A stretch of DNA of 64,000 bases, from the NCBI GenBank assembly GCA_948467395.1, contig CAOKDX010000004.1, positions 120,761 to 184,760 of the forward strand. Reading direction: 5' to 3'. Under the pieces are notes generated by a model. It was not told the DNA's origin. It ran no database searches and saw only the letters and a list, made by a program, of their open reading frames with translations. The translations under genes were made by a program, and so were the position numbers. Below, piece after piece: positions 1 to 64,000 of this stretch (positions are counted from its first letter, which is position 1; the number at the start of each line of letters is the position of its first letter). The stretch is from an uncultured Clostridia bacterium (GTDB lineage Bacteria; Bacillota; Clostridia; Lachnospirales; Lachnospiraceae).

Positions 1-1
1 A

Positions 2-73
2 TAGTCCGTAGGGGAATCGAACCCCTGTTTCTGCCGTGAGAGGGCAGCGTCTTAGCCGCTTGACCAACGGACC
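2..73 (-). tRNA. tRNA-Glu (anticodon CTC)
   Basis: Read on the minus strand this folds as a full cloverleaf. The acceptor stem is GGTCCGT/ACGGACT with a terminal G-U pair, and the discriminator base is A. A D-arm containing GGTCAAGCGG is present. The anticodon stem CTGCC/GGCAG carries the loop CTCTCAC, giving anticodon CTC, and the T-arm contains GGTTCGATTCC. CCA is not encoded. It decodes GAG. The window edge cuts just past its 3' end, so a tRNA or rRNA cluster could continue outside. Confidence 0.93.
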
Positions 74-148
74 ATCAACAATAGCTATTGTACTACAGCC
101 CCTGAAAAAAAGCAAGTCTTTTTTTGACTTTTTTCTGAACTTTTTTTG

Positions 149-718
149 TCAAACAATAGGGGGATTCTCCGGGACCGCAGGCACCACCACCCCCTGGTGC
201 TCACATAGATACCACAGCACCGAAAATTCTGTCGGGGTCAGGGACAGCTCCTCTCCATACAGCTGACAGCGGTGTTCCTCCCTGTTGATCACAAGGCCGC
301 GGATATCATATTCAGGAATCTCTTCCGCCTGCCGGGATCCGGAATTATTGTAGCGCATATAGCGCCGCAGCTAGGTTTTGACCCGGGCCGCCACCTCCAG
401 TGGATTGAAAGGTTTTGTAATATAATCGTCCGCCCCGATGGTCAGACCCATGATCTTGTCCATATCTTCTGCCTTTGCAGTGAGCATAATAATGGGAAAA
501 TAATATTTCTCCCGGATCCTCTGACAGATGCGGAATCCGTCAATATCTGGCAGCATAATATCCAGCACTGCCAGGTCCAGATGTGTTTCCTCAATACATT
601 TCAATGCGTCTGTACCGTTATAGAATTTATACACCGTATAGCCGTCATTGTTCAGATATAATTCAATCAGGTCGGCTATCTCTCTCTCGTCATCCACCAC
701 CAGTATACTCTCAGGCAT
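149..718 (-). pseudogene. VanR-type OmpR-family response regulator, broken
   Basis: The receiver domain is intact at the N-terminus (acidic pair DDER, phospho-acceptor in AVLDIMLPDIDG, switch Thr in MLTAK, Lys in ITKPF). An in-frame TAG at 371-373 interrupts the linker where relatives read a residue before LRRY. The frame then continues into a winged-helix domain (LTPTEFSVLWYLCEHQG). That domain loses homology after EHQGVVV and stops about ten residues later, so the recognition helix and wing are missing. The start at 718 is chosen because GGGGAGGAG lies seven bases upstream; an ATG at 742 overlaps the previous stop as TAATG and is less convincing. No histidine kinase partner is adjacent. Such regulators normally activate cell-wall or peptide-resistance genes, but with two lesions this copy should not bind DNA. 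Confidence 0.8.
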
Positions 719-741
719 CTGTCTCCTCCCCTTCCCTGACA

Positions 742-1050
742 TTAACGGGCCGTCTCATAATCCATGCACATGCGGATCTCTGTATAGGGGCGCACATAAG
801 TATCCGCCGCCTTCACATGCTCGGGATGCCTCTGATATCCGGCCAGCGCCTCCCCATCTGCCAGTGTGCTGTCCAGCATTACATCAGCATTGGAGGATGC
901 CATGGGATCTGTCCGGACAGTGATCTCCAAAAGCCCGGGAATCCTGCCGCCCAGAGACTCCAGATGCACTTTTATATCCTTCTTTACCGATTCCCTTTCC
1001 TCTGGCGAGAGTGTTTCTTTTAATTTCCATAAAATAATATGTTTTACCAT
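742..1050 (-). CDS. Dabb-family (stress-responsive A/B barrel) protein
   Basis: A 102-residue protein beginning MVKHIILWKLKE, the usual opening of the Dabb family (stress-responsive alpha/beta barrel, PF07876-type). These are small dimeric ferredoxin-like barrels of mostly unknown biochemical role. The region VMLDSTLADGEALAGYQRHPEH, with its late HPEH, matches the family's second half. The whole protein is one domain of normal length, with no signal peptide or membrane segment. AAGGAAGAGG lies upstream of the ATG. Its stop codon overlaps an ATG in front of the broken response regulator, so the two were probably once co-transcribed. Family assignment is fairly secure; function is not. Confidence 0.8.
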   Translation of the reverse strand: MVKHIILWKLKETLSPEERESVKKDIKVHLESLGGRIPGLLEITVRTDPMASSNADVMLDSTLADGEALAGYQRHPEHVKAADTYVRPYTEIRMCMDYETAR

Positions 1051-1174
1051 GATCCTCTTCCTTTCTGTCCTTTTCCGTTATTGTAACGAAAACCCCGTTG
1101 ATTTGTCAAGAAGAGACAGATGCCGGGATTGGGTTTTCAGACACGCCCCAGCGCCCAGTGAACGGTACGGTACA

Positions 1175-1200
1175 CTAGCTCAATATCGCCATTGAGTTAG
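1175..1200. repeat. Dispersed palindromic repeat, copy 1
   Basis: Imperfect palindrome between the Dabb gene and the EamA transporter. It differs at three positions from the 24-base form whose half-site is TAGCTCAATGGC. It sits in the divergent intergenic space and overlaps no stop codon. Confidence 0.75.
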
Positions 1201-1279
1201 CTCGAGGAATTGGCAAAACGGACGCGGATATGCTAAAATAGCTTTGGTTATAAATAATTTAGGAGTTCAGGTAAAAGCC

Positions 1280-2254
1280 ATGCTAAAAAACGGAGAAAAC
1301 AGAAAACTATTTTTTCAAAAGAAAAGTACCCTGATCCTGTGTGCGCTGATCAGCACCGCCCTGTGGGGAAGCGCCTTTCCCTGCGTCAAGACGGGATATC
1401 GGTTATGGCAAATCGCGCCAGAGGATGCAGCCAGTCAGATGATTTTCGCGGGAGGACGGTTTATCCTTGCCGGTCTTATGACCTTACTCGCAGCGCATTT
1501 TTTAGAAAAGGGCGATATCCGGATGGGGCTCCGGCAGAGATGCCTGCCAAAGATCCTGCTTCTTGGCGTAATCCAGACAGCGCTTCAATATGTTTTTTAT
1601 TATATTTCCATGGCCCATGTCACCGGCGTGAAGGGCGCTATCCTAAACGGATCCTCTGCCTTTGTCTGCGTTCTGATGGCGCGGATCTATTATAAAGACC
1701 GCGAGAAGCTGTCCGGCGGCCGGATTCCCGGCTGTCTTCTCGGTCTGGCCGGTGTGGTGATTGTAAATCTGGGAAAGGGATCTCTGGGCGAGGGATGGTC
1801 TCTGCTGGGAGAGGGGTTTATGATCCTGTCCGTACTGACGTCCGCCCTCGGCTCCCTGATGAGCAAAGAAATAGCAAGAGAAATCAAACCCATCACACTC
1901 TGCGGCGGCCAGCTTCTGTCCGGAGGGATCCTCCTTGCCGCCGCCGGGGCTGTGACAGGAGGGCGGCTTGACGGGAGCAGTATAGAATACAGCGGAATAC
2001 TGTTATTATTTTATATGGCCTTTCTCTCCGCCGCCGCATTCTCACTATGGACCATACTCCTCACCTATCACGATATGGGAAAGGTGACGGTATTTAATTT
2101 TATGATCCCTGTCTTTGGCACGATATTGTCCGCTGTCTTTCTGGGAGATAATCTGTGGAATCCTTACATCCTTACCTCCCTGCCCCTCGTATGCGCCGGA
2201 ATCTGGCTGGTAAACAGAGAACCGGGCCAGAAGAAAAATAGAAGCAAAACATGA
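1280..2254 (+). CDS. EamA/DMT-superfamily transporter
   Basis: About 324 residues with ten predicted hydrophobic segments arranged as two EamA halves. The first half opens with LILCALISTALWGSAFPCVK, the classic DMT signature (W-G-S-x-F). This superfamily exports small metabolites such as amino acids or nucleosides, or imports others, and acts in the cytoplasmic membrane; the substrate cannot be read from sequence. I start at the ATG at 1280 because an AGGAG is present upstream, though its spacing is long. A TTG at 1244 gives twelve extra residues but has no binding site. The C-terminus is short and basic (GQKKNRSKT), as expected for a cytosolic tail. It stands alone between intergenic spaces. 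Confidence 0.88.
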   Translation: MLKNGENRKLFFQKKSTLILCALISTALWGSAFPCVKTGYRLWQIAPEDAASQMIFAGGRFILAGLMTLLAAHFLEKGDIRMGLRQRCLPKILLLGVIQTALQYVFYYISMAHVTGVKGAILNGSSAFVCVLMARIYYKDREKLSGGRIPGCLLGLAGVVIVNLGKGSLGEGWSLLGEGFMILSVLTSALGSLMSKEIAREIKPITLCGGQLLSGGILLAAAGAVTGGRLDGSSIEYSGILLLFYMAFLSAAAFSLWTILLTYHDMGKVTVFNFMIPVFGTILSAVFLGDNLWNPYILTSLPLVCAGIWLVNREPGQKKNRSKT

Positions 2255-2344
2255 CATACGGTGTCAGTATTTATGCGCTATACTTAGCTTAACGATACGA
2301 ACACATTGAAAATAAAGAGGAACTACGAAAGGAGAATACGACCT

Positions 2345-2875
2345 ATGGCAAAACCAACATCTAAATCCGAACTGCTGAATGCGGCAGCGGCGGGCTATGA
2401 ACAACTGACGGAGCTGATCTCATCCCTTACAGAGAAAGAATTATCCACGCCTTTTTCCTTTGATGAGAAAAAGAAAGAAGCCCACTGGAAAAGGGATAAA
2501 AATCTCCGTGACGTCCTGGTGCATCTCTATGAATGGCACCAATTGCTTCTTGTCTGGATCCCTGCAAATCTGGGCGGTGAAACCAGGCCCTTCCTTCCCC
2601 CACCCTATAACTGGAGAACCTACGGGGATATGAATATGAAGTTTTGGGAGAAGCATCAGAATACACCGCTGGCGGAGGCTAAATCCATGCTGGAGCAGTC
2701 ACACAGAGAGGTGATGGCACTGGCAGATACTTTCTCGGAGGATGAGCTGTTCCAGAAAGGTGTTTTCAAATGGGTGGGCACAAGCAGCCTAGCATCCTAC
2801 TTTAACTCCAACCTGGCAAGCCACTACAACTGGGCGGTGAAGAAACTTAAAGCCCACAGAAAGAACTGCAAATAG
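2345..2875 (+). CDS. ClbS/DfsB-family four-helix bundle protein
   Basis: A 176-residue soluble protein matching the ClbS/DfsB (formerly DUF1706) family. Features are an N-terminal KSELLNAAAAGYEQL helix, the central DVLVHLYEWHQLLL segment, the proline-rich PFLPPPYNWRTYGDMN stretch, and a C-terminal SNLASHYNWAVKKL. The founding member ClbS hydrolyses the cyclopropane of colibactin and protects the producer; most clostridial homologues have no known substrate, so only the fold is asserted. GAAAGGAG is about nine bases upstream of the chosen ATG; an upstream in-frame start at 2306 would place that site inside the gene. It is monocistronic. Confidence 0.85.
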   Translation: MAKPTSKSELLNAAAAGYEQLTELISSLTEKELSTPFSFDEKKKEAHWKRDKNLRDVLVHLYEWHQLLLVWIPANLGGETRPFLPPPYNWRTYGDMNMKFWEKHQNTPLAEAKSMLEQSHREVMALADTFSEDELFQKGVFKWVGTSSLASYFNSNLASHYNWAVKKLKAHRKNCK

Positions 2876-2891
2876 CTTTTCCTGCCTTTCT

Positions 2892-2920
2892 GCCGGACAG
2901 CTTTGTTCAAAGCATCCGGC
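2892..2920. terminator. Hairpin after the ClbS-like gene
   Basis: Stem GCCGGA plus GCTTT, loop GTTC, then AAAGC plus TCCGGC. No T-tract follows on either strand, so it is either a weak terminator or a structural remnant at the ClpP scar. Confidence 0.4.
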
Positions 2921-2921
2921 A

Positions 2922-3065
2922 CTACGGGCGCGCCTTATCAATAATTCTAGCAATCCGGCCAAAATCTATTGCTTCCCTTGCCGTCATATAATTATCACGT
3001 TCCGTTGCAAGAGCAACCTCATCCATACTTTTACCTGTATTTTCTGATAAAATGGAATTTAGTTC
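2922..3065 (-). pseudogene. ClpP C-terminal remnant
   Basis: A 47-codon open stretch ending in TAG has the tail of a ClpP serine protease: ELNSILSENTGKS, then ATERDNYMTAREAIDFG, then a closing RIIDKARP. In ClpP the motif around ENTG and TERDN-MTA-EA-x-YG is nearly invariant. The catalytic Ser and His are upstream of this stretch and absent. In the same frame a TGA lies immediately before the homology, and the 3' end of the Nudix gene on the same strand runs into it, so the junction looks like a deletion or recombination scar. It cannot give a functional product. Confidence 0.72.
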
Positions 3066-3499
3066 TCAGATGATAGCCGACAGTTCAGTTCATAAAGTGC
3101 CGTTTTATTAGAATCCCATGTCAAAAGTGACATAGCATCGCGGTAACCCAACCATTCGCAGTCAAGGTGTTCATCGGATAGTTTTATATCAGAAATACAT
3201 TCAAATGCAAAATGATACTCCGGCAGAACAAAAGTGTCCTTTCTCCAATGCTTTCGATAGCGTTCTGAAATAACATTTGCGGGGATATATGCCATTGAGA
3301 CCAGCTTGGTTATGTTCTCCACTTTTATCCCTGTTTCTTCTGATATTTCTCGTATTGCAGATTCTACTGGCGTTTCATCATCTTCACCACCACCTGCTAC
3401 AAATTGCCATTGATCTATGTCTGCACGGTGAAGAACGCAGAACTGTAAATCTGGATTTTGTCTATAAGGAATTGCCAATATCTGAAACGGTGCCCTCAT
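3059..3499 (-). CDS. Nudix hydrolase (dATP pyrophosphohydrolase-like)
   Basis: A 146-residue single-domain Nudix protein. The Nudix box is complete: the GGGEDDE turn, seven residues, then REISEETGI, giving the G-x5-E-x7-RE-x2-EE-x-G metal-binding signature. The opening (FQILAIPYR, then FCVLHRAD and WQFVAGGGED) resembles NudB-like dATP/dihydroneopterin-triphosphate pyrophosphohydrolases. It would hydrolyse a nucleoside diphosphate linked to X with Mg2+; the exact substrate is unknown. GGAGG lies a few bases before the ATG. Its 3' end overlaps the ClpP scar by seven bases, so the last residues may have been replaced. Upstream lies a promoter block shared with the DUF2971 gene at 22 kb. Confidence 0.85.
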   Translation of the reverse strand: MRAPFQILAIPYRQNPDLQFCVLHRADIDQWQFVAGGGEDDETPVESAIREISEETGIKVENITKLVSMAYIPANVISERYRKHWRKDTFVLPEYHFAFECISDIKLSDEHLDCEWLGYRDAMSLLTWDSNKTALYELNCRLSSEN

Positions 3500-3542
3500 G
3501 CTAATTTGCCTCCATAAATTCCGGTTTGTCTCTTACAATAAC

Positions 3543-3593
3543 ACTAACAGTATACCACGCCATTAAATGTAATTCCACATCTTATTTAATCGA
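3543..3593 (-). promoter_or_regulatory. Promoter of the Nudix gene (shared block, copy A)
   Basis: Minus-strand -10 TATACT (3549-3554) and -35-like TGGAAT (3572-3577), 17 bases apart. The surrounding 51 bases match the block at 22930-22980 at about 42 of 51 positions, and both blocks lie just upstream of a minus-strand gene. Confidence 0.6.
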
Positions 3594-4485
3594 GTAGGAG
3601 GCGGTGATTAACCGCCGTCCTCTCACACCACCGTGCGTACCGTTCGGTACACGGCGGTTTCAACAGTTGACGTGCACAGACTGATAGGCTGTGGCTAAGT
3701 CATAAAAGCCACTGTTTATCAGTCTTTCTTTTGTTAATGCTCTGTTGACCGCTCCCATTCCCGATACATACCAGTATTTCCTGCGGCTGTTTGCCGCCTG
3801 GTGTGCAAAATATTCGGGTATCCCTAGTTTCATCAGGTTTCTTTTCTTGGTTTTGGGTAACTTCCACTGTTTCCATATACACATGCGGATTCTGTGGTAC
3901 AGCCATGAGTTGAGGTCATCTATCTTGTTCTTCATATCTGCTATTCCGTAGTAATTCAGCCATCCACGCATGTACCTCTCTATTTTCTTTAATGAAGGAC
4001 GTATGCTCTGACAAGACCTTCGGGAACTAAGCTCTTTCAGTTTTGACTTCATCTTCTTCCATGACTTTCCATGAACTCGGACATAAACGCCCTTTCCGTT
4101 CTTTCCCAATGTAAAGCCAAGGAACTTAAAATTTCGGATTGCAAACACGCTCACCACACGACTTTTCTTTTGGTTCACTTTCAGTTTCAGCGTTCCTTCC
4201 AGATACTTCGTGCTTGATTCCAGCAGTCTCTTTGCAGCTCTGTCGCTTTTGGCTAACAATACGATATCATCTGCATAACGTACAAAAGCCACTCCTCGTT
4301 TCTCGTACTCCTGGTCGAACTCATTCAGATAGACATTCGCCAGCAGCGGTGAAATATTTCCTCCCTGTGGCGAACCTTCTTCTGTTTCCATGACTACTCC
4401 ATTTTCCATCACACCGCTCTTTAAGTACCTCTTAACCCACTGGATTACCCTTTCATCCTTCACGTTTCTGCGCAGGATATTTAAG
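3589..4485 (-). mobile_element. 5'-truncated group II intron
   Basis: The minus strand carries the second half of a group II intron: the maturase C-terminal part followed by a 3' structure resembling domains V and VI. That structure includes CCGTGTACCGAACGGTACG, GGTGGTGTGAGAGGACGG and an end near CTCCTACTCGAT. Domains I-IV upstream of the maturase and the start of the reverse transcriptase are missing. The break at 4485 abuts a tyrosine-recombinase fragment. The 3' boundary near 3589 is inferred from the usual end of such introns. Without domain I it cannot splice or retrohome. Confidence 0.75.
3660..4484 (-). pseudogene. Group II intron reverse transcriptase/maturase, N-terminally truncated
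   Basis: About 270 residues of an LtrA-type protein. Present are the GSPQGGNISPLLANVYLNE block and the polymerase active-site YADD (FVRYADDIVLL), the KFLGF motif of the fingers/palm end, and a maturase X domain with GWLNYY. The C-terminus has HRIRMCIWKQWK. Fingers domains RT0-RT3 are absent: the frame runs back only to about 4484, where homology ends next to a recombinase fragment. Full-length relatives have over 400 residues. A GTG at 4463 could start translation, but a polymerase without its N-terminal half should be inactive. Confidence 0.85.
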
Positions 4486-4650
4486 ACCTATACGAGCAAC
4501 CTGTTATCAAACGGGGCAGTCCCGAAAGATGTGCAGGAACTTCTGGGGCACTCTGATGTAAGCACTACAATGAATGTTTATGCCCATGCCACCAGAGAGG
4601 CGAAACGAACTTCCGCAAGGCTTTTGGATAAGGTGGTGGGCGGCAATTAA
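4486..4650 (+). pseudogene. Tyrosine recombinase (integrase) C-terminal fragment
   Basis: Fifty-four codons with the final part of a phage/ICE-type tyrosine integrase: TYTSNLLSNG, then VQELLGHSDVSTTMNVYAHA with the catalytic His/Trp-region GH and the tyrosine nucleophile in NVYAH. The upstream H-x-x-R and all earlier domains are gone; the sequence switches directly to the group II intron fragment. A strong hairpin follows the stop. This is the footprint of a former integrative element whose other end is not seen here. Confidence 0.82.
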
Positions 4651-4665
4651 AAAACTTTCCCTTGT

Positions 4666-4697
4666 TTTGGTCTTATGAGGGCAAAAACAAGGGAAAA
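4666..4697 (+). terminator. Hairpin downstream of the integrase fragment
   Basis: TTTCCCTTGTTTT and AAAACAAGGGAAA pair around a 15-base loop directly after the integrase stop. The A/T-rich flanks make it a plausible bidirectional terminator. Confidence 0.6.
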
Positions 4698-4969
4698 TGG
4701 TTGATTTGATGATGTAATGGGGTTGATGGATTGTGTAAAATGGGGATTTTGATGGGGAATGTTAGTTTAATATAAATTGCCCTAACTCAAGGGCAGGTTC
4801 ACTTTTCTGATATGCATAAATAATGGGCGAAACCCTATAGGGAGAAAACGCAAATATACAATATTACAGAATTGATATTTTCCAGCACCCACACTTGTGC
4901 CTCCTCATAGCAGTGTGTATAATTGTATCTAAATAAACCAACAAATTACTATTTGAGGAGGAAAATGTA
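4698..4969. other. Intergenic, no gene seen
   Basis: AT-rich spacer between the integrase scar and the next Nudix gene. It includes a G/T-rich stretch with repeated GATGGGG-like words and a small inverted repeat, TGCCCT...AGGGCA, near 4780. No RNA gene or coding frame is recognised; it may be residue of the lost element. Confidence 0.5.
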
Positions 4970-5446
4970 ATGGATATTTCTTTTAAAGCTGAAGATACAA
5001 AGTTCAACTACAGAGTTTGCGCTATGATAATATCAGATGGTGAAATCCTAGCTATGCACGATGAACGTTCACCATACTTCTATTTGCCGGGTGGGCGAGT
5101 TAAAATGGGTGAAACGGCCGAGCACGCTATTGTGAGAGAAATTGAGGAAGAATTGGAAATTACACCTAGAATTATTCGTCCGCTCTGGCTCAATCAGGCA
5201 TTTTTTAAGGAAGATGTAGATGGTCTAAAATATCACGAATTGTGTATTTATTTTCTAATGGACATTTCTCATACCGACTTACTCTCTAAGGGCAGGAAGT
5301 TTGTATTACAAGAGGAACAGCATAAACATGATTTTGAGTGGTTGCCATTTGAGCGGTTGAAAAATGAATATTTCTATCCTATATTCTTAAAAGAAGCGAT
5401 TTTCAATCTACCATTGGTATTCACTATTCGTACAGAATTGGAATAG
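4970..5446 (+). CDS. Nudix hydrolase
   Basis: A 158-residue Nudix-domain protein with YLPGGRVKMGE, seven residues, then REIEEELEI. The box is intact except that the usual glycine near its end is replaced by glutamate. The N-terminal strand KFNYRVCAMIISDGEILAM is typical of the NUDIX clan acting on nucleotide sugars or ADP-ribose-type compounds, but the substrate cannot be assigned. A GAGGAGG site lies eight bases upstream of the ATG. Base composition is AT-richer than the surrounding genes, which fits transfer with the neighbouring toxin-antitoxin pair and integrase scar. It is monocistronic. Confidence 0.85.
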   Translation: MDISFKAEDTKFNYRVCAMIISDGEILAMHDERSPYFYLPGGRVKMGETAEHAIVREIEEELEITPRIIRPLWLNQAFFKEDVDGLKYHELCIYFLMDISHTDLLSKGRKFVLQEEQHKHDFEWLPFERLKNEYFYPIFLKEAIFNLPLVFTIRTELE

Positions 5447-5659
5447 ACAGCCAAATATGAACTCAAGTTAATTGTCTACAGAGGTAGCGAGCATCGGATT
5501 GTACAAGCCACAATCCCAATCCGCATTATATAGGCATAGATTTTCGTGCAGATGTTTGAAAAAGAGATAAAGAAAATAAATTGATAGAAAACGTTGCTTA
5601 AATGATAATATTCTGATAAAATTAAGATGGAATAAATGATGCGAAAGGAGTTTTTGAAC

Positions 5660-5920
5660 ATGATACAAATTCGCCCTGTTTCCGATCTAAGAAATAAATT
5701 TCCAGAAATTGAAATCATTGTAAACAGTGGAAAACCTGTTTATCTTACAAAAAATGGTTATGGAGCAATGGTCGTATTAAGCTTGGAAGAATATGCAAGC
5801 CTGACAGATAGCATTGAAATGAAACTTGATGAAGCTGACAGACAGGCGGCAATGACAGAAGAAAGGCTTTCCCATGAAACAGTTTTTGGTAATGTAAGGA
5901 GTGCAGTACATGGAAAATAA
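5660..5920 (+). CDS. Phd/YefM-family antitoxin
   Basis: An 86-residue protein with the Phd/YefM N-terminal DNA-binding fold: MIQIRPVSDLRNKFPEI, then the strand pair GKPVYLTKNGYGAMVVLSLEEY, which is nearly diagnostic. The C-terminal half (DEADRQAAMTEERLSHETVF) is a charged helix of the sort that wraps the toxin. AAAGGAG is nine bases before the chosen ATG; the in-frame ATG at 5636 has no such site. It overlaps the toxin gene by eleven bases, the usual arrangement for translational coupling. As a family rule the antitoxin represses its own promoter together with the toxin. Confidence 0.9.
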   Translation: MIQIRPVSDLRNKFPEIEIIVNSGKPVYLTKNGYGAMVVLSLEEYASLTDSIEMKLDEADRQAAMTEERLSHETVFGNVRSAVHGK

Positions 5921-6224
5921 GTCCTATCAGCTCAGGTATTTGCCGATATTTGAACAGGATTTAATTAGCACAACGAATTATATTGCCAATGTATTAAAGA
6001 ATGAAACCGCAGCACTGCACCTGATTGATGACATAGAAACTGCTACTATGGAAAGACTGAACAATCCTGTTGCTTTGGAACCATACCGTTCCGATAAAAA
6101 ACGTGACTATTTATACTATCGAATTTATGTAAGAAATTATATCGTTTATTATGTGGTGATTGATGATGTGATGGAAGTACGCCGCCTGATGTATGGTGCA
6201 AGAGATACGGACAGACATTTATAA
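5910..6224 (+). CDS. RelE/ParE-superfamily toxin
   Basis: A 104-residue RelE/ParE-type toxin: YQLRYLPIFEQDLISTTNYI, then the middle region LEPYRSDKKRDYLYYRIYVRNYIVYYVV, ending VRRLMYGARD. The R-x-x-Y-R-x-x-V-x-x-Y-x-V-x-Y pattern and the final VRR-x-x-Y are the conserved core of this fold. RelE members cut ribosome-bound mRNA while ParE members poison gyrase; the sequence does not decide between them. AAGGAG lies eight bases upstream within the antitoxin gene. With the preceding gene it forms a complete type II module. Confidence 0.9.
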   Translation: MENKSYQLRYLPIFEQDLISTTNYIANVLKNETAALHLIDDIETATMERLNNPVALEPYRSDKKRDYLYYRIYVRNYIVYYVVIDDVMEVRRLMYGARDTDRHL

Positions 6225-6360
6225 CGGAATAAAGATTCACATGAGCAGTAAATCTATAAGGTTTGCTGCTTTTGGGTTAAAAGGGAAAGATGGTGATGGT
6301 TTTCTCCCTAGCTGGGTTAACCCATATGGTACTGTTTTAAAAAACCAACGTCTTCGTTCT

Positions 6361-7149
6361 CTACCACTCATTAATATTCGGCCTGGGCACCCGCCACCAC
6401 TGTTCAAAGTCCTGTGTGTACCGTGACAGTACAGACCCGATGTCCTCTGGCGCTTTATAAGTAGTAAGTTTCAGAAAATAAGCGACAAATTCATCCAGTG
6501 CCGCCATCTCCTGTGTCTTGGCACAGGCTCTTCCCATCGCTGTCAGCCGGGCGGTATCTTCTGATATGTTCTCCACGAACTCTTCCAGTCTCCGGTTACT
6601 GGGAAACAGAATCCCATGCTCCTGCAGGATCATCCGGTAGATGCTGTAAATCACCTCATGGAACGCATGAAGCTTCATGTATCCATCTATGGGGCAGCTT
6701 TTCAGAAAGTAATAGTAATTCAGCCAGAAATCTGCATAGAAGGATAACATTTTCTCATCTCTCTCTGCCTTCTGAAATACCGGGATACGGGCCACCAACT
6801 CTGGAATCTCCGAATCTCTGGCAAAGAGAACCACCGACTTGACAAAAGCATTTCTCGCCGGCTCACTTCCCCGCTCCGCCGCATCTATAAGAAACTGCTT
6901 TGGCATATACTTGATGTCAAAATAACCGCCCTCATAGGTGCAGTGTCCCTCTATGGTCTCGGCAGTCCGGTTCTCCCTCCGGCGCAGCTCATATTCCTCA
7001 TCCGTCACTACTACCATGGCGTCCAGATCCGAATCTGGGCGCTCACAGCCCTTCGCCACAGAACCGCCGAAGATCACGGCAAGCACTTCCTCGCGGTCTG
7101 CAAAATAGGTTCTTAAGTTCTCTAATGATTCTCTGTGGTGCTGGTACAT
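6361..7149 (-). CDS. Nucleotidyltransferase-domain protein
   Basis: A 262-residue protein whose N-terminus carries a pol-beta-type nucleotidyltransferase motif: VLAVIFGGSVAKG, then DSDLDAMVVV, giving GG-S-x9-D-x-D for two-metal catalysis. Residues 75-105 (GGYFDIKYM) may supply the third acidic residue. The C-terminal 150 residues are helical, like the substrate-binding or HEPN-like halves of such enzymes. It could nucleotidylate a small molecule, a protein or an RNA. It overlaps the upstream Nudix gene by 28 bases, placing it third in a tight operon behind a PLD-helicase, so a role in that module is likely. No resistance-type aminoglycoside signature is evident. Confidence 0.82.
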   Translation of the reverse strand: MYQHHRESLENLRTYFADREEVLAVIFGGSVAKGCERPDSDLDAMVVVTDEEYELRRRENRTAETIEGHCTYEGGYFDIKYMPKQFLIDAAERGSEPARNAFVKSVVLFARDSEIPELVARIPVFQKAERDEKMLSFYADFWLNYYYFLKSCPIDGYMKLHAFHEVIYSIYRMILQEHGILFPSNRRLEEFVENISEDTARLTAMGRACAKTQEMAALDEFVAYFLKLTTYKAPEDIGSVLSRYTQDFEQWWRVPRPNINEW

Positions 7150-7535
7150 AGGTAGTCCTCCGTAATTTTAGTTATTAGGCCTAAATCTGCCGGTAGCCAG
7201 TCGACACTGTCCAACTGTTCTCTAGTGAGCCACTTTGCGGCCTTGTGTTCCTTCAATACCAAATGTCCGGCAATAATTCGACAGATAAAACAATCCATTG
7301 ATAGATGAAACGCAGGATAATCATATTCCACTGTATCAATCAACTCTCCTACCTCAATCAGCGTATCCAATTCTTCTTTAATCTCTCGCACCAGTGCCTC
7401 TTCTGGAGCCTCGCCCGCTTCTATCTTCCCGCCAGGAAACTCCCAGCCATTTTTAAATTCCCCATACCCTCTCTGTGTCGCAAATATTCTATTATCATGA
7501 ATAATAATAGCAGCTACTACTCTTACAGTCTTCAT
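7122..7535 (-). CDS. MutT-like (d)NTP pyrophosphohydrolase (Nudix)
   Basis: A 137-residue MutT-type Nudix protein: VRVVAAIIIHDNRIFATQRG, then WEFPGGKIEAGE, seven residues, and REIKEELDT. The WEFPGGK motif is characteristic of 8-oxo-dGTP diphosphatase and related (deoxy)nucleoside triphosphate pyrophosphohydrolases; the usual glycine at the end of the box is Asp here. It lies ten bases downstream of the helicase gene and overlaps the nucleotidyltransferase gene by 28 bases. In this setting it may act on a nucleotide connected with the helicase system rather than as housekeeping MutT. Confidence 0.87.
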   Translation of the reverse strand: MKTVRVVAAIIIHDNRIFATQRGYGEFKNGWEFPGGKIEAGEAPEEALVREIKEELDTLIEVGELIDTVEYDYPAFHLSMDCFICRIIAGHLVLKEHKAAKWLTREQLDSVDWLPADLGLITKITEDYLCTSTTENH

Positions 7536-7545
7536 GTTCTTTCTC

Positions 7546-10479
7546 CTATATTGAATTTCTCAAATAATCTAAGAGATCTTCTCTGACTTCATGATGCATC
7601 CGTGCCATCACTTTTGTGATATTACGCATTTTTCCTTTAAGATCTTCTTTCTGACCCGGCTTTGCCTCAACCACATCAAACAACCCCATATAATAATAAT
7701 CCTTGCCCTCTGCATCACTCTTTTTCACAAAAAGATGTCTGCGATCTGCCGTCAACACTTGTTTCATATAACTGCTGTCTGGTCCCTTTCCCATCTGAGA
7801 ATCCCACATAAAAATCTGATTATTGATAAATTCATCTGCATAGTTGGGCTTACCTTCCACATATTCCCGCCCTGCCATATCCTCCTGTTTATCATACGTT
7901 ACGAAAATGCACGCATCCTCACCAATACGTTTCATACCATACATTGTAGAAGATAAATCCCGTTGACAATTCAACAACTGGCACACATCACGTCGGGAAT
8001 ACTTCTCATAAAGCACAAATGCCCCCTCACACTGACCACCCAAATACATATCACGAAGTCTTTCTCTGGATAGCTCCACTAAATCCAACAGATATTTATT
8101 AAATATACTATGAGTTAGTCGGTCATAGAAATTCTTCACCCTCTTGATCCTACCAAATTGGTCACTTTCTATCATGTCTATTTCCATGTATTTCTTCAAC
8201 TCATTTTCATTAGAAACAAATTTACCTGTCAGATTGACAATAGCAGAATCCATCTCTTGTTGTGAGACCTTTCGATTATACTCCTGTTCAATCTTACGGG
8301 CAATTGCGGCTCTATCTACCTGTCCATCGTCCATAATTGCCAAAAGAATCTCAACCTCATGTGGACGCTTAGCCCTCGCAACTACCTTTGAAAGATAGTC
8401 CAAAGTCAAAGCCTCCTTTTCTGTCAAAGCCTGTTTACATTCTCTCTTATCTACACTACAAAGAAAATGATAATATGATTTATAATTTTCCAGGATTAAC
8501 ATTGGGTCCACCTCTCCATTTCGATAAAAATCTATCAAGAATGGTACTCGACCCAGACGGTATTTCAAATCACGATAACTCTTTTTAATAATAGCTTTGA
8601 TTCCTCTGATCTGATCAATGGATTTAAAAATTCTATGCTTGGAAATCTCGTCAAAATGAATAGTGGAGGCCCCCGGAATTACTCTGCATCCTTCCATTAC
8701 ATAGCGCCGAATATTATCTTTATTGTAACTCCTATCTCCAGACAATGCTATCGGTATCATAAAATTATTATCATAATTCCCAATAAAATCTAATATAGTA
8801 ACATATTCTTTTCCGGGTGATTTTCGCAGTCCACGACCCAACTGCTGCACAAAAACAATCGGTGATTTTGTTGGTCTAAGCATTATTACCTGATTGACCT
8901 CTGGAATATCAACACCTTCATTAAAAATATCCACTGTAAAAATATAATCCAGACAATTTTCTCTATCATCAGATATCAGCCGTTCAATCGCTTCCTCTCT
9001 CTCCTCCTGATTGGTTTCCCCAGTCAGTGCCACTGTCCGGAATCCTCTTTTCAAAAATTTGCGACTGAGTTCACCGGCCTCATCTTTCGTTCGACAAAAA
9101 ACCAACCCCTTGACACGATCACCACAATATCCATAATAACCCGCTTGCTCCACTACATAGTCGACACGCTGATCCGAAATAAGGCGATTAAAATCTGTTT
9201 TATCATGTACTTCTTCACCGTCTATTCTCAAATCTGTAATTCCAAAATAATGAAAAGGACATAATAAGTTTTCTTCCATAGCTTGTTGCAATCGGATCTC
9301 ATAGGCAATATTATGGTCAAATGCTTCAAAAACATCAAAATCATCTGTGCGCTCTGGCGATGCTGTCATGCCAATCCAAAAGTCAGGATTAAAATATTTC
9401 ATAATTTCTTGATAGCTCTTTGAACCTACCCGATGAGCCTCATCAATAACGATCATTTGAAATTCATCTGACTGAAACCGTCCCCTGACATCCGGTTTCG
9501 CCATCATATTCATAGTAGAAAATAGATAATCGGCCTCATACTCTCTTGAATTTCCCGATATAAGTCCAAAACTTTTCGTTTTTCCAAAAACCTTTTTAAA
9601 GCTGACGATAGCTTTTCTAGCAATCTGTTCTCTATGTACTAAAAATAATGCCTTTCTTGGATTTTCTTCCCGTAACGCAAAGGCTGCAGCAAATGTTTTT
9701 CCTGTACCAGTTGCAGAAATCAATAGCGCCTTTCTTTCTCTCTCATTTCGAATTTTTTGGAGATTAGTAACAAATGCGACCTGCATTGAATTTGGTTGGA
9801 GGATAAATTCTTCCAATGAAACTACAGACTGTGCCTTCGCTACTTCCCTTTGTTTGCGAATCACTCTATTTTGTATATATTGTTCTGAATAAGAATCAAT
9901 AAAATCTACATAATCTAATGAATTGGGCGAATTCCATAAAGACTCAAACTCACTCAAAACATCTCGTGCATACTCACCCTCCTCCGTAGAAATGATTTTC
10001 GTATTCCATTCCCTGTTCGTTGTCAGTGCACTTTGTGTCATATTAGAACTACCAATTATCAAACGATACATTTCATTTTTTCGAAAGATATATCCTTTCG
10101 TATGAAATCCTTCTCTCGCCTGTTTTGTAGAATACATTCTTAAAGAAATATTGTGCAAACCAGCTAAAAGTTTCAACGCCCTCGGCTCACTGAAACTCAA
10201 ATAATCTGTTGTAAGAATGCGCCCCTTTATCGCTTTTCGTTCCAGTTCCTTCAATGTCTGGAGAAGTGGCGTAATCCCACCCATTGTAATAAATGCAACA
10301 CTGATAGCAAATTCATCACATCCAAACAATTCATCCTCTAAAGATGAAAGTACCTTACGCCCCTCCTTATGATCATTAGAAATAAATTGTGGTTTATAGG
10401 CTAGATTCGACATATAACTATGATCGATAAATGCTGTCCTCAAACCCTGTCCCAGCATTTCCAGTCTTTCATCCTCCAT
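7546..10479 (-). CDS. PLD nuclease-SF2 helicase-DUF3427 protein
   Basis: A 977-residue multidomain protein. Residues 40-175 form a phospholipase-D-like nuclease domain with FHTKGYIF (H126, K128) and GSSNMT (143-148). Residues 230-590 are a superfamily 2 helicase: Walker A ATGTGKT (256-262), DEAH (346-349), TAS (372-374) and the arginine-finger region QQLGRGLRKS. The C-terminal 370 residues match the DUF3427 region found after such helicases. A single PLD motif implies dimerisation to build the active site. GGAGG lies eleven bases before the ATG. It heads an operon with a Nudix and a nucleotidyltransferase gene. The likely role is ATP-driven processing of foreign or damaged nucleic acid, a defence-type architecture; this role is inferred. 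Confidence 0.9.
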   Translation of the reverse strand: MEDERLEMLGQGLRTAFIDHSYMSNLAYKPQFISNDHKEGRKVLSSLEDELFGCDEFAISVAFITMGGITPLLQTLKELERKAIKGRILTTDYLSFSEPRALKLLAGLHNISLRMYSTKQAREGFHTKGYIFRKNEMYRLIIGSSNMTQSALTTNREWNTKIISTEEGEYARDVLSEFESLWNSPNSLDYVDFIDSYSEQYIQNRVIRKQREVAKAQSVVSLEEFILQPNSMQVAFVTNLQKIRNERERKALLISATGTGKTFAAAFALREENPRKALFLVHREQIARKAIVSFKKVFGKTKSFGLISGNSREYEADYLFSTMNMMAKPDVRGRFQSDEFQMIVIDEAHRVGSKSYQEIMKYFNPDFWIGMTASPERTDDFDVFEAFDHNIAYEIRLQQAMEENLLCPFHYFGITDLRIDGEEVHDKTDFNRLISDQRVDYVVEQAGYYGYCGDRVKGLVFCRTKDEAGELSRKFLKRGFRTVALTGETNQEEREEAIERLISDDRENCLDYIFTVDIFNEGVDIPEVNQVIMLRPTKSPIVFVQQLGRGLRKSPGKEYVTILDFIGNYDNNFMIPIALSGDRSYNKDNIRRYVMEGCRVIPGASTIHFDEISKHRIFKSIDQIRGIKAIIKKSYRDLKYRLGRVPFLIDFYRNGEVDPMLILENYKSYYHFLCSVDKRECKQALTEKEALTLDYLSKVVARAKRPHEVEILLAIMDDGQVDRAAIARKIEQEYNRKVSQQEMDSAIVNLTGKFVSNENELKKYMEIDMIESDQFGRIKRVKNFYDRLTHSIFNKYLLDLVELSRERLRDMYLGGQCEGAFVLYEKYSRRDVCQLLNCQRDLSSTMYGMKRIGEDACIFVTYDKQEDMAGREYVEGKPNYADEFINNQIFMWDSQMGKGPDSSYMKQVLTADRRHLFVKKSDAEGKDYYYMGLFDVVEAKPGQKEDLKGKMRNITKVMARMHHEVREDLLDYLRNSI

Positions 10480-10528
10480 ATTTCTACATCCCTCCGATAT
10501 TTTTTCTCTCGATTCTACCCTCTCTTCC

Positions 10529-10554
10529 TAGCTCATTGGCGCCAATTTGAACTA
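10529..10554. repeat. Dispersed palindromic repeat, copy 2
   Basis: Centre TTGGCGCCAA flanked by TAGCTCA and TTTGAACTA. It matches copy 3 when reverse-complemented. It lies between the helicase start and the macro-domain stop codon, seven bases from the latter. Confidence 0.8.
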
Positions 10555-10560
10555 ACAAGA

Positions 10561-11085
10561 TTACCATATCCTTTCCCTCTTGTTTATCTTCTCATACATA
10601 TCCCATGTTGCATCATCAAATAGAACCCACTTGATTAGATCCAGCCTGTCCGGATGGTCTGCCACAAATTTCTGTGCGGTATGGACTGCGATTTCTGCCG
10701 CTTTATCCAAAGGGAACTGATAGATCCCTGTTGATATGGATGGGAAGGCGATACTCTGTATACCATATTCCACTGCCAGCTCCAGACAGGACTGGTAGCA
10801 GGATGAGAGCAGTTCCCTTTCTCCGGAGCCGCCTCCATTCCAGTGAGGGCCGGGCGTATGGATCACATAATCACAGGGAAGGCGGTATGCTTTCGTAATC
10901 TTCGCCATCCCCGTCCGACAGCCATTCAGCATCCGGCACTCTGCCAGCAGTTCCGGCCCCGCCGCCCGGTGTATGGCCCCGTCAACACCGCCGCCCCCCA
11001 GCAGACTTGTATTCGCCGCATTGACAATCGCCTCCACATGGTGATTTTTCGTAATGTCTCCCTTGACCATCTCAATCTTTGTCAC
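10561..11085 (-). CDS. Macro-domain protein (O-acetyl-ADP-ribose deacetylase type)
   Basis: A 174-residue single macro domain: [10 protein letters not shown], the catalytic loop [19 protein letters not shown], and the ribose loop [14 protein letters not shown]. This is the MacroD/YmdB class, which hydrolyses O-acetyl-ADP-ribose or removes ADP-ribose from proteins or DNA. I start at the GTG at 11085 because a GGAGGTGG site sits immediately upstream; the ATG at 11103 would bury that site inside the gene. It lies upstream of, and in the same orientation as, the helicase operon, separated by one copy of the palindromic repeat, so joint transcription is possible but unproven. Confidence 0.9.
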
Positions 11086-11219
11086 ATTGCCACCTCCATT
11101 CAAAAAATCTGCGTGATTCTTTTTTCTACGTCATCATGTGTATACTATAGCTTATTTAGTTTATCATGCTTTGACCACACTTGCAAGACACTGGCGTTTT
11201 TAATGATTTAAAGATTTTA

Positions 11220-11553
11220 TTGACGAAATCAGGTCGTTGTGCTAGACTTACTATAAAATAAATTTGCTGCGGCAGATTACGAAAGGAGATATGGATTATG
11301 AATTTAATGAATGAGGTAAGTGCAGTATAATTGAATAAGGTGCATAATGATATGGAGGTTTGGACCTCATTTATTGTTATGCCGTTTAAGGTAACCTTTC
11401 GTGAATCCTATAACTATCGGTTGTAGCACACCTTAGGGGGTGCTTTTTATATGCCATAAACCGTAGAAAACAGCACCGCCAGAGGGTTACTTTCTACGGT
11501 ATTTTTATGCCCTTTTTCAAATCAAAATGAGACATTATAGTGAGGGAGAAAAT
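11220..11553 (+). promoter_or_regulatory. Leader with promoter, short peptide and stacked hairpins (attenuator-like)
   Basis: A good promoter (TTGACG at 11220-11225, 17 bases, TAGACT at 11243-11248) is followed by a short reading frame and a run of hairpins. These are GAGGT/ACCTC (11355-11368), AAGGT/ACCTT (11388-11398), CTATAAC/GTTGTAG (11408-11426), a GC-rich hairpin with TTTTT (11427-11449), and CCGTAGAAA/TTTCTACGG with ATTTTT (11461-11505). Two terminator-like structures behind a translated leader is the arrangement of ribosome-mediated attenuation, common before antibiotic-resistance genes. The downstream gene is the kinase-like protein. Confidence 0.6.
11298..11330 (+). CDS. Putative leader peptide (10 residues)
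   Basis: MNLMNEVSAV with AAGGAG nine bases before its ATG. An earlier ATG at 11291 lies only two bases from that site. It is too short to be a protein on its own; its position between a strong promoter and terminator-like hairpins suggests that its translation controls read-through into the gene at 11554. Confidence 0.5.
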   Translation: MNLMNEVSAV

Positions 11554-12459
11554 ATGGTGACAATTACACTTGATTCTATTTCATTCCGATTAAAGCAATA
11601 TTATGATTTTAATTGGTTGAAAAAATACGGAGAGGCTTTTTGGTGTGTAGACGAAACGGGTTCCGGCTGTATCTGTATTGGCATGGAAAATGCAGATAAG
11701 AGATATTTTTGCAAAATTGCCGGGGTGAATACAATAGAGGCAGAGGTGACACCGGCAGAATCCGTTCAAATGCTGAAAAATGCCGCGCCTCTCTATTACG
11801 AATTGGCGCATCCCCATTTAGTTAAGATCATAGAAGAATATACCTGTGATTCCTTTTATATAATCGTTTTTGAGTGGGCAGATGGGGACTGCCTCTTCGA
11901 CCACTGGAATTTTGCAAAATATGAAAATGAAAGAACCCTTAAGAGTCCAAAGGAGAAATTCAGGGAATTGCCAGTAGAGAAGAAGCAACGGGCAGTAGAT
12001 ATATTATTTTCCTTTCTACAAAATGTAAATGAAAAAGGATATGTTGCTGTTGATTTTTATGATGGGAGCATTATGTATGATTTTATTGCAGATCATCTTA
12101 CCATATGTGACATCGATTTTTTCAAAAAGGCCCCTGTAGTAAATGATCTGGGGATGGATTGGTGGGGGACAAAGCGTCTGAAAGCCCCGGAAGAATACAA
12201 AAAGGGCAGCACCATAGATGAACAGACCAATATCTTTACACTTGGAGCCCTGATCTTTGAATTTTTTGGAACTTTTACGGATGACGAAATAAAGCAGAGG
12301 TATATGCGAAATCGTTTTGTTCCCTGCTCATTCTGTGACTGGCAGTTATGCGAAGAGAGCTATAGAGTTGCCCGAAAAGCAGTCAGCGCTGACAAAAATG
12401 AACGCTATCAAACTTTTGAAGAATTTTATAATGACTGGTGTAACGCCGACCAGGCGTAA
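11554..12459 (+). CDS. Protein-kinase-like protein
   Basis: A 301-residue protein with the outline of a eukaryotic-type protein kinase. A lysine-bearing strand (KRYFCKIAGV) and a conserved-Glu region come first, then an HPHLVKII turn, hinge FEWADGDCLFDHW, a catalytic-loop-like VAVDFYDGSIMYDF, the metal-binding DID at the DFG position (LTICDIDFF), and an APEEYKKGSTIDEQTNIFTLGALIFE activation-segment end that matches APE and D-x-F-x-L-G. The HRD motif is altered to VDF, so activity is uncertain. GGGAG precedes the chosen ATG at close spacing; the ATG at 11527 lacks one. It is preceded by an attenuator-like leader and followed by a GNAT fragment. Confidence 0.75.
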   Translation: MVTITLDSISFRLKQYYDFNWLKKYGEAFWCVDETGSGCICIGMENADKRYFCKIAGVNTIEAEVTPAESVQMLKNAAPLYYELAHPHLVKIIEEYTCDSFYIIVFEWADGDCLFDHWNFAKYENERTLKSPKEKFRELPVEKKQRAVDILFSFLQNVNEKGYVAVDFYDGSIMYDFIADHLTICDIDFFKKAPVVNDLGMDWWGTKRLKAPEEYKKGSTIDEQTNIFTLGALIFEFFGTFTDDEIKQRYMRNRFVPCSFCDWQLCEESYRVARKAVSADKNERYQTFEEFYNDWCNADQA

Positions 12460-12466
12460 AATCCGT

Positions 12467-12745
12467 ATGGCCAGCACATTCATTACGAAATGCAGGAATT
12501 TTATGAATATAAAGCTAGAGGCAAACCCTCACAATATTGCTGAATTTTTCGTGATGAGAAAGTACCGTCAAAAAGGCGTTGGCAAAGCAGCTGCCGAAAA
12601 GATCTTTGACCAGTTTCCGGGCGGATGGGAGATTTCCCAGTGGAGCAATAATCTTCCCGCACAGAAATTTTGGCAGAAGGTGGTAGCCGGATACACGGAC
12701 GGAAACTATAATACGTTCACGGCGGGTTCAAATTGGCGCCATTGA
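12467..12745 (+). pseudogene. GNAT acetyltransferase C-terminal remnant
   Basis: The frame reads HNIAEFFVMRKYRQKGVGKA, then FPGGWEISQWSNNLPAQKFW and a short tail. This is the acetyl-CoA-binding half of a GNAT acetyltransferase, with the R-x-x-G-x-G/A motif (RQKGVGKA) visible. The N-terminal strands are missing, and no convincing ribosome binding site precedes either available ATG. The stop codon TGA is supplied by the palindromic repeat that follows. The fragment abuts the kinase-like gene, indicating a deletion between the two. Confidence 0.7.
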
Positions 12746-12751
12746 GCTAAG
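12714..12751. repeat. Dispersed palindromic repeat, copy 3 (long form)
   Basis: Long version with GGCGGGTTCAAATT before GGCGCCATTGAGCTA. It supplies the TGA of the GNAT remnant on the plus strand (12743-12745) and the TAG of the phosphotransferase on the minus strand (12747-12749). Confidence 0.85.
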
Positions 12752-13922
12752 CTATCACCCGGCAGATCCGCTCCTCCCGCCCTTTTACAAAGTTGAAGAT
12801 CCGATGGGCATCCCTGGCACATTGGAAATCCTCCGCTTGATCAAACCAGGCGGCAAAAAGAAGTTCAATGCATTCCATTACACAAGGCACTGCCTGTTTC
12901 TCCCTCTCTGACAGAGGTGATATTTTTTCATAGCCACTGAAGGTATGTTTCAAAAACTCAAACCACTGCTCTTCTGAAAGTACAAGCTTTTCCTCCTCTG
13001 ACAACAGGCCGAGGAGAAAATAGCACAGATCAAATATGCGGATATTTCTCTGGCTCAGGTCAAAGTCAATATAACCGGAAAATCTACCTCCCGAGAAAAT
13101 AAAATTGCCAAAATGAACGTCACGGTGGATCAATTGCACCGGAAGCTGGTCATAGGATCCTGCCAGATGGGAGACGATTTTTTCGTAGTCTTTCCTGTCA
13201 ATATAGTTCCAACCGGTTTTCTCAAAAGCCTCCCTGACCCAGCCATTCATTTCATCCAGCAGACTGTTATCCCAGAATCCGCCTACCGTTTCGCAGCTTC
13301 GGAAGGCCAGATGGAGCTCTGCCATCACCTCTCCCATTATCCCTGCCGTTTCCCTAATATTGTCAATCTGTATAAGGTTGCTGCCCTCCAGCTTACGGGA
13401 AAGGAAATAGCAGGAACCCTCATCGTACACATAGGGCGCCTGATCCTTTGCCGGAATCACCTGTCCCACCGGGATGCCCCGTTCATCCAGTATTTTTAAT
13501 ATCTTAATGTTCCTCTCCAGCATTTCCCGATCCTGATACCGCTTTAAGACAAAGCTGTCTCCTGCCTGCCAGGCAGTATCATAAATCTGGCGAACCTCGC
13601 TGTCCTGCAACTCCCATCTGGAGAGTATTTTTCTTATTCTTTCCTTCATCCCGGCATCCCCCATCCGTTGTTTCATAATAATCCTCCGGATACTGGACTC
13701 AGACAGATGGTACAGCACTGCCAGCCGCTGATTCGCTGTTCCCTCCAAATGCTTTGTGTAGATATGTGCATTCCGTTTCTCCAATTCTGTTTTGTATACC
13801 GTAGCAGGAGCCGCAGCATATCTATGGGCAACGGGAATATAAATATATTCTCCCTGCACATATTTCTGTATCTGGGAGATCAGTTCCTCCGGCAGTACAC
13901 CCGTTGCATTCACATATCTCAT
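12747..13922 (-). CDS. CD3324-like domain fused to a phosphotransferase (APH-type) domain
   Basis: A 391-residue two-domain protein. Residues 1-88 resemble the CD3324/Mor-like helix-turn-helix family (VLPEELISQIQKYVQGEYIYIP, then ANQRLAVLYHLSESSIRRII). The remainder is an aminoglycoside/choline-kinase-type phosphotransferase: SFVLKRY with the ATP lysine, catalytic-loop HRDVHFGNFIF, and metal site GYIDFDLS. A DNA-binding domain fused to a small-molecule kinase suggests a regulator that senses or modifies its ligand, or that the helix-turn-helix has been repurposed; this is inference. GGAGG is nine bases before the ATG. Its stop codon is provided by repeat copy 3. Resistance to a specific antibiotic cannot be claimed. 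Confidence 0.8.
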   Translation of the reverse strand: MRYVNATGVLPEELISQIQKYVQGEYIYIPVAHRYAAAPATVYKTELEKRNAHIYTKHLEGTANQRLAVLYHLSESSIRRIIMKQRMGDAGMKERIRKILSRWELQDSEVRQIYDTAWQAGDSFVLKRYQDREMLERNIKILKILDERGIPVGQVIPAKDQAPYVYDEGSCYFLSRKLEGSNLIQIDNIRETAGIMGEVMAELHLAFRSCETVGGFWDNSLLDEMNGWVREAFEKTGWNYIDRKDYEKIVSHLAGSYDQLPVQLIHRDVHFGNFIFSGGRFSGYIDFDLSQRNIRIFDLCYFLLGLLSEEEKLVLSEEQWFEFLKHTFSGYEKISPLSEREKQAVPCVMECIELLFAAWFDQAEDFQCARDAHRIFNFVKGREERICRVIA

Positions 13923-14048
13923 AATGACCAGCCTCCGGATTTATTTTTGCCTGAACATTGCCAATATAGTATAACATAGCTATCCTGGTTTTTGTGTCTG
14001 TCTTATATACAGAAAGAAACATAAACAGACCAATCCGTTTCCTTGAAC

Positions 14049-14086
14049 CAGCTCAACGCCGGGTTCGAATTCACTCCGAGGAGCTA
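14049..14086. repeat. Dispersed palindromic repeat, copy 4 (long form, diverged)
   Basis: CAGCTCAACGCCGGGTTCGA followed by a diverged second half ending GAGCTA. Aligned in reverse complement to the copy at 24.5 kb it keeps the GAACCCG and GTTGAGCT blocks. Its end supplies the minus-strand TAG of the gene at 14084. Confidence 0.7.
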
Positions 14087-15295
14087 CATCACATAGCTTT
14101 CTGCATTGACGATAAGGGGGGCGTCTTCCCCCGGCATCCCAGGCGCCGCTTTGTGATCTGGCATCGGCAGCATCATCCCATATTCCGGTTCTATCTGATT
14201 CAATGCCTCTCTCTGTTCCCCACTGCATTCAATCTGCAGGCAGTTGATACCATTCAGGCCGCGGAGAATCATTTCCGGCGTCACATCCTCTTCGATCACT
14301 ACCTTTACGGCACTTCCTACCCGGATGCCGTCCGGTGAAGAATCAAATAATTTTTTGTTCAGGTGAACGGTCACCATTCCCGCCAATACCCTCTCCCGGC
14401 TCTGTATATGCAGATCCGAATACCGGGCGTCTATTTTTTGAAATTGCTCTTTCTGATGCCTGTACAGCGATACACTGCCTGTCACCACCAGCTGGCAGAT
14501 CTCCCTCTGGATCATTTCCATATCCGTGTCTTCCTTCAGCTCCAGGCAGCCATACACGAAGAGCCTCCTTCCCTTTCTGCGGATCAGTTCTTCATCCAGT
14601 ACAGCATTGCCATACACAAGCGCCATACCCTCCGGTACTACCATGAAATCCACATCCGCGTCAAAGAGACGGGAGCACTCTTCGATCCTGCTCTCCGGCA
14701 CGATAAGGCGCGGCGTCCTGATATGGATATTTTTCTGAAGCAATTTGGCTACGTCTACATCTGCATCCTGGATGATCACCGCATCTCTGGCGAAATATTT
14801 CGTCCCCTCTACGGCACGGACCGGGAAATACAGATCCATCACAAAATTGTCCCCCAGTATCACATGATCATCCGGATAAGCAGTGACTTTCCCGTTTACT
14901 GTCATTTCATTTATGAAGTCTGCCAGACTCTCCGGAAATTCCGCCGGGCCATTGAGGATGAGACATTTATATTTTCTCAGGACGGCTTCTGTCCCCGGCA
15001 TCACCTTCAGGGGGCCATTTGCAACCAATATAACCGGTTTCTGCGGCACCATATCAGGAGTTATTTCATATACCCCGTTTACAATCCTTACATCCGTCTC
15101 CTCCTCACACTCCAGTGTCCGCTCTATATTCTGCCGCACGGACAGCCGGAGCAGCATACTTTTGCTCCTCTCATTCACCATCAGGACTTCCGAATTGATC
15201 GTGACCGTTTCGTACTGCTGATAATCCTCTTCCTTCATATTTCGGGAATCACATACCTCACAGTTCAGTATCAGGCTTTTCTTCTCCATATCCAT
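14084..15295 (-). CDS. Unknown beta-rich protein coupled to an ECF sigma factor
   Basis: A 403-residue protein I do not recognise. It lacks membrane segments and a signal peptide. From about residue 85 on it is a succession of short beta-strand units with hydrophobic-G/P turns (VILVANGPLKV, CLILNGPAEFP, VTAYPDDHVILG, LFVYGCLELKEDTD, QLVVTGSVSLYRHQ), which suggests a repetitive beta-solenoid of bactofilin type. Four cysteines occur, two close together near the N-terminus (NCEVCD). It overlaps the upstream sigma-factor gene by 38 bases, so the pair is translationally coupled and it may regulate, or be the product governed by, that sigma factor. The start at 15295 is the first ATG; MDMEKK gives a second one two codons later. 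The TAG comes from repeat copy 4. Confidence 0.6.
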   Translation of the reverse strand: MDMEKKSLILNCEVCDSRNMKEEDYQQYETVTINSEVLMVNERSKSMLLRLSVRQNIERTLECEEETDVRIVNGVYEITPDMVPQKPVILVANGPLKVMPGTEAVLRKYKCLILNGPAEFPESLADFINEMTVNGKVTAYPDDHVILGDNFVMDLYFPVRAVEGTKYFARDAVIIQDADVDVAKLLQKNIHIRTPRLIVPESRIEECSRLFDADVDFMVVPEGMALVYGNAVLDEELIRRKGRRLFVYGCLELKEDTDMEMIQREICQLVVTGSVSLYRHQKEQFQKIDARYSDLHIQSRERVLAGMVTVHLNKKLFDSSPDGIRVGSAVKVVIEEDVTPEMILRGLNGINCLQIECSGEQREALNQIEPEYGMMLPMPDHKAAPGMPGEDAPLIVNAESYVM

Positions 15296-15752
15296 TTCCT
15301 CCGATCATTTTTCTTAAACGCTTCCTGGCAGAAGAAAGCTTATAACGGACGGTTCCTGGCGGCAGGGACAGCAGTTCCCCGATCTGTCTGGAATTGTACC
15401 CCATAAGATAGCGCATTACAAATACCCTGCCTTCCTCCTCCGGAAGAGTTTCCAGCAGACAGCGCCACTCTGTTTCTTCGATTTCCCGGCACCAGACGCC
15501 GCTGTCCGGCAGCCGGTACATAACCGTTTCCCGCACTGTCCGGCGGACACGGTCGACATACAGATTTTTTGTAGTCCGGTACAGCCATGACCGGCACTGT
15601 TTCTCATCCAATTCCGCCAGCTGTCCGGTGTGCTCCAGAGCACGGAGCCATGTTTCCTGCACCAGCTCTTCTGCCAACTGCCAGTCTCCCGTTATCCCCT
15701 GGCACCACCGGAGAAGCTCCCTGTGATACTTCTCGTATAATTTCGTGATCAT
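15258..15752 (-). CDS. ECF-type RNA polymerase sigma factor
   Basis: A 164-residue sigma-70 family protein of ECF size. Region 2 is visible as YHRELLRWCQGITGDWQLAEELVQETWLRAL, with CRSWLYRTTKNLYVDRVRR behind it. Region 4 is LPEEEGRVFVMRYLMGYNSRQIGELLSLPPGTVRYKLSSARKRLR, a standard helix-turn-helix for the -35 element. The upstream reading frame is open for another 33 codons, but the chosen ATG is where family homology begins; its ribosome binding site is weak (AAAGGGCGG). No conventional anti-sigma factor follows; instead an overlapping unknown beta-rich protein does. It sits 70 bases downstream of a TrmH-family gene on the same strand. Confidence 0.85.
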   Translation of the reverse strand: MITKLYEKYHRELLRWCQGITGDWQLAEELVQETWLRALEHTGQLAELDEKQCRSWLYRTTKNLYVDRVRRTVRETVMYRLPDSGVWCREIEETEWRCLLETLPEEEGRVFVMRYLMGYNSRQIGELLSLPPGTVRYKLSSARKRLRKMIGGNGYGEEKPDTEL

Positions 15753-15822
15753 CCGTTTCCGCCCTTTCTTCTGTCTCTCAAAAATATAACGTTTGAAAAG
15801 GCAATAGTGTTGGAATTTCTTT

Positions 15823-16641
15823 TTATCTCTGTCTCTGTCTCGTGATCTCATACATCAGAACCGCCCCGGCACAGCTTACATTAAAGGACGTGGCGTAAGA
15901 CTTTTCCGACATGGGGATCGTGCACAGGACGTCGCAGTATTCTTTAAACGCCTTATTCAACCCCATCGTCTCATTCCCCATCATCAGCATCACCGGTCCG
16001 GAAAGATCAAGCCGGTAAACCGGATTTTCCTTGTGGGCTGTCGTACCCAGCACCTTAAAATCAGGATAGTTCTGCTTCAGGCCGTCTATATATTGATACA
16101 ATTTCTTATTATCCGCCACCCTTATGACGGGAAGATTAAAGAAAGAGCCCATGGCCGCCACTACCACATCCGGTTCATAGAGATCCACGGCATGTCCGGT
16201 AATAATCAGCATATCGGCTCCCAGCGCATCACAGGAGCGGATCATTGTACCCAGATTCCCTTTATTGGAGGGGCGGTCAAAGAGTACGATAAAGGGATTA
16301 TCAGATAGCTGTACCTGTTCCAGCCGATCCTCTCTCATTTCAATCACTGCCATCAGTTCGGATGTATCCGCTTTGCCGCTCAGCTCCTGTAGGAGTGCCG
16401 GGGTGAGGTTAAAGTTTACCTCCGTTCTCACGGTACGGATCATTTCCCTCGCCCAGTCTGACAGATTATTTCTGTCATAGATCAGCGACCTGATGCGCCA
16501 GCCGTTGGCTGCCGCCTCCTTTAAGCTTCGCACGCCCTCCACTAAGAACTCATTGTATTTGTATCTTTTATTGCGGTTGGTCTTTAATACCTCAAATCGC
16601 TGGTAATCGTTATTTTTATTCACTATATTTATTTCTTTCAC
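15823..16641 (-). CDS. TrmH/SpoU-family RNA 2'-O-methyltransferase
   Basis: A 272-residue SPOUT-class methyltransferase. The N-terminal substrate-binding part includes NEFLVEGVRSLKEA. The knotted catalytic domain has all three signatures: motif 1 DRPSNKGNLGTMIRSCDALG, motif 2 VMLMMGNETMGL and motif 3 CTIPMSEKSYATSFNVSCAG. These enzymes use S-adenosylmethionine to methylate ribose 2'-OH in tRNA or rRNA; which nucleotide is not evident. It may head a transcription unit that includes the ECF sigma factor. Length and domain order are normal. Confidence 0.9.
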   Translation of the reverse strand: MKEINIVNKNNDYQRFEVLKTNRNKRYKYNEFLVEGVRSLKEAAANGWRIRSLIYDRNNLSDWAREMIRTVRTEVNFNLTPALLQELSGKADTSELMAVIEMREDRLEQVQLSDNPFIVLFDRPSNKGNLGTMIRSCDALGADMLIITGHAVDLYEPDVVVAAMGSFFNLPVIRVADNKKLYQYIDGLKQNYPDFKVLGTTAHKENPVYRLDLSGPVMLMMGNETMGLNKAFKEYCDVLCTIPMSEKSYATSFNVSCAGAVLMYEITRQRQR

Positions 16642-16679
16642 TGAAATTTCCTCCCCATCTCATTGTCAATTCTTCCACC

Positions 16680-18017
16680 TCAAACCTTCGCGCGCCGTCC
16701 CTCTGCCATATAAAACCCAACACAGATCACCGCCGACAGAAAGGAACCGAGAGGCGCCGCCCATCCCATGGGATACAGGGTGGCCGGGAAATAAACGCTT
16801 GCCAGATAAGCCCCAGGCACCCGCAGGAGAAGGATCGAAGCCATGTTGTGAAAAAAGGAAATCCCCGATCTGCCCTCTCCGCAGAAATATCCACTGAAGC
16901 AGAAATGAAAGGCGGCAAAAAAGCAGTCGAAGGAATACGCCTTCATATATAATGCTCCCGCCGACAGAACGGCGGTATCCCCGGTAAAAAGCCCAATGAG
17001 TGTCTCTGGAAAAAACTGGTTATACAGACAGCAGAGCATTCCCCATCCTGCAGTAACCAAAATACCATATCCCAGGGACTTCTGCGCCCGTTCCGGCCTG
17101 CCAGCCCCCATATTCTGCGCCGTGATGGCAGAAATCGAAGACAGAAAGGCGGATGGAACAAGGAAGAAAAAAGAAATCAGCTTTTCCACTATGCCCACAC
17201 TGGCCGCCGCCACCAGTCCCCGGCTGTTAGCGATCACTGTAATCACCACAAATGCCACCTGTATCAGACCGTCCTGCATCGCCACCGGAACACCTACCTT
17301 TAGAATGTCGGCAGACAGCCCCCGGTGAATGCGGATATCACGCCGCGACAGGGCAAAGCCCGTATCTCTCCGCCGTACTACCAGAATGGCCAGAAGCACA
17401 CTGACTGCCTGTCCGCATATGGTAGCCATGGCGGCTCCCGCCGCCCCCATATGAAATCCTCCGATCAGCAGGAAATCAAGCAGGATATTGATCACACAGG
17501 CCGCCGCCACAAAGTACATGGGACTCCGGGAATCTCCCATCCCCCGGAACACGCTGCTGATAAGATTGTAGGCGACGATAAAGGGAATCCCGGCAAAACA
17601 GATCAGCAGATAGTTCCTTGTATCAGCCGCCGCCTCAGCCGGCGTCATCATCACCCGGATCACCGGATCCGTTACTAGAAGCAGTATCACCGTCAGCACG
17701 AATGCAATAATGGAAAAGAGAACGATGGATGTCCCCATCGCCCGGGACGCTGTATCCTTATCTCCGGCGCCCACCGCCCGTCCAATCCTCACCGTAGTTC
17801 CCATCGCCAGACCTACAAGGATCACCGTGAGCATATGCGTCACCTGGCTGCCGATGGATACTGCCGTTGTTACCTCAGGGCCGTGAAACTGTCCCACGAC
17901 AAAAAGATCTGCCATCCCGTAAAACGTCTGCATAAAGCAGGACAGCAGATACGGCAGGACAAAGCGCAGCAGCACCTTGCCTATATCTCCCGTGACCAGA
18001 TCATTCTTCTTATCCAT
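16680..18017 (-). CDS. MATE-family efflux transporter
   Basis: A 445-residue membrane protein with twelve predicted helices. The opening DLVTGDIGKVLLRFVLPYLLSCF and the repeated pseudo-symmetric halves (FYGMADLFVVGQF, then VGVPVAMQDGLIQV in the second half) are typical of the DinF/NorM-like MATE group. MATE proteins export cationic drugs or metabolites using Na+ or H+ gradients. The start at 18017 gives MDKKNDLVTG. A divergent promoter space separates it from the YhfC gene and contains an inverted repeat that could regulate both. Substrate unknown. Confidence 0.9.
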   Translation of the reverse strand: MDKKNDLVTGDIGKVLLRFVLPYLLSCFMQTFYGMADLFVVGQFHGPEVTTAVSIGSQVTHMLTVILVGLAMGTTVRIGRAVGAGDKDTASRAMGTSIVLFSIIAFVLTVILLLVTDPVIRVMMTPAEAAADTRNYLLICFAGIPFIVAYNLISSVFRGMGDSRSPMYFVAAACVINILLDFLLIGGFHMGAAGAAMATICGQAVSVLLAILVVRRRDTGFALSRRDIRIHRGLSADILKVGVPVAMQDGLIQVAFVVITVIANSRGLVAAASVGIVEKLISFFFLVPSAFLSSISAITAQNMGAGRPERAQKSLGYGILVTAGWGMLCCLYNQFFPETLIGLFTGDTAVLSAGALYMKAYSFDCFFAAFHFCFSGYFCGEGRSGISFFHNMASILLLRVPGAYLASVYFPATLYPMGWAAPLGSFLSAVICVGFYMAEGRRAKV

Positions 18018-18081
18018 ATATATTCCGCTCCTTCATCCTGATATGACAGCACGGATCATTCCTTGTAAAGTGTACCATAAA

Positions 18082-18110
18082 GATAATATATGATAAAGAA
18101 AAATATTATC
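18082..18110. promoter_or_regulatory. Operator-like inverted repeat between MATE and YhfC genes
   Basis: GATAATAT and ATATTATC form a perfect 8-base inverted repeat separated by 13 bases, in the divergent space about 65 bases from the MATE start. Confidence 0.45.
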
Positions 18111-18111
18111 A

Positions 18112-18140
18112 TTGCTTTCTGTTTTCCCGCACAGTATAAT
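18112..18140 (+). promoter_or_regulatory. Promoter for the YhfC-family gene
   Basis: TTGCTT (18112-18117), 17-base spacer, TATAAT (18135-18140), about 58 bases upstream of the ATG. The operator-like repeat ends directly before the -35. Confidence 0.65.
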
Positions 18141-18197
18141 ATCCATATCAATGATTCGCCAAACAACGGATTCTACCAGTAAAGGAGTATGATCATT

Positions 18198-18986
18198 ATG
18201 GTCTCATGGTTATCTGTTTCTATTATGATATTGAATATGATCCTTGGTGCCGCCGTCCCCATCGGACTGATGCTGTACCTGAGAAAAAAGTACCAAATAT
18301 CTGTGATACCGTTCTGGATCGGCTGCGCAGTTATGGTACTGTTTGCACTTGTGCTGGAGCAGGTGATTCACTTTGTATTCCTGCAGTCTCCTGCGGGAAG
18401 TGTGGTACAGAACAATACCGTATTACTGGCATTATACGGCGGGCTGATGGCGGGCCTTTTTGAAGAATGCGGCAGATTCCTTGCCATGAAATACGTCATG
18501 AAAAAGAGTCATCCGGACGCCCATCATGCCCTTATGTATGGAGCAGGGCATGGCGGGATTGAGATGTTCGTTATTTTAGTTTTCGGCATGATCAATAATG
18601 TGATCTATTCCCTCATGCTGAATTTGGGACAGGCAGAGCTATTGCTTGCGCCATTGGATCAGGCGGGCCGGAATGCCCTTCAGGGCGCTTTTGATTCCCT
18701 GGTGGAGGCATCCCCGCTTTTGTTCCTGGCCAGCCCGGCGGAAAGGCTCTTTGCCATCTCCGGGCAGATGGCCTTATCCGTCATCGTATGGTTTGCCGCC
18801 GTGAAAAAAGAAAAATGGGTTCTGCTCCCTCTGGCCGTTCTTCTGCACCTTATACTGGATGCCTCTGCTGTCCTGATGGCAAAGGCCGGCGCCCCCATCT
18901 TCCTTATTGAGGCAGAAGTACTTGCTGTCGTGCTTCTTATTGTTCTCTGTGCAAGGAGGATCTGGAAGAGGGAATCACTCTCCTGA
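18198..18986 (+). CDS. YhfC-family membrane metalloprotease-like protein
   Basis: A 262-residue polytopic protein of the YhfC (PF10086-type) family, regarded as putative intramembrane metalloproteases of the CPBP/PrsW clan. The conserved motifs are GLFEECGRFLAMKY with the glutamate pair, GAGHGGIEM with the histidine, and a late HLILDASAVL. Seven or eight hydrophobic segments are visible. AAAGGAG is ten bases before the ATG at 18198; the ATG at 18189 lies one base from that site and is rejected. Its 3' end overlaps the convergent GyrI-like gene by 50 bases. Substrate and role are unknown. Confidence 0.87.
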   Translation: MVSWLSVSIMILNMILGAAVPIGLMLYLRKKYQISVIPFWIGCAVMVLFALVLEQVIHFVFLQSPAGSVVQNNTVLLALYGGLMAGLFEECGRFLAMKYVMKKSHPDAHHALMYGAGHGGIEMFVILVFGMINNVIYSLMLNLGQAELLLAPLDQAGRNALQGAFDSLVEASPLLFLASPAERLFAISGQMALSVIVWFAAVKKEKWVLLPLAVLLHLILDASAVLMAKAGAPIFLIEAEVLAVVLLIVLCARRIWKRESLS

Positions 18987-19605
18987 TAGGATGCCGGATC
19001 ACCGTCCTCCATTTTTCCGGCGCCACCCTTCTGGCATCTGACAGATAGATCTCATGGTGCCGCCGCTCTCCGTCCATATCATTTTCGTACCCATTCTCTG
19101 CCAGATATTCATCCATAACTGCCACCGTAGCTGGCTCATCGTCATAGGAGCCAAGATGCATGATCTGCACGCACAATCCCTCTTCTATCGTAAGAAATTC
19201 TGCTGTGGAACAATCCATCTTTTTCTTTCGTGATGCCGTCTCCACAGCCCATGCCAAGTCTTCCTCTGCCACGAAATCCGGCAGACGGATCACTGAAATC
19301 CACTGAAAATCTTCCTTCCGCCTATCATCCAGTCCGCTGCCCCCATCCGCCATCCACCAGAAGCCCTCCAGCGGCGGAACCACATACTCAAAGAATCCTT
19401 TGATCCGGTAATCTGTCTTATAACTCATCTTCAACGTATACGCCACAGCATACAGGACGCCGATGGCTTGTTTGTACGCCCCGCCTTCCTCGTTTGGATC
19501 GCCCTTCCCCCTGACCGCGATGTAATTCGCCTTTGGCACAGTTACGATCTCCGGCTTGTTCCGCGGCATGTAAAATTCTTTATATTCTTTCTTGAAATCA
19601 AACAT
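18937..19605 (-). CDS. GyrI-like small-molecule-binding protein
   Basis: A 222-residue protein of the GyrI-like/SRPBCC-related effector-binding class without a DNA-binding domain. The opening FDFKKEYKEFYMPRNKPEIV and KANYIAVRGKGDPN are characteristic, followed by the SHV-domain core and the ending YLSDARRVAPEKWRTVIRHP. Such proteins bind or hydrolyse small toxic molecules. The last 15 residues (RVIPSSRSSLHREQ) look like an extension read through the tail of the convergent YhfC gene. It is the third gene of a WYL-regulator/DUF3795/GyrI operon; GyrI-like domains commonly accompany YafY-type regulators. Confidence 0.85.
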   Translation of the reverse strand: MFDFKKEYKEFYMPRNKPEIVTVPKANYIAVRGKGDPNEEGGAYKQAIGVLYAVAYTLKMSYKTDYRIKGFFEYVVPPLEGFWWMADGGSGLDDRRKEDFQWISVIRLPDFVAEEDLAWAVETASRKKKMDCSTAEFLTIEEGLCVQIMHLGSYDDEPATVAVMDEYLAENGYENDMDGERRHHEIYLSDARRVAPEKWRTVIRHPIRRVIPSSRSSLHREQ

Positions 19606-19616
19606 TTCCTTCTCCC

Positions 19617-20249
19617 CTACCTCTCACTTCTCAGATTCTTGACCCGCTCCCGGACCGTCCCATCAAATTCTTCCTGGGAGAGAGACGGGTCTCTCGTATC
19701 CTGCCAGATCTGACAGGGCAGATTTTCACAGGCAGCGCAGGTGGCATATTTATATTGATTGACACTGCATTGGTAAATGGGGCACGGCCTGCCTTCCGGG
19801 GCATGGAATACCTTCCCGCCCGCTTCATTACAGCCCTTGCAGAGATTACCGTAAACGCCGCATTTCGCGCATTCTGTCCCACAGCAGGTAAGCCCCAGGA
19901 CCTCTCTCTGTTTCTTTTTGCTAAAACCCTCCAGGACGAGCTGATACGATTTGTCCAAAAGCTCCTTCAACAGTTCGTCCGGCACCGCCCCATCCGGCTT
20001 AATGGAATTCCAGTGCCGCTTGTCAGAATAATATCCCGGAATGATGTCCTCATACTGCTCCCGGAGAAATTCTCCCTCCAGAGGTTCCAGCTTCAGATTT
20101 ATGTAGTACGGCTTGTCTTCCTGATCCAGGCAGACTGCCGCAAATAGCTTCCCGCCGATCTGATAGCGGATCCAGTTCCACTCCTTCTTTAAATCCTTCG
20201 TTACCGCCCTCTTATCCAATAAATATTCATCCAGCCATGTATATCTCAT
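19617..20249 (-). CDS. MmcQ/YjbR-like domain fused to DUF3795
   Basis: About 210 residues. The first 118 match the MmcQ/YjbR fold (WNWIRYQIGGKLFAAVC, YINLKLEP, GYYSDKRHWNSI, ELLKELLDKSYQLV). The rest is the cysteine-rich DUF3795 region: GLTCCGTECAKCGVYGNLCKGC, then RPCPIYQC, and CAACENLPC, with enough cysteines for one or two metal sites. I prefer the ATG at 20249 because GAGGG lies just before it; an ATG at 20261 is the alternative. It sits between the WYL regulator and the GyrI gene in one operon. No enzymatic activity is established for the family. Confidence 0.82.
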   Translation of the reverse strand: MRYTWLDEYLLDKRAVTKDLKKEWNWIRYQIGGKLFAAVCLDQEDKPYYINLKLEPLEGEFLREQYEDIIPGYYSDKRHWNSIKPDGAVPDELLKELLDKSYQLVLEGFSKKKQREVLGLTCCGTECAKCGVYGNLCKGCNEAGGKVFHAPEGRPCPIYQCSVNQYKYATCAACENLPCQIWQDTRDPSLSQEEFDGTVRERVKNLRSER

Positions 20250-20282
20250 TTCATCCCTCATTTCTAATGCAGCTTGTCCCTT

Positions 20283-21188
20283 CTACTGATAAATTTCCAG
20301 TACCTTTTTTATTGTGCCCTTTAATTCCTCCCGGACACTCTCCGGCTCCAGCAGTTCCACCCTGTCCCGGAAAGTCAGCAGCCATATAAGCAGCTCCTCT
20401 TTGTTGGTATAATCGGCATGAAACAGAAGCCTCCCGTCCTCCTGCTCCTCAAAACAGCCCGCCCCGAAATCCTCCACCAGCCGCCATTTGCAGCAGGGAT
20501 CGAAGAGAGCCTTTACCCGGATGCCGCCGGGAAAGATCTTTTCCTCTCCCAGATCCGGAAACGGCACATTTCTTCTCTCAAACACATCCGGAGAGAGCCG
20601 GAGGCTGTCCATACGGTTCAGCTTGAATAGACGAAAATCCTCTTTCTCCTCACACCATCCCCACACATACCAGCTGGACCAGCGAAAGATCAGATAATAT
20701 GGCTCAATCCTCCGTCTGCTCTCTCCTTTCGGGGAGAAATAGAGAAACTCACACCTTTGGGCACGGTCAATCGCTTCCCGGATCCGTTCAATCTTGGGGA
20801 CGAGGGAATCCTTGTACCACGCAGAGAGGTCGATCAGCACCGTCTGGTCGCCAGTCATAAAGTCTGAAGCTCCCGCAGATAGTTTTTCCATCAGCTGCCC
20901 ATACCGGTTTGTACCGTTGACACTGTCAAGGCTCCGCAGCCCGGCAAGGATATCCTGCATCTCTCCATTGGTCAGGAGCGTCCGCTCCAGACGATAGTTT
21001 TCCATAATAGAAATACCGCCATGAACGCCCTGTCTGGTCACAAGGGGGATGCCCGCCTTGCATAAGTCTTCAATATCACGGTTGATGGTACGCCTTGAAA
21101 CTTCAAATTGTTCTGCCAGTTCCGGCGCCGTAACGGTTTCTCTCTGCAGCAGGATGGAAAGAATACCAATAAGCCGGTCTATCTTCAT
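20283..21188 (-). CDS. YafY-type HTH/WYL-domain transcriptional regulator
   Basis: A 301-residue regulator. Residues 1-60 form a DeoR/HTH_11-type winged helix (LIGILSILLQRETVTAPELA, then VSRRTINRDIEDLCKAGIP). A WYL domain follows, with GRIEPYYLIFRWSSWYVWGWC where the W-Y-L triad of the ligand pocket reads as YVWGW, and a WCX-like C-terminus. WYL regulators often sense nucleotides or nucleic acid and control stress or defence genes; here the simplest target is its own operon with DUF3795 and GyrI genes. Start at the ATG following AAGGGAGATCGT. Repeat copy 5 lies just upstream. Confidence 0.88.
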   Translation of the reverse strand: MKIDRLIGILSILLQRETVTAPELAEQFEVSRRTINRDIEDLCKAGIPLVTRQGVHGGISIMENYRLERTLLTNGEMQDILAGLRSLDSVNGTNRYGQLMEKLSAGASDFMTGDQTVLIDLSAWYKDSLVPKIERIREAIDRAQRCEFLYFSPKGESRRRIEPYYLIFRWSSWYVWGWCEEKEDFRLFKLNRMDSLRLSPDVFERRNVPFPDLGEEKIFPGGIRVKALFDPCCKWRLVEDFGAGCFEEQEDGRLLFHADYTNKEELLIWLLTFRDRVELLEPESVREELKGTIKKVLEIYQ

Positions 21189-21204
21189 ACGATCTCCCTT
21201 CTTC

Positions 21205-21240
21205 GTTCAACGGCGGATTCAAATGGCACCATTCAGCTTT
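21205..21240. repeat. Dispersed palindromic repeat, copy 5 (long form)
   Basis: GTTCAACGGCGGATTCAAAT then GGCACCATTCAGCTTT, between the WYL regulator start and the YoaK gene. Diverged at both ends; no stop codon overlap. Confidence 0.7.
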
Positions 21241-21312
21241 CTTCTATCTTATCACAGAAAACACGACAGCTGTATGTCATGTTTCATTTAAACATCCGGC
21301 GGGATCGCCCGG

Positions 21313-21341
21313 TTTCATAATGGCCAATATTATGATATAAT
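21313..21341 (+). promoter_or_regulatory. Promoter for the YoaK-family gene
   Basis: TTTCAT, 17 bases, TATAAT (21336-21341) with an extended -10 TG one base upstream, 36 bases before the ATG. Confidence 0.5.
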
Positions 21342-21377
21342 AAGAAAAAAATATGTGAAAAGGACGTGACGACTCCA

Positions 21378-22055
21378 ATGACAGACACAAAGCAAATGTC
21401 AGAATCCATTCCCATATATATAATCCTCGCCCTGTCCGGCGGCTGCATGGACGCCTATTCTTATCTGAACCGCGGCAGGGTTTTTGCCAATGCGCAAACC
21501 GGCAACATGCTTCTTTTTGGCGTAAATTGTGCGGAACAGAATATTCCGGACGCTCTGCGCTATCTCTGGCCGGTGCTGGCATTCGCCGCCGGTATCATGC
21601 TGTCCGATCTGATACGGTACAAAATACAGCCGCAGCGGCTGCACTGGAGGCAGTTTTCCGTTATGCTGGAGATGGCGGTCCTCTTTCTTGTGTGCTGGCT
21701 GCCCCAGAATCTGAATTCACCTGCCAATGTGCTCACTTCCTTTGTGTGCGGCCTTCAGGTAGAGAGCTTCCGTTCCGTTCACGGAAACGCCATGGCCACC
21801 ACTATGTGCATTGGGAATCTGCGAAGCGGAACCTATTATCTCGGCCAGTATTTCCAGAGCCGGAACGCATCATGGATACGCAAGGCTGCGCTGTATTACG
21901 GCATGATCCTGTTTTTCGTCCTGGGTGCTGTGGCGGAAAGCTTCCTGATCCGGCTGTTTGCAGAAAAAGCCCTTCTGCTCTCCGTCTTTCTTTTAATGAC
22001 GGCATTTCTCCTTATGCTGTCCCACCCGGACGCCCCGTCGCCGCAGCGGTCATGA
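21378..22055 (+). CDS. YoaK-family (DUF1275) membrane protein
   Basis: A 225-residue protein with about six membrane segments. It carries the DUF1275 signature GGCMDAYSYLNRGRVFANAQTGNM near the N-terminus and FVCGLQVESFRSVHGNAMATTMCIGNLRSG in the middle. The family is often annotated as a possible transporter, but its substrate is unknown. The ATG at 21378 follows AAAGGA at somewhat long spacing; the GTG at 21366 is only two bases from that site. Its stop overlaps the convergent DUF2971 gene by six bases. Confidence 0.85.
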   Translation: MTDTKQMSESIPIYIILALSGGCMDAYSYLNRGRVFANAQTGNMLLFGVNCAEQNIPDALRYLWPVLAFAAGIMLSDLIRYKIQPQRLHWRQFSVMLEMAVLFLVCWLPQNLNSPANVLTSFVCGLQVESFRSVHGNAMATTMCIGNLRSGTYYLGQYFQSRNASWIRKAALYYGMILFFVLGAVAESFLIRLFAEKALLLSVFLLMTAFLLMLSHPDAPSPQRS

Positions 22056-22892
22056 GGTGGTGGAGCTCCTCCTCAGCGGACAGTCGGATATTGCCACCTT
22101 CTCCGCCAGCCCGCCCATACCAGTATCTTTCAAATAATCCTCCAGTATAGCCTTTGACTGGGTGGATTCCGGCCCGATCATAATTTCATCAATGGCGTCC
22201 TCCAGGCTGCACCCGGCATTTTCGCACATCTTCCTGAGATCCAGCGGATAATATTTTTTGATGCGTTCGGTGGAAATATGATAGCAGGGTTCTACATCAA
22301 AGTATTTTTTGGAAAACGGAGAGGCAACCAGACGGGTTTCCTTTTCACTGGCGAAGGAGGGATGCTTAAATGCTGCCGAGGCAATCCATGCCTCCTCCAG
22401 ACACGCCATAACACGAGGATCCTCTTTTAAATCACCATGGGAATCCTTCACCAGCTCATAGAATGTATCCACCAGCTTATGAGTTCTCATATCTGCCCGA
22501 TAGTAGACCTCCTCCAGAGACACGATGCCTGCCGCCATCCTCTGCAGCATTTCTTTGGAAAAGGCGATACACACACCCCTTCCGTGATTGCCGTAACGCT
22601 CCCATTGAGCCGCGTCATCCCTGTTTTTAGAAAAACAGGCGGCATAGGCAGAATAATAGAACTCCTTCTTCACTTCCTCATGAAAGAGCAATTTCACCGC
22701 CTGAAGTGCCTCCTGCGCGCCGTCCCGCCGCAGCCGTTCTGTCACTGCAGAGGACAGGCCACCCATAAAAAGGCGCATCTCCGCTGCGTCATTCATATTC
22801 AAAAGATTGTTCAGCCGGAGCTGTGCCTTCCCCACGATGCCATCCAGCGCCTGATAATCCGTATAGTGATAAAGCAAATATTGTTTTTTCAT
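22050..22892 (-). CDS. DUF2971-family protein
   Basis: A 280-residue soluble protein matching DUF2971: LLYHYTDYQALDGIV at the start, LRLNNLLNMNDAAEM, the cysteine-containing AYAACFSKNRDDAAQWERYG, and GVCIAFSK. The YHYT and W-x-x-Y-G motifs are the conserved hallmarks. The family is of unknown function; the arrangement of these motifs is reminiscent of ADP-ribosyltransferase-like folds, which I mention only as a possibility. The ATG at 22892 follows GGGGATAGGT. The promoter region is nearly identical in layout to that of the Nudix gene at 3.5 kb. Convergent with the YoaK gene. Confidence 0.82.
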   Translation of the reverse strand: MKKQYLLYHYTDYQALDGIVGKAQLRLNNLLNMNDAAEMRLFMGGLSSAVTERLRRDGAQEALQAVKLLFHEEVKKEFYYSAYAACFSKNRDDAAQWERYGNHGRGVCIAFSKEMLQRMAAGIVSLEEVYYRADMRTHKLVDTFYELVKDSHGDLKEDPRVMACLEEAWIASAAFKHPSFASEKETRLVASPFSKKYFDVEPCYHISTERIKKYYPLDLRKMCENAGCSLEDAIDEIMIGPESTQSKAILEDYLKDTGMGGLAEKVAISDCPLRRSSTTS

Positions 22893-22929
22893 ACCTATCC
22901 CCATTTAATTTATTGAAATGCTAACCCCA

Positions 22930-22980
22930 TTAACAGTATATCATGCCATGAAATATTATTCCACTTCTTATTTAGACGAA
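22930..22980 (-). promoter_or_regulatory. Promoter of the DUF2971 gene (shared block, copy B)
   Basis: Minus-strand -10 TATACT (22935-22940) and -35-like TGGAAT (22958-22963), 17 bases apart, within a block about 82 percent identical to that at 3543-3593. Confidence 0.6.
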
Positions 22981-23041
22981 ATACTTTCCCTCCGGCTGCT
23001 TTCCATAACGTGAAAACCCAATTAGAACTACTGAAATTTAA

Positions 23042-23069
23042 TTGACAAATAATTGAAATCCGATATACT
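23042..23069 (+). promoter_or_regulatory. Promoter for the second MATE gene
   Basis: TTGACA (23042-23047), 16-base spacer, TATACT (23064-23069). An inverted repeat, CGCATA and TATGCG, lies in the 5' untranslated region around 23102-23131 and could be an operator. Confidence 0.65.
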
Positions 23070-23174
23070 AATTTTGGTGACTATATGGATACCAGATTAG
23101 ACGCATAGAGTGACCCCATAATCATTATGCGATACCGAACTATGCAAGAATTAATACAACTCAGGGAGGTTGTT

Positions 23175-24539
23175 ATGTTTTATCATGCCCATAATGGAAG
23201 TAAACCATTATTATTTACAAATAGAGATCTTCAGAAACTCATCACACCCATGATCATCGAACAGCTGCTTGCTGTGCTTGTAGGAATGGCAGACACGATA
23301 ATGGTAGCGGTGATAGGCGAATCGGCGGTGGCAAGCGTTTCTCTGGTGGATAACATCAACGTACTTCTCATCGGCCTCTTTATGGCGCTTGCCACAGGTG
23401 GCGCTGTGGTGGCAGGGCAGTTTCTGGGACATGGGGATGTGAAAAAGGCAGCCAGTGCGGCCCAGCAGCTTGTATTTTTCATGACGCTGTTTTCTGTGTT
23501 CATCATGGCGTTGGTATATGCGGGAAAATGGTTTATCCTTCATATCGTATTCGGACAGATCGAACCGGATGTCATGGCATATGCGGACACCTATCTGATG
23601 ATCGTGACAGCTTCCATTCCCTTTATTGCCATATACAATGCAGGTGCTGCCATTTTCCGGGTACAGGGAAATTCCGCCGTCTCCATGAAAGTCTCCATTC
23701 TGATGAATGGGATCAATGTAGCCGGGAACGCCATTCTCGTTCTGGGACTGCACAGCGGGGTGGAGGGCGTTGCCATCCCCACCCTGGTTTCCCGGATCGT
23801 AGCTGCCGTAATCATCACCGGCCTGCTCTTCAACCAGAACCTCAGCCTCCATCTCTCCAAAAAAATGAAAATCCGGTTTGACTGGGGGATGATCCAGCGA
23901 ATCCTGCGGATTGGAATTCCCAGCGGCGTGGAAAACAGCATGTTCCAGCTGGGAAAGCTGGTGCTTCTCAGCCTAATCTCCACCTTCGGCACCGTGGCTA
24001 TCACTGCCAATGCGGTGAGCAATACCGTAGCTGCCTTCGCCATCCTTCCGGGCCAGGCCATCGGCATGGGGATGGTCACCGTAGTGAGCCAGTGCGTGGG
24101 TGCCGATGATTATGAACAGGTTCGGTTCTATACAAAGAAGCTGATGAAATATGCCATCATCGCCATGACCGTGACAAATCTGCTGGTGATGGCGGCAATC
24201 CCCCTGATCACATCCGCCTACCAGCTCTCTCCGGAGACCGCGCGCATCACCCGGGAAATACTTATTTTTCACAGTTTATGCGCCATCTTTATCTGGACAT
24301 TTTCCTTCACCCTGCCCAACGCCCTCCGGGCGGCCAATGATGTGACATTTGCCATGGTGGTCAGCCTTCTTTCCATGTGGTTCTGCCGCATCGTTATGGG
24401 AGTAGTCCTCGGCGCCTGGATGGGACTGGGCGTGCTGGGTATATGGATTGCAATGATACTAGACTGGGGCGTGCGGAGCCTCTTTTTCCTGGTGCGATAC
24501 CACAGGGGTAGATGGGAAAAGAAGAAAAAGCTGATCTAG
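23175..24539 (+). CDS. MATE-family efflux transporter
   Basis: A 454-residue twelve-helix MATE protein distinct from the one at 16.7 kb. Near the start ITPMIIEQLLAVLVGMADTIMV and MALATGGAVVAGQFLGHGD are the family signature, and the second half repeats the pattern at LRIGIPSGVENSMFQLGKLV. The exported compound is unknown; this subgroup is common in clostridia as putative multidrug or metabolite exporters. AGGGAGG is five bases before the ATG at 23175, whereas the in-frame ATG at 23127 has none. The TAG stop is embedded in repeat copy 6. Confidence 0.9.
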   Translation: MFYHAHNGSKPLLFTNRDLQKLITPMIIEQLLAVLVGMADTIMVAVIGESAVASVSLVDNINVLLIGLFMALATGGAVVAGQFLGHGDVKKAASAAQQLVFFMTLFSVFIMALVYAGKWFILHIVFGQIEPDVMAYADTYLMIVTASIPFIAIYNAGAAIFRVQGNSAVSMKVSILMNGINVAGNAILVLGLHSGVEGVAIPTLVSRIVAAVIITGLLFNQNLSLHLSKKMKIRFDWGMIQRILRIGIPSGVENSMFQLGKLVLLSLISTFGTVAITANAVSNTVAAFAILPGQAIGMGMVTVVSQCVGADDYEQVRFYTKKLMKYAIIAMTVTNLLVMAAIPLITSAYQLSPETARITREILIFHSLCAIFIWTFSFTLPNALRAANDVTFAMVVSLLSMWFCRIVMGVVLGAWMGLGVLGIWIAMILDWGVRSLFFLVRYHRGRWEKKKKLI

Positions 24540-24575
24540 CTCAACGGCGGGTTCAACTTCGCACCATTGAGCTAG
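24536..24575. repeat. Dispersed palindromic repeat, copy 6 (long form)
   Basis: Forty bases bounded by CTAGCTCAA and TTGAGCTAG, enclosing CGGCGGGTTCAACTTCGC. The TAG stop of the MATE gene (24537-24539) is part of the left arm. Confidence 0.88.
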
Positions 24576-24787
24576 TACAACGAGAAGGTTTTCAGATCAG
24601 CCAGACCGGCACATACCAGTTCTTTTCATCAATCGGTATCAGATCCGATGCCATACAGACAACGTTCCCCGTACCTATTTCTACTTTCAGCTACATGAAA
24701 ATTCCGGATGGCAGTTTTCCCCGGCGAGGCGGCTTTTTTAATTTTTAGACAAAAATCTTCTGTCTGTCAACCCTAAATCCCTCACCA
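24576..24787. other. Intergenic, no gene seen
   Basis: About 210 bases between repeat copy 6 and the terminator in front of galK. A short frame ends near 24748 with phenylalanine-rich nonsense; no recognisable protein or RNA. Confidence 0.5.
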
Positions 24788-24845
24788 CCCGGCTCCTGGG
24801 GAGCGCTAAATTCGCGCCCCAGAACCGGGAGAAAAATTTTTAATC
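24788..24845 (+). terminator. Rho-independent terminator upstream of galK
   Basis: Long GC-rich stem (CCCGGCTCCTGGGG pairing with GCCCCAGAACCGGG, one mismatch) followed by GAGAAAAATTTTT. It would insulate the gal operon from the MATE transcript. Confidence 0.82.
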
Positions 24846-24937
24846 TATAAAATAGAAATTCAAATGTTATTTTGCTGCTGTATGTGTTACACTTTTAGTA
24901 GTCCTGAGTTTTTACACATACAGAAAGGGAGGCAGCC

Positions 24938-26221
24938 ATGAATCGTGACGAATTAATTGATGCCATCTGTAATAACAGATTAGATGACACATTTATCACC
25001 CTCTATGGAAATAATAAGGAGACGATAAATGCACAGAAAGACAGATATAGTAAGGCAATAAAAAGCTTTGAAACACTGTATCCCGATTGCGAGGATATCT
25101 CCATCTTTTCCGCACCGGGAAGAACCGAGGTGTGCGGCAACCATACGGATCATCAGCACGGCTGTGTCCTGGCGGCTGCGGTCAATCTGGATGCCATCGC
25201 CGTGGTATCCTTTCATAACGACCGTGTGATCCGTCTCCAGTCGGTGGGGTATGAACAGGAATTTATTGAACTGGATAATCTGAATATCCACCCGGAGGAA
25301 AAGGGAACCTCCCGTTCACTGGTCCGGGGCATGGTTTCCCAGTTCCACGATATGGGCATAGATGTGGGCGGTTTCAATGCGTTTATCACCTCGGATGTCC
25401 TGTCCGGAAGCGGATTGTCCTCATCCGCCGCCTTCGAGGTACTGATCGGCAATATTATTGACCGGCACTACAATGACGGGCAGGCCGGCCCAGTAAAGAT
25501 TGCAAAGATGGGGCAGTATGCTGAGAATAAATATTTCGGAAAAGAGAGCGGCCTGATGGATCAGATGGTTTCCTCTGTCGGGGGGTTTGTCTTTATCGAC
25601 TTTGAGGATACGACCAATCCTGTTATTGAAAAACACAGCTGTGACTTTGAAAAGGGCGGCCTGAAGCTGATTATCACTGATACAAAGGGAAGTCATGCCG
25701 ATCTCACCGATGATTATGTCTCCATCCCGTCGGAAATGAAACTGGTTGCCGCGCAGTTTGGTAAGCTGGTTCTGCGGGAAGTGGATGAAGAACAGTTCTA
25801 TCAGTCCCTGGCCCGGCTGCGCACGGTCTGTTCCGACCGCTCGATCCTGCGGGCAGCCCACTTCTTCGGCGACAATGCAAGGGTGGGGAAGGAAGTCGAG
25901 GCACTGGACAAAAAGGATTTCCCGTCCTTCCTGAAGCTGGTCCGCGAATCCGGAAGATCCTCTGCCGAGTTGCTGCAAAATCTGTACTCCACAAAGAAGC
26001 CCATCGAACAGGGCATACCGCTGGCTCTGATGGCAAGCAAAAAATTACTGGAGGACCGCGGCGCCTTCCGGGTCCACGGCGGCGGGTTTGCTGGAACCAT
26101 ACAGGCCTTCGTTCCCTTTGTACTGATCGAGGATTATAAGAAAACAATGGAAGCATTATTTGGGGAAGGCTGCTGCTATATATTGAATATCCGTCCGGAA
26201 GGCGGTTATCAGGTGGTGTAA
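24938..26221 (+). CDS. galK: Galactokinase
   Basis: A 427-residue GHMP kinase. The galactokinase signature FSAPGRTEVCGNHTDHQHG is present near residue 60, the ATP-binding loop SGSGLSSSAAFEV near 155, and the C-terminal GGGFAGTIQAFVP near 390. It phosphorylates alpha-D-galactose to galactose-1-phosphate, the first Leloir step after mutarotation. The 50-residue N-terminal extension before the signature is usual for the clostridial type. AAGGGAGG precedes the ATG. It is the first gene of galK-galE-galT, behind a strong terminator. Repeat copy 7 lies three bases after its stop. Confidence 0.95.
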   Translation: MNRDELIDAICNNRLDDTFITLYGNNKETINAQKDRYSKAIKSFETLYPDCEDISIFSAPGRTEVCGNHTDHQHGCVLAAAVNLDAIAVVSFHNDRVIRLQSVGYEQEFIELDNLNIHPEEKGTSRSLVRGMVSQFHDMGIDVGGFNAFITSDVLSGSGLSSSAAFEVLIGNIIDRHYNDGQAGPVKIAKMGQYAENKYFGKESGLMDQMVSSVGGFVFIDFEDTTNPVIEKHSCDFEKGGLKLIITDTKGSHADLTDDYVSIPSEMKLVAAQFGKLVLREVDEEQFYQSLARLRTVCSDRSILRAAHFFGDNARVGKEVEALDKKDFPSFLKLVRESGRSSAELLQNLYSTKKPIEQGIPLALMASKKLLEDRGAFRVHGGGFAGTIQAFVPFVLIEDYKKTMEALFGEGCCYILNIRPEGGYQVV

Positions 26222-26247
26222 GATAACTCAACGGCGCCAATGAGAAC
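26222..26247. repeat. Dispersed palindromic repeat, copy 7
   Basis: TAACTCAACGGCGCCAATGAGAAC, the short form with a perfect GGCGCC centre, between galK and galE. Confidence 0.75.
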
Positions 26248-26299
26248 CCACATTGAACTGTGTAACGAATAACTTTATGATTGCGACTAGGAGGTTACT

Positions 26300-27295
26300 A
26301 TGAAAAGTATATTAGTTTTAGGCGGAGCCGGATACATCGGTTCCCACACTGTATATGAACTGATTGATGCAGGAGAAAAGGTTGTCATCATCGATAATCT
26401 CAGCACCGGATTCTGGCAGGCTGTCCATCCGGCGGCGGTATTCTACGAGGGGGATATCCGCGACCGGGAGTTTATGGATCATGTATTCGACAGGGAAGAG
26501 ATCGACTGCGTCATTCACTTTGCCGCCAGCTCCCAGGTGGGCGAGAGCATGAAGGATCCGCTGAAATATTACAGCAACAATCTGTGCGGGACAGAGGTTC
26601 TGCTGGAAAGCATGGTGGCGCACGGGATTGACAAAATTGTATTCTCCTCCACGGCAGCTGCCTATGGCGAACCGGAAAGCATCCCCATCCTGGAGAGCGA
26701 CCGTACCCTTCCTACGAACTGTTACGGCGAGACTAAACTCTCCATGGAAAAAATGTTCCACTGGACCTCACAGGCACACAATCTGAGATTTGTATCCCTG
26801 CGCTATTTTAATGCCTGCGGCGCCCGGCCGGACGGAAAGATCGGGGAAGCCCACGATCCGGAAACGCATCTGATCCCCCTGATCCTGCAGGTTCCCAATA
26901 ACCAGCGGGACCATATCTCTATTTTCGGCAATGACTATGAGACAAAGGACGGAACCTGCGTACGGGATTATATCCATGTAAACGATCTGGCCCAGGCGCA
27001 TATCCTCGCTATGGAATATCTGCGCCGTGGCGGTGAGAGCAATATTTTCAATCTCGGAAACGGCGTGGGCTTCACCGTTAAGGAAGTGGTGGAGACGGCA
27101 CGCAGGGTCACAGGACATCCCATACCGGCGAAGGAAGAGGCACGGCGGGCAGGCGATCCATCCACCCTTATTGCTTCCAGCGATAAGGCAAAGGAGGTGC
27201 TGGGCTGGGATCCGAAATATGCCAATCTGGATACCATTATTGAGACAGCCTGGAAATGGCACCAGACGCATCCCCACGGATATAAAACGGTCTGA
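26300..27295 (+). CDS. galE: UDP-glucose 4-epimerase
   Basis: A 331-residue extended short-chain dehydrogenase. Rossmann motif GGAGYIGS occupies residues 8-15, and DIRD (52-55) and HFAASSQV follow. The catalytic set is SST at 116-118 with Y142 and K146 in CYGETK. The C-terminal substrate pocket includes the NVGNGVGFTVKE-like region (here NLGNGVGFTVKE). It interconverts UDP-galactose and UDP-glucose with bound NAD+, closing the Leloir cycle with GalT. TAGGAGG lies just before the ATG. Separated from galT by a multi-hairpin spacer. Confidence 0.95.
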   Translation: MKSILVLGGAGYIGSHTVYELIDAGEKVVIIDNLSTGFWQAVHPAAVFYEGDIRDREFMDHVFDREEIDCVIHFAASSQVGESMKDPLKYYSNNLCGTEVLLESMVAHGIDKIVFSSTAAAYGEPESIPILESDRTLPTNCYGETKLSMEKMFHWTSQAHNLRFVSLRYFNACGARPDGKIGEAHDPETHLIPLILQVPNNQRDHISIFGNDYETKDGTCVRDYIHVNDLAQAHILAMEYLRRGGESNIFNLGNGVGFTVKEVVETARRVTGHPIPAKEEARRAGDPSTLIASSDKAKEVLGWDPKYANLDTIIETAWKWHQTHPHGYKTV

Positions 27296-27347
27296 CGACA
27301 CTGGCCGGCCGCCACAGCGGCGCCACCCTATGTAAAATTTTGTTTTC

Positions 27348-27504
27348 TCGGAATGGAGGGATAGTGTGAAAAATAAGCTCGATAGCTTATTTTTCACACC
27401 ACTATTTGTGCCGAAGTGCCACAAATAGTATTGATGTACAGGGCAAAAACAGCTTCGCTGCTTTTTGCTCGTACTTCCTCCGCTGCGCTTCGGAATGGAG
27501 GGAT
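27348..27504. repeat. Multi-hairpin element between galE and galT, bounded by 15-base direct repeats
   Basis: A perfect 15-base direct repeat, TCGGAATGGAGGGAT (27348-27362 and 27490-27504), brackets three consecutive hairpins. These are a perfect 16-base-pair stem with loop CGAT (27364-27399), a 10-base-pair stem ACTATTTGTG/CACAAATAGT (27401-27429), and GCAAAAACAGC/GCTGCTTTTTGC (27443-27468). Each direct-repeat copy contains GGAGGG followed by a start codon; the first would begin a 20-residue peptide (GTG at 27366), the second is galT. Confidence 0.82.
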
Positions 27505-27507
27505 TGT

Positions 27508-28995
27508 ATGATCAATGCGTTAATTACCGAACTGGTCTCTTATGGTATCCGGACAGGATTAGTCGCGGACGCAGACCGGGTTTTCGTCACCAATCAGCTT
27601 CTGGAACTGTTTGATGTGATAGAATATGAGCCGGAAAAGATTGCCGCAGAGCGGGAACTGGCAGCGATACTGGATGATCTTCTTGATTATGCCTTCTCAC
27701 AGGGATTACTGAAGGAGGATACCGTCACCATGAGAGATCTGTTGGACACAAAAATCATGGGAATACTAACCCCTGCGCCATCGGTAATCCGCAAACGGTT
27801 TTCTGATATCTACAGTGTCGATCCCCGGATGGCAACAGATTATTATTACAAGTTCAGTCAGACCACCAATTATATCCGCAGGGACCGGATCGCCAGAGAT
27901 GAGAAATGGGTGACAGAGACGGAGTTTGGCCCCATTGACATTACCATCAATCTCTCCAAGCCGGAGAAGGATCCAAGGGAGATCGCTAAGGCAGGACAGG
28001 CGAAGAGATCCGGATATCCCAGCTGCCTGCTCTGTATGGAAAATGAAGGCTACGCCGGGCACTATTCCCACCCGGCCAGGCAGAACCACCGCATCATTCC
28101 CATCCGTCTAGACGGGGATGATTATTTCCTGCAGTACTCCCCTTATGTGTATTACAACGAACACTGCATTATATTGAACAAAGAGCACATCCCCATGAAG
28201 ATCGACCGCAGTGCCTTTCGGAAGCTGCTGGATTTCGTCCGGCTGTTTCCGCACTATACGGCGGGTTCCAATGCCGATCTTCCCATCGTTGGCGGCTCCA
28301 TCCTGAGCCATGACCATTTTCAGGGAGGAGGCTATACCTTTGCCATGGCAAGGGCTCCCTTCGACAGGACATTCTCCCTGCCGGGATATAAGGATCTCAC
28401 CGCAGGGATCGTGAAATGGCCCATGTCTGTGATCCGGCTCCAGGGAACGGATACGGAACGCATATCGGATGCGGCGGAACATATTCTCACATGCTGGCGG
28501 CAGTACACAGACCAGGAGGCGTTTATCTTCAGCGAGACCGATGGCACTCCCCACAATACCATTACCCCCATTGCCCGTATGCGCGGCGGGTTGTTTGAAC
28601 TGGATCTGGTTCTCCGGAATAATATCACCACGGATGAAAGTCCCTGGGGAGTCTACCACCCCTCGGCGGATCTCCATCACATCAAAAAAGAGAATATCGG
28701 ACTCATCGAGGTAATGGGGCTGGCAGTCCTGCCGGCAAGATTAAAGAAAGAAATGGAAGGGCTGGAGGACGCCATTCTGAAGGGAAGGGAGCTCCGCTCC
28801 GAAGAAGAGCTCCGCAAACACGCAGACTGGGCAGAAAGCTGGATTGGAAATTATGAACTGACCCGGGAGAATATACACGGGATCATTCAGGATGAGATCG
28901 GCAAGGTCTTTGTCAGGGTTCTGGAATGTGCCGGCGTATACAAGAGAACGGACAAGGGCCAGGCAGCATTTGACCGCTTTATCGCTTCTCTTTAA
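27508..28995 (+). CDS. galT: UDP-glucose--hexose-1-phosphate uridylyltransferase (Bacillota type)
   Basis: A 495-residue GalT of the family 2 form found in Bacillota rather than the 350-residue enterobacterial type. Features are an N-terminal helical region (INALITELVSYGIRTGLV), the CLLCMENEGYAGH metal/substrate region, and the catalytic GGSILSHDHFQGG where the HxH-type histidine nucleophile sits. It swaps UMP between UDP-glucose and galactose-1-phosphate. The ATG at 27508 has GGAGGG at the right distance; the frame is open further upstream through the hairpin element, but that part is not protein-like. Its last 17 bases overlap the convergent binding-protein gene. Confidence 0.93.
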   Translation: MINALITELVSYGIRTGLVADADRVFVTNQLLELFDVIEYEPEKIAAERELAAILDDLLDYAFSQGLLKEDTVTMRDLLDTKIMGILTPAPSVIRKRFSDIYSVDPRMATDYYYKFSQTTNYIRRDRIARDEKWVTETEFGPIDITINLSKPEKDPREIAKAGQAKRSGYPSCLLCMENEGYAGHYSHPARQNHRIIPIRLDGDDYFLQYSPYVYYNEHCIILNKEHIPMKIDRSAFRKLLDFVRLFPHYTAGSNADLPIVGGSILSHDHFQGGGYTFAMARAPFDRTFSLPGYKDLTAGIVKWPMSVIRLQGTDTERISDAAEHILTCWRQYTDQEAFIFSETDGTPHNTITPIARMRGGLFELDLVLRNNITTDESPWGVYHPSADLHHIKKENIGLIEVMGLAVLPARLKKEMEGLEDAILKGRELRSEEELRKHADWAESWIGNYELTRENIHGIIQDEIGKVFVRVLECAGVYKRTDKGQAAFDRFIASL

Positions 28996-30025
28996 CAGTG
29001 TCCCCCATATAACTGTCAACATTATCACTGGTCACCTTGGAATAGGGAAGGTAGATGTACCGCTTGTTCTTAAACGAGATATCCTCCTTCCCCTCTCCTG
29101 TGACCAACGCCGCCGCCAGCTTTGCCATAGCTGCTGCCTGGCCTTCCTTATCGTTGTAAACGGTTCCGGCCAGTCCGCCGTCCCGCACAGCCTCCAGTCC
29201 CACATCTGTGCCATCGATGCCAAAAAAGACAGGCAGGGCCGTCTCTGTAAAATTCAATTTGAGATAGGCGTCTAATGCGCCAAGCGCCATATCATCGTTA
29301 TTGGCAAGTACGAGCTCAATCTTTCCGGGGTGCTGGCTGATCATCTGCATCATACGGTTCTGTGCCTGGGCACGGTTCCAGTTAGCTATCCCGTAGCTCA
29401 GCTTCTCCAGCTCAATGCCATTTTTCTTCAGTGTATTTACCGCGTTCTCAGTCCGGATAATGGCGTCCTGATGACCCGGCTCCCCCTCCAATACCACATA
29501 CTGTATCCTGCCATCCCTGTTCCGGTCAATCCGTGTGTTTTTCCGGATCATCTCTGCCGCCAGCTCTCCCTGCATCACCCCGGACTGTCTTGCATCGGCG
29601 CCCACATAATACAATTCCTCCCAGCGCTGCATATCCTCTGTAACCGGCTCCCTGTTAAAGAAAATAATGGGGACATCTTTCTCCCTTGCCAGTTCTATGA
29701 TCTCGGAGGGATCCGTCCGGTCCACCAGATTGACACAGAGTACATTGCATCCCGCGTTGATTAGCTCCCTCACCTGATCATCCTGCGTCTGCTGTGAACC
29801 GGAGGCCTCCCGTACCGTCATGGCAATATCCAGTCCGTCATCCCCCAGCCTGTCCATCTGTTCCCGAAAACAGGGAATCAGCTGACTAAGAAAGGTATCG
29901 CTCTGATCATAATATGTCACGCCCACATATACCTTCTGATCTGACGCTCCACTCCCGCCGCAGGCTCCCAGTATCAGGCATATACCGATGGCAAGCCCCC
30001 ATGTCAGTATCCTCTTTTTTCTCAT
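28979..30025 (-). CDS. Galactose/glucose-binding lipoprotein (canonical order)
   Basis: A 348-residue periplasmic-binding-type protein. The lipobox LILGACGG places the lipidated Cys at residue 22. It follows the usual MglB order: VYVGVTYYDQSDTFL first, then CVNLVDRTDP, FFNREP, the calcium-loop DRNRDGRIQYVVLEGEPGHQD, VLANNDDMALGA and FFGIDGTDVG. It should bind galactose or glucose outside the membrane. It is the last gene of the regulator-kinase-binding protein operon rather than of the transporter operon, so it may feed the sensor or share MglA/MglC. Convergent overlap with galT. Confidence 0.88.
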   Translation of the reverse strand: MRKKRILTWGLAIGICLILGACGGSGASDQKVYVGVTYYDQSDTFLSQLIPCFREQMDRLGDDGLDIAMTVREASGSQQTQDDQVRELINAGCNVLCVNLVDRTDPSEIIELAREKDVPIIFFNREPVTEDMQRWEELYYVGADARQSGVMQGELAAEMIRKNTRIDRNRDGRIQYVVLEGEPGHQDAIIRTENAVNTLKKNGIELEKLSYGIANWNRAQAQNRMMQMISQHPGKIELVLANNDDMALGALDAYLKLNFTETALPVFFGIDGTDVGLEAVRDGGLAGTVYNDKEGQAAAMAKLAAALVTGEGKEDISFKNKRYIYLPYSKVTSDNVDSYMGDTVKEKR

Positions 30026-30063
30026 TTTGCAACCTCCGCTTTTGTCCCGGCCGTATACACAGC

Positions 30064-31035
30064 TTACTGACTCATGGTAAAAAGTAGCTCCTGATTTTTC
30101 TTGGAAAATAAATCCTTTTTGCGAATCACATGATATAACATAGTTTTGCTTTCCATTTTACTGAAATAATGCCCCAGGCACTCTGCCGTCTCCGCAAGAC
30201 TCTCGTACCCCCGGCCAAATTCATCTGGAACTACCAGACATTCCGTTATCCCTGTATCCAGAAAATAGACTGCCTCTGTGGAATTCCCTATTCCGTATAA
30301 CAGCGCTCCGTGAAGATTCCTGTTCAATGAAAATTCCCCCGCCGCCGTCAGGCTCGTATCATCCAGCGCAATCACCAGGTCTGCCTTGGACTGTTTCCCC
30401 AGTGAATCCTGATCCGATTCCCCGGCGACAGAAACCCTCCAGCTGGTCCGGGTCCCCCTGCCCCGCAGGGTATCGAGAAATCCCTTCTGCCGGCTGGCCG
30501 CCTGGGCAGATTCCATATTCTGTGCTGCGATTCCCAGCACCTTTCCCTCCACATTGCCATTGAAATCCCGCAGTACCTCCTCGGCCAGCGCCTTCCCCAT
30601 GGCGTAATCATCCGGTCCTGTCACCGGAAGACAGGATGTACTTTCGTCCTCCGATCCCACACTTCCCACAAGCATAACCGGAATCTTCCGGGACGCCTCT
30701 TCCAGCTTCCGGGCGGCGTCATCACCCGGCACTGGCTGAACAATGACCGCATCCGCCCCATTCCGGATCTCGCTTCCCACAAGCCGCAGTTCCTCTTCTA
30801 TCGTCTGCATATCGCCTGAACTGACGATAAACATCTCGACCCCCTGATCCTCTGCCGCCATTTTCAGCCCATACCGGAAGGCGGACCACTGACTGGAATC
30901 GGGGTCCGGAAGGATAACGGAAATCCTTCGGCGGTCCCTGCCGCCCTGCTCCCTGACCATGATAAATGCCAGCACAATTACCATAGCGGCCAGCGTGATT
31001 TCTAATATTATAAATAAATGTCTGTTATTCCTCAT
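30064..31035 (-). CDS. Membrane-anchored sugar-binding-domain protein (sensor accessory)
   Basis: A 323-residue protein with an uncleaved N-terminal anchor (HLFIILEITLAAMVIVLAFIMV) followed by a type 1 periplasmic binding fold: ISVILPDPDSSQWSAFRYGL, DAVIVQPVPGDDA, VMLVGSVGS, VLGIAAQNMES, VIALDDTSLTA. No lipobox is present. Next to a YesM-type kinase this matches the known arrangement in which a membrane-tethered binding protein (XylFII-like) presents the sugar signal to the kinase. It starts two bases after the kinase stop, so the two are tightly coupled. The ligand is probably galactose, judged only by context. Confidence 0.8.
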   Translation of the reverse strand: MRNNRHLFIILEITLAAMVIVLAFIMVREQGGRDRRRISVILPDPDSSQWSAFRYGLKMAAEDQGVEMFIVSSGDMQTIEEELRLVGSEIRNGADAVIVQPVPGDDAARKLEEASRKIPVMLVGSVGSEDESTSCLPVTGPDDYAMGKALAEEVLRDFNGNVEGKVLGIAAQNMESAQAASRQKGFLDTLRGRGTRTSWRVSVAGESDQDSLGKQSKADLVIALDDTSLTAAGEFSLNRNLHGALLYGIGNSTEAVYFLDTGITECLVVPDEFGRGYESLAETAECLGHYFSKMESKTMLYHVIRKKDLFSKKNQELLFTMSQ

Positions 31036-31037
31036 CT

Positions 31038-32897
31038 CTATTTATCCTGCATTTCTCTCTTATTGATCTCTTCTCTGCTGAGCACATGCCCCTTCTCAAG
31101 TATCTTTCTGTTTTCCTCTGTATCGGGCACTGCCGGAATGCGAATGGACACCTTCGTCCCCTCGTCCAGCTCGCTTTCCACCAGCAGACCGTATTCCTTC
31201 CCAAAAACCATCTGAATCCGGTTGTTGACATTCACCAGGCCGACGCCGGAGCCATGCTTATGAATCCGGTCACTGTCTGTCAGCACCAGCTCCGTCTCCT
31301 CCTCAGACATACCAAAACCGTTGTCCTCTACCGACAGAATCACATCCTCCTCCTGTCTGCACGCCGCCACCCGGATCTCTCCGCAATCGTCCATGCTGCC
31401 CACCCCATAATTAATGGCATTTTCCAGCAGCGGCTGCAGCACTAATTTCACACTGCAGCAGGAAAGGGCGGCAGGATCCACGTCAAAGATGACAGAAAAC
31501 GCATTTTTATATCGGATCTTCTGGATATTCATATAGCTTCTGGCATGCTGCAGCTCATCCTGTACAGAGATCACAGTCTTCCCTCTCGAAAGGCTGATCC
31601 GGAACAGCTTCGCCAGCTCCGATATCATAAAGACGGCATCGTCATTCCGCTCTCCTTCAATCATCCAGGTAATGGAATCCAGTGCATTGTACAGAAAGTG
31701 GGGATTAATCTGACTCTGCAGTGCCTCCAGCTCGCTCTTCCTTCTCTCATTCTGCTCCATCACGATCTCCTGCATCAATCCATCAATTTGCTCATAGGAG
31801 CGCTGGATCGAATATCCGAGATGCCGGATCTCCTGAGAGCCGCCAATATAAATCTCCGGCTTCTCCCCCGCCTCATGTTCCACCACAGAATCACTCAGCT
31901 TCAGGATAGGGCTGGAAATCCTTACCGATACGACCCGGTTGATCACCGCCAGCATCATGCCCATCAGGAGGATCAGCATTATAATGAAATACCGGATATT
32001 AAACATGCCCTGGGTGAATGTAGAATCTGGAATCACCCCCACAAGCTTCCATCCCGTATAACTCACCGTCTTAACGATAAGCTGCCGCCGCTCCCCGCCA
32101 AAGCTCTCCTCATAGACCCCGTCCTTGTAAGAAGCCGCCGCGGCATTATTTTCCTGAAAACTGCCGCTGCTGATCTGCATCTGCTTCTTATGGTAAATAA
32201 TTTCACCATTGTTATCGCAGAGATAATAGTACTGTCCGCTGTGGGCCGTGTTCGTATTGATCCGCTGAAGCATCCGGGAGATCCCCGAATAATCCATATC
32301 CACCAGCAGTACGCCAGATATGGGAACGCCCTTGTCCGTCAGATCCACCACCCGGCTCAGGGAGATTACCCAGTAATACCGCCGGGCCGCATCATCAAAA
32401 AGATTCTGGATATGGGGCGTGGAAAAATGCATATTCTCCATGGCCTCCAACGCCTTCCTGTACCAGGACTGATGGGTAACGTCCGGATCCTCCTTCTGCT
32501 GCGCCACCGGCTCCGCCGCCATCAGACTTCCATAATCATTGTACAGGGCAATGCTGCGGAGATGGCTGCGGTTTGCCTCATATATCGTATTCATTCCCTG
32601 ATGGATCTTATTGTCCTGTAAGGAGAGATCGTTTTCCTTGATCACATTATAATAGACGGCGTCGGAGATCTGCCGCATTCCCACAAGGTACTCCTCCAGA
32701 CTCTCCCTCGTCTGTTCCATAAGCTTCTCCGTATCCCGCACCTTCTCCTGCTGGGACAGGGCGGAGAATTTAATATACATCACAACGCCCAGGATCAGCA
32801 TAATGGAGACCGATATCAGGGAAAAGGCAAGCATCACGGTGGACTGCATTCCCCTCGGTTTCAATCTCCTCATATTTTCCCAAAGCCTAGTTCTCAC
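31038..32897 (-). CDS. YesM-type sensor histidine kinase
   Basis: A 619-residue kinase. The first membrane segment is at about 20-42, an extracellular dCache-like sensor (45-300) follows, the second membrane segment is at 300-322, then comes a HAMP region. A His_kinase domain with QSQINPHFLYNALDSI puts the phospho-His at residue 400, and HATPase motifs follow (ENAINYGVG for the N-box, VEDNGFGMSEEE, GSGVGLVNVNNR). The GTG at 32897 has GGGAG ten bases upstream and overlaps the regulator stop by eleven bases. With the anchored binding protein downstream it forms a sugar-sensing complex; phosphate goes to the adjacent YesN-like regulator. Confidence 0.92.
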   Translation of the reverse strand: MRTRLWENMRRLKPRGMQSTVMLAFSLISVSIMLILGVVMYIKFSALSQQEKVRDTEKLMEQTRESLEEYLVGMRQISDAVYYNVIKENDLSLQDNKIHQGMNTIYEANRSHLRSIALYNDYGSLMAAEPVAQQKEDPDVTHQSWYRKALEAMENMHFSTPHIQNLFDDAARRYYWVISLSRVVDLTDKGVPISGVLLVDMDYSGISRMLQRINTNTAHSGQYYYLCDNNGEIIYHKKQMQISSGSFQENNAAAASYKDGVYEESFGGERRQLIVKTVSYTGWKLVGVIPDSTFTQGMFNIRYFIIMLILLMGMMLAVINRVVSVRISSPILKLSDSVVEHEAGEKPEIYIGGSQEIRHLGYSIQRSYEQIDGLMQEIVMEQNERRKSELEALQSQINPHFLYNALDSITWMIEGERNDDAVFMISELAKLFRISLSRGKTVISVQDELQHARSYMNIQKIRYKNAFSVIFDVDPAALSCCSVKLVLQPLLENAINYGVGSMDDCGEIRVAACRQEEDVILSVEDNGFGMSEEETELVLTDSDRIHKHGSGVGLVNVNNRIQMVFGKEYGLLVESELDEGTKVSIRIPAVPDTEENRKILEKGHVLSREEINKREMQDK

Positions 32898-34497
32898 CTT
32901 CTATATGCTCCCTTCTGTATTTGGAAGGAGACACGCCAAACTTTCTCTTGAAAACATAACTAAAATAATTGGGATCCGTGTATCCGACATTTTTCGCAAT
33001 GATATAGCTCTTCTCGCTGGTCTCGATAAGCTGTGCCGCGGCCTGCTCCAGACGGTAATCCGTCAGATAGCGGATAAAGGAATTCCCCTTCTCCTTCTTG
33101 AACACACTGGAGAAATAGGAATTAGATACCCCTAACTCCTCACAGACACGGTCCAGGGAGAGATCCTCGTCCCCATAATTGTGTCGGACATATTCCTCTG
33201 CCTTCGCCACAAAGGATCGGGTGGATTTATTTCTCGCATGGATGAGATTCTCCCGGAAGGCAAGACAACAATCCATCAGCCAGTTCCGGAATGCCGACGG
33301 CTCCAGATCAAAGACACTGCTGTAGAGCTTCCGTATATCCTCCGTAAAGCCCTCCACGGATATATCGTTATTAAGGGCAAAGCGATACAGCGTGCTCACC
33401 AGCTCCATCACATCCACATAGTGCTGCTGCAGCGATTTATTGGGAAAGGAGGTGTGCTTTATATACCGGTCCGCTGCCTGGATCACTTCCTTTTCCGATC
33501 CCAGCCGGATCATTTTGAACAAATTGCCGATCTCCGCATCGTTGGCCGGACCGGGGGGAATCAACTCTCCAGGAACCACCTCCTGCATATTGATGGCTCT
33601 GGCGGCACCGTAGATCACCCGGTAAGAAACCGCCTCCCTTGCCCCCAAATACGATTGTGACAGCGCCGTGATCGTAGGACAGGCCGGACCGATACCGGCA
33701 GTGACCACGGCGCCGATGATACCCTGGGCATATTTGCAGAAGCGGTCACACTCATCCGTCAGCTCTGCCACCTCATTTTCGGTCTTTAACTGCGGTATCA
33801 TAATAGTATTTCCAAGGTAAGAAAAACATTTCGCCTGCCACCTCTCCGCCAGTCTCTCCTTCACCTGTCTGTGTACGGAGGTGGCAAGCAGAAGGGGATT
33901 TATATCGACGGGAGCCTGACTGGAAGAGGTGTGGAACACAACGCAGCAGAAAAATGGTCCCGGGAAGGAGAGCTGATAATCCGACAGATATCCCGGGATT
34001 TCCTCTTCCGGGATACTGCCCTCGATCAGGGAGGTATAGAAATTTGCCTGCAGAAGGGGCAGGGATTCCATATAATATTTCTGCAGGATCTCCACATTGC
34101 GTTTCTCGCTGATCTCCTGATCCAGCTTGATCTTCAGCTGGGTAAATACATTGGTCAGCTCTACGGAATTCACCGGTTTGAGTATATATTCCTCCACCTC
34201 CAGGTGAACGGCCCCCCTGGCATACTCGAACTCGTCAAACCCGGTGAAGAACAGAATCTTAGTGGCCGGATATTCTGCCTTGATCCGGCGGGACAATTCC
34301 ATCCCGTCCATAAACGGCATCCGGATATCTGTCATAACCACATCCGGCTGGCATTCCTCCATTATCTCCAATGCCTTCACCCCGTTATTGGCATAACCCG
34401 CCACACAAAAACCCAGGCCCTCCCAGTTGATCTTCCTCATGATCACATGGATGACCTCTTCCTCATCATCTACCAGAAGTACCGAATATTTCTCCAT
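32887..34497 (-). CDS. YesN-type AraC-family response regulator
   Basis: A 536-residue regulator. The N-terminal receiver has VLLVDDEEEV and phospho-acceptor Asp57 in VVMTDIRMPFMDG, with KP at YILKPVN. A long central region of unclear fold is followed by a C-terminal AraC HTH pair (LSLDRVCEELGVSNSYFSSVFKKEKG and AKNVGYTDPNYFSYVFKRKFGVSPSKYR). The ATG at 34497 has GGGAGG five bases upstream; a start at 34530 lacks one. First gene of the sensory operon. The obvious targets are the divergent or adjacent mgl and gal promoters, although no operator sequence was recognised by eye. Confidence 0.92.
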   Translation of the reverse strand: MEKYSVLLVDDEEEVIHVIMRKINWEGLGFCVAGYANNGVKALEIMEECQPDVVMTDIRMPFMDGMELSRRIKAEYPATKILFFTGFDEFEYARGAVHLEVEEYILKPVNSVELTNVFTQLKIKLDQEISEKRNVEILQKYYMESLPLLQANFYTSLIEGSIPEEEIPGYLSDYQLSFPGPFFCCVVFHTSSSQAPVDINPLLLATSVHRQVKERLAERWQAKCFSYLGNTIMIPQLKTENEVAELTDECDRFCKYAQGIIGAVVTAGIGPACPTITALSQSYLGAREAVSYRVIYGAARAINMQEVVPGELIPPGPANDAEIGNLFKMIRLGSEKEVIQAADRYIKHTSFPNKSLQQHYVDVMELVSTLYRFALNNDISVEGFTEDIRKLYSSVFDLEPSAFRNWLMDCCLAFRENLIHARNKSTRSFVAKAEEYVRHNYGDEDLSLDRVCEELGVSNSYFSSVFKKEKGNSFIRYLTDYRLEQAAAQLIETSEKSYIIAKNVGYTDPNYFSYVFKRKFGVSPSKYRREHIEGEN

Positions 34498-34644
34498 ATT
34501 AACCTCCCATAGCACACGATTTTTGTGCATGATGGTAATTATATTTCACATTTTTTTATTATAACAAACGACGTAACAAATGTAAATCTCCATGCCAAAA
34601 GAGCCAGAATGAATTCTGACTCTTCCGGACTTTTTTATTCTTTT

Positions 34645-36171
34645 CTACTTTTTCTGTACATATTTGAGACAGTCTAGTGTCACTGCCACAAGGATAATAA
34701 TACCGGAGAATACGAACTGGAGATTTGTATCAATTCCCAGGATTGTCAGGGAATAGGTCAGCGCCGTAAAGATGATAACGCCCACTACGACACCGGAAAT
34801 CTTACCGATACCACCGGTAAAGGATACGCCGCCCACCACGCAGGCTGCAATGGCGTCCATCTCCCAGCCCTGTCCATATGCCGCAGAGCCGGAGCCTACC
34901 ATCCTGGCACATTCCAGCCAGGATCCGAAACCGTACAGGATACCTGCCATCACAAAGGCTCCAACCGTTACTTTAAATACAGAGATACCAGAAACAGATG
35001 CTGCCTCAGGGTTTCCGCCCACTGCATACAGATTTTTGCCAAATGTAGTTTTATTCCAGATAAACCATACGATGATGATCGCTGCCACCGCCCACAGAAT
35101 AATCGTTGGAAAACCGTTTACTTTCGGTATGATCATATTGGGGATCACCGGTTCTATGGCGCCAAAGGAAACTCCCTTTGTGGCATAGGTAACAAGTCCA
35201 AAGATCACCAGCATATTCGCCATGGTGGAAATAAACGGGTGCATTTTGAACTTCGCCGTAAAGAAACCGGCGATGGCCGTAAATATCGTACAGAGGATGA
35301 TGCAGACAACCAGCGCGAAGATTACCCGTGCCATAATGGGCATACTGGTAAAATCAAAGACGTGTCCGAATACGGAGCCGGTATTGATGCCCTGATGCAT
35401 AATAATCGTGGCCGCAGTCATTCCCATTCCCACCATACGGCCGATGGACAAATCTGTACCCGTCAGCAGGATCAGTCCCGCCACGCCTAACGCCAGAAAC
35501 ATTCTGGGTGACGCCTGCTGGAAAATGTTTAACACGTTATTGTAAGTGAGCAGGGGTGCGTTTTTCACCATCGGCGTGATGATACACAGTGCGATAAAAA
35601 TCAGGGCAATGGCAATATACAAGCCGTTTTGCAGGAGAAAGGTTCTGCGGTTAAATGTATATTTATAATTTTCCCATTTCTGGGCCATTGTCTCCGGTAT
35701 GGTATATTTTGACATGCGGAGCAGATCGATCAGGTGGAATTTGTATGCGTAGGCCGCATGTCTCCGGTCCTTGATCTCCTGAAGATCTTTGTCCCGTTTC
35801 ATTTTCGCATCAAAAAGCCGGTTCTTATAGACATATTTCTCGTCCTTGATCTCCTGATGGTCGGAGAGCTTCGCCATAGTCTGTTCATGTTCCCGTTTGA
35901 GTTCGGCTAAATTTCGGTTATAGTTTTCTTTGGCCCGCAGCTTTTCCTGGTCACAGGCGGCCTTTACCTTCTGGTAATAATCCTGGTCGAAATGCGCTTT
36001 CAGATATTCCTCCGCCTCCCGCACCAGCTTTGCGATCTCCCCTTTATTGGGAGATTCTTCTGCTCTGAGACTGTCGATTTTTTCCTGTATCCCGCCAACA
36101 TGTTCCTCTATCGGCTTTCTCAGCTGCATTTCCTCTTCTAGTGTAAGAATCTTGCTATTTTCATTCGCCAT
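34645..36171 (-). CDS. mglC: Galactose ABC transporter permease with long N-terminal coiled coil
   Basis: A 508-residue protein. From residue about 188 on it is a standard MglC/RbsC-type permease (LYIAIALIFIALCIITPMV, ALGVAGLILLTGTDLSIGRMVG, and GGVSFTGGIGKISGVVVG near the end) with around ten membrane helices. The first 170 residues are hydrophilic, highly charged and helical (KEHEQTMAKLSDHQEIKDEK), predicted to form a cytoplasmic coiled coil absent from the 336-residue E. coli protein. It imports galactose with MglA and an external binding protein. It lies 18 bases downstream of mglA. Its 3' end is followed by a hairpin with TTTTTTATTC. Confidence 0.9.
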   Translation of the reverse strand: MANENSKILTLEEEMQLRKPIEEHVGGIQEKIDSLRAEESPNKGEIAKLVREAEEYLKAHFDQDYYQKVKAACDQEKLRAKENYNRNLAELKREHEQTMAKLSDHQEIKDEKYVYKNRLFDAKMKRDKDLQEIKDRRHAAYAYKFHLIDLLRMSKYTIPETMAQKWENYKYTFNRRTFLLQNGLYIAIALIFIALCIITPMVKNAPLLTYNNVLNIFQQASPRMFLALGVAGLILLTGTDLSIGRMVGMGMTAATIIMHQGINTGSVFGHVFDFTSMPIMARVIFALVVCIILCTIFTAIAGFFTAKFKMHPFISTMANMLVIFGLVTYATKGVSFGAIEPVIPNMIIPKVNGFPTIILWAVAAIIIVWFIWNKTTFGKNLYAVGGNPEAASVSGISVFKVTVGAFVMAGILYGFGSWLECARMVGSGSAAYGQGWEMDAIAACVVGGVSFTGGIGKISGVVVGVIIFTALTYSLTILGIDTNLQFVFSGIIILVAVTLDCLKYVQKK

Positions 36172-36189
36172 ATCTATTCATCTCCCTCA

Positions 36190-37698
36190 TTATAGGTATT
36201 TTGCACTGAGCTTTAAAAGTTCCTCCTGATCTGTCTCCTTTGTATTTACAATACCTGAGAGACGTCCGTTTGACATTACCCCGATGCGGTTCGTGATACC
36301 AAGGATCTCCGGCATCTCGGAAGACACAACGATAATGGTCCTTCCCCTCTTTGCCATGTTAATGATCAGCTCATAAATTTCATATTTGGCTCCGACATCA
36401 ATTCCCCTGGTTGGTTCATCCATCATAAAGACCTCCGGGCTTCGTTCCAGCCATTTTCCCATGATCACCTTCTGCTGGTTGCCGCCTGACAAACTGGAGA
36501 TCATATCTTCCGGTCCCATGCACTTCGTATGCATGATGTCGATCTCCTTCGCCGTAGCCCTGGTCATCTTCGGATTGGAAAGGGCTACCCCGGACTTATA
36601 CTGTTTGAGATTGGCAATCGTCGTATTAAAAATCAGGTCGCCCTTCAAAAAGAGCCCGTTTGCCTTCCTCTCCTCCGTGATCATGGCAAAGCCATGATCC
36701 ATGGCATCCCTGGCACTGCTGAAGTTCATCAGCTGATGATTAAAATACACGCGCCCGGCCGCCCTTGTCCGCACACCAAATATCGTTTCCAGCAGCTCGG
36801 TCCGCCCGGCTCCCACCAAACCATACAGTCCAAAAATCTCTCCCTCCCTCACATCAAAGGTGATGTCCTGCAAATGAGGTTCAAATTTCGTAGAGAGATG
36901 CTGTACAGACAGAACTACTTCTCCTGGCGTATTGTCAACCGGCGGAAAACGGTTTTCCAGAGAGCGTCCCACCATGGCCGCGATCAGCTCATTCATGTCC
37001 GTCTCTCCGCTCTTCTTTGTCATAACCAGATTTCCGTCCCGCAGAACGGATATTTCATCGCATATTTCAAAGATTTCATCCATCTTATGTGAGATGTATA
37101 CAAGGGATATCCCCTGCTTCTTAAGCATCCTCATCATCTCAAAGAGCTTCTCTACTTCCTGTACGGTAAGAGAGGAAGTAGGTTCATCCAGTACAATCAC
37201 CCTGGAATGATAGGAAATCGCCTTGGCAATCTCGCACATCTGCCTCTGTGATACGGACATGTTCCGCATGGGCTGGGTTAAATTCACAGTCATTCCCAGT
37301 TTTCTGAAAAGCTCGGATGCCTCCTTTTTCATTTTTCCCTCGTCCACCACTCCCATGGAATTCACAGGATAGCGCCCCAGAAACAGATTATCGATCACAT
37401 TTCTTTCCAGGCACTGGTTCAGTTCCTGATGCACCATGGCAATGCCGTTCTCAAGAGCATCCTTCGGTCCGGAAAAGCTAACCTCTTTCCCGTCCAGAAA
37501 AATCTTGCCCTCATCCTTCTGATATGTTCCAAAGAGACACTTCATCATGGTTGATTTTCCAGCGCCGTTCTCGCCCATCAGTCCCATGACCGTGCCAGCC
37601 TTCACATCCAGATTGATGCGGTCCAGTACTCTGTTCCGGCCAAAGGATTTGCTCATACCCCGTATCGACAAGACGATATCATTCTTTTTATCCGCCAT
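36190..37698 (-). CDS. mglA: Galactose/methyl-galactoside ABC transporter ATP-binding protein
   Basis: A 502-residue tandem ATPase of the sugar-importer type. First nucleotide-binding half: Walker A GLMGENGAGKST near residue 40, signature MSVSQRQMCEIAKA, Walker B VIVLDEPTSSL. Second half: degenerate Walker A GLYGLVGAGRTELL, signature LSGGNQQKVIMGKW, Walker B VFMMDEPTRGID. This asymmetry is typical of MglA/RbsA/XylG. It powers import through MglC. Preceded by GAGGTAGATT and by a 310-base spacer with stable hairpins after mglB, which may set a lower dose than the binding protein. Confidence 0.94.
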   Translation of the reverse strand: MADKKNDIVLSIRGMSKSFGRNRVLDRINLDVKAGTVMGLMGENGAGKSTMMKCLFGTYQKDEGKIFLDGKEVSFSGPKDALENGIAMVHQELNQCLERNVIDNLFLGRYPVNSMGVVDEGKMKKEASELFRKLGMTVNLTQPMRNMSVSQRQMCEIAKAISYHSRVIVLDEPTSSLTVQEVEKLFEMMRMLKKQGISLVYISHKMDEIFEICDEISVLRDGNLVMTKKSGETDMNELIAAMVGRSLENRFPPVDNTPGEVVLSVQHLSTKFEPHLQDITFDVREGEIFGLYGLVGAGRTELLETIFGVRTRAAGRVYFNHQLMNFSSARDAMDHGFAMITEERKANGLFLKGDLIFNTTIANLKQYKSGVALSNPKMTRATAKEIDIMHTKCMGPEDMISSLSGGNQQKVIMGKWLERSPEVFMMDEPTRGIDVGAKYEIYELIINMAKRGRTIIVVSSEMPEILGITNRIGVMSNGRLSGIVNTKETDQEELLKLSAKYL

Positions 37699-38008
37699 AA
37701 TCTACCTCCATTCACGCGCTTTCTTACATAAAAAATGGCTGGCTGAGAACCGCAGCCAAAGAACTATCGTTCTCAAGAAAAACACTTCGTATTTTTCGCT
37801 CTATATATATCAAAACTTCCTATAAGATAAAAAAGCTCTTCTCCGCCTATCGAGGACTCTTTTATTTGTTAAGAAGAGAACTCTGCAAAACCTCCGCTTT
37901 GCAGAGTTCAAAATTAACCGTTGCAGCAAATATGAGGTATCCGCTGTGTTATTCTGGCTGGCAAGTATGACCAGAACCGGTAATTTCCCTTTCACAATCC
38001 AGACAGGA
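37699..38008 (-). other. mglB-mglA spacer with several hairpins
   Basis: Contains no gene. Minus-strand hairpins are AACTCTGCAAA/TTTGCAGAGTT (about 37873-37908), a longer one around CTCGATAGGCGGAG (37835-37866), GAAAAA/TTTTTC (37778-37799), and GAGAAC/GTTCTC (37744-37776). This matches the common pattern in which mRNA hairpins after a binding-protein gene protect it and lower expression of the ATPase gene. Loop sequences resemble those of the galE-galT element. Confidence 0.6.
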
Positions 38009-39301
38009 TTACTGATTTAACAGCGCTGTATAAGAAGCTGCATTGTCTGTCTTAACCATATTGATGGCAAAGGCATCATACTGACCCGGATTTCCAAGAC
38101 GGTTGGTAATATTGGACTCGGTCTGTCCGTCGCCGCCGATATAGTCAACCTCAAGATTGAGAAGATCGTCATATTTCTGAAGGAGCGGCTGATAAGTGGA
38201 GCTCAGGAAATTGTCAGATGAATTGTAAATGTTCAGCCAAACCTTCTTCGAAGCGCTCTTTCCCTTATCAAGCTGCTTGGATACCGGCTCATAAACCTTC
38301 GTGGAATCTGTGAAGTCCTGATAGTTCTCAGCTGTCACTGCGACATTCAGTGCATAGTAGGAACGCTCATCCTCCTTATAGGTGTACACCTCTTTTGTCA
38401 GTACATTGCCGGCCTCGTCTGCTGTCCCGATTCCTGTATCGATGTCTACGCCGTCCAGCGCATTGCGGAGAACACGGAGTGTCAGATATGCCTGTACGTC
38501 AGCATGCTGGCTGATGGTTCCGCCGTATCCCTCTGCGATGGCAGCAACAGCGTCATTGTTCGCATCATATCCGAAGGTAGGAACTTTATTATCCTTGGAC
38601 CATGCGTTGAACATGGACATTCCCATTCCATCGTTATTGGATACTACGACATCAATCTCTTTTCCGAAAGAGGACGACCATGTGCCAATGGCATTCCCTG
38701 CGGTAGCGGCATCCCATGTAGCTCCAGCGGAATTCTTCATCTCCTGGGAAGCCAGCTCACGAACTACATATTTCTTTCCGCCGACCTCCAGCGTACCGTC
38801 CTTTACGGCAGAAGCCTTGCCGTCTACATTCGTACCAACCGGCTCGCTGTTGATGTCTCCGTCTTTGTCAATCCCTGTACCCAGCGCCTTGCGTACGCCT
38901 CTTGTACGCGCGATGGAATCATTGTGTCCAATATCTCCGATGGCAAGAACATAACCGATCACCCCGTCGCCGTTGCGGTCAATCTTATCAATGTTTTTCT
39001 CGATGTAATCCTTTACCATCGTTCCCTGAAGCTCTGCACCCTGGTTGGCATCAAATCCCACATAGTAGGTATCCTTATTGTAGGAAAGCGCCGCCTTATC
39101 CAATTCTCCCGTAGAGCTGTTGGAAGGCTGGCGGTTAAACCATACTAACGGTTTGTCCTTGTTTGCCACCGTAGAGGAACCGCCTCCCTCTGATGTTGTA
39201 CCTGAACCGCCCGATGAGGAGCCGCCTCCCTCTGACCCGCAGGCTACAAGTGAAAGACCAAGTACCAGTGCCATTGTAATACCAAGTATTTTTTTCTTCA
39301 T
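38009..39301 (-). CDS. mglB: Galactose-binding protein, circularly permuted
   Basis: A 430-residue lipoprotein (lipobox LVACG, Cys21; Gly/Ser-rich linker 22-46). Residues 50-335 follow MglB from its middle to its end: LVWFNRQPS (52-59), TYYVGFDANQ, calcium-loop DRNGDGVIGYV (108-118), VVVSNNDGMGMS (218-229), TFGYDANND, and GGTISQHADVQA. The segment that opens ordinary MglB is instead at residues 353-425: VWLNIYNSSDNFLSSTYQPL, GGDGQTESNITNRL, DAFAINMVKTDNAASY. These correspond to IGVTIYKYDDNFMS, NDSQNDQSKQND and ALAINLVDPAAA of E. coli MglB. So the first strand-helix pairs have moved to the C-terminus. The two halves of the sugar pocket can still form. It is first in mglB-mglA-mglC and presumably delivers galactose. 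Confidence 0.9.
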   Translation of the reverse strand: MKKKILGITMALVLGLSLVACGSEGGGSSSGGSGTTSEGGGSSTVANKDKPLVWFNRQPSNSSTGELDKAALSYNKDTYYVGFDANQGAELQGTMVKDYIEKNIDKIDRNGDGVIGYVLAIGDIGHNDSIARTRGVRKALGTGIDKDGDINSEPVGTNVDGKASAVKDGTLEVGGKKYVVRELASQEMKNSAGATWDAATAGNAIGTWSSSFGKEIDVVVSNNDGMGMSMFNAWSKDNKVPTFGYDANNDAVAAIAEGYGGTISQHADVQAYLTLRVLRNALDGVDIDTGIGTADEAGNVLTKEVYTYKEDERSYYALNVAVTAENYQDFTDSTKVYEPVSKQLDKGKSASKKVWLNIYNSSDNFLSSTYQPLLQKYDDLLNLEVDYIGGDGQTESNITNRLGNPGQYDAFAINMVKTDNAASYTALLNQ

Positions 39302-39610
39302 ATTCCATTTCTCCCTTCTTCATTCTGAACATGTATGCCGAACTAAGTTCACGTTGTACATGTTTCCTGTTGATATTGTCAGTATATCCAATTAGACAGA
39401 AAGAAAACATAGAATATTTTTCGTTCCGCATTGAAAATTTTAAGATTTTTTTGTTGAAATTCTATAATTTTTTCTTTAAATCACTCATTTTCATGGTTAT
39501 TTTGATCAATGAAGACGTTAATTATTTAATATCCGAAATACCAGAATAAAAATATGCCCCAGAGGGCAACAATAGAAACGATCAGAAAGAAAGGGAATGT
39601 ATTCAGAAGA
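39302..39610 (-). promoter_or_regulatory. mglB upstream region
   Basis: Contains a minus-strand -10 TATACT (39381-39386) about 80 bases before the ATG, without a good -35, as expected for an activator-dependent promoter. The next 100 bases are AT-rich with T-tracts. No gene is seen; the CGGC gene starts on the other strand. Confidence 0.45.
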
Positions 39611-39943
39611 ATGAAAGCAGGATTGATCAGATGCATGCAGACGGAGGGTTACTGCCCGGGCACACTGGATTTCAAGGCGATTCGTCAAAAGACCGGCGCC
39701 TTTGCGGATCTCGATGAAGAAATCGAAATCATCGGATTTGTCAACTGCGGCGGATGTCCAGGAAAAAAAGCTCTGTCACAGGCAAAAAAACTGATAAAAA
39801 GAGGGGCCGATACCATTATCTTCACCTCCTGCATCCAGAGAGGAACACCAAAAAGAGAAGCCTGCCCCTATGCCCAGGAGATGAAAGAACAGATAACACA
39901 GGAACTGGGAAAGAAGGTTCGAATCTTAGATTTCTCCCATTGA
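39611..39943 (+). CDS. CGGC-domain protein
   Basis: A 110-residue protein of the CGGC family (PF08821-type): KAGLIRCMQTEGYCPGT at the N-terminus, VNCGGCPGKKALSQAKKL in the middle, then TIIFTSCIQRG and CPYAQEM. The clustered cysteines suggest metal or iron-sulfur binding; function is unknown. I choose the ATG at 39611, where family homology begins, even though the ribosome binding site is weak (AGAAGA); an in-frame ATG at 39554 has none. It converges on the MGMT gene with a 12-base gap. Confidence 0.82.
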   Translation: MKAGLIRCMQTEGYCPGTLDFKAIRQKTGAFADLDEEIEIIGFVNCGGCPGKKALSQAKKLIKRGADTIIFTSCIQRGTPKREACPYAQEMKEQITQELGKKVRILDFSH

Positions 39944-39955
39944 TCCAATGACTCT

Positions 39956-40459
39956 TTATCGGAGCCCTTCCCTGCCATTGCCCCGCTCCAGGGCAAGAAG
40001 TTTCTTCTTAATGTCCAGTCCCCCGCCGTAGCCTACGAGTCTGCCGTCGGCGCCGATCACACGATGGCAGGGAATCAGGACAGGAAGCGGATTCCTGTTA
40101 TTTGCCATACCTACCGCCCGGCTGGCCTTGGGATTCCCTATGGCGGCGGCTATCTCGCCATAGCTGCAGGTACTGCCATAGGGAATCTCTCGGAGCGCCT
40201 CCCATACCCGGTGCTGGAACGGCGTCCCCTCCGGTGCCAGCGGCAGGGTAAAGCTCCTCCGGCGGCCGCTAAAATATTCTCCCAGCTCCCGCACTGCCTG
40301 CTGCAGCAGAGGAGGCAGGGGATCTGTATATTCCATTTCTGATACTGTATTTTCTCCCAAAAAGTGGACAGCACTGATCCCCCGTTCCACACACTCAATT
40401 CCCAGAATACCTACTGGGGACGCACAGAGGCAGTATTGTCCATTCTTGCCATCAACCAT
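39956..40459 (-). CDS. Methylated-DNA--[protein]-cysteine S-methyltransferase
   Basis: A 167-residue O6-alkylguanine-DNA alkyltransferase. It has the FQHRVWEALREIPYGSTCSYGEIA helix-turn-helix and the active-site PCHRVIGADGRLVGYGGGLDIKKKLL with the acceptor cysteine in IPCHR. The enzyme removes methyl groups from O6-methylguanine by irreversible transfer to that cysteine. The N-terminal domain is of ordinary length for the Ogt type. It is monocistronic; the last residues (GNGREGLR) are variable in the family. Confidence 0.93.
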   Translation of the reverse strand: MVDGKNGQYCLCASPVGILGIECVERGISAVHFLGENTVSEMEYTDPLPPLLQQAVRELGEYFSGRRRSFTLPLAPEGTPFQHRVWEALREIPYGSTCSYGEIAAAIGNPKASRAVGMANNRNPLPVLIPCHRVIGADGRLVGYGGGLDIKKKLLALERGNGREGLR

Positions 40460-40550
40460 ACAATCTTCCTTTCCGCAAGCCGGCGGCGTTTAATTCTGGC
40501 AGGCTGCCACGCCCCTCATCTCTTTTTCTCTTTCCCTTTGCCCGCCTGTT

Positions 40551-40574
40551 TAGCCCAATGGCGCCATTGAGCTA
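40551..40574. repeat. Dispersed palindromic repeat, copy 8 (near-perfect short form)
   Basis: TAGCCCAATGGC followed by GCCATTGAGCTA, one change from a perfect 24-base palindrome. Its right end gives the minus-strand TAG stop of the DUF4303-like gene. Confidence 0.88.
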
Positions 40575-41129
40575 GCCGTTGAAAAATTTTGCCCAAGTCT
40601 GGAACCGCTCATACTGTTCCGGGGTGTTGAGCCGCCGGGCAGAATCATTCTCAATGTCCGGTGTCCGATCATCATCCGACATGGAGACGAAACAGATGAC
40701 CTCCGGGCCAAAGGTACCCTCTGACCGCAGCGCCTCGAAGGCGCGTGCCACCGTCTCAAGGAACTGTTCCTGGAACTGCTCATGAACCTCGTCATAGGTA
40801 TCATCGTCTGCAGCGGAGAGGGTTTCTTCCTGCTTGTAGAGCTGCTGGCTGATCTGATTGAGTGCACTGTCGGTTCCATCAGAGTAGTTCCACTCGTCAG
40901 GGATATACCGGTTCAGACTGAATGAACCGTCCGCCACCTGTTCCACCAGTTTCTCGGGCCAATACTTCCGCAGTTCTGCCAAACGCTCCGGCGCCCGATC
41001 TGTCTTATCCCGCCTTGCCAATGCCTCCTCGGTGTTTACTGCCAGGAAAAGGGTAATGCAATCACTGTCAGTGACCAAGGCGGCACTGTAGATGTGCTCA
41101 TTCCCAATCTCCTGACGAATCTTCTCCAT
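40572..41129 (-). CDS. DUF4303-like protein, start possibly lost
   Basis: 185 residues resembling DUF4303: YSAALVTDSDCITLFLAVNTEEAL, then YIPDEWNYSDG and a helical C-terminus with FQEQFLETVARAFEALRSEG. Family members usually have about 18 more residues at the N-terminus. In the same frame upstream the coding-like sequence QFFLDLQPAIEEAVRYA continues back to an ATG at 41186, but the codon right after that ATG is TAA. So either a nonsense change has removed the native start, or translation begins at 41129, which lacks a good ribosome binding site. The stop codon lies in repeat copy 8. Function unknown. Confidence 0.6.
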   Translation of the reverse strand: MEKIRQEIGNEHIYSAALVTDSDCITLFLAVNTEEALARRDKTDRAPERLAELRKYWPEKLVEQVADGSFSLNRYIPDEWNYSDGTDSALNQISQQLYKQEETLSAADDDTYDEVHEQFQEQFLETVARAFEALRSEGTFGPEVICFVSMSDDDRTPDIENDSARRLNTPEQYERFQTWAKFFNG

Positions 41130-41403
41130 TGCATACCGTACCGCTTCCTCAATGGCAGGCTGTAGGTCTAAAAAAAATTGTTACATCTCTGCTTGTTCAA
41201 CCTTTCTTTTAGTCGATTTGCCACGACCCAAGTATACCACCAATGCAAACGACGTTCAACCCTTGATATACGCTGAAAACAGCAAAAAAGGAAAAGAGCC
41301 GCGCCTACCACCAGAAATATTCCAGAGCCTACCGAGCCAGAAACTGAGAACAGTAACGGGGAGCTGGAAATTATGGTACAGAACTACCATGGAAATATTA
41401 ACC

Positions 41404-41857
41404 CTATTCTGGATGAACTGATAAACGTTTCAATCCAGGCTTACTCCGCCAATACGCTCGTTGCGCAATAATCTTGTCCACAATATATGCATGGATTTTT
41501 TGAGGTTCATCCAAAAGGGACAGAGTTTGTGTCAACATTTCTTCTGCCCCATCTATTGGGACACGCTCCAGGTCCGACGGACTTTTGACTCAAGTTCAAG
41601 GCACAAAGGAATGTCCCCTCTCTGGCTTCCCGTGTGCCACATACGGTAAACAAGTATTCCCACTCGTTCCATAGATGCTGCATTCCTATGTTCAGATAAC
41701 TCCCTCGGTCGCAGCAACTGCCCTGAAATTCCACAACCGTAAAGAACCAACCATTATCATCTATCCATATCCGGGTAGAACCTTTCTGGAACATCCCTTT
41801 GGGTTTCAGTACTGCCCGAACCGCTTGCTTGATGAGGGTATTGTAGTTTTCTTCCAT
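41404..41857 (-). pseudogene. DUF4304-like gene with frameshift
   Basis: The N-terminal part (NYNTLIKQAVRAVLKPKGMFQKG, then DDNGWFFTVVEFQGSCC, SYLNIGMQHLWNEW) matches DUF4304, and the frame runs on to a stop at 41507. Protein-like sequence, however, continues in another minus-strand frame downstream (GAEEMLTQTLSLLDEPQKIH, then YIVDKIIAQRAYWRSK) to a stop at 41404-41406. This is the helical C-terminus expected for the family. A small insertion or deletion between about 41560 and 41640 would restore one frame. Probably inactive. Confidence 0.6.
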
Positions 41858-41891
41858 ATCCTTTTCCTCATTTCAAAATTATAAAAAAGCC

Positions 41892-41916
41892 CAACTCAAT
41901 GGCGCCATTGAGCTAA
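41892..41916. repeat. Dispersed palindromic repeat, copy 9
   Basis: AACTCAATGGC followed by GCCATTGAGCTAA; nearly perfect short form, between the DUF4304 remnant and the small membrane-protein fragment. Confidence 0.85.
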
Positions 41917-41970
41917 ATTGACAATAAAAAATAAATATGATAGACTACCTCATTATGAAAGGAGTCATTT

Positions 41971-42183
41971 ATGCTTTACTTTACGAAACCACTGCCAGAT
42001 GGTAATATTGATACAGTAGATTGGAAACCTTTTATCAGACATGAATGGTTCAGAAATAATTTTATGTCCTTTACCTACTGCCTCCAGGCAGTGTTTCTCA
42101 CTCTCTCGTTTGTAACTGGTATATGGAAGTCCTCTGGCATATATCAAGTAATCGTTTTGTTCTCGGAACGGGGATTAATATGA
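41971..42183 (+). CDS. Small protein, possible DUF3267-type N-terminal fragment
   Basis: A 70-residue frame with AAAGGAG six bases before its ATG. The opening LYFTKPLPDGNIDTVDWKPF and EWFRNNFMSFTYCLQAVFL, running into a hydrophobic stretch, recalls the N-terminus of DUF3267 membrane proteins, whose HELLH metalloprotease-like part is missing here. It then stops and overlaps the sfsA start by four bases (ATGA). It may be a truncated gene that now serves only to couple translation of sfsA. Family assignment is tentative. Confidence 0.45.
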   Translation: MLYFTKPLPDGNIDTVDWKPFIRHEWFRNNFMSFTYCLQAVFLTLSFVTGIWKSSGIYQVIVLFSERGLI

Positions 42184-42845
42184 AATACAAAAATACCTTA
42201 AATGCCAAATTTCACAGCCGCCCCAACCGTTTCATCGCCAATGTATGGCTGGACGGCAAACTGGAAACCGTCCATGTAAAAAATACCGGGCGGTGCCGGG
42301 AGCTCCTTATCCCAAATGCATCTGTGGTTCTGCAGCGCTCAAACAATCCGGCAAGGAAAACAAAATATGATCTCATCAGCGTCTATAAAGAGAAAACGGG
42401 CTGGGTCAATATCGACAGCCAGGCGCCAAACCGGGTAGTAAAAGAATGGCTCCTGAGACAGGATTATACCCTGATCCGGCCGGAGTACAATTACGGAAGT
42501 TCAAGACTTGATTTCTATATGGAAAGAGACGATGAAAAATATCTAATGGAAGTTAAGGGCTGCACACTGGAAATCGATGGAATCGGATATTTCCCTGACG
42601 CCCCCACTGAGCGCGGAGTCCGCCACCTGCAGGAGCTGGCAAGGGCCGCCTCTCAGGGATTTCGCTGCATCACCGCTTTCGTGATCCAGATGGAGGGGAT
42701 TCATGAAGTGCGGGCGAATACTGCCACCCACAGGGAATTTGGAGAAGCACTGGACAGGGCAAGGGCCGCCGGAGTCCAGATTGTCGGTATGGAATGCCGT
42801 GTGACGAAAGATTCGCTGGAAATAACCAATGAAATTATATTATGA
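42180..42845 (+). CDS. sfsA: DNA/RNA nuclease SfsA
   Basis: A 221-residue SfsA-family protein. The OB-like N-terminus has RPNRFIANVWLDGKLETVHVKNTGRC and the nuclease part has RPEYNYGSSRLDFYME, the PD-(D/E)xK-like YLMEVKGCTLE, FPDAPTERGVRHLQEL and a closing CRVTKDSLEI. Once named for sugar fermentation stimulation, family members bind and cut DNA and RNA. The ATG at 42180 follows GGGGATTAAT and overlaps the stop of the small upstream frame. Convergent overlap of six bases with the HNH gene. Confidence 0.9.
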   Translation: MKYKNTLNAKFHSRPNRFIANVWLDGKLETVHVKNTGRCRELLIPNASVVLQRSNNPARKTKYDLISVYKEKTGWVNIDSQAPNRVVKEWLLRQDYTLIRPEYNYGSSRLDFYMERDDEKYLMEVKGCTLEIDGIGYFPDAPTERGVRHLQELARAASQGFRCITAFVIQMEGIHEVRANTATHREFGEALDRARAAGVQIVGMECRVTKDSLEITNEIIL

Positions 42846-43808
42846 CCCGGCTCTTTCCATTGGCCATTTCTGAAAACCACAATTCATGGCAGATTGATAT
42901 ACCGGCCGGACCACTTCCTCTAACGCACGGGAAAACTCTTCCAGTGACTGCCCATACTTATAAACCCGTCCTCGGATCATGCTGCTGTTCAGGTGCTCTC
43001 TGGCACAGATTTCGAATGCTTCCCTGACAGCCTGGCTTTCCTGTATCATTTCATAGGAGAAATACTCTAACCGGCACAGCCTTGGAAAATAGCATTCCCA
43101 GTCGGGCAGATAATTACTTTTATAACTGTTGATCACCCTGGTGGTGGGATGAAGATTCCAAAACTCATCATGGGCCACAAAACTCCATGGCACAAAATGA
43201 TCAATGGAAATATTTTCCTCCAGATAGAGGATCATCTTATACTGCAGCCATCCTTTCAATATTTTCTGATTCTTCTTCATATAAGCCGCCCATTCGGGCT
43301 GAATGCAGATTGCTGTCTGCATTCCCTTCAGCGCAGTAAAATAGTACATCAGCCTTTCTTTCCGGTTAATGATCCGAATCAGCTGGCTTTCTGATACATT
43401 CCAGGCATTACCTTTTACATTTTCTAAAAATGGAGCCTGCAGCCGATAGGGGACATGGTAACTCAGTACTCGTTTCTTCTGCATTACCTCCCGGTCTGTA
43501 CAGTTCTCCAAATACTCTAAAATCACATCTCTTTTCTCACATGATTTCATATCACTAATCTCGCACAACCGCCGGATCAGACGTTCCAGGGTATCCCTTG
43601 GCCCGAGATTCAGATGATATTCGGATACCATATACCAGGCATCCGCAATCATTTCATTGATCAGTTCCTCATATGTAATAATCTCCTGTCCTTCCAGCAC
43701 TTTGTTTAAGACTGCCTGAAACCAGAAATACTTATAGCACTCACTGGTATTATCAAATATTCGATTAAGATAATGTATCTCCAGTTCCTCTGAATCAGGA
43801 AGTCTCAT
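42840..43808 (-). CDS. HNH-endonuclease-domain protein
   Basis: 322 residues, mostly helical, with an HNH motif near two-thirds of the way: SIDHFVPWSFVAHDEFWNLHPTTRVINSYKSNYLP. It has the DH, the P-W-S and the N-x-x-K-S-x-x-L-P ending common in this class. Many such proteins are annotated only as HNH-domain proteins of unknown target; some act in defence or mobile elements. GAGGGG lies seven bases before the ATG at 43808; the in-frame start at 43832 has none. It is the downstream gene of a run with the PAS and ABM genes. Confidence 0.8.
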   Translation of the reverse strand: MRLPDSEELEIHYLNRIFDNTSECYKYFWFQAVLNKVLEGQEIITYEELINEMIADAWYMVSEYHLNLGPRDTLERLIRRLCEISDMKSCEKRDVILEYLENCTDREVMQKKRVLSYHVPYRLQAPFLENVKGNAWNVSESQLIRIINRKERLMYYFTALKGMQTAICIQPEWAAYMKKNQKILKGWLQYKMILYLEENISIDHFVPWSFVAHDEFWNLHPTTRVINSYKSNYLPDWECYFPRLCRLEYFSYEMIQESQAVREAFEICAREHLNSSMIRGRVYKYGQSLEEFSRALEEVVRPVYQSAMNCGFQKWPMERAGS

Positions 43809-43844
43809 AAAGTATCCCCTCTCTGCCTGCAATCTAACCTGCCT

Positions 43845-44237
43845 CTACCATAGGTCATATTGCTTCATCGTCTCTGCATCTCTGTACTCATGCTTCTCAT
43901 AATAACCAATCAACTCTCCCCCATCATCCCGCAGGGCTACCATATACACATCCTTATTTTCTTTTTCATTGCGGAATGTATATACCAGATTGTGTTCCCG
44001 GGAATCGGCAAACCATTGGATAACAGACCGGATCTTCTCCGCCGATTCTGCGCTATGACAGTTTAACAGGCTCTGGCCGGTAAGTTCCTCTCCGCCCCGT
44101 TTCACATATCTTTTCATCGCGGCGGGATTCATATACACAATCTCGTGCTGCAAATTACATAGAACGATAGCACACCTGTCCTGATCCATAACGCTTTTAA
44201 AAAATGCCGTACATTCCGTTTTCTTTTCTGCATTCAC
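43845..44237 (-). CDS. Small PAS-domain protein
   Basis: About 130 residues forming one PAS domain: CAIVLCNLQHEIVYMNPAAMKRYVKRGGEELTGQSLLNCH, followed by LVYTFRNEKENKDVYMVALRD. No output domain is attached. The GTG at 44237 is chosen because GGAGG lies five bases upstream; longer starts would overlap the ABM gene heavily. Stand-alone PAS proteins of this family in clostridia may sense redox state or a ligand and act on partners in trans. Confidence 0.78.
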   Translation of the reverse strand: MNAEKKTECTAFFKSVMDQDRCAIVLCNLQHEIVYMNPAAMKRYVKRGGEELTGQSLLNCHSAESAEKIRSVIQWFADSREHNLVYTFRNEKENKDVYMVALRDDGGELIGYYEKHEYRDAETMKQYDLW

Positions 44238-44266
44238 ACCGGCCTCCACCTTTCCACCGAGCGGTC

Positions 44267-44566
44267 TTAATATTTTTTCACAAGCTGTGAAATCAATGTT
44301 CTGCATGTATGCATCTGGATACATGCATAGAAGTTTTCGGTTACTTCCTTTCCCTGCCCGATGGTAGTTGCATTTTGGGCGTCCTCCTCCGATTCCCAGA
44401 GAACAAAATCCGTCCAGATGTTATCCTGTAAATAATGTTCCCAGGAAATGAAACCTTTCGCTTTGGAAATCACTTCATCATGTAGTTTTTGTGTCACCTC
44501 AATAAATTGTTCCCTGCTCACATTTTTCTTTATTTTATAAGAAAAAATCCATGCTGTCTTTGCCAT
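44267..44566 (-). CDS. ABM-like (antibiotic biosynthesis monooxygenase fold) protein
   Basis: A 99-residue dimeric alpha/beta-barrel protein: TAWIFSYKIKKNVSREQFIEVTQKLHDEV, then KGFISWEHYLQDNIWTDFVLWESEEDAQNA. The fold is that of the ABM/DUF4188-like superfamily, which includes heme oxygenases and quinol monooxygenases as well as uncharacterised members. AAAGGAG precedes the ATG. A PAS gene follows 29 bases downstream on the same strand. Confidence 0.72.
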   Translation of the reverse strand: MAKTAWIFSYKIKKNVSREQFIEVTQKLHDEVISKAKGFISWEHYLQDNIWTDFVLWESEEDAQNATTIGQGKEVTENFYACIQMHTCRTLISQLVKKY

Positions 44567-44959
44567 TGCTCTCTCCTTTCCACCGGCATACGGGATCTGC
44601 TTCGCGCATCATTTTCTAATTACTAAGTTTCTTTTACCCACCCATATTGATTCATAATCAAATTGTGTATTATCTTACATGTGACTTTAACCATATCACA
44701 TTTCCTTCCTCCCTGCCGAATAAATAAATTATAGCAAATTTGGGTAACATAATCCACAATTTTTTATACCTGAAATTCTCATAATCTAAGACTGCCATTT
44801 CCTGCATCATCTTCTTCACAAGGCATCTGCTCCAGCCACTACAAGAATAACCCTGTCATTATTTTAAAACCGCCCCTGGTATCAGAAGATACCTGGGGCA
44901 TGAACGGAAACCCTCAAAGCAGAGGACGGCTTTTCCTTTATCATTTTCTCTGAACCTTA
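44567..44959. other. Intergenic, no gene seen
   Basis: AT-rich spacer carrying a stable hairpin, GCCCCTGGTATC/GATACCTGGGGC (44872-44899). On the minus strand that hairpin is followed by GGTTTTAAAAT and could terminate leftward transcription. No RNA gene recognised. Confidence 0.5.
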
Positions 44960-45030
44960 TTGACAAGATGAAATGACAAGAGTATAATTCAATATGACAA
45001 TAATAGTTGTCAATTAGACAAGTAAGATTG
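44960..45030 (+). promoter_or_regulatory. Promoter and TGACAA operators of the XRE/DUF3169 operon
   Basis: TTGACA (44960-44965), 17 bases, TATAAT (44983-44988). TGACAA recurs at 44961 and 44974, an inverted pair TGACAA-taatag-TTGTCA spans 44995-45012, and a further TTGTCA lies at about 45029. The spacing suggests autoregulation by the XRE protein. Confidence 0.75.
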
Positions 45031-45047
45031 TCATATGGAGGTGCTGT

Positions 45048-45263
45048 ATGATACTGCGAAATCGTTTAAAGGAACGCAGAGCTGTACTAAACGTCAATCA
45101 GCAGGAAATGGGACGCTTATGCGGCGTATCTAGGCAAACAATCAGCCTGATTGAACGGGGCGATTATTCACCGTCCGTCACCCTTGCCCTGACGATTGCG
45201 AAGGTGTGCGGCGTCACGGTGGAAGAAGTTTTCTATTTACAGGAGGAAGAAGAAAATGGATAA
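45048..45263 (+). CDS. XRE-family transcriptional regulator
   Basis: A 71-residue protein that is a single Cro/CI-type helix-turn-helix: LRNRLKERRAVLNVNQQEMGRLCGVSRQTISLIERGDYSPSVTLALTIAKVCGVTVEEVF. It belongs to the short YozG/Rv-like class that typically pairs with a membrane protein of the DUF3169 or DUF2178 type. GGAGG is seven bases before the ATG. It overlaps the DUF3169 gene by eight bases. The repeated TGACAA words around its own promoter are likely binding sites. Confidence 0.9.
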   Translation: MILRNRLKERRAVLNVNQQEMGRLCGVSRQTISLIERGDYSPSVTLALTIAKVCGVTVEEVFYLQEEEENG

Positions 45264-46047
45264 CAATGAAATCAAGAAGGCAAATCGAAAGGCTTTTCCC
45301 AAATTTATGCTCATTATGGTAATATCCCTGCTTATCGGCGGTTCCGTGGGCTTTTGCTCCGCTAAATACGGACTGAACAGTTTGTCCGATGGTATGAAAA
45401 GTGTGGGAACATTCTTCGGGGCATATATTGCCCCATGGCTGATGATGGCAGCAGCAGTTGTCATTCCAGCGGTCTGTGCCTCGATTTATCGGAGCGCAAA
45501 GAAACTGCTCTCCTCATGGGACGGCGAAAACGAGGAAATATCGGATACGGTTGATAAAAAACTTTCTATCGCGATTTGGGCTACAAGCGCGGCTTTGATT
45601 CTCTCTTACTTCCTCATTGCGGCGTCCTATGCCAATGGCTTTGAGACTTTTGAGAACAAAGACAATATCGTTCCGTTTTTTGTATGCATTGTCAGTTTTT
45701 TCGCCATTATGATTGAAGCGGTTATCATCCAGCAGAAATGCGTCGATGCAGCCAAGAAAACGAATCCTGAAAAAACAGCGTCCGTCTATGATACGAAGTT
45801 CCAAAAGAAGTGGAGGGACAGCTGCGACGAAGCCGAGAAGATAATGATTGGCAAATGTGCGCTTAAGGCTTATGCCGCCACCAACACGGTTTGTACGGTT
45901 CTATCCATTGTGCTTGCCGTTTGTGCGCTTGTTTTCGGTATTGGATTTTTACCTTCTCTTGCCGTATGCCTTATCTGGATTATAAATCAGTCAGTATATT
46001 GTAAAGAAGCCTTAAAGTACTCAAAGGCGGGGAATAAGCTCTCCTGA
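45256..46047 (+). CDS. DUF3169-family membrane protein
   Basis: A 263-residue protein with six predicted membrane segments in pairs (FMLIMVISLLIGGSVGFC, PWLMMAAAVVIPAVCASIY, LSIAIWATSAALILSYFLI, FFVCIVSFFAIMIEAVII, two more near the C-terminus). It matches DUF3169, whose role is unknown but which is nearly always encoded directly behind a small XRE regulator, as here. AGGAGG lies nine bases before the ATG inside the regulator gene. The pair is co-transcribed from the promoter at 44960. Confidence 0.85.
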   Translation: MDNNEIKKANRKAFPKFMLIMVISLLIGGSVGFCSAKYGLNSLSDGMKSVGTFFGAYIAPWLMMAAAVVIPAVCASIYRSAKKLLSSWDGENEEISDTVDKKLSIAIWATSAALILSYFLIAASYANGFETFENKDNIVPFFVCIVSFFAIMIEAVIIQQKCVDAAKKTNPEKTASVYDTKFQKKWRDSCDEAEKIMIGKCALKAYAATNTVCTVLSIVLAVCALVFGIGFLPSLAVCLIWIINQSVYCKEALKYSKAGNKLS

Positions 46048-46131
46048 TAGGAAAGCAGGAGGGCAGGCAATGACAAGTTGTTTAGTGATTGTATACAAAA
46101 CCGAAGGAAACAAAACAGGGAGATATTAGTT

Positions 46132-46356
46132 ATGAAAGAACTTGCAAAGCAATTTATCGGGGAAGAGTGCATCATCTATACGATTACCTCGAATAATGGC
46201 AGCGTACAGGGTGTTATTAAGGAAATCGATCACGGAGGTATGACCATCCAGAGAAATTCCGGCGAACGGGAAATCATCAACCTCGATTTTGTTACTCGTA
46301 TCAGACAGTATCCGAGAAAGAAAAACGGGAAGAAAAAAGGCTTTGTATTGGGCTGA
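46132..46356 (+). CDS. Small beta-barrel protein (DUF6897-like)
   Basis: A 74-residue protein: MKELAKQFIGEECIIYTI, GSVQGVIKEIDHGGMTIQ, EIINLDFVTRIRQYPRKKNG. The strand pattern resembles an Sm/YlxS-like small barrel, and the basic tail KKNGKKKG could contact nucleic acid. I believe it matches DUF6897, but that label is from memory. GGGAG lies upstream at acceptable spacing. An overlapping minus-strand frame is rejected as a shadow. It lies just outside the left boundary of the mobile island. Confidence 0.65.
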   Translation: MKELAKQFIGEECIIYTITSNNGSVQGVIKEIDHGGMTIQRNSGEREIINLDFVTRIRQYPRKKNGKKKGFVLG

Positions 46357-46442
46357 GCGTCCAATTTTGCGGCATAATTCCCTGAATGCAGCTTGTAGTT
46401 TACATTTAGAGCCTCGATGGTGGTGGTCTTTCGGAATGAAAT

Positions 46443-46705
46443 AACGTGTCATAACTTCCTTCCCCTTCCCAGGCTGTTATCACTACAACACTGGTCAGCC
46501 TTGGCAGAGAGAATAAAAATCTTTCCATAATCTGAGAAAAACAAACCCAGCCCATCCGGAGATTCCCCCTGAATGGACTGGGTTTTATACATTCTCATAT
46601 CAGCTTCAGGAAATCAGACATTCCTCAAAGCCCCAAAAATTCAGACTTTTCCAGAGTCCTCTTTTTAAGAGGAATTGCTCACTTCTGTGCGATAGCCGCC
46701 TGTGC
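46443..46705 (+). repeat. Left copy of the methyltransferase-end direct repeat
   Basis: 263 bases closely matching 61460-61702 in the same orientation, apart from a 22-base insertion here. It contains the last 23 codons of the D12 methyltransferase (ending QPWQRE, stop at 46514-46516) and the following terminator. Homology begins abruptly at 46443, marking an element boundary or recombination junction. Confidence 0.85.
46543..46586. terminator. Bidirectional terminator hairpin (left copy)
   Basis: AAACCCAG plus CCAT pair with ATGG plus CTGGGTTT around a loop, flanked by A- and T-tracts on both sides. The right copy is at 61560-61604. Confidence 0.75.
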
Positions 46706-46878
46706 TATAGTGGTTGGAAGCTGACTCGTACCGCCTATTTCCCACTTATAAATCAATACATTTTTAAACAATAGAAAACAAACAAAATACCTCGATATTT
46801 TACAACAATTTTAGTATAGCAAAAAAGGCTGCACCATGCAACCTTTTTTCGCACATAACCTCATTTCTAAAACAGCCC

Positions 46879-48774
46879 TCACAAATTTGCATATATCCGA
46901 ATTACCGCAGGCTTATCCCAATGAACTCTTTTGACCTTACGCCTCCTTCTGTTTGCATAATTTTTAGCCTCTTCATAATCAATGACAAACTCGCCAATTA
47001 ATATCGCCTCCGAATTATCAATGATTACTTTGGCAGAATGAATCTGCGGATTGAACTCGGAATCTGGTACGACAGGGATCTGAACCTCCGCGTTTGGATT
47101 TATCCGTATATTGTATTCATACACATTACCTGCACACGCCTTAATACTGTTCACATAGGTCTCAATCATTTCCTCAGGTACACAGATATTGTACCCCATG
47201 ATATCCGAAAAACAAAGTGCCTCATCAACATACTCTCTTACCTTTGCCATTACCCTCGGTTTTTCACTCTCCGTAACCACCTCCACATCTAATTGCTTTT
47301 TCTGTTCCTCTAATTGCCGGATGGCATCATCATTCTTTTTCTTCCTCTGGAAATATATTTCCTTTGTAATCTCGCCGCCCTCTCGCATATCAATGAGATT
47401 TTCATTCCTCTTGATTAATTTGTTAATATCTTCCTCTATCTTTGCGAAATCTGTCTGAGAAGCCCTATGATTTGATGTCTCAACAAAAGCATTGTCTACA
47501 ACAGCAAGCAGGCGTTCTTTGACCTCACGAATATTACATTCCAGATAATCAAATACCCGAAGCGTAAACAAATCCAATTTCCAGTCTCTGATGCCGTATA
47601 CAGAACAATTATCCTGAAGAATCTCACTGCGCCTTGCACGTTCTTCCTGATTTCTGTCATCGACAAGCTGATAGCAACGGTATGTAGATGTATGATTGAC
47701 CGCCTGTGTATCTTTCCGAAACCTTCTGCCACATCCACATCTCAGTTTCCTGCAATAGATATCCTTATTTCCTGCATACCCCTTCATGCTTCTTTTCCCT
47801 GTCGCATCTCCTTTTGAAAAGCCAATCCTGCTGTCAATACCATCTTGTACGGCATGCCACATATCAGGGTCTATGATTGCAGGAAAATTTCCTTTTTTAA
47901 TAATACGCATATCCTTCTGTATGTTGTTAATCCTGCTGTGCTTTAACGGGTCACTTGTCACGCTCTGAAGATACTCATACTCCCCCATATAGGTACGCCT
48001 GCGGAGTATCCTCTCAATGGTACTCTCGTGCCACTTACATTTTCCCTGTGCCGTTTTGTATCCATGATCCTCCAAATATTGCCGTATCCGCTTCATGCCA
48101 TAGCCTTTCAGGGATAATTCAAAAATCTTTCTAACCGTAGCCGCCTCCTCTTCATTGATTTTATAGGTTGTATCACAGGATTTTTCTCCCTTTACCAAAT
48201 CATACCCCAGAATATTTCCATTGCCAAAATGTACTCCATTCGACCGTGCCGTCGCCTGACCAGAAAAAACACGCTCTGAAATTTTTCGTGACTCTTGTTC
48301 CGCATACTGAGACATAATCGTAAGTTTGAAATAATCATCTGCCTTAAACGTCCATATGCCGTCATTAACGAAATATACCTCAATACCATTCTCTCTTAAC
48401 TCATCCACCAGATCCAAAACAATTCTGGCATTGCGCATAAAACGACTGACCTCTCGCACAACAATCAGATTATATACCCCGTTCTTCGCCTTTTGTATCA
48501 TATCAGCAAAAGCTGGGCGGTTTTTTAGTGATGTCCCCGATATTCCTTCTTCCACATACAAATCAGTTCTTTCATCAAACTGCCAGTCATCCTTATGCTG
48601 CCTCGCCAGCTCCAGTGCCCATTGTTTCTGGTTACCAAGGGCATCAATCTGCTTCTCATGCTCTGTACTTACCCTGATATCAATGGCAACTTTTCTTCTG
48701 CCACTGAACCTGCGCATCTCTTGCAAAATGTTCCTTGCATCATGAATATCCAAATATCGATTATTTCCCAACAT
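46879..48774 (-). CDS. Large serine recombinase (left)
   Basis: A 631-residue site-specific recombinase. The N-terminal resolvase domain has RVSTEHEKQIDAL with the nucleophilic serine, EEGISGTSLKNRPAF and REVSRFMRN with catalytic arginines. A recombinase domain follows (LGYDLVKGEKSC, then EAATVRKIFELSLKGYGMKRI), a zinc beta-ribbon (KLRCGCGRRFRKD), and a long coiled-coil region (DINKLIKRNENLIDMREGGEITKEIYFQRKKK). It would integrate or excise an element with short att cores. It overlaps the preceding small SHOCT-like gene by 14 bases. Its paralogue at 61.6 kb has the same layout, and both have methyltransferase-end sequence past their 3' ends. Confidence 0.93.
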   Translation of the reverse strand: MLGNNRYLDIHDARNILQEMRRFSGRRKVAIDIRVSTEHEKQIDALGNQKQWALELARQHKDDWQFDERTDLYVEEGISGTSLKNRPAFADMIQKAKNGVYNLIVVREVSRFMRNARIVLDLVDELRENGIEVYFVNDGIWTFKADDYFKLTIMSQYAEQESRKISERVFSGQATARSNGVHFGNGNILGYDLVKGEKSCDTTYKINEEEAATVRKIFELSLKGYGMKRIRQYLEDHGYKTAQGKCKWHESTIERILRRRTYMGEYEYLQSVTSDPLKHSRINNIQKDMRIIKKGNFPAIIDPDMWHAVQDGIDSRIGFSKGDATGKRSMKGYAGNKDIYCRKLRCGCGRRFRKDTQAVNHTSTYRCYQLVDDRNQEERARRSEILQDNCSVYGIRDWKLDLFTLRVFDYLECNIREVKERLLAVVDNAFVETSNHRASQTDFAKIEEDINKLIKRNENLIDMREGGEITKEIYFQRKKKNDDAIRQLEEQKKQLDVEVVTESEKPRVMAKVREYVDEALCFSDIMGYNICVPEEMIETYVNSIKACAGNVYEYNIRINPNAEVQIPVVPDSEFNPQIHSAKVIIDNSEAILIGEFVIDYEEAKNYANRRRRKVKRVHWDKPAVIRIYANL

Positions 48775-48916
48775 TTTTGCTCACCTCTTTTCTCGCCTTC
48801 ACATAGGTTGCCTGATTGATAACCTGTTCCTTCATTAACTTTTCCAGCAATTGAGCAACCAGTAAATCGGTACTCAACTTCTGCCTCTCTGTTATAACAA
48901 CTGCGTCCTTTTTCAT
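48761..48916 (-). CDS. SHOCT-like small protein preceding the left recombinase
   Basis: A 51-codon gene: MKKDAVVITERQKLSTDLLV, then AQLLEKLMKEQVINQATYVK and a basic tail. The LLEKLMKEQVINQATY helix pair is the SHOCT-like motif often found before large serine recombinases. GGAGGTGCTGTG lies directly before the ATG. Its 3' end overlaps the recombinase start, implying coupled translation. It might act as a recombination directionality or stability factor; that is inference from position and from the second pair at 63.5 kb. Confidence 0.72.
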   Translation of the reverse strand: MKKDAVVITERQKLSTDLLVAQLLEKLMKEQVINQATYVKARKEVSKNVGK

Positions 48917-49321
48917 CACAGCACCTCCATAAAAATTTAATGTGCTGTATAAAAAGGAACTCCGTTATCATCTCGGACAGACACAACATTCATGTGTACA
49001 GCAGGAAACTCTCTTGCATTTGCCCTTCTCCAGATGACAGAGAGCTGCGTCATCGACTGTCTGATATCTTAGCTCTTTTTCACCCTATTTTACAGTATCT
49101 AAACTAACGAAATTCGTATTGTTTCTTTGTCCACTATGCTGTATCTGGCAAAAATCCCCTTGATTTTGTACTACTTTTTTTCTCTTTTCCTTCAATTTTT
49201 ATACTACCTTTTTCTTAAATGACATACTCTCTCTTTATTTCTGTATACAAAAAGAGCCAACCACCATACAGCAGTCAGCCCCTTAAAACCTTACATCGTT
49301 TCATCATCAAATATTGTCCGC
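48917..49321. other. Intergenic upstream of the left recombinase operon
   Basis: No gene seen. Contains the left 33-base-period repeats (49169-49234). A minus-strand weak hairpin with TTTTT (about 49248-49290) could terminate the protease transcript. The rest is unassigned. Confidence 0.5.
49169..49234. repeat. Left 33-base-period direct repeats
   Basis: Two adjacent units starting TACTACTTTTT (49169) and TACTACCTTTTT (49202), exactly 33 bases apart. They share the core with three units at 59700, 59733 and 59766. Confidence 0.75.
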
Positions 49322-49777
49322 TTATTCCTCCGTAGAATGGCATAAAACATGCAAATGCCCATTCTTATCCTCTATTTTTAAATTCCTCACATTACTTTCC
49401 CCCTGCGGCAGGGCAATATTGAGTTTATGGTTCTTATCATCAATCTCATAGATTAGCCCTTGGAACATCGTAGCACTTAAAATGAGATTATACGACAATT
49501 CCAACTCATCATTTGCGATTATGTGCATATTGGGAAATATCAGTCCGCCAACTTCCAGCGTCACCTGATAAAGATTGCCATAAGCAGTACCCCCAAAACC
49601 AATGAATGGTATATGCTTTTGCACCAGTGTACCTCCCATCCCCGACACCAGCACTTCCTCTGAATCAGTCCAAACAGGAAAGTATGCCCCTGTGTCCAGA
49701 AGTGCAGACAAACCATTCTTTAACGCTACTACAGGTCTCTGCTGTCTGGCGTCTAATCTCAACGTAAATTGTTTCAT
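49322..49777 (-). CDS. Retropepsin-like aspartic protease
   Basis: A 151-residue protein with the D-T-G active-site triad in the context ALLDTGAYFPVWT, preceded by the flap-like strand RPVVALKNGL. Later, NLILSATMFQGLIYEID resembles the hydrophobic-hydrophobic-G of retropepsins, although the exact residues differ. One copy per chain means a dimer would be required for catalysis. No signal peptide. It overlaps the upstream small gene by four bases (ATGA). Retropepsin-like proteins in bacteria are poorly characterised; the substrate may be its partner or another island protein. Confidence 0.72.
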   Translation of the reverse strand: MKQFTLRLDARQQRPVVALKNGLSALLDTGAYFPVWTDSEEVLVSGMGGTLVQKHIPFIGFGGTAYGNLYQVTLEVGGLIFPNMHIIANDELELSYNLILSATMFQGLIYEIDDKNHKLNIALPQGESNVRNLKIEDKNGHLHVLCHSTEE

Positions 49778-50010
49778 CCATGTACCTCCACCATACCCAT
49801 CTGGAACACATTGTCCGGCGTCGTATATCTTGAAATAATCTCTCCATCCAGCATCCGTTTTGTCAGTTCCCCTTTTGACAAATCTGTATATTTCACAACC
49901 GCTGATTCGATTGATACCCCATCATCATTTAAATACTTAACTTCCACCAGACCAACCCACTGGTCAGGATACTGCGTCTGAATCTCCTGCCACGTCAATC
50001 GTTCTGCCAT
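49774..50010 (-). CDS. Small acidic partner of the retropepsin-like protease
   Basis: A 78-residue protein: ERLTWQEIQTQYPDQWVGL, then EVKYLNDDGVSIESAVVKYTD and RYTTPDNVFQMGMVEV. I do not recognise a named family. The ATG at 50010 follows GAGGCGGTGATACC; an earlier in-frame start at 50058 lacks a site. Translational overlap with the protease gene suggests that the two proteins form a complex or that this is the protease substrate or inhibitor. Confidence 0.65.
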   Translation of the reverse strand: MAERLTWQEIQTQYPDQWVGLVEVKYLNDDGVSIESAVVKYTDLSKGELTKRMLDGEIISRYTTPDNVFQMGMVEVHG

Positions 50011-50151
50011 GGTATCACCGCCTCTCAAAGTTTTCTTAGTTATATGATAACACAACAAGAAAAATATTTCAGTATAAAATCAAAAATACTAACAAAAAAG
50101 CATGAAAGAGCCGACCATCAAACTAACTGACAGCCAGCCCTTCCCCACCGC

Positions 50152-50883
50152 TCATTCCAATTCAGTACCCCCGGAGAGCAGGCATTTCCCATCATATACA
50201 TCAGGACTAAAAAGCCCTTCTCCCCCAAAATGCTCCTTTTCCACTGTCACGATTTTCTGTACCCCGCACAGGATTTCTTTATTAAAAAGAAGATCAGCAG
50301 TTCCCATATTATAAAGATGGTTTTTTTCTATATTGGATGAAACATGGTAAGTTTCTACCTCATGAGTTCCCAGCCCGTGGGGGAAGTACCTGAAATCTAC
50401 GACGCCTGCTCTGGTACATAAAATACTGTCCTGAAACATCCCCACGTGAACCAGTACATCCAGTTCATGAATCATACCCCCGGGGACTTTAAAAAATGCC
50501 TTTATGCATCTCTCGCCCAGCATCGTAAGAAACAGTTCATTTTCTGTCAGCCTCTTTTCCAGCCCTCTCATCATTTTTTCCGTTTTTCTGACAGCCTCAG
50601 AAACTGCATACGTTCCAAAAGAAGATACCCCCAGTACATTGAGATTTTTTTCTGTCCTCTCCCATTGTTCTGTACTAATATCCTCACCGGCAAGACAGTA
50701 ATGATTACCCGAATGGGTAACCAGCAGGAGACAGTGCCTCTGTACATCCTCTGCCACCTCAATCAAAACACTCGTATGGATATGTGTGCCTTCGTTCAGC
50801 TTCGGATGACCCGACACATATCCGTCAGCAACATACATGCCATCCTCTATTCCTATGATCGACCACTGATATAATCTAATCAT
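50152..50883 (-). CDS. Unknown protein, last gene of the resolvase cluster
   Basis: A 243-residue soluble protein of no family I recognise. It begins RLYQWSIIGIEDGMYVADGYVSGHPK and has a mid helix with SEAVRKTEKMMRGLEKRLTENELFLTML. The end is acidic and Gly-rich. There is no evident catalytic motif. It overlaps the 437-residue gene by eight bases, completing a four-gene cluster with a small serine recombinase at its head. It may be a DNA- or partner-binding component of that cluster. Confidence 0.55.
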   Translation of the reverse strand: MIRLYQWSIIGIEDGMYVADGYVSGHPKLNEGTHIHTSVLIEVAEDVQRHCLLLVTHSGNHYCLAGEDISTEQWERTEKNLNVLGVSSFGTYAVSEAVRKTEKMMRGLEKRLTENELFLTMLGERCIKAFFKVPGGMIHELDVLVHVGMFQDSILCTRAGVVDFRYFPHGLGTHEVETYHVSSNIEKNHLYNMGTADLLFNKEILCGVQKIVTVEKEHFGGEGLFSPDVYDGKCLLSGGTELE

Positions 50884-52189
50884 TTTTATCCACCCTCTCC
50901 TCCCTCATAACCTCCGCGCCGTTTTGGAAATCCTCATACTTTACATACAAATCCCCTGACTCATAAGGCTGTTTCACTTCTTTCAAAAATTCTTCCAGAA
51001 CCCTTATTCCATCATACAGTTCAACCGTGGAATCATAATTCCGGAACCCCCATAACGCATATTTCAGCGTATCTGCCCCTTTCGCAAAGGTCTCTGTATC
51101 AAGAACCAGACCAAATACCCTGTCTTTCCTCTGGCTGAATGTTACGATATCATTATACATGATGGTCTCTGAATAAGTTGGGTATTTCACAGAGCAGACC
51201 TCATACATCACGCTCTTGCCCCCGGGTTCTGTTTTTATCAGCAGATTTACAGGGTACTTGACATGCGGCTCCCCCGGAACTTCCGACAGAAAACAGCGTA
51301 TCCGGCATGTTTCGCTCATAAAGCGATACTCCCGGTACTCCTCTGTCTGCCGGAGCTTCCCCAGTTCCGCCTGATATCGTTCTTCTGGCAATTTCAGGCA
51401 TTCCAGATACTGTTTCTCTGACAAGTACCTCATTTCCCCAAACGCATTGGCGTACTGCTGCTCCAGCGTGCCCGCAAAATCATCCACCGTTAATTCCATG
51501 GGCGGGTAATGATACCTCTTTCCCGCCTCCTGTACCAGTTTCTCCGCAGTGCTAATCAGCCCGCCGACATCCTTATACCATTTATACTCAAACTCCCCGA
51601 GCCAGTATCCCATATAATATTTTCCCTCCTTAAAATGTACCCCGTCAATACTGTCCTTCCTCACATACACCTCGATTTCCTTACCCCCGCAGGGATAATT
51701 TTCTATCACGTAATCTGTCTGGATCGGCAACTCCGGATAATGACGGTCTATTTCCGCAATATCATAGGCAATCCGTATGTCAACGGAAACATCAGCGAGC
51801 CTGCCCCAGATGTCCTCCCCATACCCGCCAAAGCGCGAAATATCTGTATAGATACCCCTCCTGCTGTTATCCAGCAGGGTCAGCGCATAGCGTGTACCCC
51901 CACAAAGAGCCGTGACATTGGTTCTGCCAAATGGCGTCACGATTGAATACCAGTCGTCTCCGCCGACAAACTCCGCATGGTCGATTTCCCGGATGAAACG
52001 CAGGGAATCTTCATCGCGGAATGGTTTCTTCTCCGCCTCCCATATACCGCCCTGTACGATGCGGAGGAAATCCTCTTTACTATAAATGCAGATTTTCTGC
52101 TTTCTTAAATCGGAACACTCCCGGAAATCATACAATTTTACCTTTACCACATCTGCGCCCCCTTCCCCTGCCGGATTAAAATTCCTCAA
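50876..52189 (-). CDS. Unknown 437-residue protein
   Basis: A mostly soluble protein without a recognised domain. Noticeable are VVKVKLYDFRECSDLRKQKICIYS at the start, aromatic-rich blocks (GYWLGEFEYKWYKDVGG), LEQQYANAFGEMRYLSEKQYLECL, and a late LDTETFAKGADTLKYALWGFRN. The number of Tyr, Trp and Asp residues is typical of a carbohydrate- or nucleic-acid-binding surface, but this is only composition. It overlaps neighbours on both sides (14 and 8 bases), so the four genes are one transcription unit. Confidence 0.55.
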   Translation of the reverse strand: MRNFNPAGEGGADVVKVKLYDFRECSDLRKQKICIYSKEDFLRIVQGGIWEAEKKPFRDEDSLRFIREIDHAEFVGGDDWYSIVTPFGRTNVTALCGGTRYALTLLDNSRRGIYTDISRFGGYGEDIWGRLADVSVDIRIAYDIAEIDRHYPELPIQTDYVIENYPCGGKEIEVYVRKDSIDGVHFKEGKYYMGYWLGEFEYKWYKDVGGLISTAEKLVQEAGKRYHYPPMELTVDDFAGTLEQQYANAFGEMRYLSEKQYLECLKLPEERYQAELGKLRQTEEYREYRFMSETCRIRCFLSEVPGEPHVKYPVNLLIKTEPGGKSVMYEVCSVKYPTYSETIMYNDIVTFSQRKDRVFGLVLDTETFAKGADTLKYALWGFRNYDSTVELYDGIRVLEEFLKEVKQPYESGDLYVKYEDFQNGAEVMREERVDKND

Positions 52190-52451
52190 TCCGACAATAA
52201 GCCAGTTCGGGGAAGTACACGATTTTCTGCCTGCCTAAGTCATCCATGCAGATGGTGCCAAGCTGATAGCTGATGTTCCCCGTCTCCATCAGGGTCAGAT
52301 GCTCTGTCAGGTCGACGAGCATCTGGTAAGGATGGTCGGAACATATGCCTATGCACTTACGCCCAAACATTCCCCTGCCTGAATAGTCCGGATAGAATTT
52401 ATATCCGCAGGCTTTACAGATTATCTCAATTTTATCAATGAACTCCTGCAT
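52176..52451 (-). CDS. Unknown 91-residue protein
   Basis: A small protein with an early Cys pair (IICKACGYKFYPDY) and two later cysteines (CIGICSDHP), which could bind a metal. No family recognised. It starts inside the end of the resolvase gene (17-base overlap) and overlaps the following gene by 14 bases, so it is part of the resolvase-headed operon. Confidence 0.55.
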   Translation of the reverse strand: MQEFIDKIEIICKACGYKFYPDYSGRGMFGRKCIGICSDHPYQMLVDLTEHLTLMETGNISYQLGTICMDDLGRQKIVYFPELAYCRIEEF

Positions 52452-53073
52452 ATTTTTGTACCCCCTCTGCCAGATAGAGTTTCTTCAGCTTGTAATAGGA
52501 TGACCGCTTTAATCCAAGCTGCTCCATTGCCTCATCTGTTTTTATTGTGCCGTCTGCCACCCTGCGCATGACATCCTCATAGTTCTCCGGCTTCTGCAGT
52601 CTGGGTCTGCCGAACTGAACGCCCCTCGCTCTTGCCGCCTCAATGCCTTCTCTCTGCCGCTGATGGTTTTTTACACGTTCTTCCTCTGCCATGGAACTCA
52701 TAACCTCTATGAGGATATTGCCTACCATGTCCATGACCCAGCCCTGACCTTCACAGTCAATGAGAGTCGTAGGAACGTTGAGAATTTTCACACGGATGCC
52801 ATTTTCCCTGAAATACTCCAGTTCTTCTTTGACTGCCACTTTGTTCCTGCCCAGCCTGTCCAGTTCTTTAATGACGAGGGTGTCCCCTGCCCGCAGGATT
52901 TTTTCTTTCAATAGGAGATACCCCCGACGCTCGAAATCCTTACCCGACTGCTTATCTATAAAGATATCCTGCCGTGGGATGCCGTAGTCCTCCAGTGCCT
53001 GTAACTGTCGGTCAGTACTCTGGTGCTGTGTGGAGACTCTGGCATAGCCAAATATTCTTGGATTTTTCGCCAT
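52435..53073 (-). CDS. Small serine recombinase (resolvase/invertase)
   Basis: A 212-residue Hin/Tn3-type recombinase: FGYARVSTQHQSTDRQLQAL with the catalytic serine, ELDRLGRN with the conserved arginines, and a C-terminal helix-turn-helix where GRPRLQKPENYEDVM leads into the DNA-binding part (TDEAMEQLGLKRSSYYKL). It catalyses resolution or inversion at short inverted sites. It heads a four-gene operon with three unknown proteins, so it may control an invertible segment or be maintenance machinery of a plasmid-like island. No inverted res sites were identified by eye. Confidence 0.9.
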   Translation of the reverse strand: MAKNPRIFGYARVSTQHQSTDRQLQALEDYGIPRQDIFIDKQSGKDFERRGYLLLKEKILRAGDTLVIKELDRLGRNKVAVKEELEYFRENGIRVKILNVPTTLIDCEGQGWVMDMVGNILIEVMSSMAEEERVKNHQRQREGIEAARARGVQFGRPRLQKPENYEDVMRRVADGTIKTDEAMEQLGLKRSSYYKLKKLYLAEGVQKYAGVH

Positions 53074-53805
53074 GATTTATCAACCCCTTTCCCCGCATAA
53101 TCAGTCCATAAATGTCCCTGCTGCTTTTTTCGTCCGTAAAGTCCGTAAAGTGGCTTTTGCGGATACCATTTTGCGGGCTTTTCTGACCCCGTTCCGGCAG
53201 TCCGTAAAAGCATGGTTATACGGATGGACGTCGTGATTGTAACTCTGATACCCCTGAAATGGTAGTGGCTAATTGTGCCAAAGTTCGAGGGGGTTCTTTG
53301 GTGGTTGTGCTGTAATCGGGAATGGGCAGGCTCTGGGAATCGCGGGATTGCAGGAAAAAGCGGGCAGACGCTATCATTTTTTTCATCTGTAGTTTTTTCA
53401 AAAAAGCTGGAAAAATGACGGAAATCCGGCAGGCGGGAATAGGATACCCCTGAAAATGATAACAGACTGTCACATTTATTGTCATTATGGTAATCATAAC
53501 ATTTTCACTGTATCCTATTTATTATCATGATGTTATTGGAAAATGGCTGGATATCAGCCGAAAGAAATATATCGCGAACACACCAGAATGGGGCATTAAA
53601 CAGGTCGTCTTAGGCTGGAGCCTGATACCCCCGAGAATACCCTGATTTTTAATATGTGGATAAAATAATCCACCTAATACCCCTGAAATTGGTTTATTTC
53701 CCCTGAACGCAAAAAGAACACAGACAGGTCTGGATAGATTGTCTGTGTCCTTATACGCCCTTATCATAATACTGAGATGCATTTTTCTATTTATAACTCA
53801 ATTTA
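53074..53805. other. Intergenic, motif-rich, no gene supported
   Basis: 732 bases. Two minus-strand open frames (53216-53497 and 53525-53782) lack ribosome binding sites and protein-like composition. Four ATACCCC motifs lie at 53249, 53441, 53619 and 53680, several continuing into TGAAA. Confidence 0.5.
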
Positions 53806-54714
53806 TCAATAATCAAACGAAACTTTACGGTCTGTTTTTTCTGTTTTGACAATTATAAAGGGATAGCTTGGCTCTTCTTTTACTACTTCATCTTTGTTTG
53901 GTTTCATCAACTCCGTCTCAAAACAAAGCTTATCACCAGACTCATACAGACCGTGGACTGTAATGCTGAATCCACCAGTAACCATCTTCCCGTATCCGAG
54001 AGCGATATATAAATACTCTCCATCCATATAGGTCATCTGAAATGCATTAACCCTTTTTTCTTCTATTTCTTTCAAAAATTCTTTGGGAACATCAGCTATC
54101 TGCACAATGGAATAATCTATTGAATTCTTAAAATTATATTGATCTGCCCCCTTTGCTTTGGCAAGCACTGACTTAATTCCATCTATAAGCATTGCTTGTG
54201 TAAATTGGGACTTTTCTTCAAAAGTAATACTTTCCAACGACTGACCTTCATAAAGCCGTTGAGAAATATATTCCAATGACGGTTCTATCAACGGATACAT
54301 CTTTGTAACTTCCGTAGTTAAATTAGCAAATTGAATCAATTTAATGCAATTTTTATCAATATAAATTTCCATATTTAGCATTATATCTCCCAAGTGCATC
54401 TGGCATGCGTATATACCATCCGCATACTCCTTTTTATCTTTCTCTGGAACAATATGAGACGAAGCATAATTTAACTTTCCATCCACATTCGTTTGAACAA
54501 CCTCTTTGTTATCCCCAATAATACCCGTAGCAAACAGTAACCCTCCTGTCAGAACAACCACAAAAATTGTGCCACCTATGATACCCCCGACAATCCATTT
54601 CTTATGAGATACCCCCTCTGTATGCCCTTGTAATTCAGGTTCTACCGAAGCACCGCACTTCTCGCAGAACTTCGCCCCTTTGGGTATCTCTGTACCACAC
54701 TTTTCACAATACAT
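53806..54714 (-). CDS. Zinc-ribbon membrane protein with FMN-binding-like and PrcB-like regions
   Basis: A 302-residue protein. Residues 1-28 form a zinc ribbon (YCEKCGTEIPKGAKFCEKCG). A single membrane segment at about 40-68 (WIVGGIIGGTIFVVVLTGGLLFATG) anchors it. The middle (YADGIYACQMHLGDIMLNMEIYI) looks like a diverged FMN-binding-domain repeat. The C-terminus (YGKMVTGGFSITVHGLYESGDKL, then YPFIIVKTEKTDRKVSF) resembles the PrcB-type domain. The zinc ribbon inside and the large domain outside suggest an anchored surface protein. Divergent from the XRE gene, with regulatory repeats in between. Confidence 0.68.
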   Translation of the reverse strand: MYCEKCGTEIPKGAKFCEKCGASVEPELQGHTEGVSHKKWIVGGIIGGTIFVVVLTGGLLFATGIIGDNKEVVQTNVDGKLNYASSHIVPEKDKKEYADGIYACQMHLGDIMLNMEIYIDKNCIKLIQFANLTTEVTKMYPLIEPSLEYISQRLYEGQSLESITFEEKSQFTQAMLIDGIKSVLAKAKGADQYNFKNSIDYSIVQIADVPKEFLKEIEEKRVNAFQMTYMDGEYLYIALGYGKMVTGGFSITVHGLYESGDKLCFETELMKPNKDEVVKEEPSYPFIIVKTEKTDRKVSFDY

Positions 54715-54990
54715 CTTTTATCTCCTTTTGCTTTCTGAAAACATTCTACCACATCTTTTACCCCGAAAAAGCAAGATGTAAGAATTAACTCCCCTGATGT
54801 AAGAAATAATTATACCTCCTCACCATATTCCACTTATTCAAGAACTATTTCTTCTATATGTACAATTCTTTCTCTATTTTACCACCTCTTTTCCACTATT
54901 TCAATAACTTTTTCTTCTTATACGGGAACTATTTTTACCTCAAATGGAATCCTCTCTATTACACTCTTAGTAGAAAGGCGGTGTACTCAT
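54715..54990. promoter_or_regulatory. Divergent region before the XRE gene, with ACTATTT-type repeats
   Basis: ACTATTT-like words at 54862, 54895 and 54928 are spaced 33 bases apart, weakly like the terminal repeats at 49.2 and 59.7 kb. T-tracts fill the space. A promoter for the XRE gene is presumably here but no clean -35/-10 pair was picked. Confidence 0.4.
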
Positions 54991-55284
54991 ATGGTAAACA
55001 TAAAAATGGGAGAGCGGTTGAAAGCCCTCCGGCAGGCAAATCATCTGACGCTGAAACAGGTTGCAGAAAGAGTGGGTATCTCTGTATCTGTTTTATCCGC
55101 ATATGAAGTCGAGGACAGACACCCCTCCTATCACATACTCCTGAAACTCGCCACCCTGTACGATGTATCCTGCGACTACCTCATCGGCAGGGAAACCGTA
55201 AGAACGCTAAACGTAGATGGCTTATCTGACAGAGAAATCAACTCTCTGGCAGAAATTGTTGCCATTATGAAAGAAAAAAAGTAA
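54991..55284 (+). CDS. XRE-family transcriptional regulator
   Basis: A 97-residue Cro/CI-type protein: GERLKALRQANHLTLKQVAERVGISVSVLSAYEVEDRHPSYHILLKLATLYDVSCDYLIG, then a C-terminal helix (LSDREINSLAEIVAIMKEKK). It is the only regulator inside the island cargo and one of the few plus-strand genes, so it is the best candidate for control of the operons there. AAAGGCGGTG precedes the ATG at good distance. Confidence 0.9.
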   Translation: MVNIKMGERLKALRQANHLTLKQVAERVGISVSVLSAYEVEDRHPSYHILLKLATLYDVSCDYLIGRETVRTLNVDGLSDREINSLAEIVAIMKEKK

Positions 55285-55565
55285 AATACATACCCCCGAA
55301 TCCGGGAGTGTGCCGCTGTCCTCCGAATGGGATGCCTGAACGGGCAGGGCAGACTTCCCAAACACCAAAAGACGGAACCAGTTCAACGCCAGATAAATCC
55401 ATTCACATTCTGGTCAGGCATGTTCAACTCCAGCGTACCCCGCTTCAATTTTAGCCTGAACCAGTTCAACTTCAGCGACCATCACTTCCACTCCGATACC
55501 CCCATTATAGAAAAAATACATGAATACCCCTGACCCCAGATTTCAGGCATACCCCCTGCAAAATA
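55285..55565. other. Intergenic, motif-rich
   Basis: No gene accepted. Five ATACCCC or GTACCCC motifs occur, and a 68-codon plus-strand frame (55327-55533), rich in Phe, Asn and Ser, lacks a ribosome binding site. Confidence 0.45.
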
Positions 55566-55613
55566 CAAAAAGAACCTGACTCTGAATTACCCCCTCAGAA
55601 TCAGGTTCTTTTT
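55566..55613. terminator. Terminator hairpin (pair member 1)
   Basis: AAGAACCTGA and TCAGGTTCTT form the outer stem with TCTGA/TCAGA inside, flanked by A- and T-tracts. The loop contains TTACCCCCT. A sister hairpin is at 56326-56366. Confidence 0.8.
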
Positions 55614-55618
55614 CTTTC

Positions 55619-55990
55619 TTACTTATGATACCCCCCAATCAGTCTTAGAAGCTTCTTATCAAATGTCTTAACCTCATACCCCTTTACTCGGTTATAAGCA
55701 TATAATATACAATCCACAAAATCCAGATTTTGTTCTGCATATATTTCCAGCCCCAACCTTACTACCTTTTCTTCAAGGATATTGACTTCTGATAAAAATT
55801 CCAACAGGCAGGAAGCAATCTGTCCACGTTCTATAGAATATACCCCTTTCAAAACATAAACTACTTCTGCAATTACCTCTATTGTAAGCAAAACAGAGCC
55901 TTCTTTAATAACTCTCTCCGCCTCGTCTGCCATCTCCCTGTTATCGTTCAGAAGATACCGCAGTACCATGTTTGTATCAAGTATCTGCAT
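55619..55990 (-). CDS. PIN-domain toxin (VapC-like)
   Basis: A 123-residue PIN-domain protein: MQILDTNMVLRYLLND with the first active-site Asp, EVIAEVVYVLKG with the Glu, and DFVDCILYAYNRVKGYEVKTFDKKL with the later Asp cluster. The fold is a metal-dependent RNase and VapC toxins cut tRNA or rRNA. It overlaps the upstream gene by 14 bases, the standard antitoxin-toxin arrangement. A terminator follows its stop codon after a few bases. Confidence 0.88.
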   Translation of the reverse strand: MQILDTNMVLRYLLNDNREMADEAERVIKEGSVLLTIEVIAEVVYVLKGVYSIERGQIASCLLEFLSEVNILEEKVVRLGLEIYAEQNLDFVDCILYAYNRVKGYEVKTFDKKLLRLIGGYHK

Positions 55991-56213
55991 ATTTCTCTAC
56001 CACCGCCTTTTCCCATGCAGTCTTTTCTTTTTCCCACAATTCGATGTCCGCATACTCAGAAAGCAGACCTCTGGCAGAATGTCCTTTTCTGATAGGCATC
56101 TCCTCAACAAACTCATCCAGCACAGTAATAATTACCTTCTGGTTCTTCTTTGCCTGAATCGCCTCTAAAGTCTGTATCTTCTGTCCATCGTAATACCCCT
56201 GCAATGCCAGCAT
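55977..56213 (-). CDS. Antitoxin partner of the PIN toxin
   Basis: A 78-residue protein: LALQGYYDGQKIQTLEAIQAKKNQKVIITVLDEFVEE, an AbrB/DUF2281-like strand region, then a charged C-terminal helix (RGLLSEYADIELWEKEKTAWEKAVVEKYA) that would wrap the toxin. GGAGG lies eight bases before the ATG at 56213; an ATG at 56228 lies inside that site. Overlap with the PIN gene supports a type II module. Confidence 0.82.
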   Translation of the reverse strand: MLALQGYYDGQKIQTLEAIQAKKNQKVIITVLDEFVEEMPIRKGHSARGLLSEYADIELWEKEKTAWEKAVVEKYADT

Positions 56214-56325
56214 ACCAAACACCTCCATTCTCTTGACAAGCGTATCTTACTGTTATTATTATAATTCATCGCCAGCCCACTATGCAACTAAAACTTTTCT
56301 GAAATAATCCCCCCGGAACAACAAG

Positions 56326-56366
56326 AAAGAACCTGGCTCTGAATACCCCCCTGAATCAGGTTCTTT
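56326..56366. terminator. Terminator hairpin (pair member 2)
   Basis: AAAGAACCTG and CAGGTTCTTT with a loop containing ATACCCCCC. Nearly the same stem as 55566-55613, so the PIN/antitoxin module is bracketed by paralogous terminators. Confidence 0.75.
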
Positions 56367-56407
56367 CCTATTTATATTAGTTACCCCAATCGCAATACCA
56401 GCCATAC

Positions 56408-56671
56408 CTACATCTTTCCCAGCGAAAGCCCGTCCTCAAAGCCAAGAGCATAAGCGAGGTTCGCATACCTCTCGCCCACTGCCGCCTTCATATCGGCATA
56501 CTCCATCATTTTCATCAGGGCTTCTTTGGAAAGGTTCAGCGACTTCACCTCTGCCCACTTCTCCTCCTGCTCATCCAGAATCCCCTGATACCTGCTATCT
56601 TCCTGAATGATTTTATCCAGATAATCAGTCCTTGCCTCCCAGATCTCTTGTAACAGTTCTCTCGTATCCAT
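56408..56671 (-). CDS. Small helical protein (possibly DUF6809-like)
   Basis: An 87-residue all-helical acidic protein: MDTRELLQEIWEARTDYLD, then a coiled segment and YANLAYALGFEDGLSLGKM at the end. The G-F-x-x-G ending recalls DUF6809-type proteins of Lachnospiraceae mobile regions, an assignment from memory. GAGGAGGATAAACAT gives a strong ribosome binding site for the ATG at 56671. It follows the next gene after 41 bases on the same strand. Confidence 0.6.
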   Translation of the reverse strand: MDTRELLQEIWEARTDYLDKIIQEDSRYQGILDEQEEKWAEVKSLNLSKEALMKMMEYADMKAAVGERYANLAYALGFEDGLSLGKM

Positions 56672-56712
56672 ATGTTTATCCTCCTCATTATTATGTTGCA
56701 CCCCCGCCTGTA

Positions 56713-57120
56713 TTATAAAAAAGGAAGTTCCCGCGCCCCGACACCGTCTGCCTTCATGAGCCACATCATCTCCATGATGCCGGAAACTTCCTCCTCCGTG
56801 ATACCCCCGAGAGCAAAATATGCCGCCTTTACCAGTACCGCCGGACTGCCGGATACCTCCTCCCCGGCAGGACTCTCCCTGTCTCTCATAGCCGCCTCCA
56901 GCAGTTTCAGCCTGTCTCCGTACATCAGCCACAACAGTTCCCGCAAGAGTGCCAGCTTCGCCTCCCTGATCTGCCCAATATCCCGCCGGAACAGCCAGTC
57001 TTCATATTTTCTGAGCTGCTGTACCTTCTTTTCCATTGGCACATCCTCTGCACACAGTACACAAAACAGGTCTCGCAGACTTTTCTCCCGGATTATGAAA
57101 TCTCCTTTTTCCATCAGCAT
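56713..57120 (-). CDS. Unknown helical protein
   Basis: 135 residues, mainly amphipathic helices (REKSLRDLFCVLCAEDVPMEKKVQQLRKYEDWLF, then REAKLALLRELLWLMYGDRLKLLEAAM). No recognised domain. The ATG at 57120 is seven bases after GGGGGA; ATGs at 57126 and 57141 are too close to that site or lack one. It probably belongs with the small gene at 56408 in one operon. Confidence 0.55.
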   Translation of the reverse strand: MLMEKGDFIIREKSLRDLFCVLCAEDVPMEKKVQQLRKYEDWLFRRDIGQIREAKLALLRELLWLMYGDRLKLLEAAMRDRESPAGEEVSGSPAVLVKAAYFALGGITEEEVSGIMEMMWLMKADGVGARELPFL

Positions 57121-57522
57121 GGTCATTCCCCCTTCCACCACACTTTTTCAGTGCCGGATACCCCTGAAATTCCCCGCCAGCCCTGCCGGAGCGACGGGAT
57201 ACCCCCGTGTGGCACGCTGTGCGCCCCGTGTGCCGCCGGAATACAGCAGGTGGGGTTGTTGGGCGGGAATGGAACAGGATGGCTGTGTGGGGCAGATACG
57301 GCGGCGTGTGCCGGATGCCCCGCCCCCCGCCCTTTTGCGGATACCCCGGCTGTCAGAACCTGAGGGTATATGCGAAATCACGGAGTTCCTGTCTTTCCTT
57401 TCCCTTCTTCCTTGAATTGTCTCTTCTGCTCATTATTGTATTGTAATCTCACCTTTGCCAGAAAAACCTTACAGCATCCGAAAATTTCGCATGCTGTACC
57501 TTTCTGTGCTGTCATTTCTGAT
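57121..57522. other. Intergenic, GC-rich, no gene supported
   Basis: About 400 bases, noticeably GC-richer than the neighbouring island DNA in its first half. It has three ATACCCC motifs and overlapping open frames of unusual composition on both strands, none with a ribosome binding site. Confidence 0.45.
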
Positions 57523-57777
57523 TTAAATGCCCAAATACCCCCGGAGGAAGAGAGCGGTATCGGCTGGGTTTCTCCCAAATAACACTGTACCATCCGCCTT
57601 TTTTTCCACTGGCGGGAGGATTACCGTGTCTAACTCCAGCCCTTCCTGCATCTGCACCATTTCTTCCCTTGTTCCTTCTGCTATCCTGCGGTATCCCGAG
57701 GGCTGAAACCCGCCGCTGACCCTATGTACCTCGCACAGGACGTAAGGCGTCACGGTTATGGACTGGATGTTCAGCAT
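57523..57777 (-). CDS. Unknown 84-residue protein
   Basis: MLNIQSITVTPYVLCEVHRV, then GYRRIAEGTREEMVQMQEGL and VLFGRNPADTALFLRGYLGI. No recognised family. It overlaps the DUF262-like gene by seven bases and is therefore the last gene of a three-gene operon. Confidence 0.55.
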   Translation of the reverse strand: MLNIQSITVTPYVLCEVHRVSGGFQPSGYRRIAEGTREEMVQMQEGLELDTVILPPVEKKADGTVLFGRNPADTALFLRGYLGI

Positions 57778-58934
57778 GACGGGGACACCTCCTTATCCTC
57801 AGCTTCCTCTGGTTTTCCCGGCTCTTTTTCCTCTTCCAGACCTTCGCCGGACGCTTCTCCCCCTGCCGGTTCCGATGCCTCATTCCCGGCAGTTTCTGCA
57901 CCAGTCTCTGTACTCAGGATGCTCACGTCAGTGCCAAGACCAAACCGGCAGGCAAAGATATCAAGGAGCGCCGTCAGCCTCCCCTCTGTCTTGGCTCTCT
58001 TTACATTGCCGGTACCCGTGTTCATCGTGTAGGCAGGACACCTTGCTTCACAAAACTCATCAAGGAACTCCTTAAACTGCGCTGGTGTGATGCCATGCTC
58101 CAGCGCAATCTTTGACAATACCATTATCATCGGGACGTTGGATTTTTTGAGGAATTTGTGCTTCTCCGGGAATGCCCTGCCCAGATAATCCGCAATCTCC
58201 TCCATCATTTCCCGTTTATCCTCATTGTAGTTTCCACGGATATGTCCGCAGTACTTTGTCACCTCTCTGGAGCTGATTGCCTTATAGTCATACCCCTCAT
58301 GCCGGGCGTCCAGCAGGAGCATGGTCTGGAGCAGTACCTCCAAATCTGACTCACGGCGCAGCTGGGCTACCGTGAGGGATATGGCATGCTGGAAGAATTC
58401 TTTCCGGCATACCTCTTTCGCCCATGCGGATAATTCTACCCCCAGCACACTCCTGCACTTCTGGATCGGGGATAACGGCGTGCTGTTGTTGAGCCTTTTG
58501 AATATCTCCTCGACCTCTTCGTCCGTGGCTTCCTCCAGACAAAAGATACTGAAGCGGTAGCCGAGTATCTCATCTTTGCATTCTTCGCTCAATTCCTCAA
58601 ATCCCGCATTTGCCAGTTCATATATGACACCATCCAGTTCTACTTCCGGCGTACCCCCGTGGAGGGTATAGCCTCCTTCAATGAAATCGAAAACACCTGT
58701 CATCCTCTGCTTGCCGTCTAAGGCATCGTAGATGGTGTTCTGACCTTCCTTGGACTTCAGAAGATATAATGGCGGTATGGGATAGCCAGCCAGCATGGAA
58801 TGAATCAGCAGACTGCGCTGTATCAGGCTCCACTGGGAGCCGGAACGCTGGACTGGATTATCAAATGTCAGACTGCCTTTCTCATACCACTTCTTTAGTG
58901 TTCTCGTGCCGGTAGGCAGTGTACTTTTCTGCAT
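57771..58934 (-). CDS. DUF262-family protein (ParB/GmrSD-N-like)
   Basis: A 387-residue protein of the DUF262 type: FDNPVQRSGSQWSLIQRSLLIHSMLAGYPIPPLY, the hallmark DALDGKQRMTGVFDFIEGG, then FEEIFKRLNN-like EVEEIFKRLNNSTPLSPIQ. DUF262 is a ParB-like fold with NTP-binding or nuclease activity and is the N-terminal half of GmrSD type IV restriction enzymes; the DUF1607 HNH half is absent here. The last 45 residues are acidic and low-complexity (EGLEEEKEPGKPEEAEDKE). GGGGGTG precedes the ATG. Operon with acidic-tail protein upstream and an 84-residue protein downstream. Confidence 0.8.
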   Translation of the reverse strand: MQKSTLPTGTRTLKKWYEKGSLTFDNPVQRSGSQWSLIQRSLLIHSMLAGYPIPPLYLLKSKEGQNTIYDALDGKQRMTGVFDFIEGGYTLHGGTPEVELDGVIYELANAGFEELSEECKDEILGYRFSIFCLEEATDEEVEEIFKRLNNSTPLSPIQKCRSVLGVELSAWAKEVCRKEFFQHAISLTVAQLRRESDLEVLLQTMLLLDARHEGYDYKAISSREVTKYCGHIRGNYNEDKREMMEEIADYLGRAFPEKHKFLKKSNVPMIMVLSKIALEHGITPAQFKEFLDEFCEARCPAYTMNTGTGNVKRAKTEGRLTALLDIFACRFGLGTDVSILSTETGAETAGNEASEPAGGEASGEGLEEEKEPGKPEEAEDKEVSPSC

Positions 58935-58948
58935 CCATACACCCCCAG

Positions 58949-59398
58949 TCAGTCTTCCTCATCGTCTTCGATCAGGAAAAAGTCATCCTCATCCTCACAG
59001 CGGTTTGCCGGAGAAAACAAGTTCCCACTCATACCCCCCTGCATTCCCACTCCTAAGCGGAAATCCCGCTTCTGCGCCAGAAAATATGGTCTGCCGTTTA
59101 ACGCCGCAATCTCGGCTGGGCTGTCAACTACGGCAAATCCTTCCGACAGAAAATTGTAAAAACCTTTTTCTGCCATCGTATCAAGAATCTCCCTTACTCT
59201 GGCGGCACTGAGGTTGCCCCATATCATGTGTACCAAGCCCGACACTGCCATGATACCTGTTACCTCGGCATCCATTTGTTTCGCCTTTATGACTACCCTC
59301 TTTTTCCCTTCGGCAAAATCTACTGTTTTCTCCTTGATGCAGTGGATATCCTGCATTACCTCCTGCAGTTCTGCCCTGGGTGTTAAAATCCTCACCAT
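58949..59398 (-). CDS. Unknown protein with acidic tail, first gene of the DUF262 operon
   Basis: A 149-residue protein: MVRILTPRAELQEVMQDIHC, a helical middle with SGLVHMIWGNLSAARVREILDTM that looks like a winged-helix or helix-turn-helix, and a strongly acidic end (CEDEDDFFLIEDDEED). No family recognised. AAGGAGG provides the site for the ATG at 59398, although the frame is open further upstream. Such an acidic tail could mimic DNA or bind a basic partner. Fourteen bases separate it from the DUF262 gene. Confidence 0.6.
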   Translation of the reverse strand: MVRILTPRAELQEVMQDIHCIKEKTVDFAEGKKRVVIKAKQMDAEVTGIMAVSGLVHMIWGNLSAARVREILDTMAEKGFYNFLSEGFAVVDSPAEIAALNGRPYFLAQKRDFRLGVGMQGGMSGNLFSPANRCEDEDDFFLIEDDEED

Positions 59399-59666
59399 GT
59401 GCAATTCCTCCTTTTCTTTGTTTGATTGTTTTGATACGGGAATGCTGTGTTCTGCCAAATATACGGCAGAACAGCTTTTCCGTATGCTATCTATCACTCT
59501 GCCGGGAGGAAAAGTCAAGTTAATTTTTTGTTTTTTGTTAAAAAATGGCTGGAGAACGTGCTCCAGCCACTGTTTCAGGGGGGGTACGGGGGTATGAAAA
59601 AAATATAGCCAAACTCGCCACATGGATTGGAAATCTATTTTTACTGGCGTGTTTTCAGCAGAATCG

Positions 59667-59798
59667 TAACCATTTTTTATCCAAATATAGTCATTTTCAT
59701 ACTACTTTTTACGGAAAAATCTCTCTTTTCTATACTACCTTTTTATTGAAAATTGTCATCTTCTATACTACTTTTTTTCTTTAAATAACCCATGTGGA
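59667..59798. repeat. Right 33-base-period direct repeats
   Basis: Three units starting TACTACTTTTT (59700), TACTACCTTTTT (59733) and TACTACTTTTT (59766), exactly 33 bases apart, with a diverged fourth unit at 59667 (TAACCATTTTT). Confidence 0.78.
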
Positions 59799-59981
59799 TA
59801 TTAATTTTACACAGTATGAAAACATAGCATGATGCATTATCCAAAAATTACTCCTAAGGCTGATTTTCATACCAAGAGATATTTTTTTGTATGCTGAGGC
59901 ATTAAAATCACCTTTGGCACTATAACCGTGCAATATTATCTTACATGTTGTGAGAGAGATTACTCAGCGATATCGCTTATG

Positions 59982-60017
59982 GACCATATCAAAAAAAAAT
60001 TTTGATGTGGTCTTTTT
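59982..60017 (+). terminator. Terminator upstream of the methyltransferase gene
   Basis: GACCATATCAAAA pairs with TTTTGATGTGGTC and is followed by TTTTTT; it may insulate the methyltransferase from upstream transcription or act as an attenuator in its leader. Confidence 0.7.
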
Positions 60018-60129
60018 TGCACCTCCATTTCAATTGTACGTTGCGAGACTGCAACTGAGATCAAATATAACAAACATCAAATTTTGAAACAAAAAACGGC
60101 AATCTGCCACAATTGAAAGGAGAACGACT

Positions 60130-61533
60130 ATGAAAAAGAAAATTAGCCGGAAAACATCAGTAAATATCAAAAGAGGGCTTGCAAATGCGTATGGAGGATG
60201 CGGCTGTGAGATGAAAAAGGCGGTTCTGGAGATCAGACCAGAGTATTTGGGCGATCCAGCATTACGCAAATTGTTTGCAAAATATAAGATAACTGTCTCA
60301 AGGGGCGAAAAGCATCTGTGGCAAAACAAAAAATATTTCGACGAGCTGTTTACCTTGCTTTTCCCATACCCATTTGACAGAACAAAATCGGACAAAGTAA
60401 GCCTGCATCTGGGAGCAGATCAAATAACCACTATCCATACATTGTCGGGTGAAGAAACGCTGACTGAAGGATTTTCCTGGCTTCTCCTGCTTCATCATGC
60501 CATACGACAGCAAGATAACATCTCGCAGGTTAATGCTAATGCCGCCAATTTTTATAAGCACATTCTTAAATTAGCAACGATCCCGGCTCATACCGCTCCC
60601 AGCCGACATACACCCGCCTCCACGCCCAAGAAACCCTCGGATACTGGTCTGAAAGTTCTTGGAAATAAAAAATGGTTTTTGGATAATTTTGAGGAAATCA
60701 TACAGGCACTTCCTAATTCTGTAGATACTTTTGTAGAGTCTTGCACGGGGAGTGGTATCGTTGCCTTCGAAGCCTGCAAACAAAAACGTTTCAAGCGCAT
60801 TATCACGAATGATATTTATTGGCATAAATCCAATTACCTTCGGGCATTTTTCCTTGCATCAGATGCCCTGAAAGCCGCCTGCCTTTCCCTGAGACCTGAC
60901 CGGTCAACCTATGATGAGGCAAATAAAGTTATCGAAAAATATAAAGATTATTCGACGGATGAGATTCTTCCTGATGTTGCCGCCAGATACCTTTTTATCA
61001 ACTACTGCAACAATTCTAGGGGAAGATTGAACCCCAATAATATCCTTGAGGGCAATGAGGGTGCTACAGAAAAATATATAAAATATCTGGACTCTCTCTG
61101 GAACTCTTATCGCTCTGGAAAAAAGGTTATTATACATAACGAGGATGCCTCAGTCACCATAAAAAAGCATAACCGAAAAAAGCATCTTCTTTTCGTTGAC
61201 CCACCATACCCTGAAACAAAGGGATATGAAAACAAGTTCTCATCGGAAAATTTTGGGGAAATTGCAAAGGATACGATTGCCTTCAACGGATACTTCATCT
61301 TCTGCTGCAGGATAACAAAAAAGCATGGCAAAATACATGAACATGACGGTGCATATGGCATGGATGACCTGCACATTAAACATATCATTGACAACTCCTT
61401 TTTGGGACATGGACTTTATTTTCGGGATTACCCCTATAATAAAAGTGGCGTCGCCATCGAACGTGTCATAACAAACTTCCCCTTCCCCGGCTGCTCTCAC
61501 TACGACACTGGTCAGCCTTGGCAGGGAGAATGA
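60130..61533 (+). CDS. D12-class DNA adenine N6-methyltransferase
   Basis: A 467-residue protein. The first 150 residues form an unrecognised N-terminal region, cysteine-containing at the start (GGCGCEMKK). From about 175 on it is a Dam-like D12-class methyltransferase: LGNKKWFLDNFEEII, motif I FVESCTGSGIVAFEA (AdoMet pocket), TNDIY, and catalytic motif IV LLFVDPPYPETKGY. It should methylate adenine in a short target, protecting the island or altering its regulation; no restriction partner is adjacent. The terminal 25 codons plus terminator are duplicated at 46443-46705. It faces the right recombinase, separated by a shared terminator. GAAAGGAGAACG precedes the ATG. Confidence 0.88.
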   Translation: MKKKISRKTSVNIKRGLANAYGGCGCEMKKAVLEIRPEYLGDPALRKLFAKYKITVSRGEKHLWQNKKYFDELFTLLFPYPFDRTKSDKVSLHLGADQITTIHTLSGEETLTEGFSWLLLLHHAIRQQDNISQVNANAANFYKHILKLATIPAHTAPSRHTPASTPKKPSDTGLKVLGNKKWFLDNFEEIIQALPNSVDTFVESCTGSGIVAFEACKQKRFKRIITNDIYWHKSNYLRAFFLASDALKAACLSLRPDRSTYDEANKVIEKYKDYSTDEILPDVAARYLFINYCNNSRGRLNPNNILEGNEGATEKYIKYLDSLWNSYRSGKKVIIHNEDASVTIKKHNRKKHLLFVDPPYPETKGYENKFSSENFGEIAKDTIAFNGYFIFCCRITKKHGKIHEHDGAYGMDDLHIKHIIDNSFLGHGLYFRDYPYNKSGVAIERVITNFPFPGCSHYDTGQPWQGE

Positions 61534-61702
61534 AAATCTTTCCATAATCTGAGAAAAACAAACCCAGCCCATCAGAGTTTACCCTCTGAATGGACTGAGT
61601 TTTATACTTTCTTATACCAACTTCAAGAAATTAGACATTCCTCAAAGCCCCATAAATTCAGACTTTTTCAATTGCTCACTTCTGTGCAATCGCTGCCTGT
61701 GC
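61460..61702 (+). repeat. Right copy of the methyltransferase-end direct repeat
   Basis: 243 bases closely matching 46443-46705 in the same orientation. It covers the methyltransferase 3' end, its terminator and the last 20 codons of the right recombinase, so that C-terminus is encoded by repeated sequence. Confidence 0.85.
61560..61604. terminator. Bidirectional terminator hairpin (right copy)
   Basis: AAACCCAG plus CCAT pair with ATGG plus CTGAGTTT, with an additional inner CAGAG/CTCTG stem; A- and T-tracts flank both sides. It lies between convergent methyltransferase and recombinase genes. Confidence 0.75.
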
Positions 61703-63483
61703 AGAAAGGTAAAAACAAGGGGGTTTTTGAGGAACATTCCGTTGTCCTCATTCTCTTTCCTATGTAACGAGGAAATCTGTTCGATTTCCTCCAATTTGAC
61801 TACGGCTCTGTTTTTCCGTCCCTCGGCTGTAAAAGTTGCTCTGACATCAGCCGTTCCGTTCAGATTCACATACCAGTCAAAAGTGGTGTCCGATGTTGGC
61901 GTTACACGATATATAAATTGATTGATGACTTCTTCACTGACTTTTGTCCCACTAAAATCTATCAATGTATTCAACGTACTGATTATTCCGTCTAATTCAA
62001 GTCCGCTTTTCGGCTGTTCGCACTTTGGTGCTTGATTTAACTTTTCCTGTAACTGCTGAATTTCATCATCAATGGGTTTCCGCATGGTCTGATATTCTTC
62101 TTTTGACAGCTCGCCGTCCGCCCTCATAGCAATAAGATTTGTCAAGCGAGTTTGTGCCTTGTCGATTTTCGCTTTGATGGACACTGCATCATGCTGATTT
62201 TCACTAAGCCTTTCATCTTTATAATAACGCTTAATAAGGTCTACCGCAATAAGAACAGATGCCTTTCTATCCTGCCAGAGATGCTCTAACAATTCTTTTG
62301 CCATAAAATCAAGTTTCCAATCGGTTATCATCTTAATGTCGCAGTATCCTTCCGTATCTAAACCGAGAGCTTCCCGCTTTTTCTTATTTCCATTGTTTAT
62401 CTGATTGTAACATTGATAACCATAAGAAATTTTACCATCCAGCTTTGTATGCCACTTATCTTTTCGGAAAGATGAGCCGCAGGAACAACGCAGCTTGTTT
62501 ACCCATATATCTTTGGAATCACGTTTGCTATGCGTTGTCTTTGTTGTAGACACTACGGACGGCTTCATCCTGCTTTCCCTTATCTTCTGGGCTTTGTCCC
62601 ATACCTCCTGCGAAACAATGGCAGGGAAATCGCCCTCTACATATTCATAAGTGGACATATCCAGATTGTTAATCCTCTTTTGCTCCAGAAAATTGTTGCT
62701 TCTCGATTTGTTATAGCATTTCGTTCCCGTATAGGTGGCATTTTTAATCGCCCGCATAATATTAGATACGTTCCATTTTACGATTCCTGATGCCGTTTTC
62801 CTTTTTTGCTCTGTCAGCATTTTTGCAATCCTCATTGAACCATAGCCTTGCAGATACAAGTCAAATATAATCCTAACTGTTTCTGCCTGTTCTTCATTGA
62901 TGACATAGGTGTCGCCTACACGGTCATAGCCTAATATGTTTCCATTTCCATAAAGGACACCATTATCTCGGCTGATTTTCTGACCTGCTTTCACACGTTC
63001 GGAAGTCTTACGGCTTTCCTCCTGTGCCAATGTTGCCATAAGGGAAAGACGCAGCTCTCCGTCACCATCCATTGTCCAGATATTATCATCAATAAAAAAC
63101 ACCTCAACGCCGATACCCTTTAATTCTCTTGTCACCACAAGAGTGTCCACGACATTCCGAGCGAAACGGCAAACCTCCCTTGTTACAATCAAATCGAATT
63201 TACCATTTCTGGCATCTTCAATCATACGCAAGAATGCGGGGCGTTTTTTCGCCTGTGTTCCAGTGATGCCCTCATCGATATACCGTTCGCAGACAGACCA
63301 GTTCGGATGATATTTCACTTGGTCATCATACCACTGCAACTGATTTTCAAGTGCAGACAACTGTGCTTCATGTTCCGTGGAAACTCGCCCGTAAATAGCA
63401 ACTTTCCTTTCCCGATTTCTGTCAAATAACGCATAATCCGTGAGCTTAAATCTGTAATTGTATTCGTTTACCGATGTATTCAT
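61642..63483 (-). CDS. Large serine recombinase (right)
   Basis: A 613-residue recombinase paralogous in layout to that at 46.9 kb. Resolvase domain YGRVSTEHEAQLSAL with the catalytic Ser, DEGITGTQAKKRPAF, REVCRFARNVVDTL. Recombinase domain with LGYDRVGDTYVINEEQAETVRIIF. Zinc beta-ribbon KLRCSCGSSFRKD. Coiled coil SIKAKIDKAQTRLTNLIAMRADGELSKEEYQTM. The last ~20 residues (LHRQRLHRSEQLKKSEFMGL) come from the repeated block and look appended. It should catalyse integration or excision of the element bounded on this side. A SHOCT-like small gene precedes it. Confidence 0.93.
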   Translation of the reverse strand: MNTSVNEYNYRFKLTDYALFDRNRERKVAIYGRVSTEHEAQLSALENQLQWYDDQVKYHPNWSVCERYIDEGITGTQAKKRPAFLRMIEDARNGKFDLIVTREVCRFARNVVDTLVVTRELKGIGVEVFFIDDNIWTMDGDGELRLSLMATLAQEESRKTSERVKAGQKISRDNGVLYGNGNILGYDRVGDTYVINEEQAETVRIIFDLYLQGYGSMRIAKMLTEQKRKTASGIVKWNVSNIMRAIKNATYTGTKCYNKSRSNNFLEQKRINNLDMSTYEYVEGDFPAIVSQEVWDKAQKIRESRMKPSVVSTTKTTHSKRDSKDIWVNKLRCSCGSSFRKDKWHTKLDGKISYGYQCYNQINNGNKKKREALGLDTEGYCDIKMITDWKLDFMAKELLEHLWQDRKASVLIAVDLIKRYYKDERLSENQHDAVSIKAKIDKAQTRLTNLIAMRADGELSKEEYQTMRKPIDDEIQQLQEKLNQAPKCEQPKSGLELDGIISTLNTLIDFSGTKVSEEVINQFIYRVTPTSDTTFDWYVNLNGTADVRATFTAEGRKNRAVVKLEEIEQISSLHRKENEDNGMFLKNPLVFTFLHRQRLHRSEQLKKSEFMGL

Positions 63484-63523
63484 TAAGCATACCTCCTTTA
63501 ACTCAACACTATTCTATCTTCTT

Positions 63524-63661
63524 TTAAGCCGCTTGTGAAATGTGCGAATTTGAGTGTTTCACAATATTTGTATATGTGGCTTGGTTTATCAATCCTTTTT
63601 CAAGGAGTATCTCAATGAGTTTAAGAGCGGCGGTATAATCATCAATTTTTATCTCTTTCAT
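63524..63661 (-). CDS. SHOCT-like small protein preceding the right recombinase
   Basis: A 45-codon gene: [20 protein letters not shown], then [20 protein letters not shown] and a short end. It shares the L-I-x-x-L-x-E-x-x-x-I-N-Q-A-T-Y pattern with the small protein at 48761, and both lie directly upstream of a large serine recombinase. It overlaps the MazF-like gene by 20 bases, so the toxin gene, this gene and the recombinase may share a transcript. Confidence 0.72.
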
Positions 63662-64000
63662 TGCTGCCTCCCCTCAGAGAAATACTAATGGCAAGAGCCT
63701 TATCAACTCTTGCCATTATGTCCGTGGGCATTGTCCCCATATGCTGTTTTAACCTCTGTTTGTCAATCGTCCTTATCTGCTCAAGCAGGATAATGGAGTC
63801 CTTATCAAGCCCTTTGTAATCTTTCACGGCGGTATGTGTCGGCAGTTTCGCTTTTGTCTGCACTCGGCTCGTAATGGCTGCGATAATAACTGTCGGACTA
63901 TGCCTGTTGCCCATATTATTGGAAATGATAAGTACGGGTCGTGTTCCGCCCTGCTCCGAACCGACAACGGGATTAAGCTCTGCGTAGTAGATGTCGCCAC
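63642..64000 (-). CDS. PemK/MazF-family toxin (5' end beyond the window)
   Basis: The visible part is [21 protein letters not shown], then [29 protein letters not shown], and a C-terminal [20 protein letters not shown]. This is the complete MazF fold minus the first few residues, which lie past the window end. MazF toxins are sequence-specific mRNA interferases. No antitoxin gene is visible inside the window; it would be upstream. The ATG at 63914 seen in the frame is internal, because the conserved [18 protein letters not shown] segment precedes it. Confidence 0.88.

Follow-up and report, generated by a model that had tools for sequence, protein, structure and literature searches.

The locus analyzed here raises the question of whether a galactose-binding protein whose opening segment has been moved to the end of the chain serves as the binding protein of a sugar importer, even though a homolog in the ordinary order is encoded nearby. 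The window (the whole stretch of 64,000 nucleotides that was analyzed) contains a gene that an original prediction had described as a naturally circularly permuted MglB driving such an importer. Our main reading, to which we give a probability of roughly 95%, is that this protein is a clostridial member of the TpMglB-2 family that imports galactose/glucose via MglA-MglC, and that the canonical MglB is most likely a kinase sensor.

Organization of the Locus

The predicted open reading frame is genuine and lies on the minus strand, which had been left unstated; the peptides quoted from it are found at residues 358-368, 389-397, and 410-422 of the product, and the canonical-order homolog at 28979-30025 is also genuine. 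The relevant features are as follows:

38009..39301, minus strand: permuted MglB, 430 aa, with a signal/lipobox containing Cys21, a low-complexity linker (residues 22-46), the middle to the end of MglB (47-335), a connector, and the opening segment (352-430, PF18610)
38012..38248, minus strand: codons of the moved opening segment (residues 352-430), from profile and alignment evidence
37878..37909, minus strand: terminator-like hairpin of 14 pairs between permuted mglB and mglA
36190..37698, minus strand: MglA-type ATPase, 502 aa
34645..36171, minus strand: MglC-type permease, 508 aa, with ~175 extra N-terminal residues ahead of the permease domain, predicted to be helical
32887..34530, minus strand: response regulator with an AraC-type HTH
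31038..32897, minus strand: histidine kinase with a dCache domain
30064..31035, minus strand: binding-protein-like protein with an N-terminal membrane anchor (read from sequence)
28979..30025, minus strand: canonical-order MglB-like lipoprotein, probable sensor subunit of the kinase
27406-28995, plus strand: galT
26300-27295, plus strand: galE (Pfam gives Epimerase only; named by context)
24938-26221, plus strand: galK

The permuted gene heads the mglA-mglC operon, on which galK-galE-galT (24938..28995, plus strand) converge, and this position beside galactose catabolism genes supports the proposal that its product drives the importer. The hairpin at 37878..37909 may raise the level of the binding protein above that of the importer, the three terminator-like hairpins in the region being a weak excess over the 1.8 (sd 1.5) expected by shuffling.

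Elsewhere in the window, two large serine recombinases (46879-48774 and 61642-63483, both minus strand) were observed, the second of which lies near a GmrSD-like protein (57771-58934) and a D12-class adenine methyltransferase (60130-61533), and this region is perhaps a mobile island with defense genes. A DUF3427 protein with PLD-like nuclease and helicase domains is encoded at 7546-10479 (minus strand).

Circular Permutation of the Binding Protein

Two Pfam domains were detected in the permuted protein, PF13407 at residues 75-284 and PF18610 (Peripla_BP_7) at 352-421, the latter with 144 bits against a curated cut-off of 36.8. The moved segment (residues 352-430) corresponds to roughly the first 84 residues of E. 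coli MglB in its mature form. With the NCBIfam MglB equivalog NF011924, the protein scores 93.3 bits in two stretches, under the 420-bit cut-off, because the permutation breaks the profile; it works like MglB and by score falls outside that equivalog.

A canonical profile was built from 25 canonical-order transport MglBs of the same taxonomic order as the window. Apart from the signal region (profile positions 1-38 at residues 2-39), its positions 129-213, 221-333, and 40-121 align, in this order, at residues 47-139, 186-292, and 340-422 of the native protein, and residues ~141-185 have no counterpart in canonical MglB and form an insertion that is partly common to the treponemal protein. When the permuted sequence was doubled, a single stretch spanned the artificial junction (profile 40-211) with 78.7 bits, compared with a top score of 65.2 in 1000 controls in which the last 79 residues were shuffled. 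The best stretch crossed the junction in 35 of the 37 permuted proteins tested, and with a narrower profile, made from 25 sensor-type MglBs, the score was 73.1 bits and none of 500 shuffles exceeded 69.8. The protein is thus a natural circular permutation, with the MglB body first and the opening segment last, as had been proposed.

Origin of the Moved Segment

Whether the C-terminal segment instead came from a different gene and later came to resemble the MglB opening was left open when the T. pallidum protein was described, since its poor conservation may imply such a source (PMC4990184). We regard this origin as unlikely, in spite of several observations that agree with it, including the 13% identity reported between T. 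pallidum and E. coli (PMC4990184), the lack of an MglB family among NCBIfam matches of four segments, and a PDB search up to E 10 in which a profile built from 20 segments reached no canonical MglB. Most canonical transport MglBs also score no better than shuffles with this profile (median 3.6 bits, n = 25), but five of the 25 give 20.5, 20.0, 14.2, 14.1, and 12.3 bits at their N-terminus, a set that includes two near-identical pairs and compares with at most 4.1 bits for shuffled sequences. Likewise, in a wider set of 109 canonical-order MglB ORFs, ten have a match with an i-E of 0.01 or better (up to 20.0 bits), in every case at the N-terminus, and PF18610 itself matches the N-terminus of the canonical-order MglB of locus L152 (residues 42-103, E 3.6e-5, below the curated cut-off). 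A further point consistent with a foreign source is that a tree of 61 rows, made by a quick method after the permuted proteins had been rotated into canonical order, did not nest the permuted clade within canonical MglB; its 16 permuted rows form one clade (SH-aLRT 100) on a branch so long (4.71 changes per column) that the tree gives it no firm position among canonical MglBs. Since the canonical matches are N-terminal and the doubled-sequence alignment passes through segment and body in one register across the junction, descent from mglB itself is favored, and the segment appears to be genuine MglB sequence and not one acquired from elsewhere.

The segment profile matches each of 120 permuted proteins once, C-terminally, and none of them carries an opening segment at both ends when the canonical profile is applied to the N-terminus. 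A resemblance of the segment to transport MglBs only was considered and rejected, as some canonical MglBs that do not lead mglA (for example, L188, L187, and L198) score 13.6-19.0 bits; the 25 Lachnospiraceae sensor MglBs score at most 2.9 bits.

Fold, Topology, and Membrane Tethering

The predicted structure of the permuted MglB aligns to the PDB entries of TpMglB-2, starting at residue 43 or 48 and ending at 429 or 430, i.e., with the same fold across the entire mature protein, which places it in Type Ic/Cluster Bc. The model is of moderate quality (pLDDT 75.6, pTM 0.75; residues 1-42, 59-64, and 247-251 under 50), and two of the five models averaged under 56.

The N lobe of TpMglB-2 contains both ends of the chain, just as it contains the N-terminus in E. 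coli MglB, and the chain crosses the hinge a fourth time (PMC4990184). If the window protein shares this topology, the lipoprotein would begin at the strand equal to the fourth N-lobe strand of canonical MglB, traverse the C lobe, cross back, and pass the hinge once more, for the fourth time, leaving the last 79 residues to complete the remainder of the N lobe; the two lobes may then close on galactose or glucose for delivery to the MglA-MglC importer. Together with the full-length model match, this runs against the suggestion that permutation changes which domain is tethered to the membrane: by analogy with TpMglB-2, the N-terminus is in the N lobe and the tethered lobe is the same in both orders.

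A Gly/Ser-rich linker had also been pointed out where the native N-terminus would be; it is no mark of the permutation, as canonical transport MglBs of the window's order have linkers too (medians of 33 and 27.5 residues in permuted and canonical transport MglBs, the canonical figure being rough because the regular expression used gave negative values for some rows). Membrane tethering was previously raised as a possible cause of the permutation (PMC4990184). A permissive lipobox pattern occurs in 35/37 permuted, 25/25 canonical transport, and 24/25 canonical sensor proteins and does not separate the two orders; as all 25 canonical-order transport MglBs of the same order have it, tethering alone does not explain the permutation. 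The two permuted proteins without a lipobox Cys (L043 and L046) may be secreted or anchored otherwise.

Sugar Pocket and Ligand

The sugar-contact positions of TpMglB-2 (PMC4990184, Table 2) were mapped onto the permuted MglB by alignment. All ten are invariant in the 36 aligned permuted proteins, in agreement with the prediction that the sugar site is retained; nine are identical to the E. coli residue, and N256 is replaced by Gln, as in TpMglB-2. The same 36 proteins show no variation at the calcium-site residues D108, N110, D112, and D217. Galactose binding may be proposed for the permuted MglB. Its characterized relative TpMglB-2 prefers glucose ~30-fold and has Asn at the position of E. 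coli D14, where Asp is found in all 120 permuted proteins fetched, and this Asp might restore galactose affinity.

The Asp of the D128 contact is kept in 119 of the 120. The remaining protein, encoded near 11639 (minus strand) of L196 and identical to that at 1471-2733 (minus strand) of L151, has Ile at this contact and is divergent (61% identity in the moved segment), and may therefore be an orphan with another ligand. Its gene and one in L056 (1961-3274, plus strand) were observed without mglA/mglC in the stretch fetched.

Probable Roles of the Two MglB Proteins

Both proteins keep the sugar contacts, with ten of ten positions invariant in the 36 permuted proteins and nine invariant plus one at 90% or more in 25 canonical sensors, so the converse assignment, in which sensing falls to the permuted MglB and transport to the canonical one, has to be weighed. 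Gene order makes it very improbable. The permuted gene leads mglA-mglC in 112 of 120 permuted loci, and regulator, kinase, anchored binding protein, and canonical MglB then follow in 73 of the 120 (both counted by gene position, with strands seen for 39 + 12 of the loci and several loci stopping at contig ends). Moreover, canonical copies are the more divergent, with 44-68% identity to the window copy versus 73-89% for permuted copies. In 14 operons from other families of the order, hand-picked from the strongest canonical MglB matches, mglA is preceded by a gene for a canonical MglB, and a second canonical MglB is present in 10 of these 14.

Under our main reading, the dCache kinase and the AraC-type regulator would switch the operon on, and the canonical MglB most likely serves this pair as its sensor subunit. 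A relative of the anchored binding-protein-like protein (30064-31035, minus strand) occurs in 81 of the 120 permuted loci and is possibly a second sensor partner. In the literature, we found nothing on MglB with two-component systems in Lachnospiraceae. Gut bacteria whose locus combines a permuted transport MglB with a canonical MglB of probable sensory function provide a natural comparison of the two forms.

An N-Terminal Extension of MglC

MglC proteins encoded beside permuted MglB have an extra N-terminal region of ~175-220 residues. Among the 84 permuted-MglB operons in which MglC was measured (gene whole, no overlap with mglA), the protein has at least 490 residues in 83, and in the other (L090) the extension lies in a neighboring frame. 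In the 14 canonical-MglB operons, MglC has 333-422 residues and never the extension, the two longest having a different hydrophobic N-terminal stretch. The extension of the window MglC (first ~175 residues, 34645-36171, minus strand) is charged, has no sequence match in Pfam or PDB, and is predicted by AlphaFold2 to form four long helices (19 sequences, pLDDT 87.2, pTM 0.69). The literature gave nothing on TP0686 with MglC.

It is conceivable, but doubtful, that in Lachnospiraceae and near relatives permuted MglB and extended MglC represent one coupled importer type that took over transport, the canonical MglB surviving mainly as a kinase sensor, with the fourth hinge strand and the extension altering the coupling of closure to transport and the retained Asp restoring galactose use. 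As both traits occur in one clade, they may reflect a single historical event rather than coupling.

Distribution in Genomes

PF18610 occurs once in the window's genome and, with that genome counted each time, in 45 of 397 genomes sampled from the family, 4 of 196 from the order (two of the four, below the cut-off, being the N-terminus of a canonical-order MglB), and 2 of 398 from the phylum. Among named genomes, relatives are encoded in at least 570 of 595 candidate stretches, the best 80 of which include Blautia, Roseburia faecis, [Ruminococcus] torques, and Anaerobutyricum hallii. The proposed search for the same order in other genomes yielded 120 loci that were fetched because they match the permuted family. 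Although the window's genome is a 42-contig draft, an assembly rearrangement or one-off gene fusion is refuted by independent genomes and has a negligible probability, considering that the same open order, with the segment once and C-terminal, recurs in these 120 loci (110 distinct proteins), that PF18610 is present in 45/397 family genomes, and that spirochete crystal structures show the same order.

Gram-positive homologs of TpMglB-2 were reported previously (PMC4990184), beyond which we found nothing pertinent in the literature on permuted galactose-binding proteins in Clostridia. The novelty implied by the original prediction does not stand, since the topology was published in 2016 with the T. 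pallidum crystal structure, and the rearrangement turns up in many related gut bacteria; the observation is right, ordinary for the lineage, and of modest comparative value.

Comparison with Known Systems

The closest known system is T. pallidum MglB-2 (TP0684; PDB 5JX2, 6BGC, and 6BGD), the founding member of Type Ic/Cluster Bc. The two proteins share the cut point, the permuted order, the connector, 41-42% identity across nearly the whole mature protein, pocket and calcium-site residues, a lipoprotein nature, and a putative MglA/MglC-type importer partner. They differ in phylum, in the residue at the E. coli D14 position (Asn in TpMglB-2, Asp here), and in the kinase, regulator, and canonical MglB found in the window operon.

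Canonical MglB (E. coli GGBP and clostridial proteins) has the same fold and, except for Gln in place of N256 in the window protein, the same sugar contacts, but its first 84 residues are placed differently, its chain crosses the hinge three times rather than the four expected of the permuted form, and the 141-185 insertion is absent.

For the sensory side, a precedent is provided by CuaD-CuaS-CuaR, a clostridial three-component sugar sensor in which CuaD is the sensor binding protein (PMC10384115). There, as in the window locus, a second binding protein stands beside a two-component system, apart from the transport one; its role is reported as demonstrated, with cellobiose, whereas in the window locus the sugar would be galactose and the role is a probable one.
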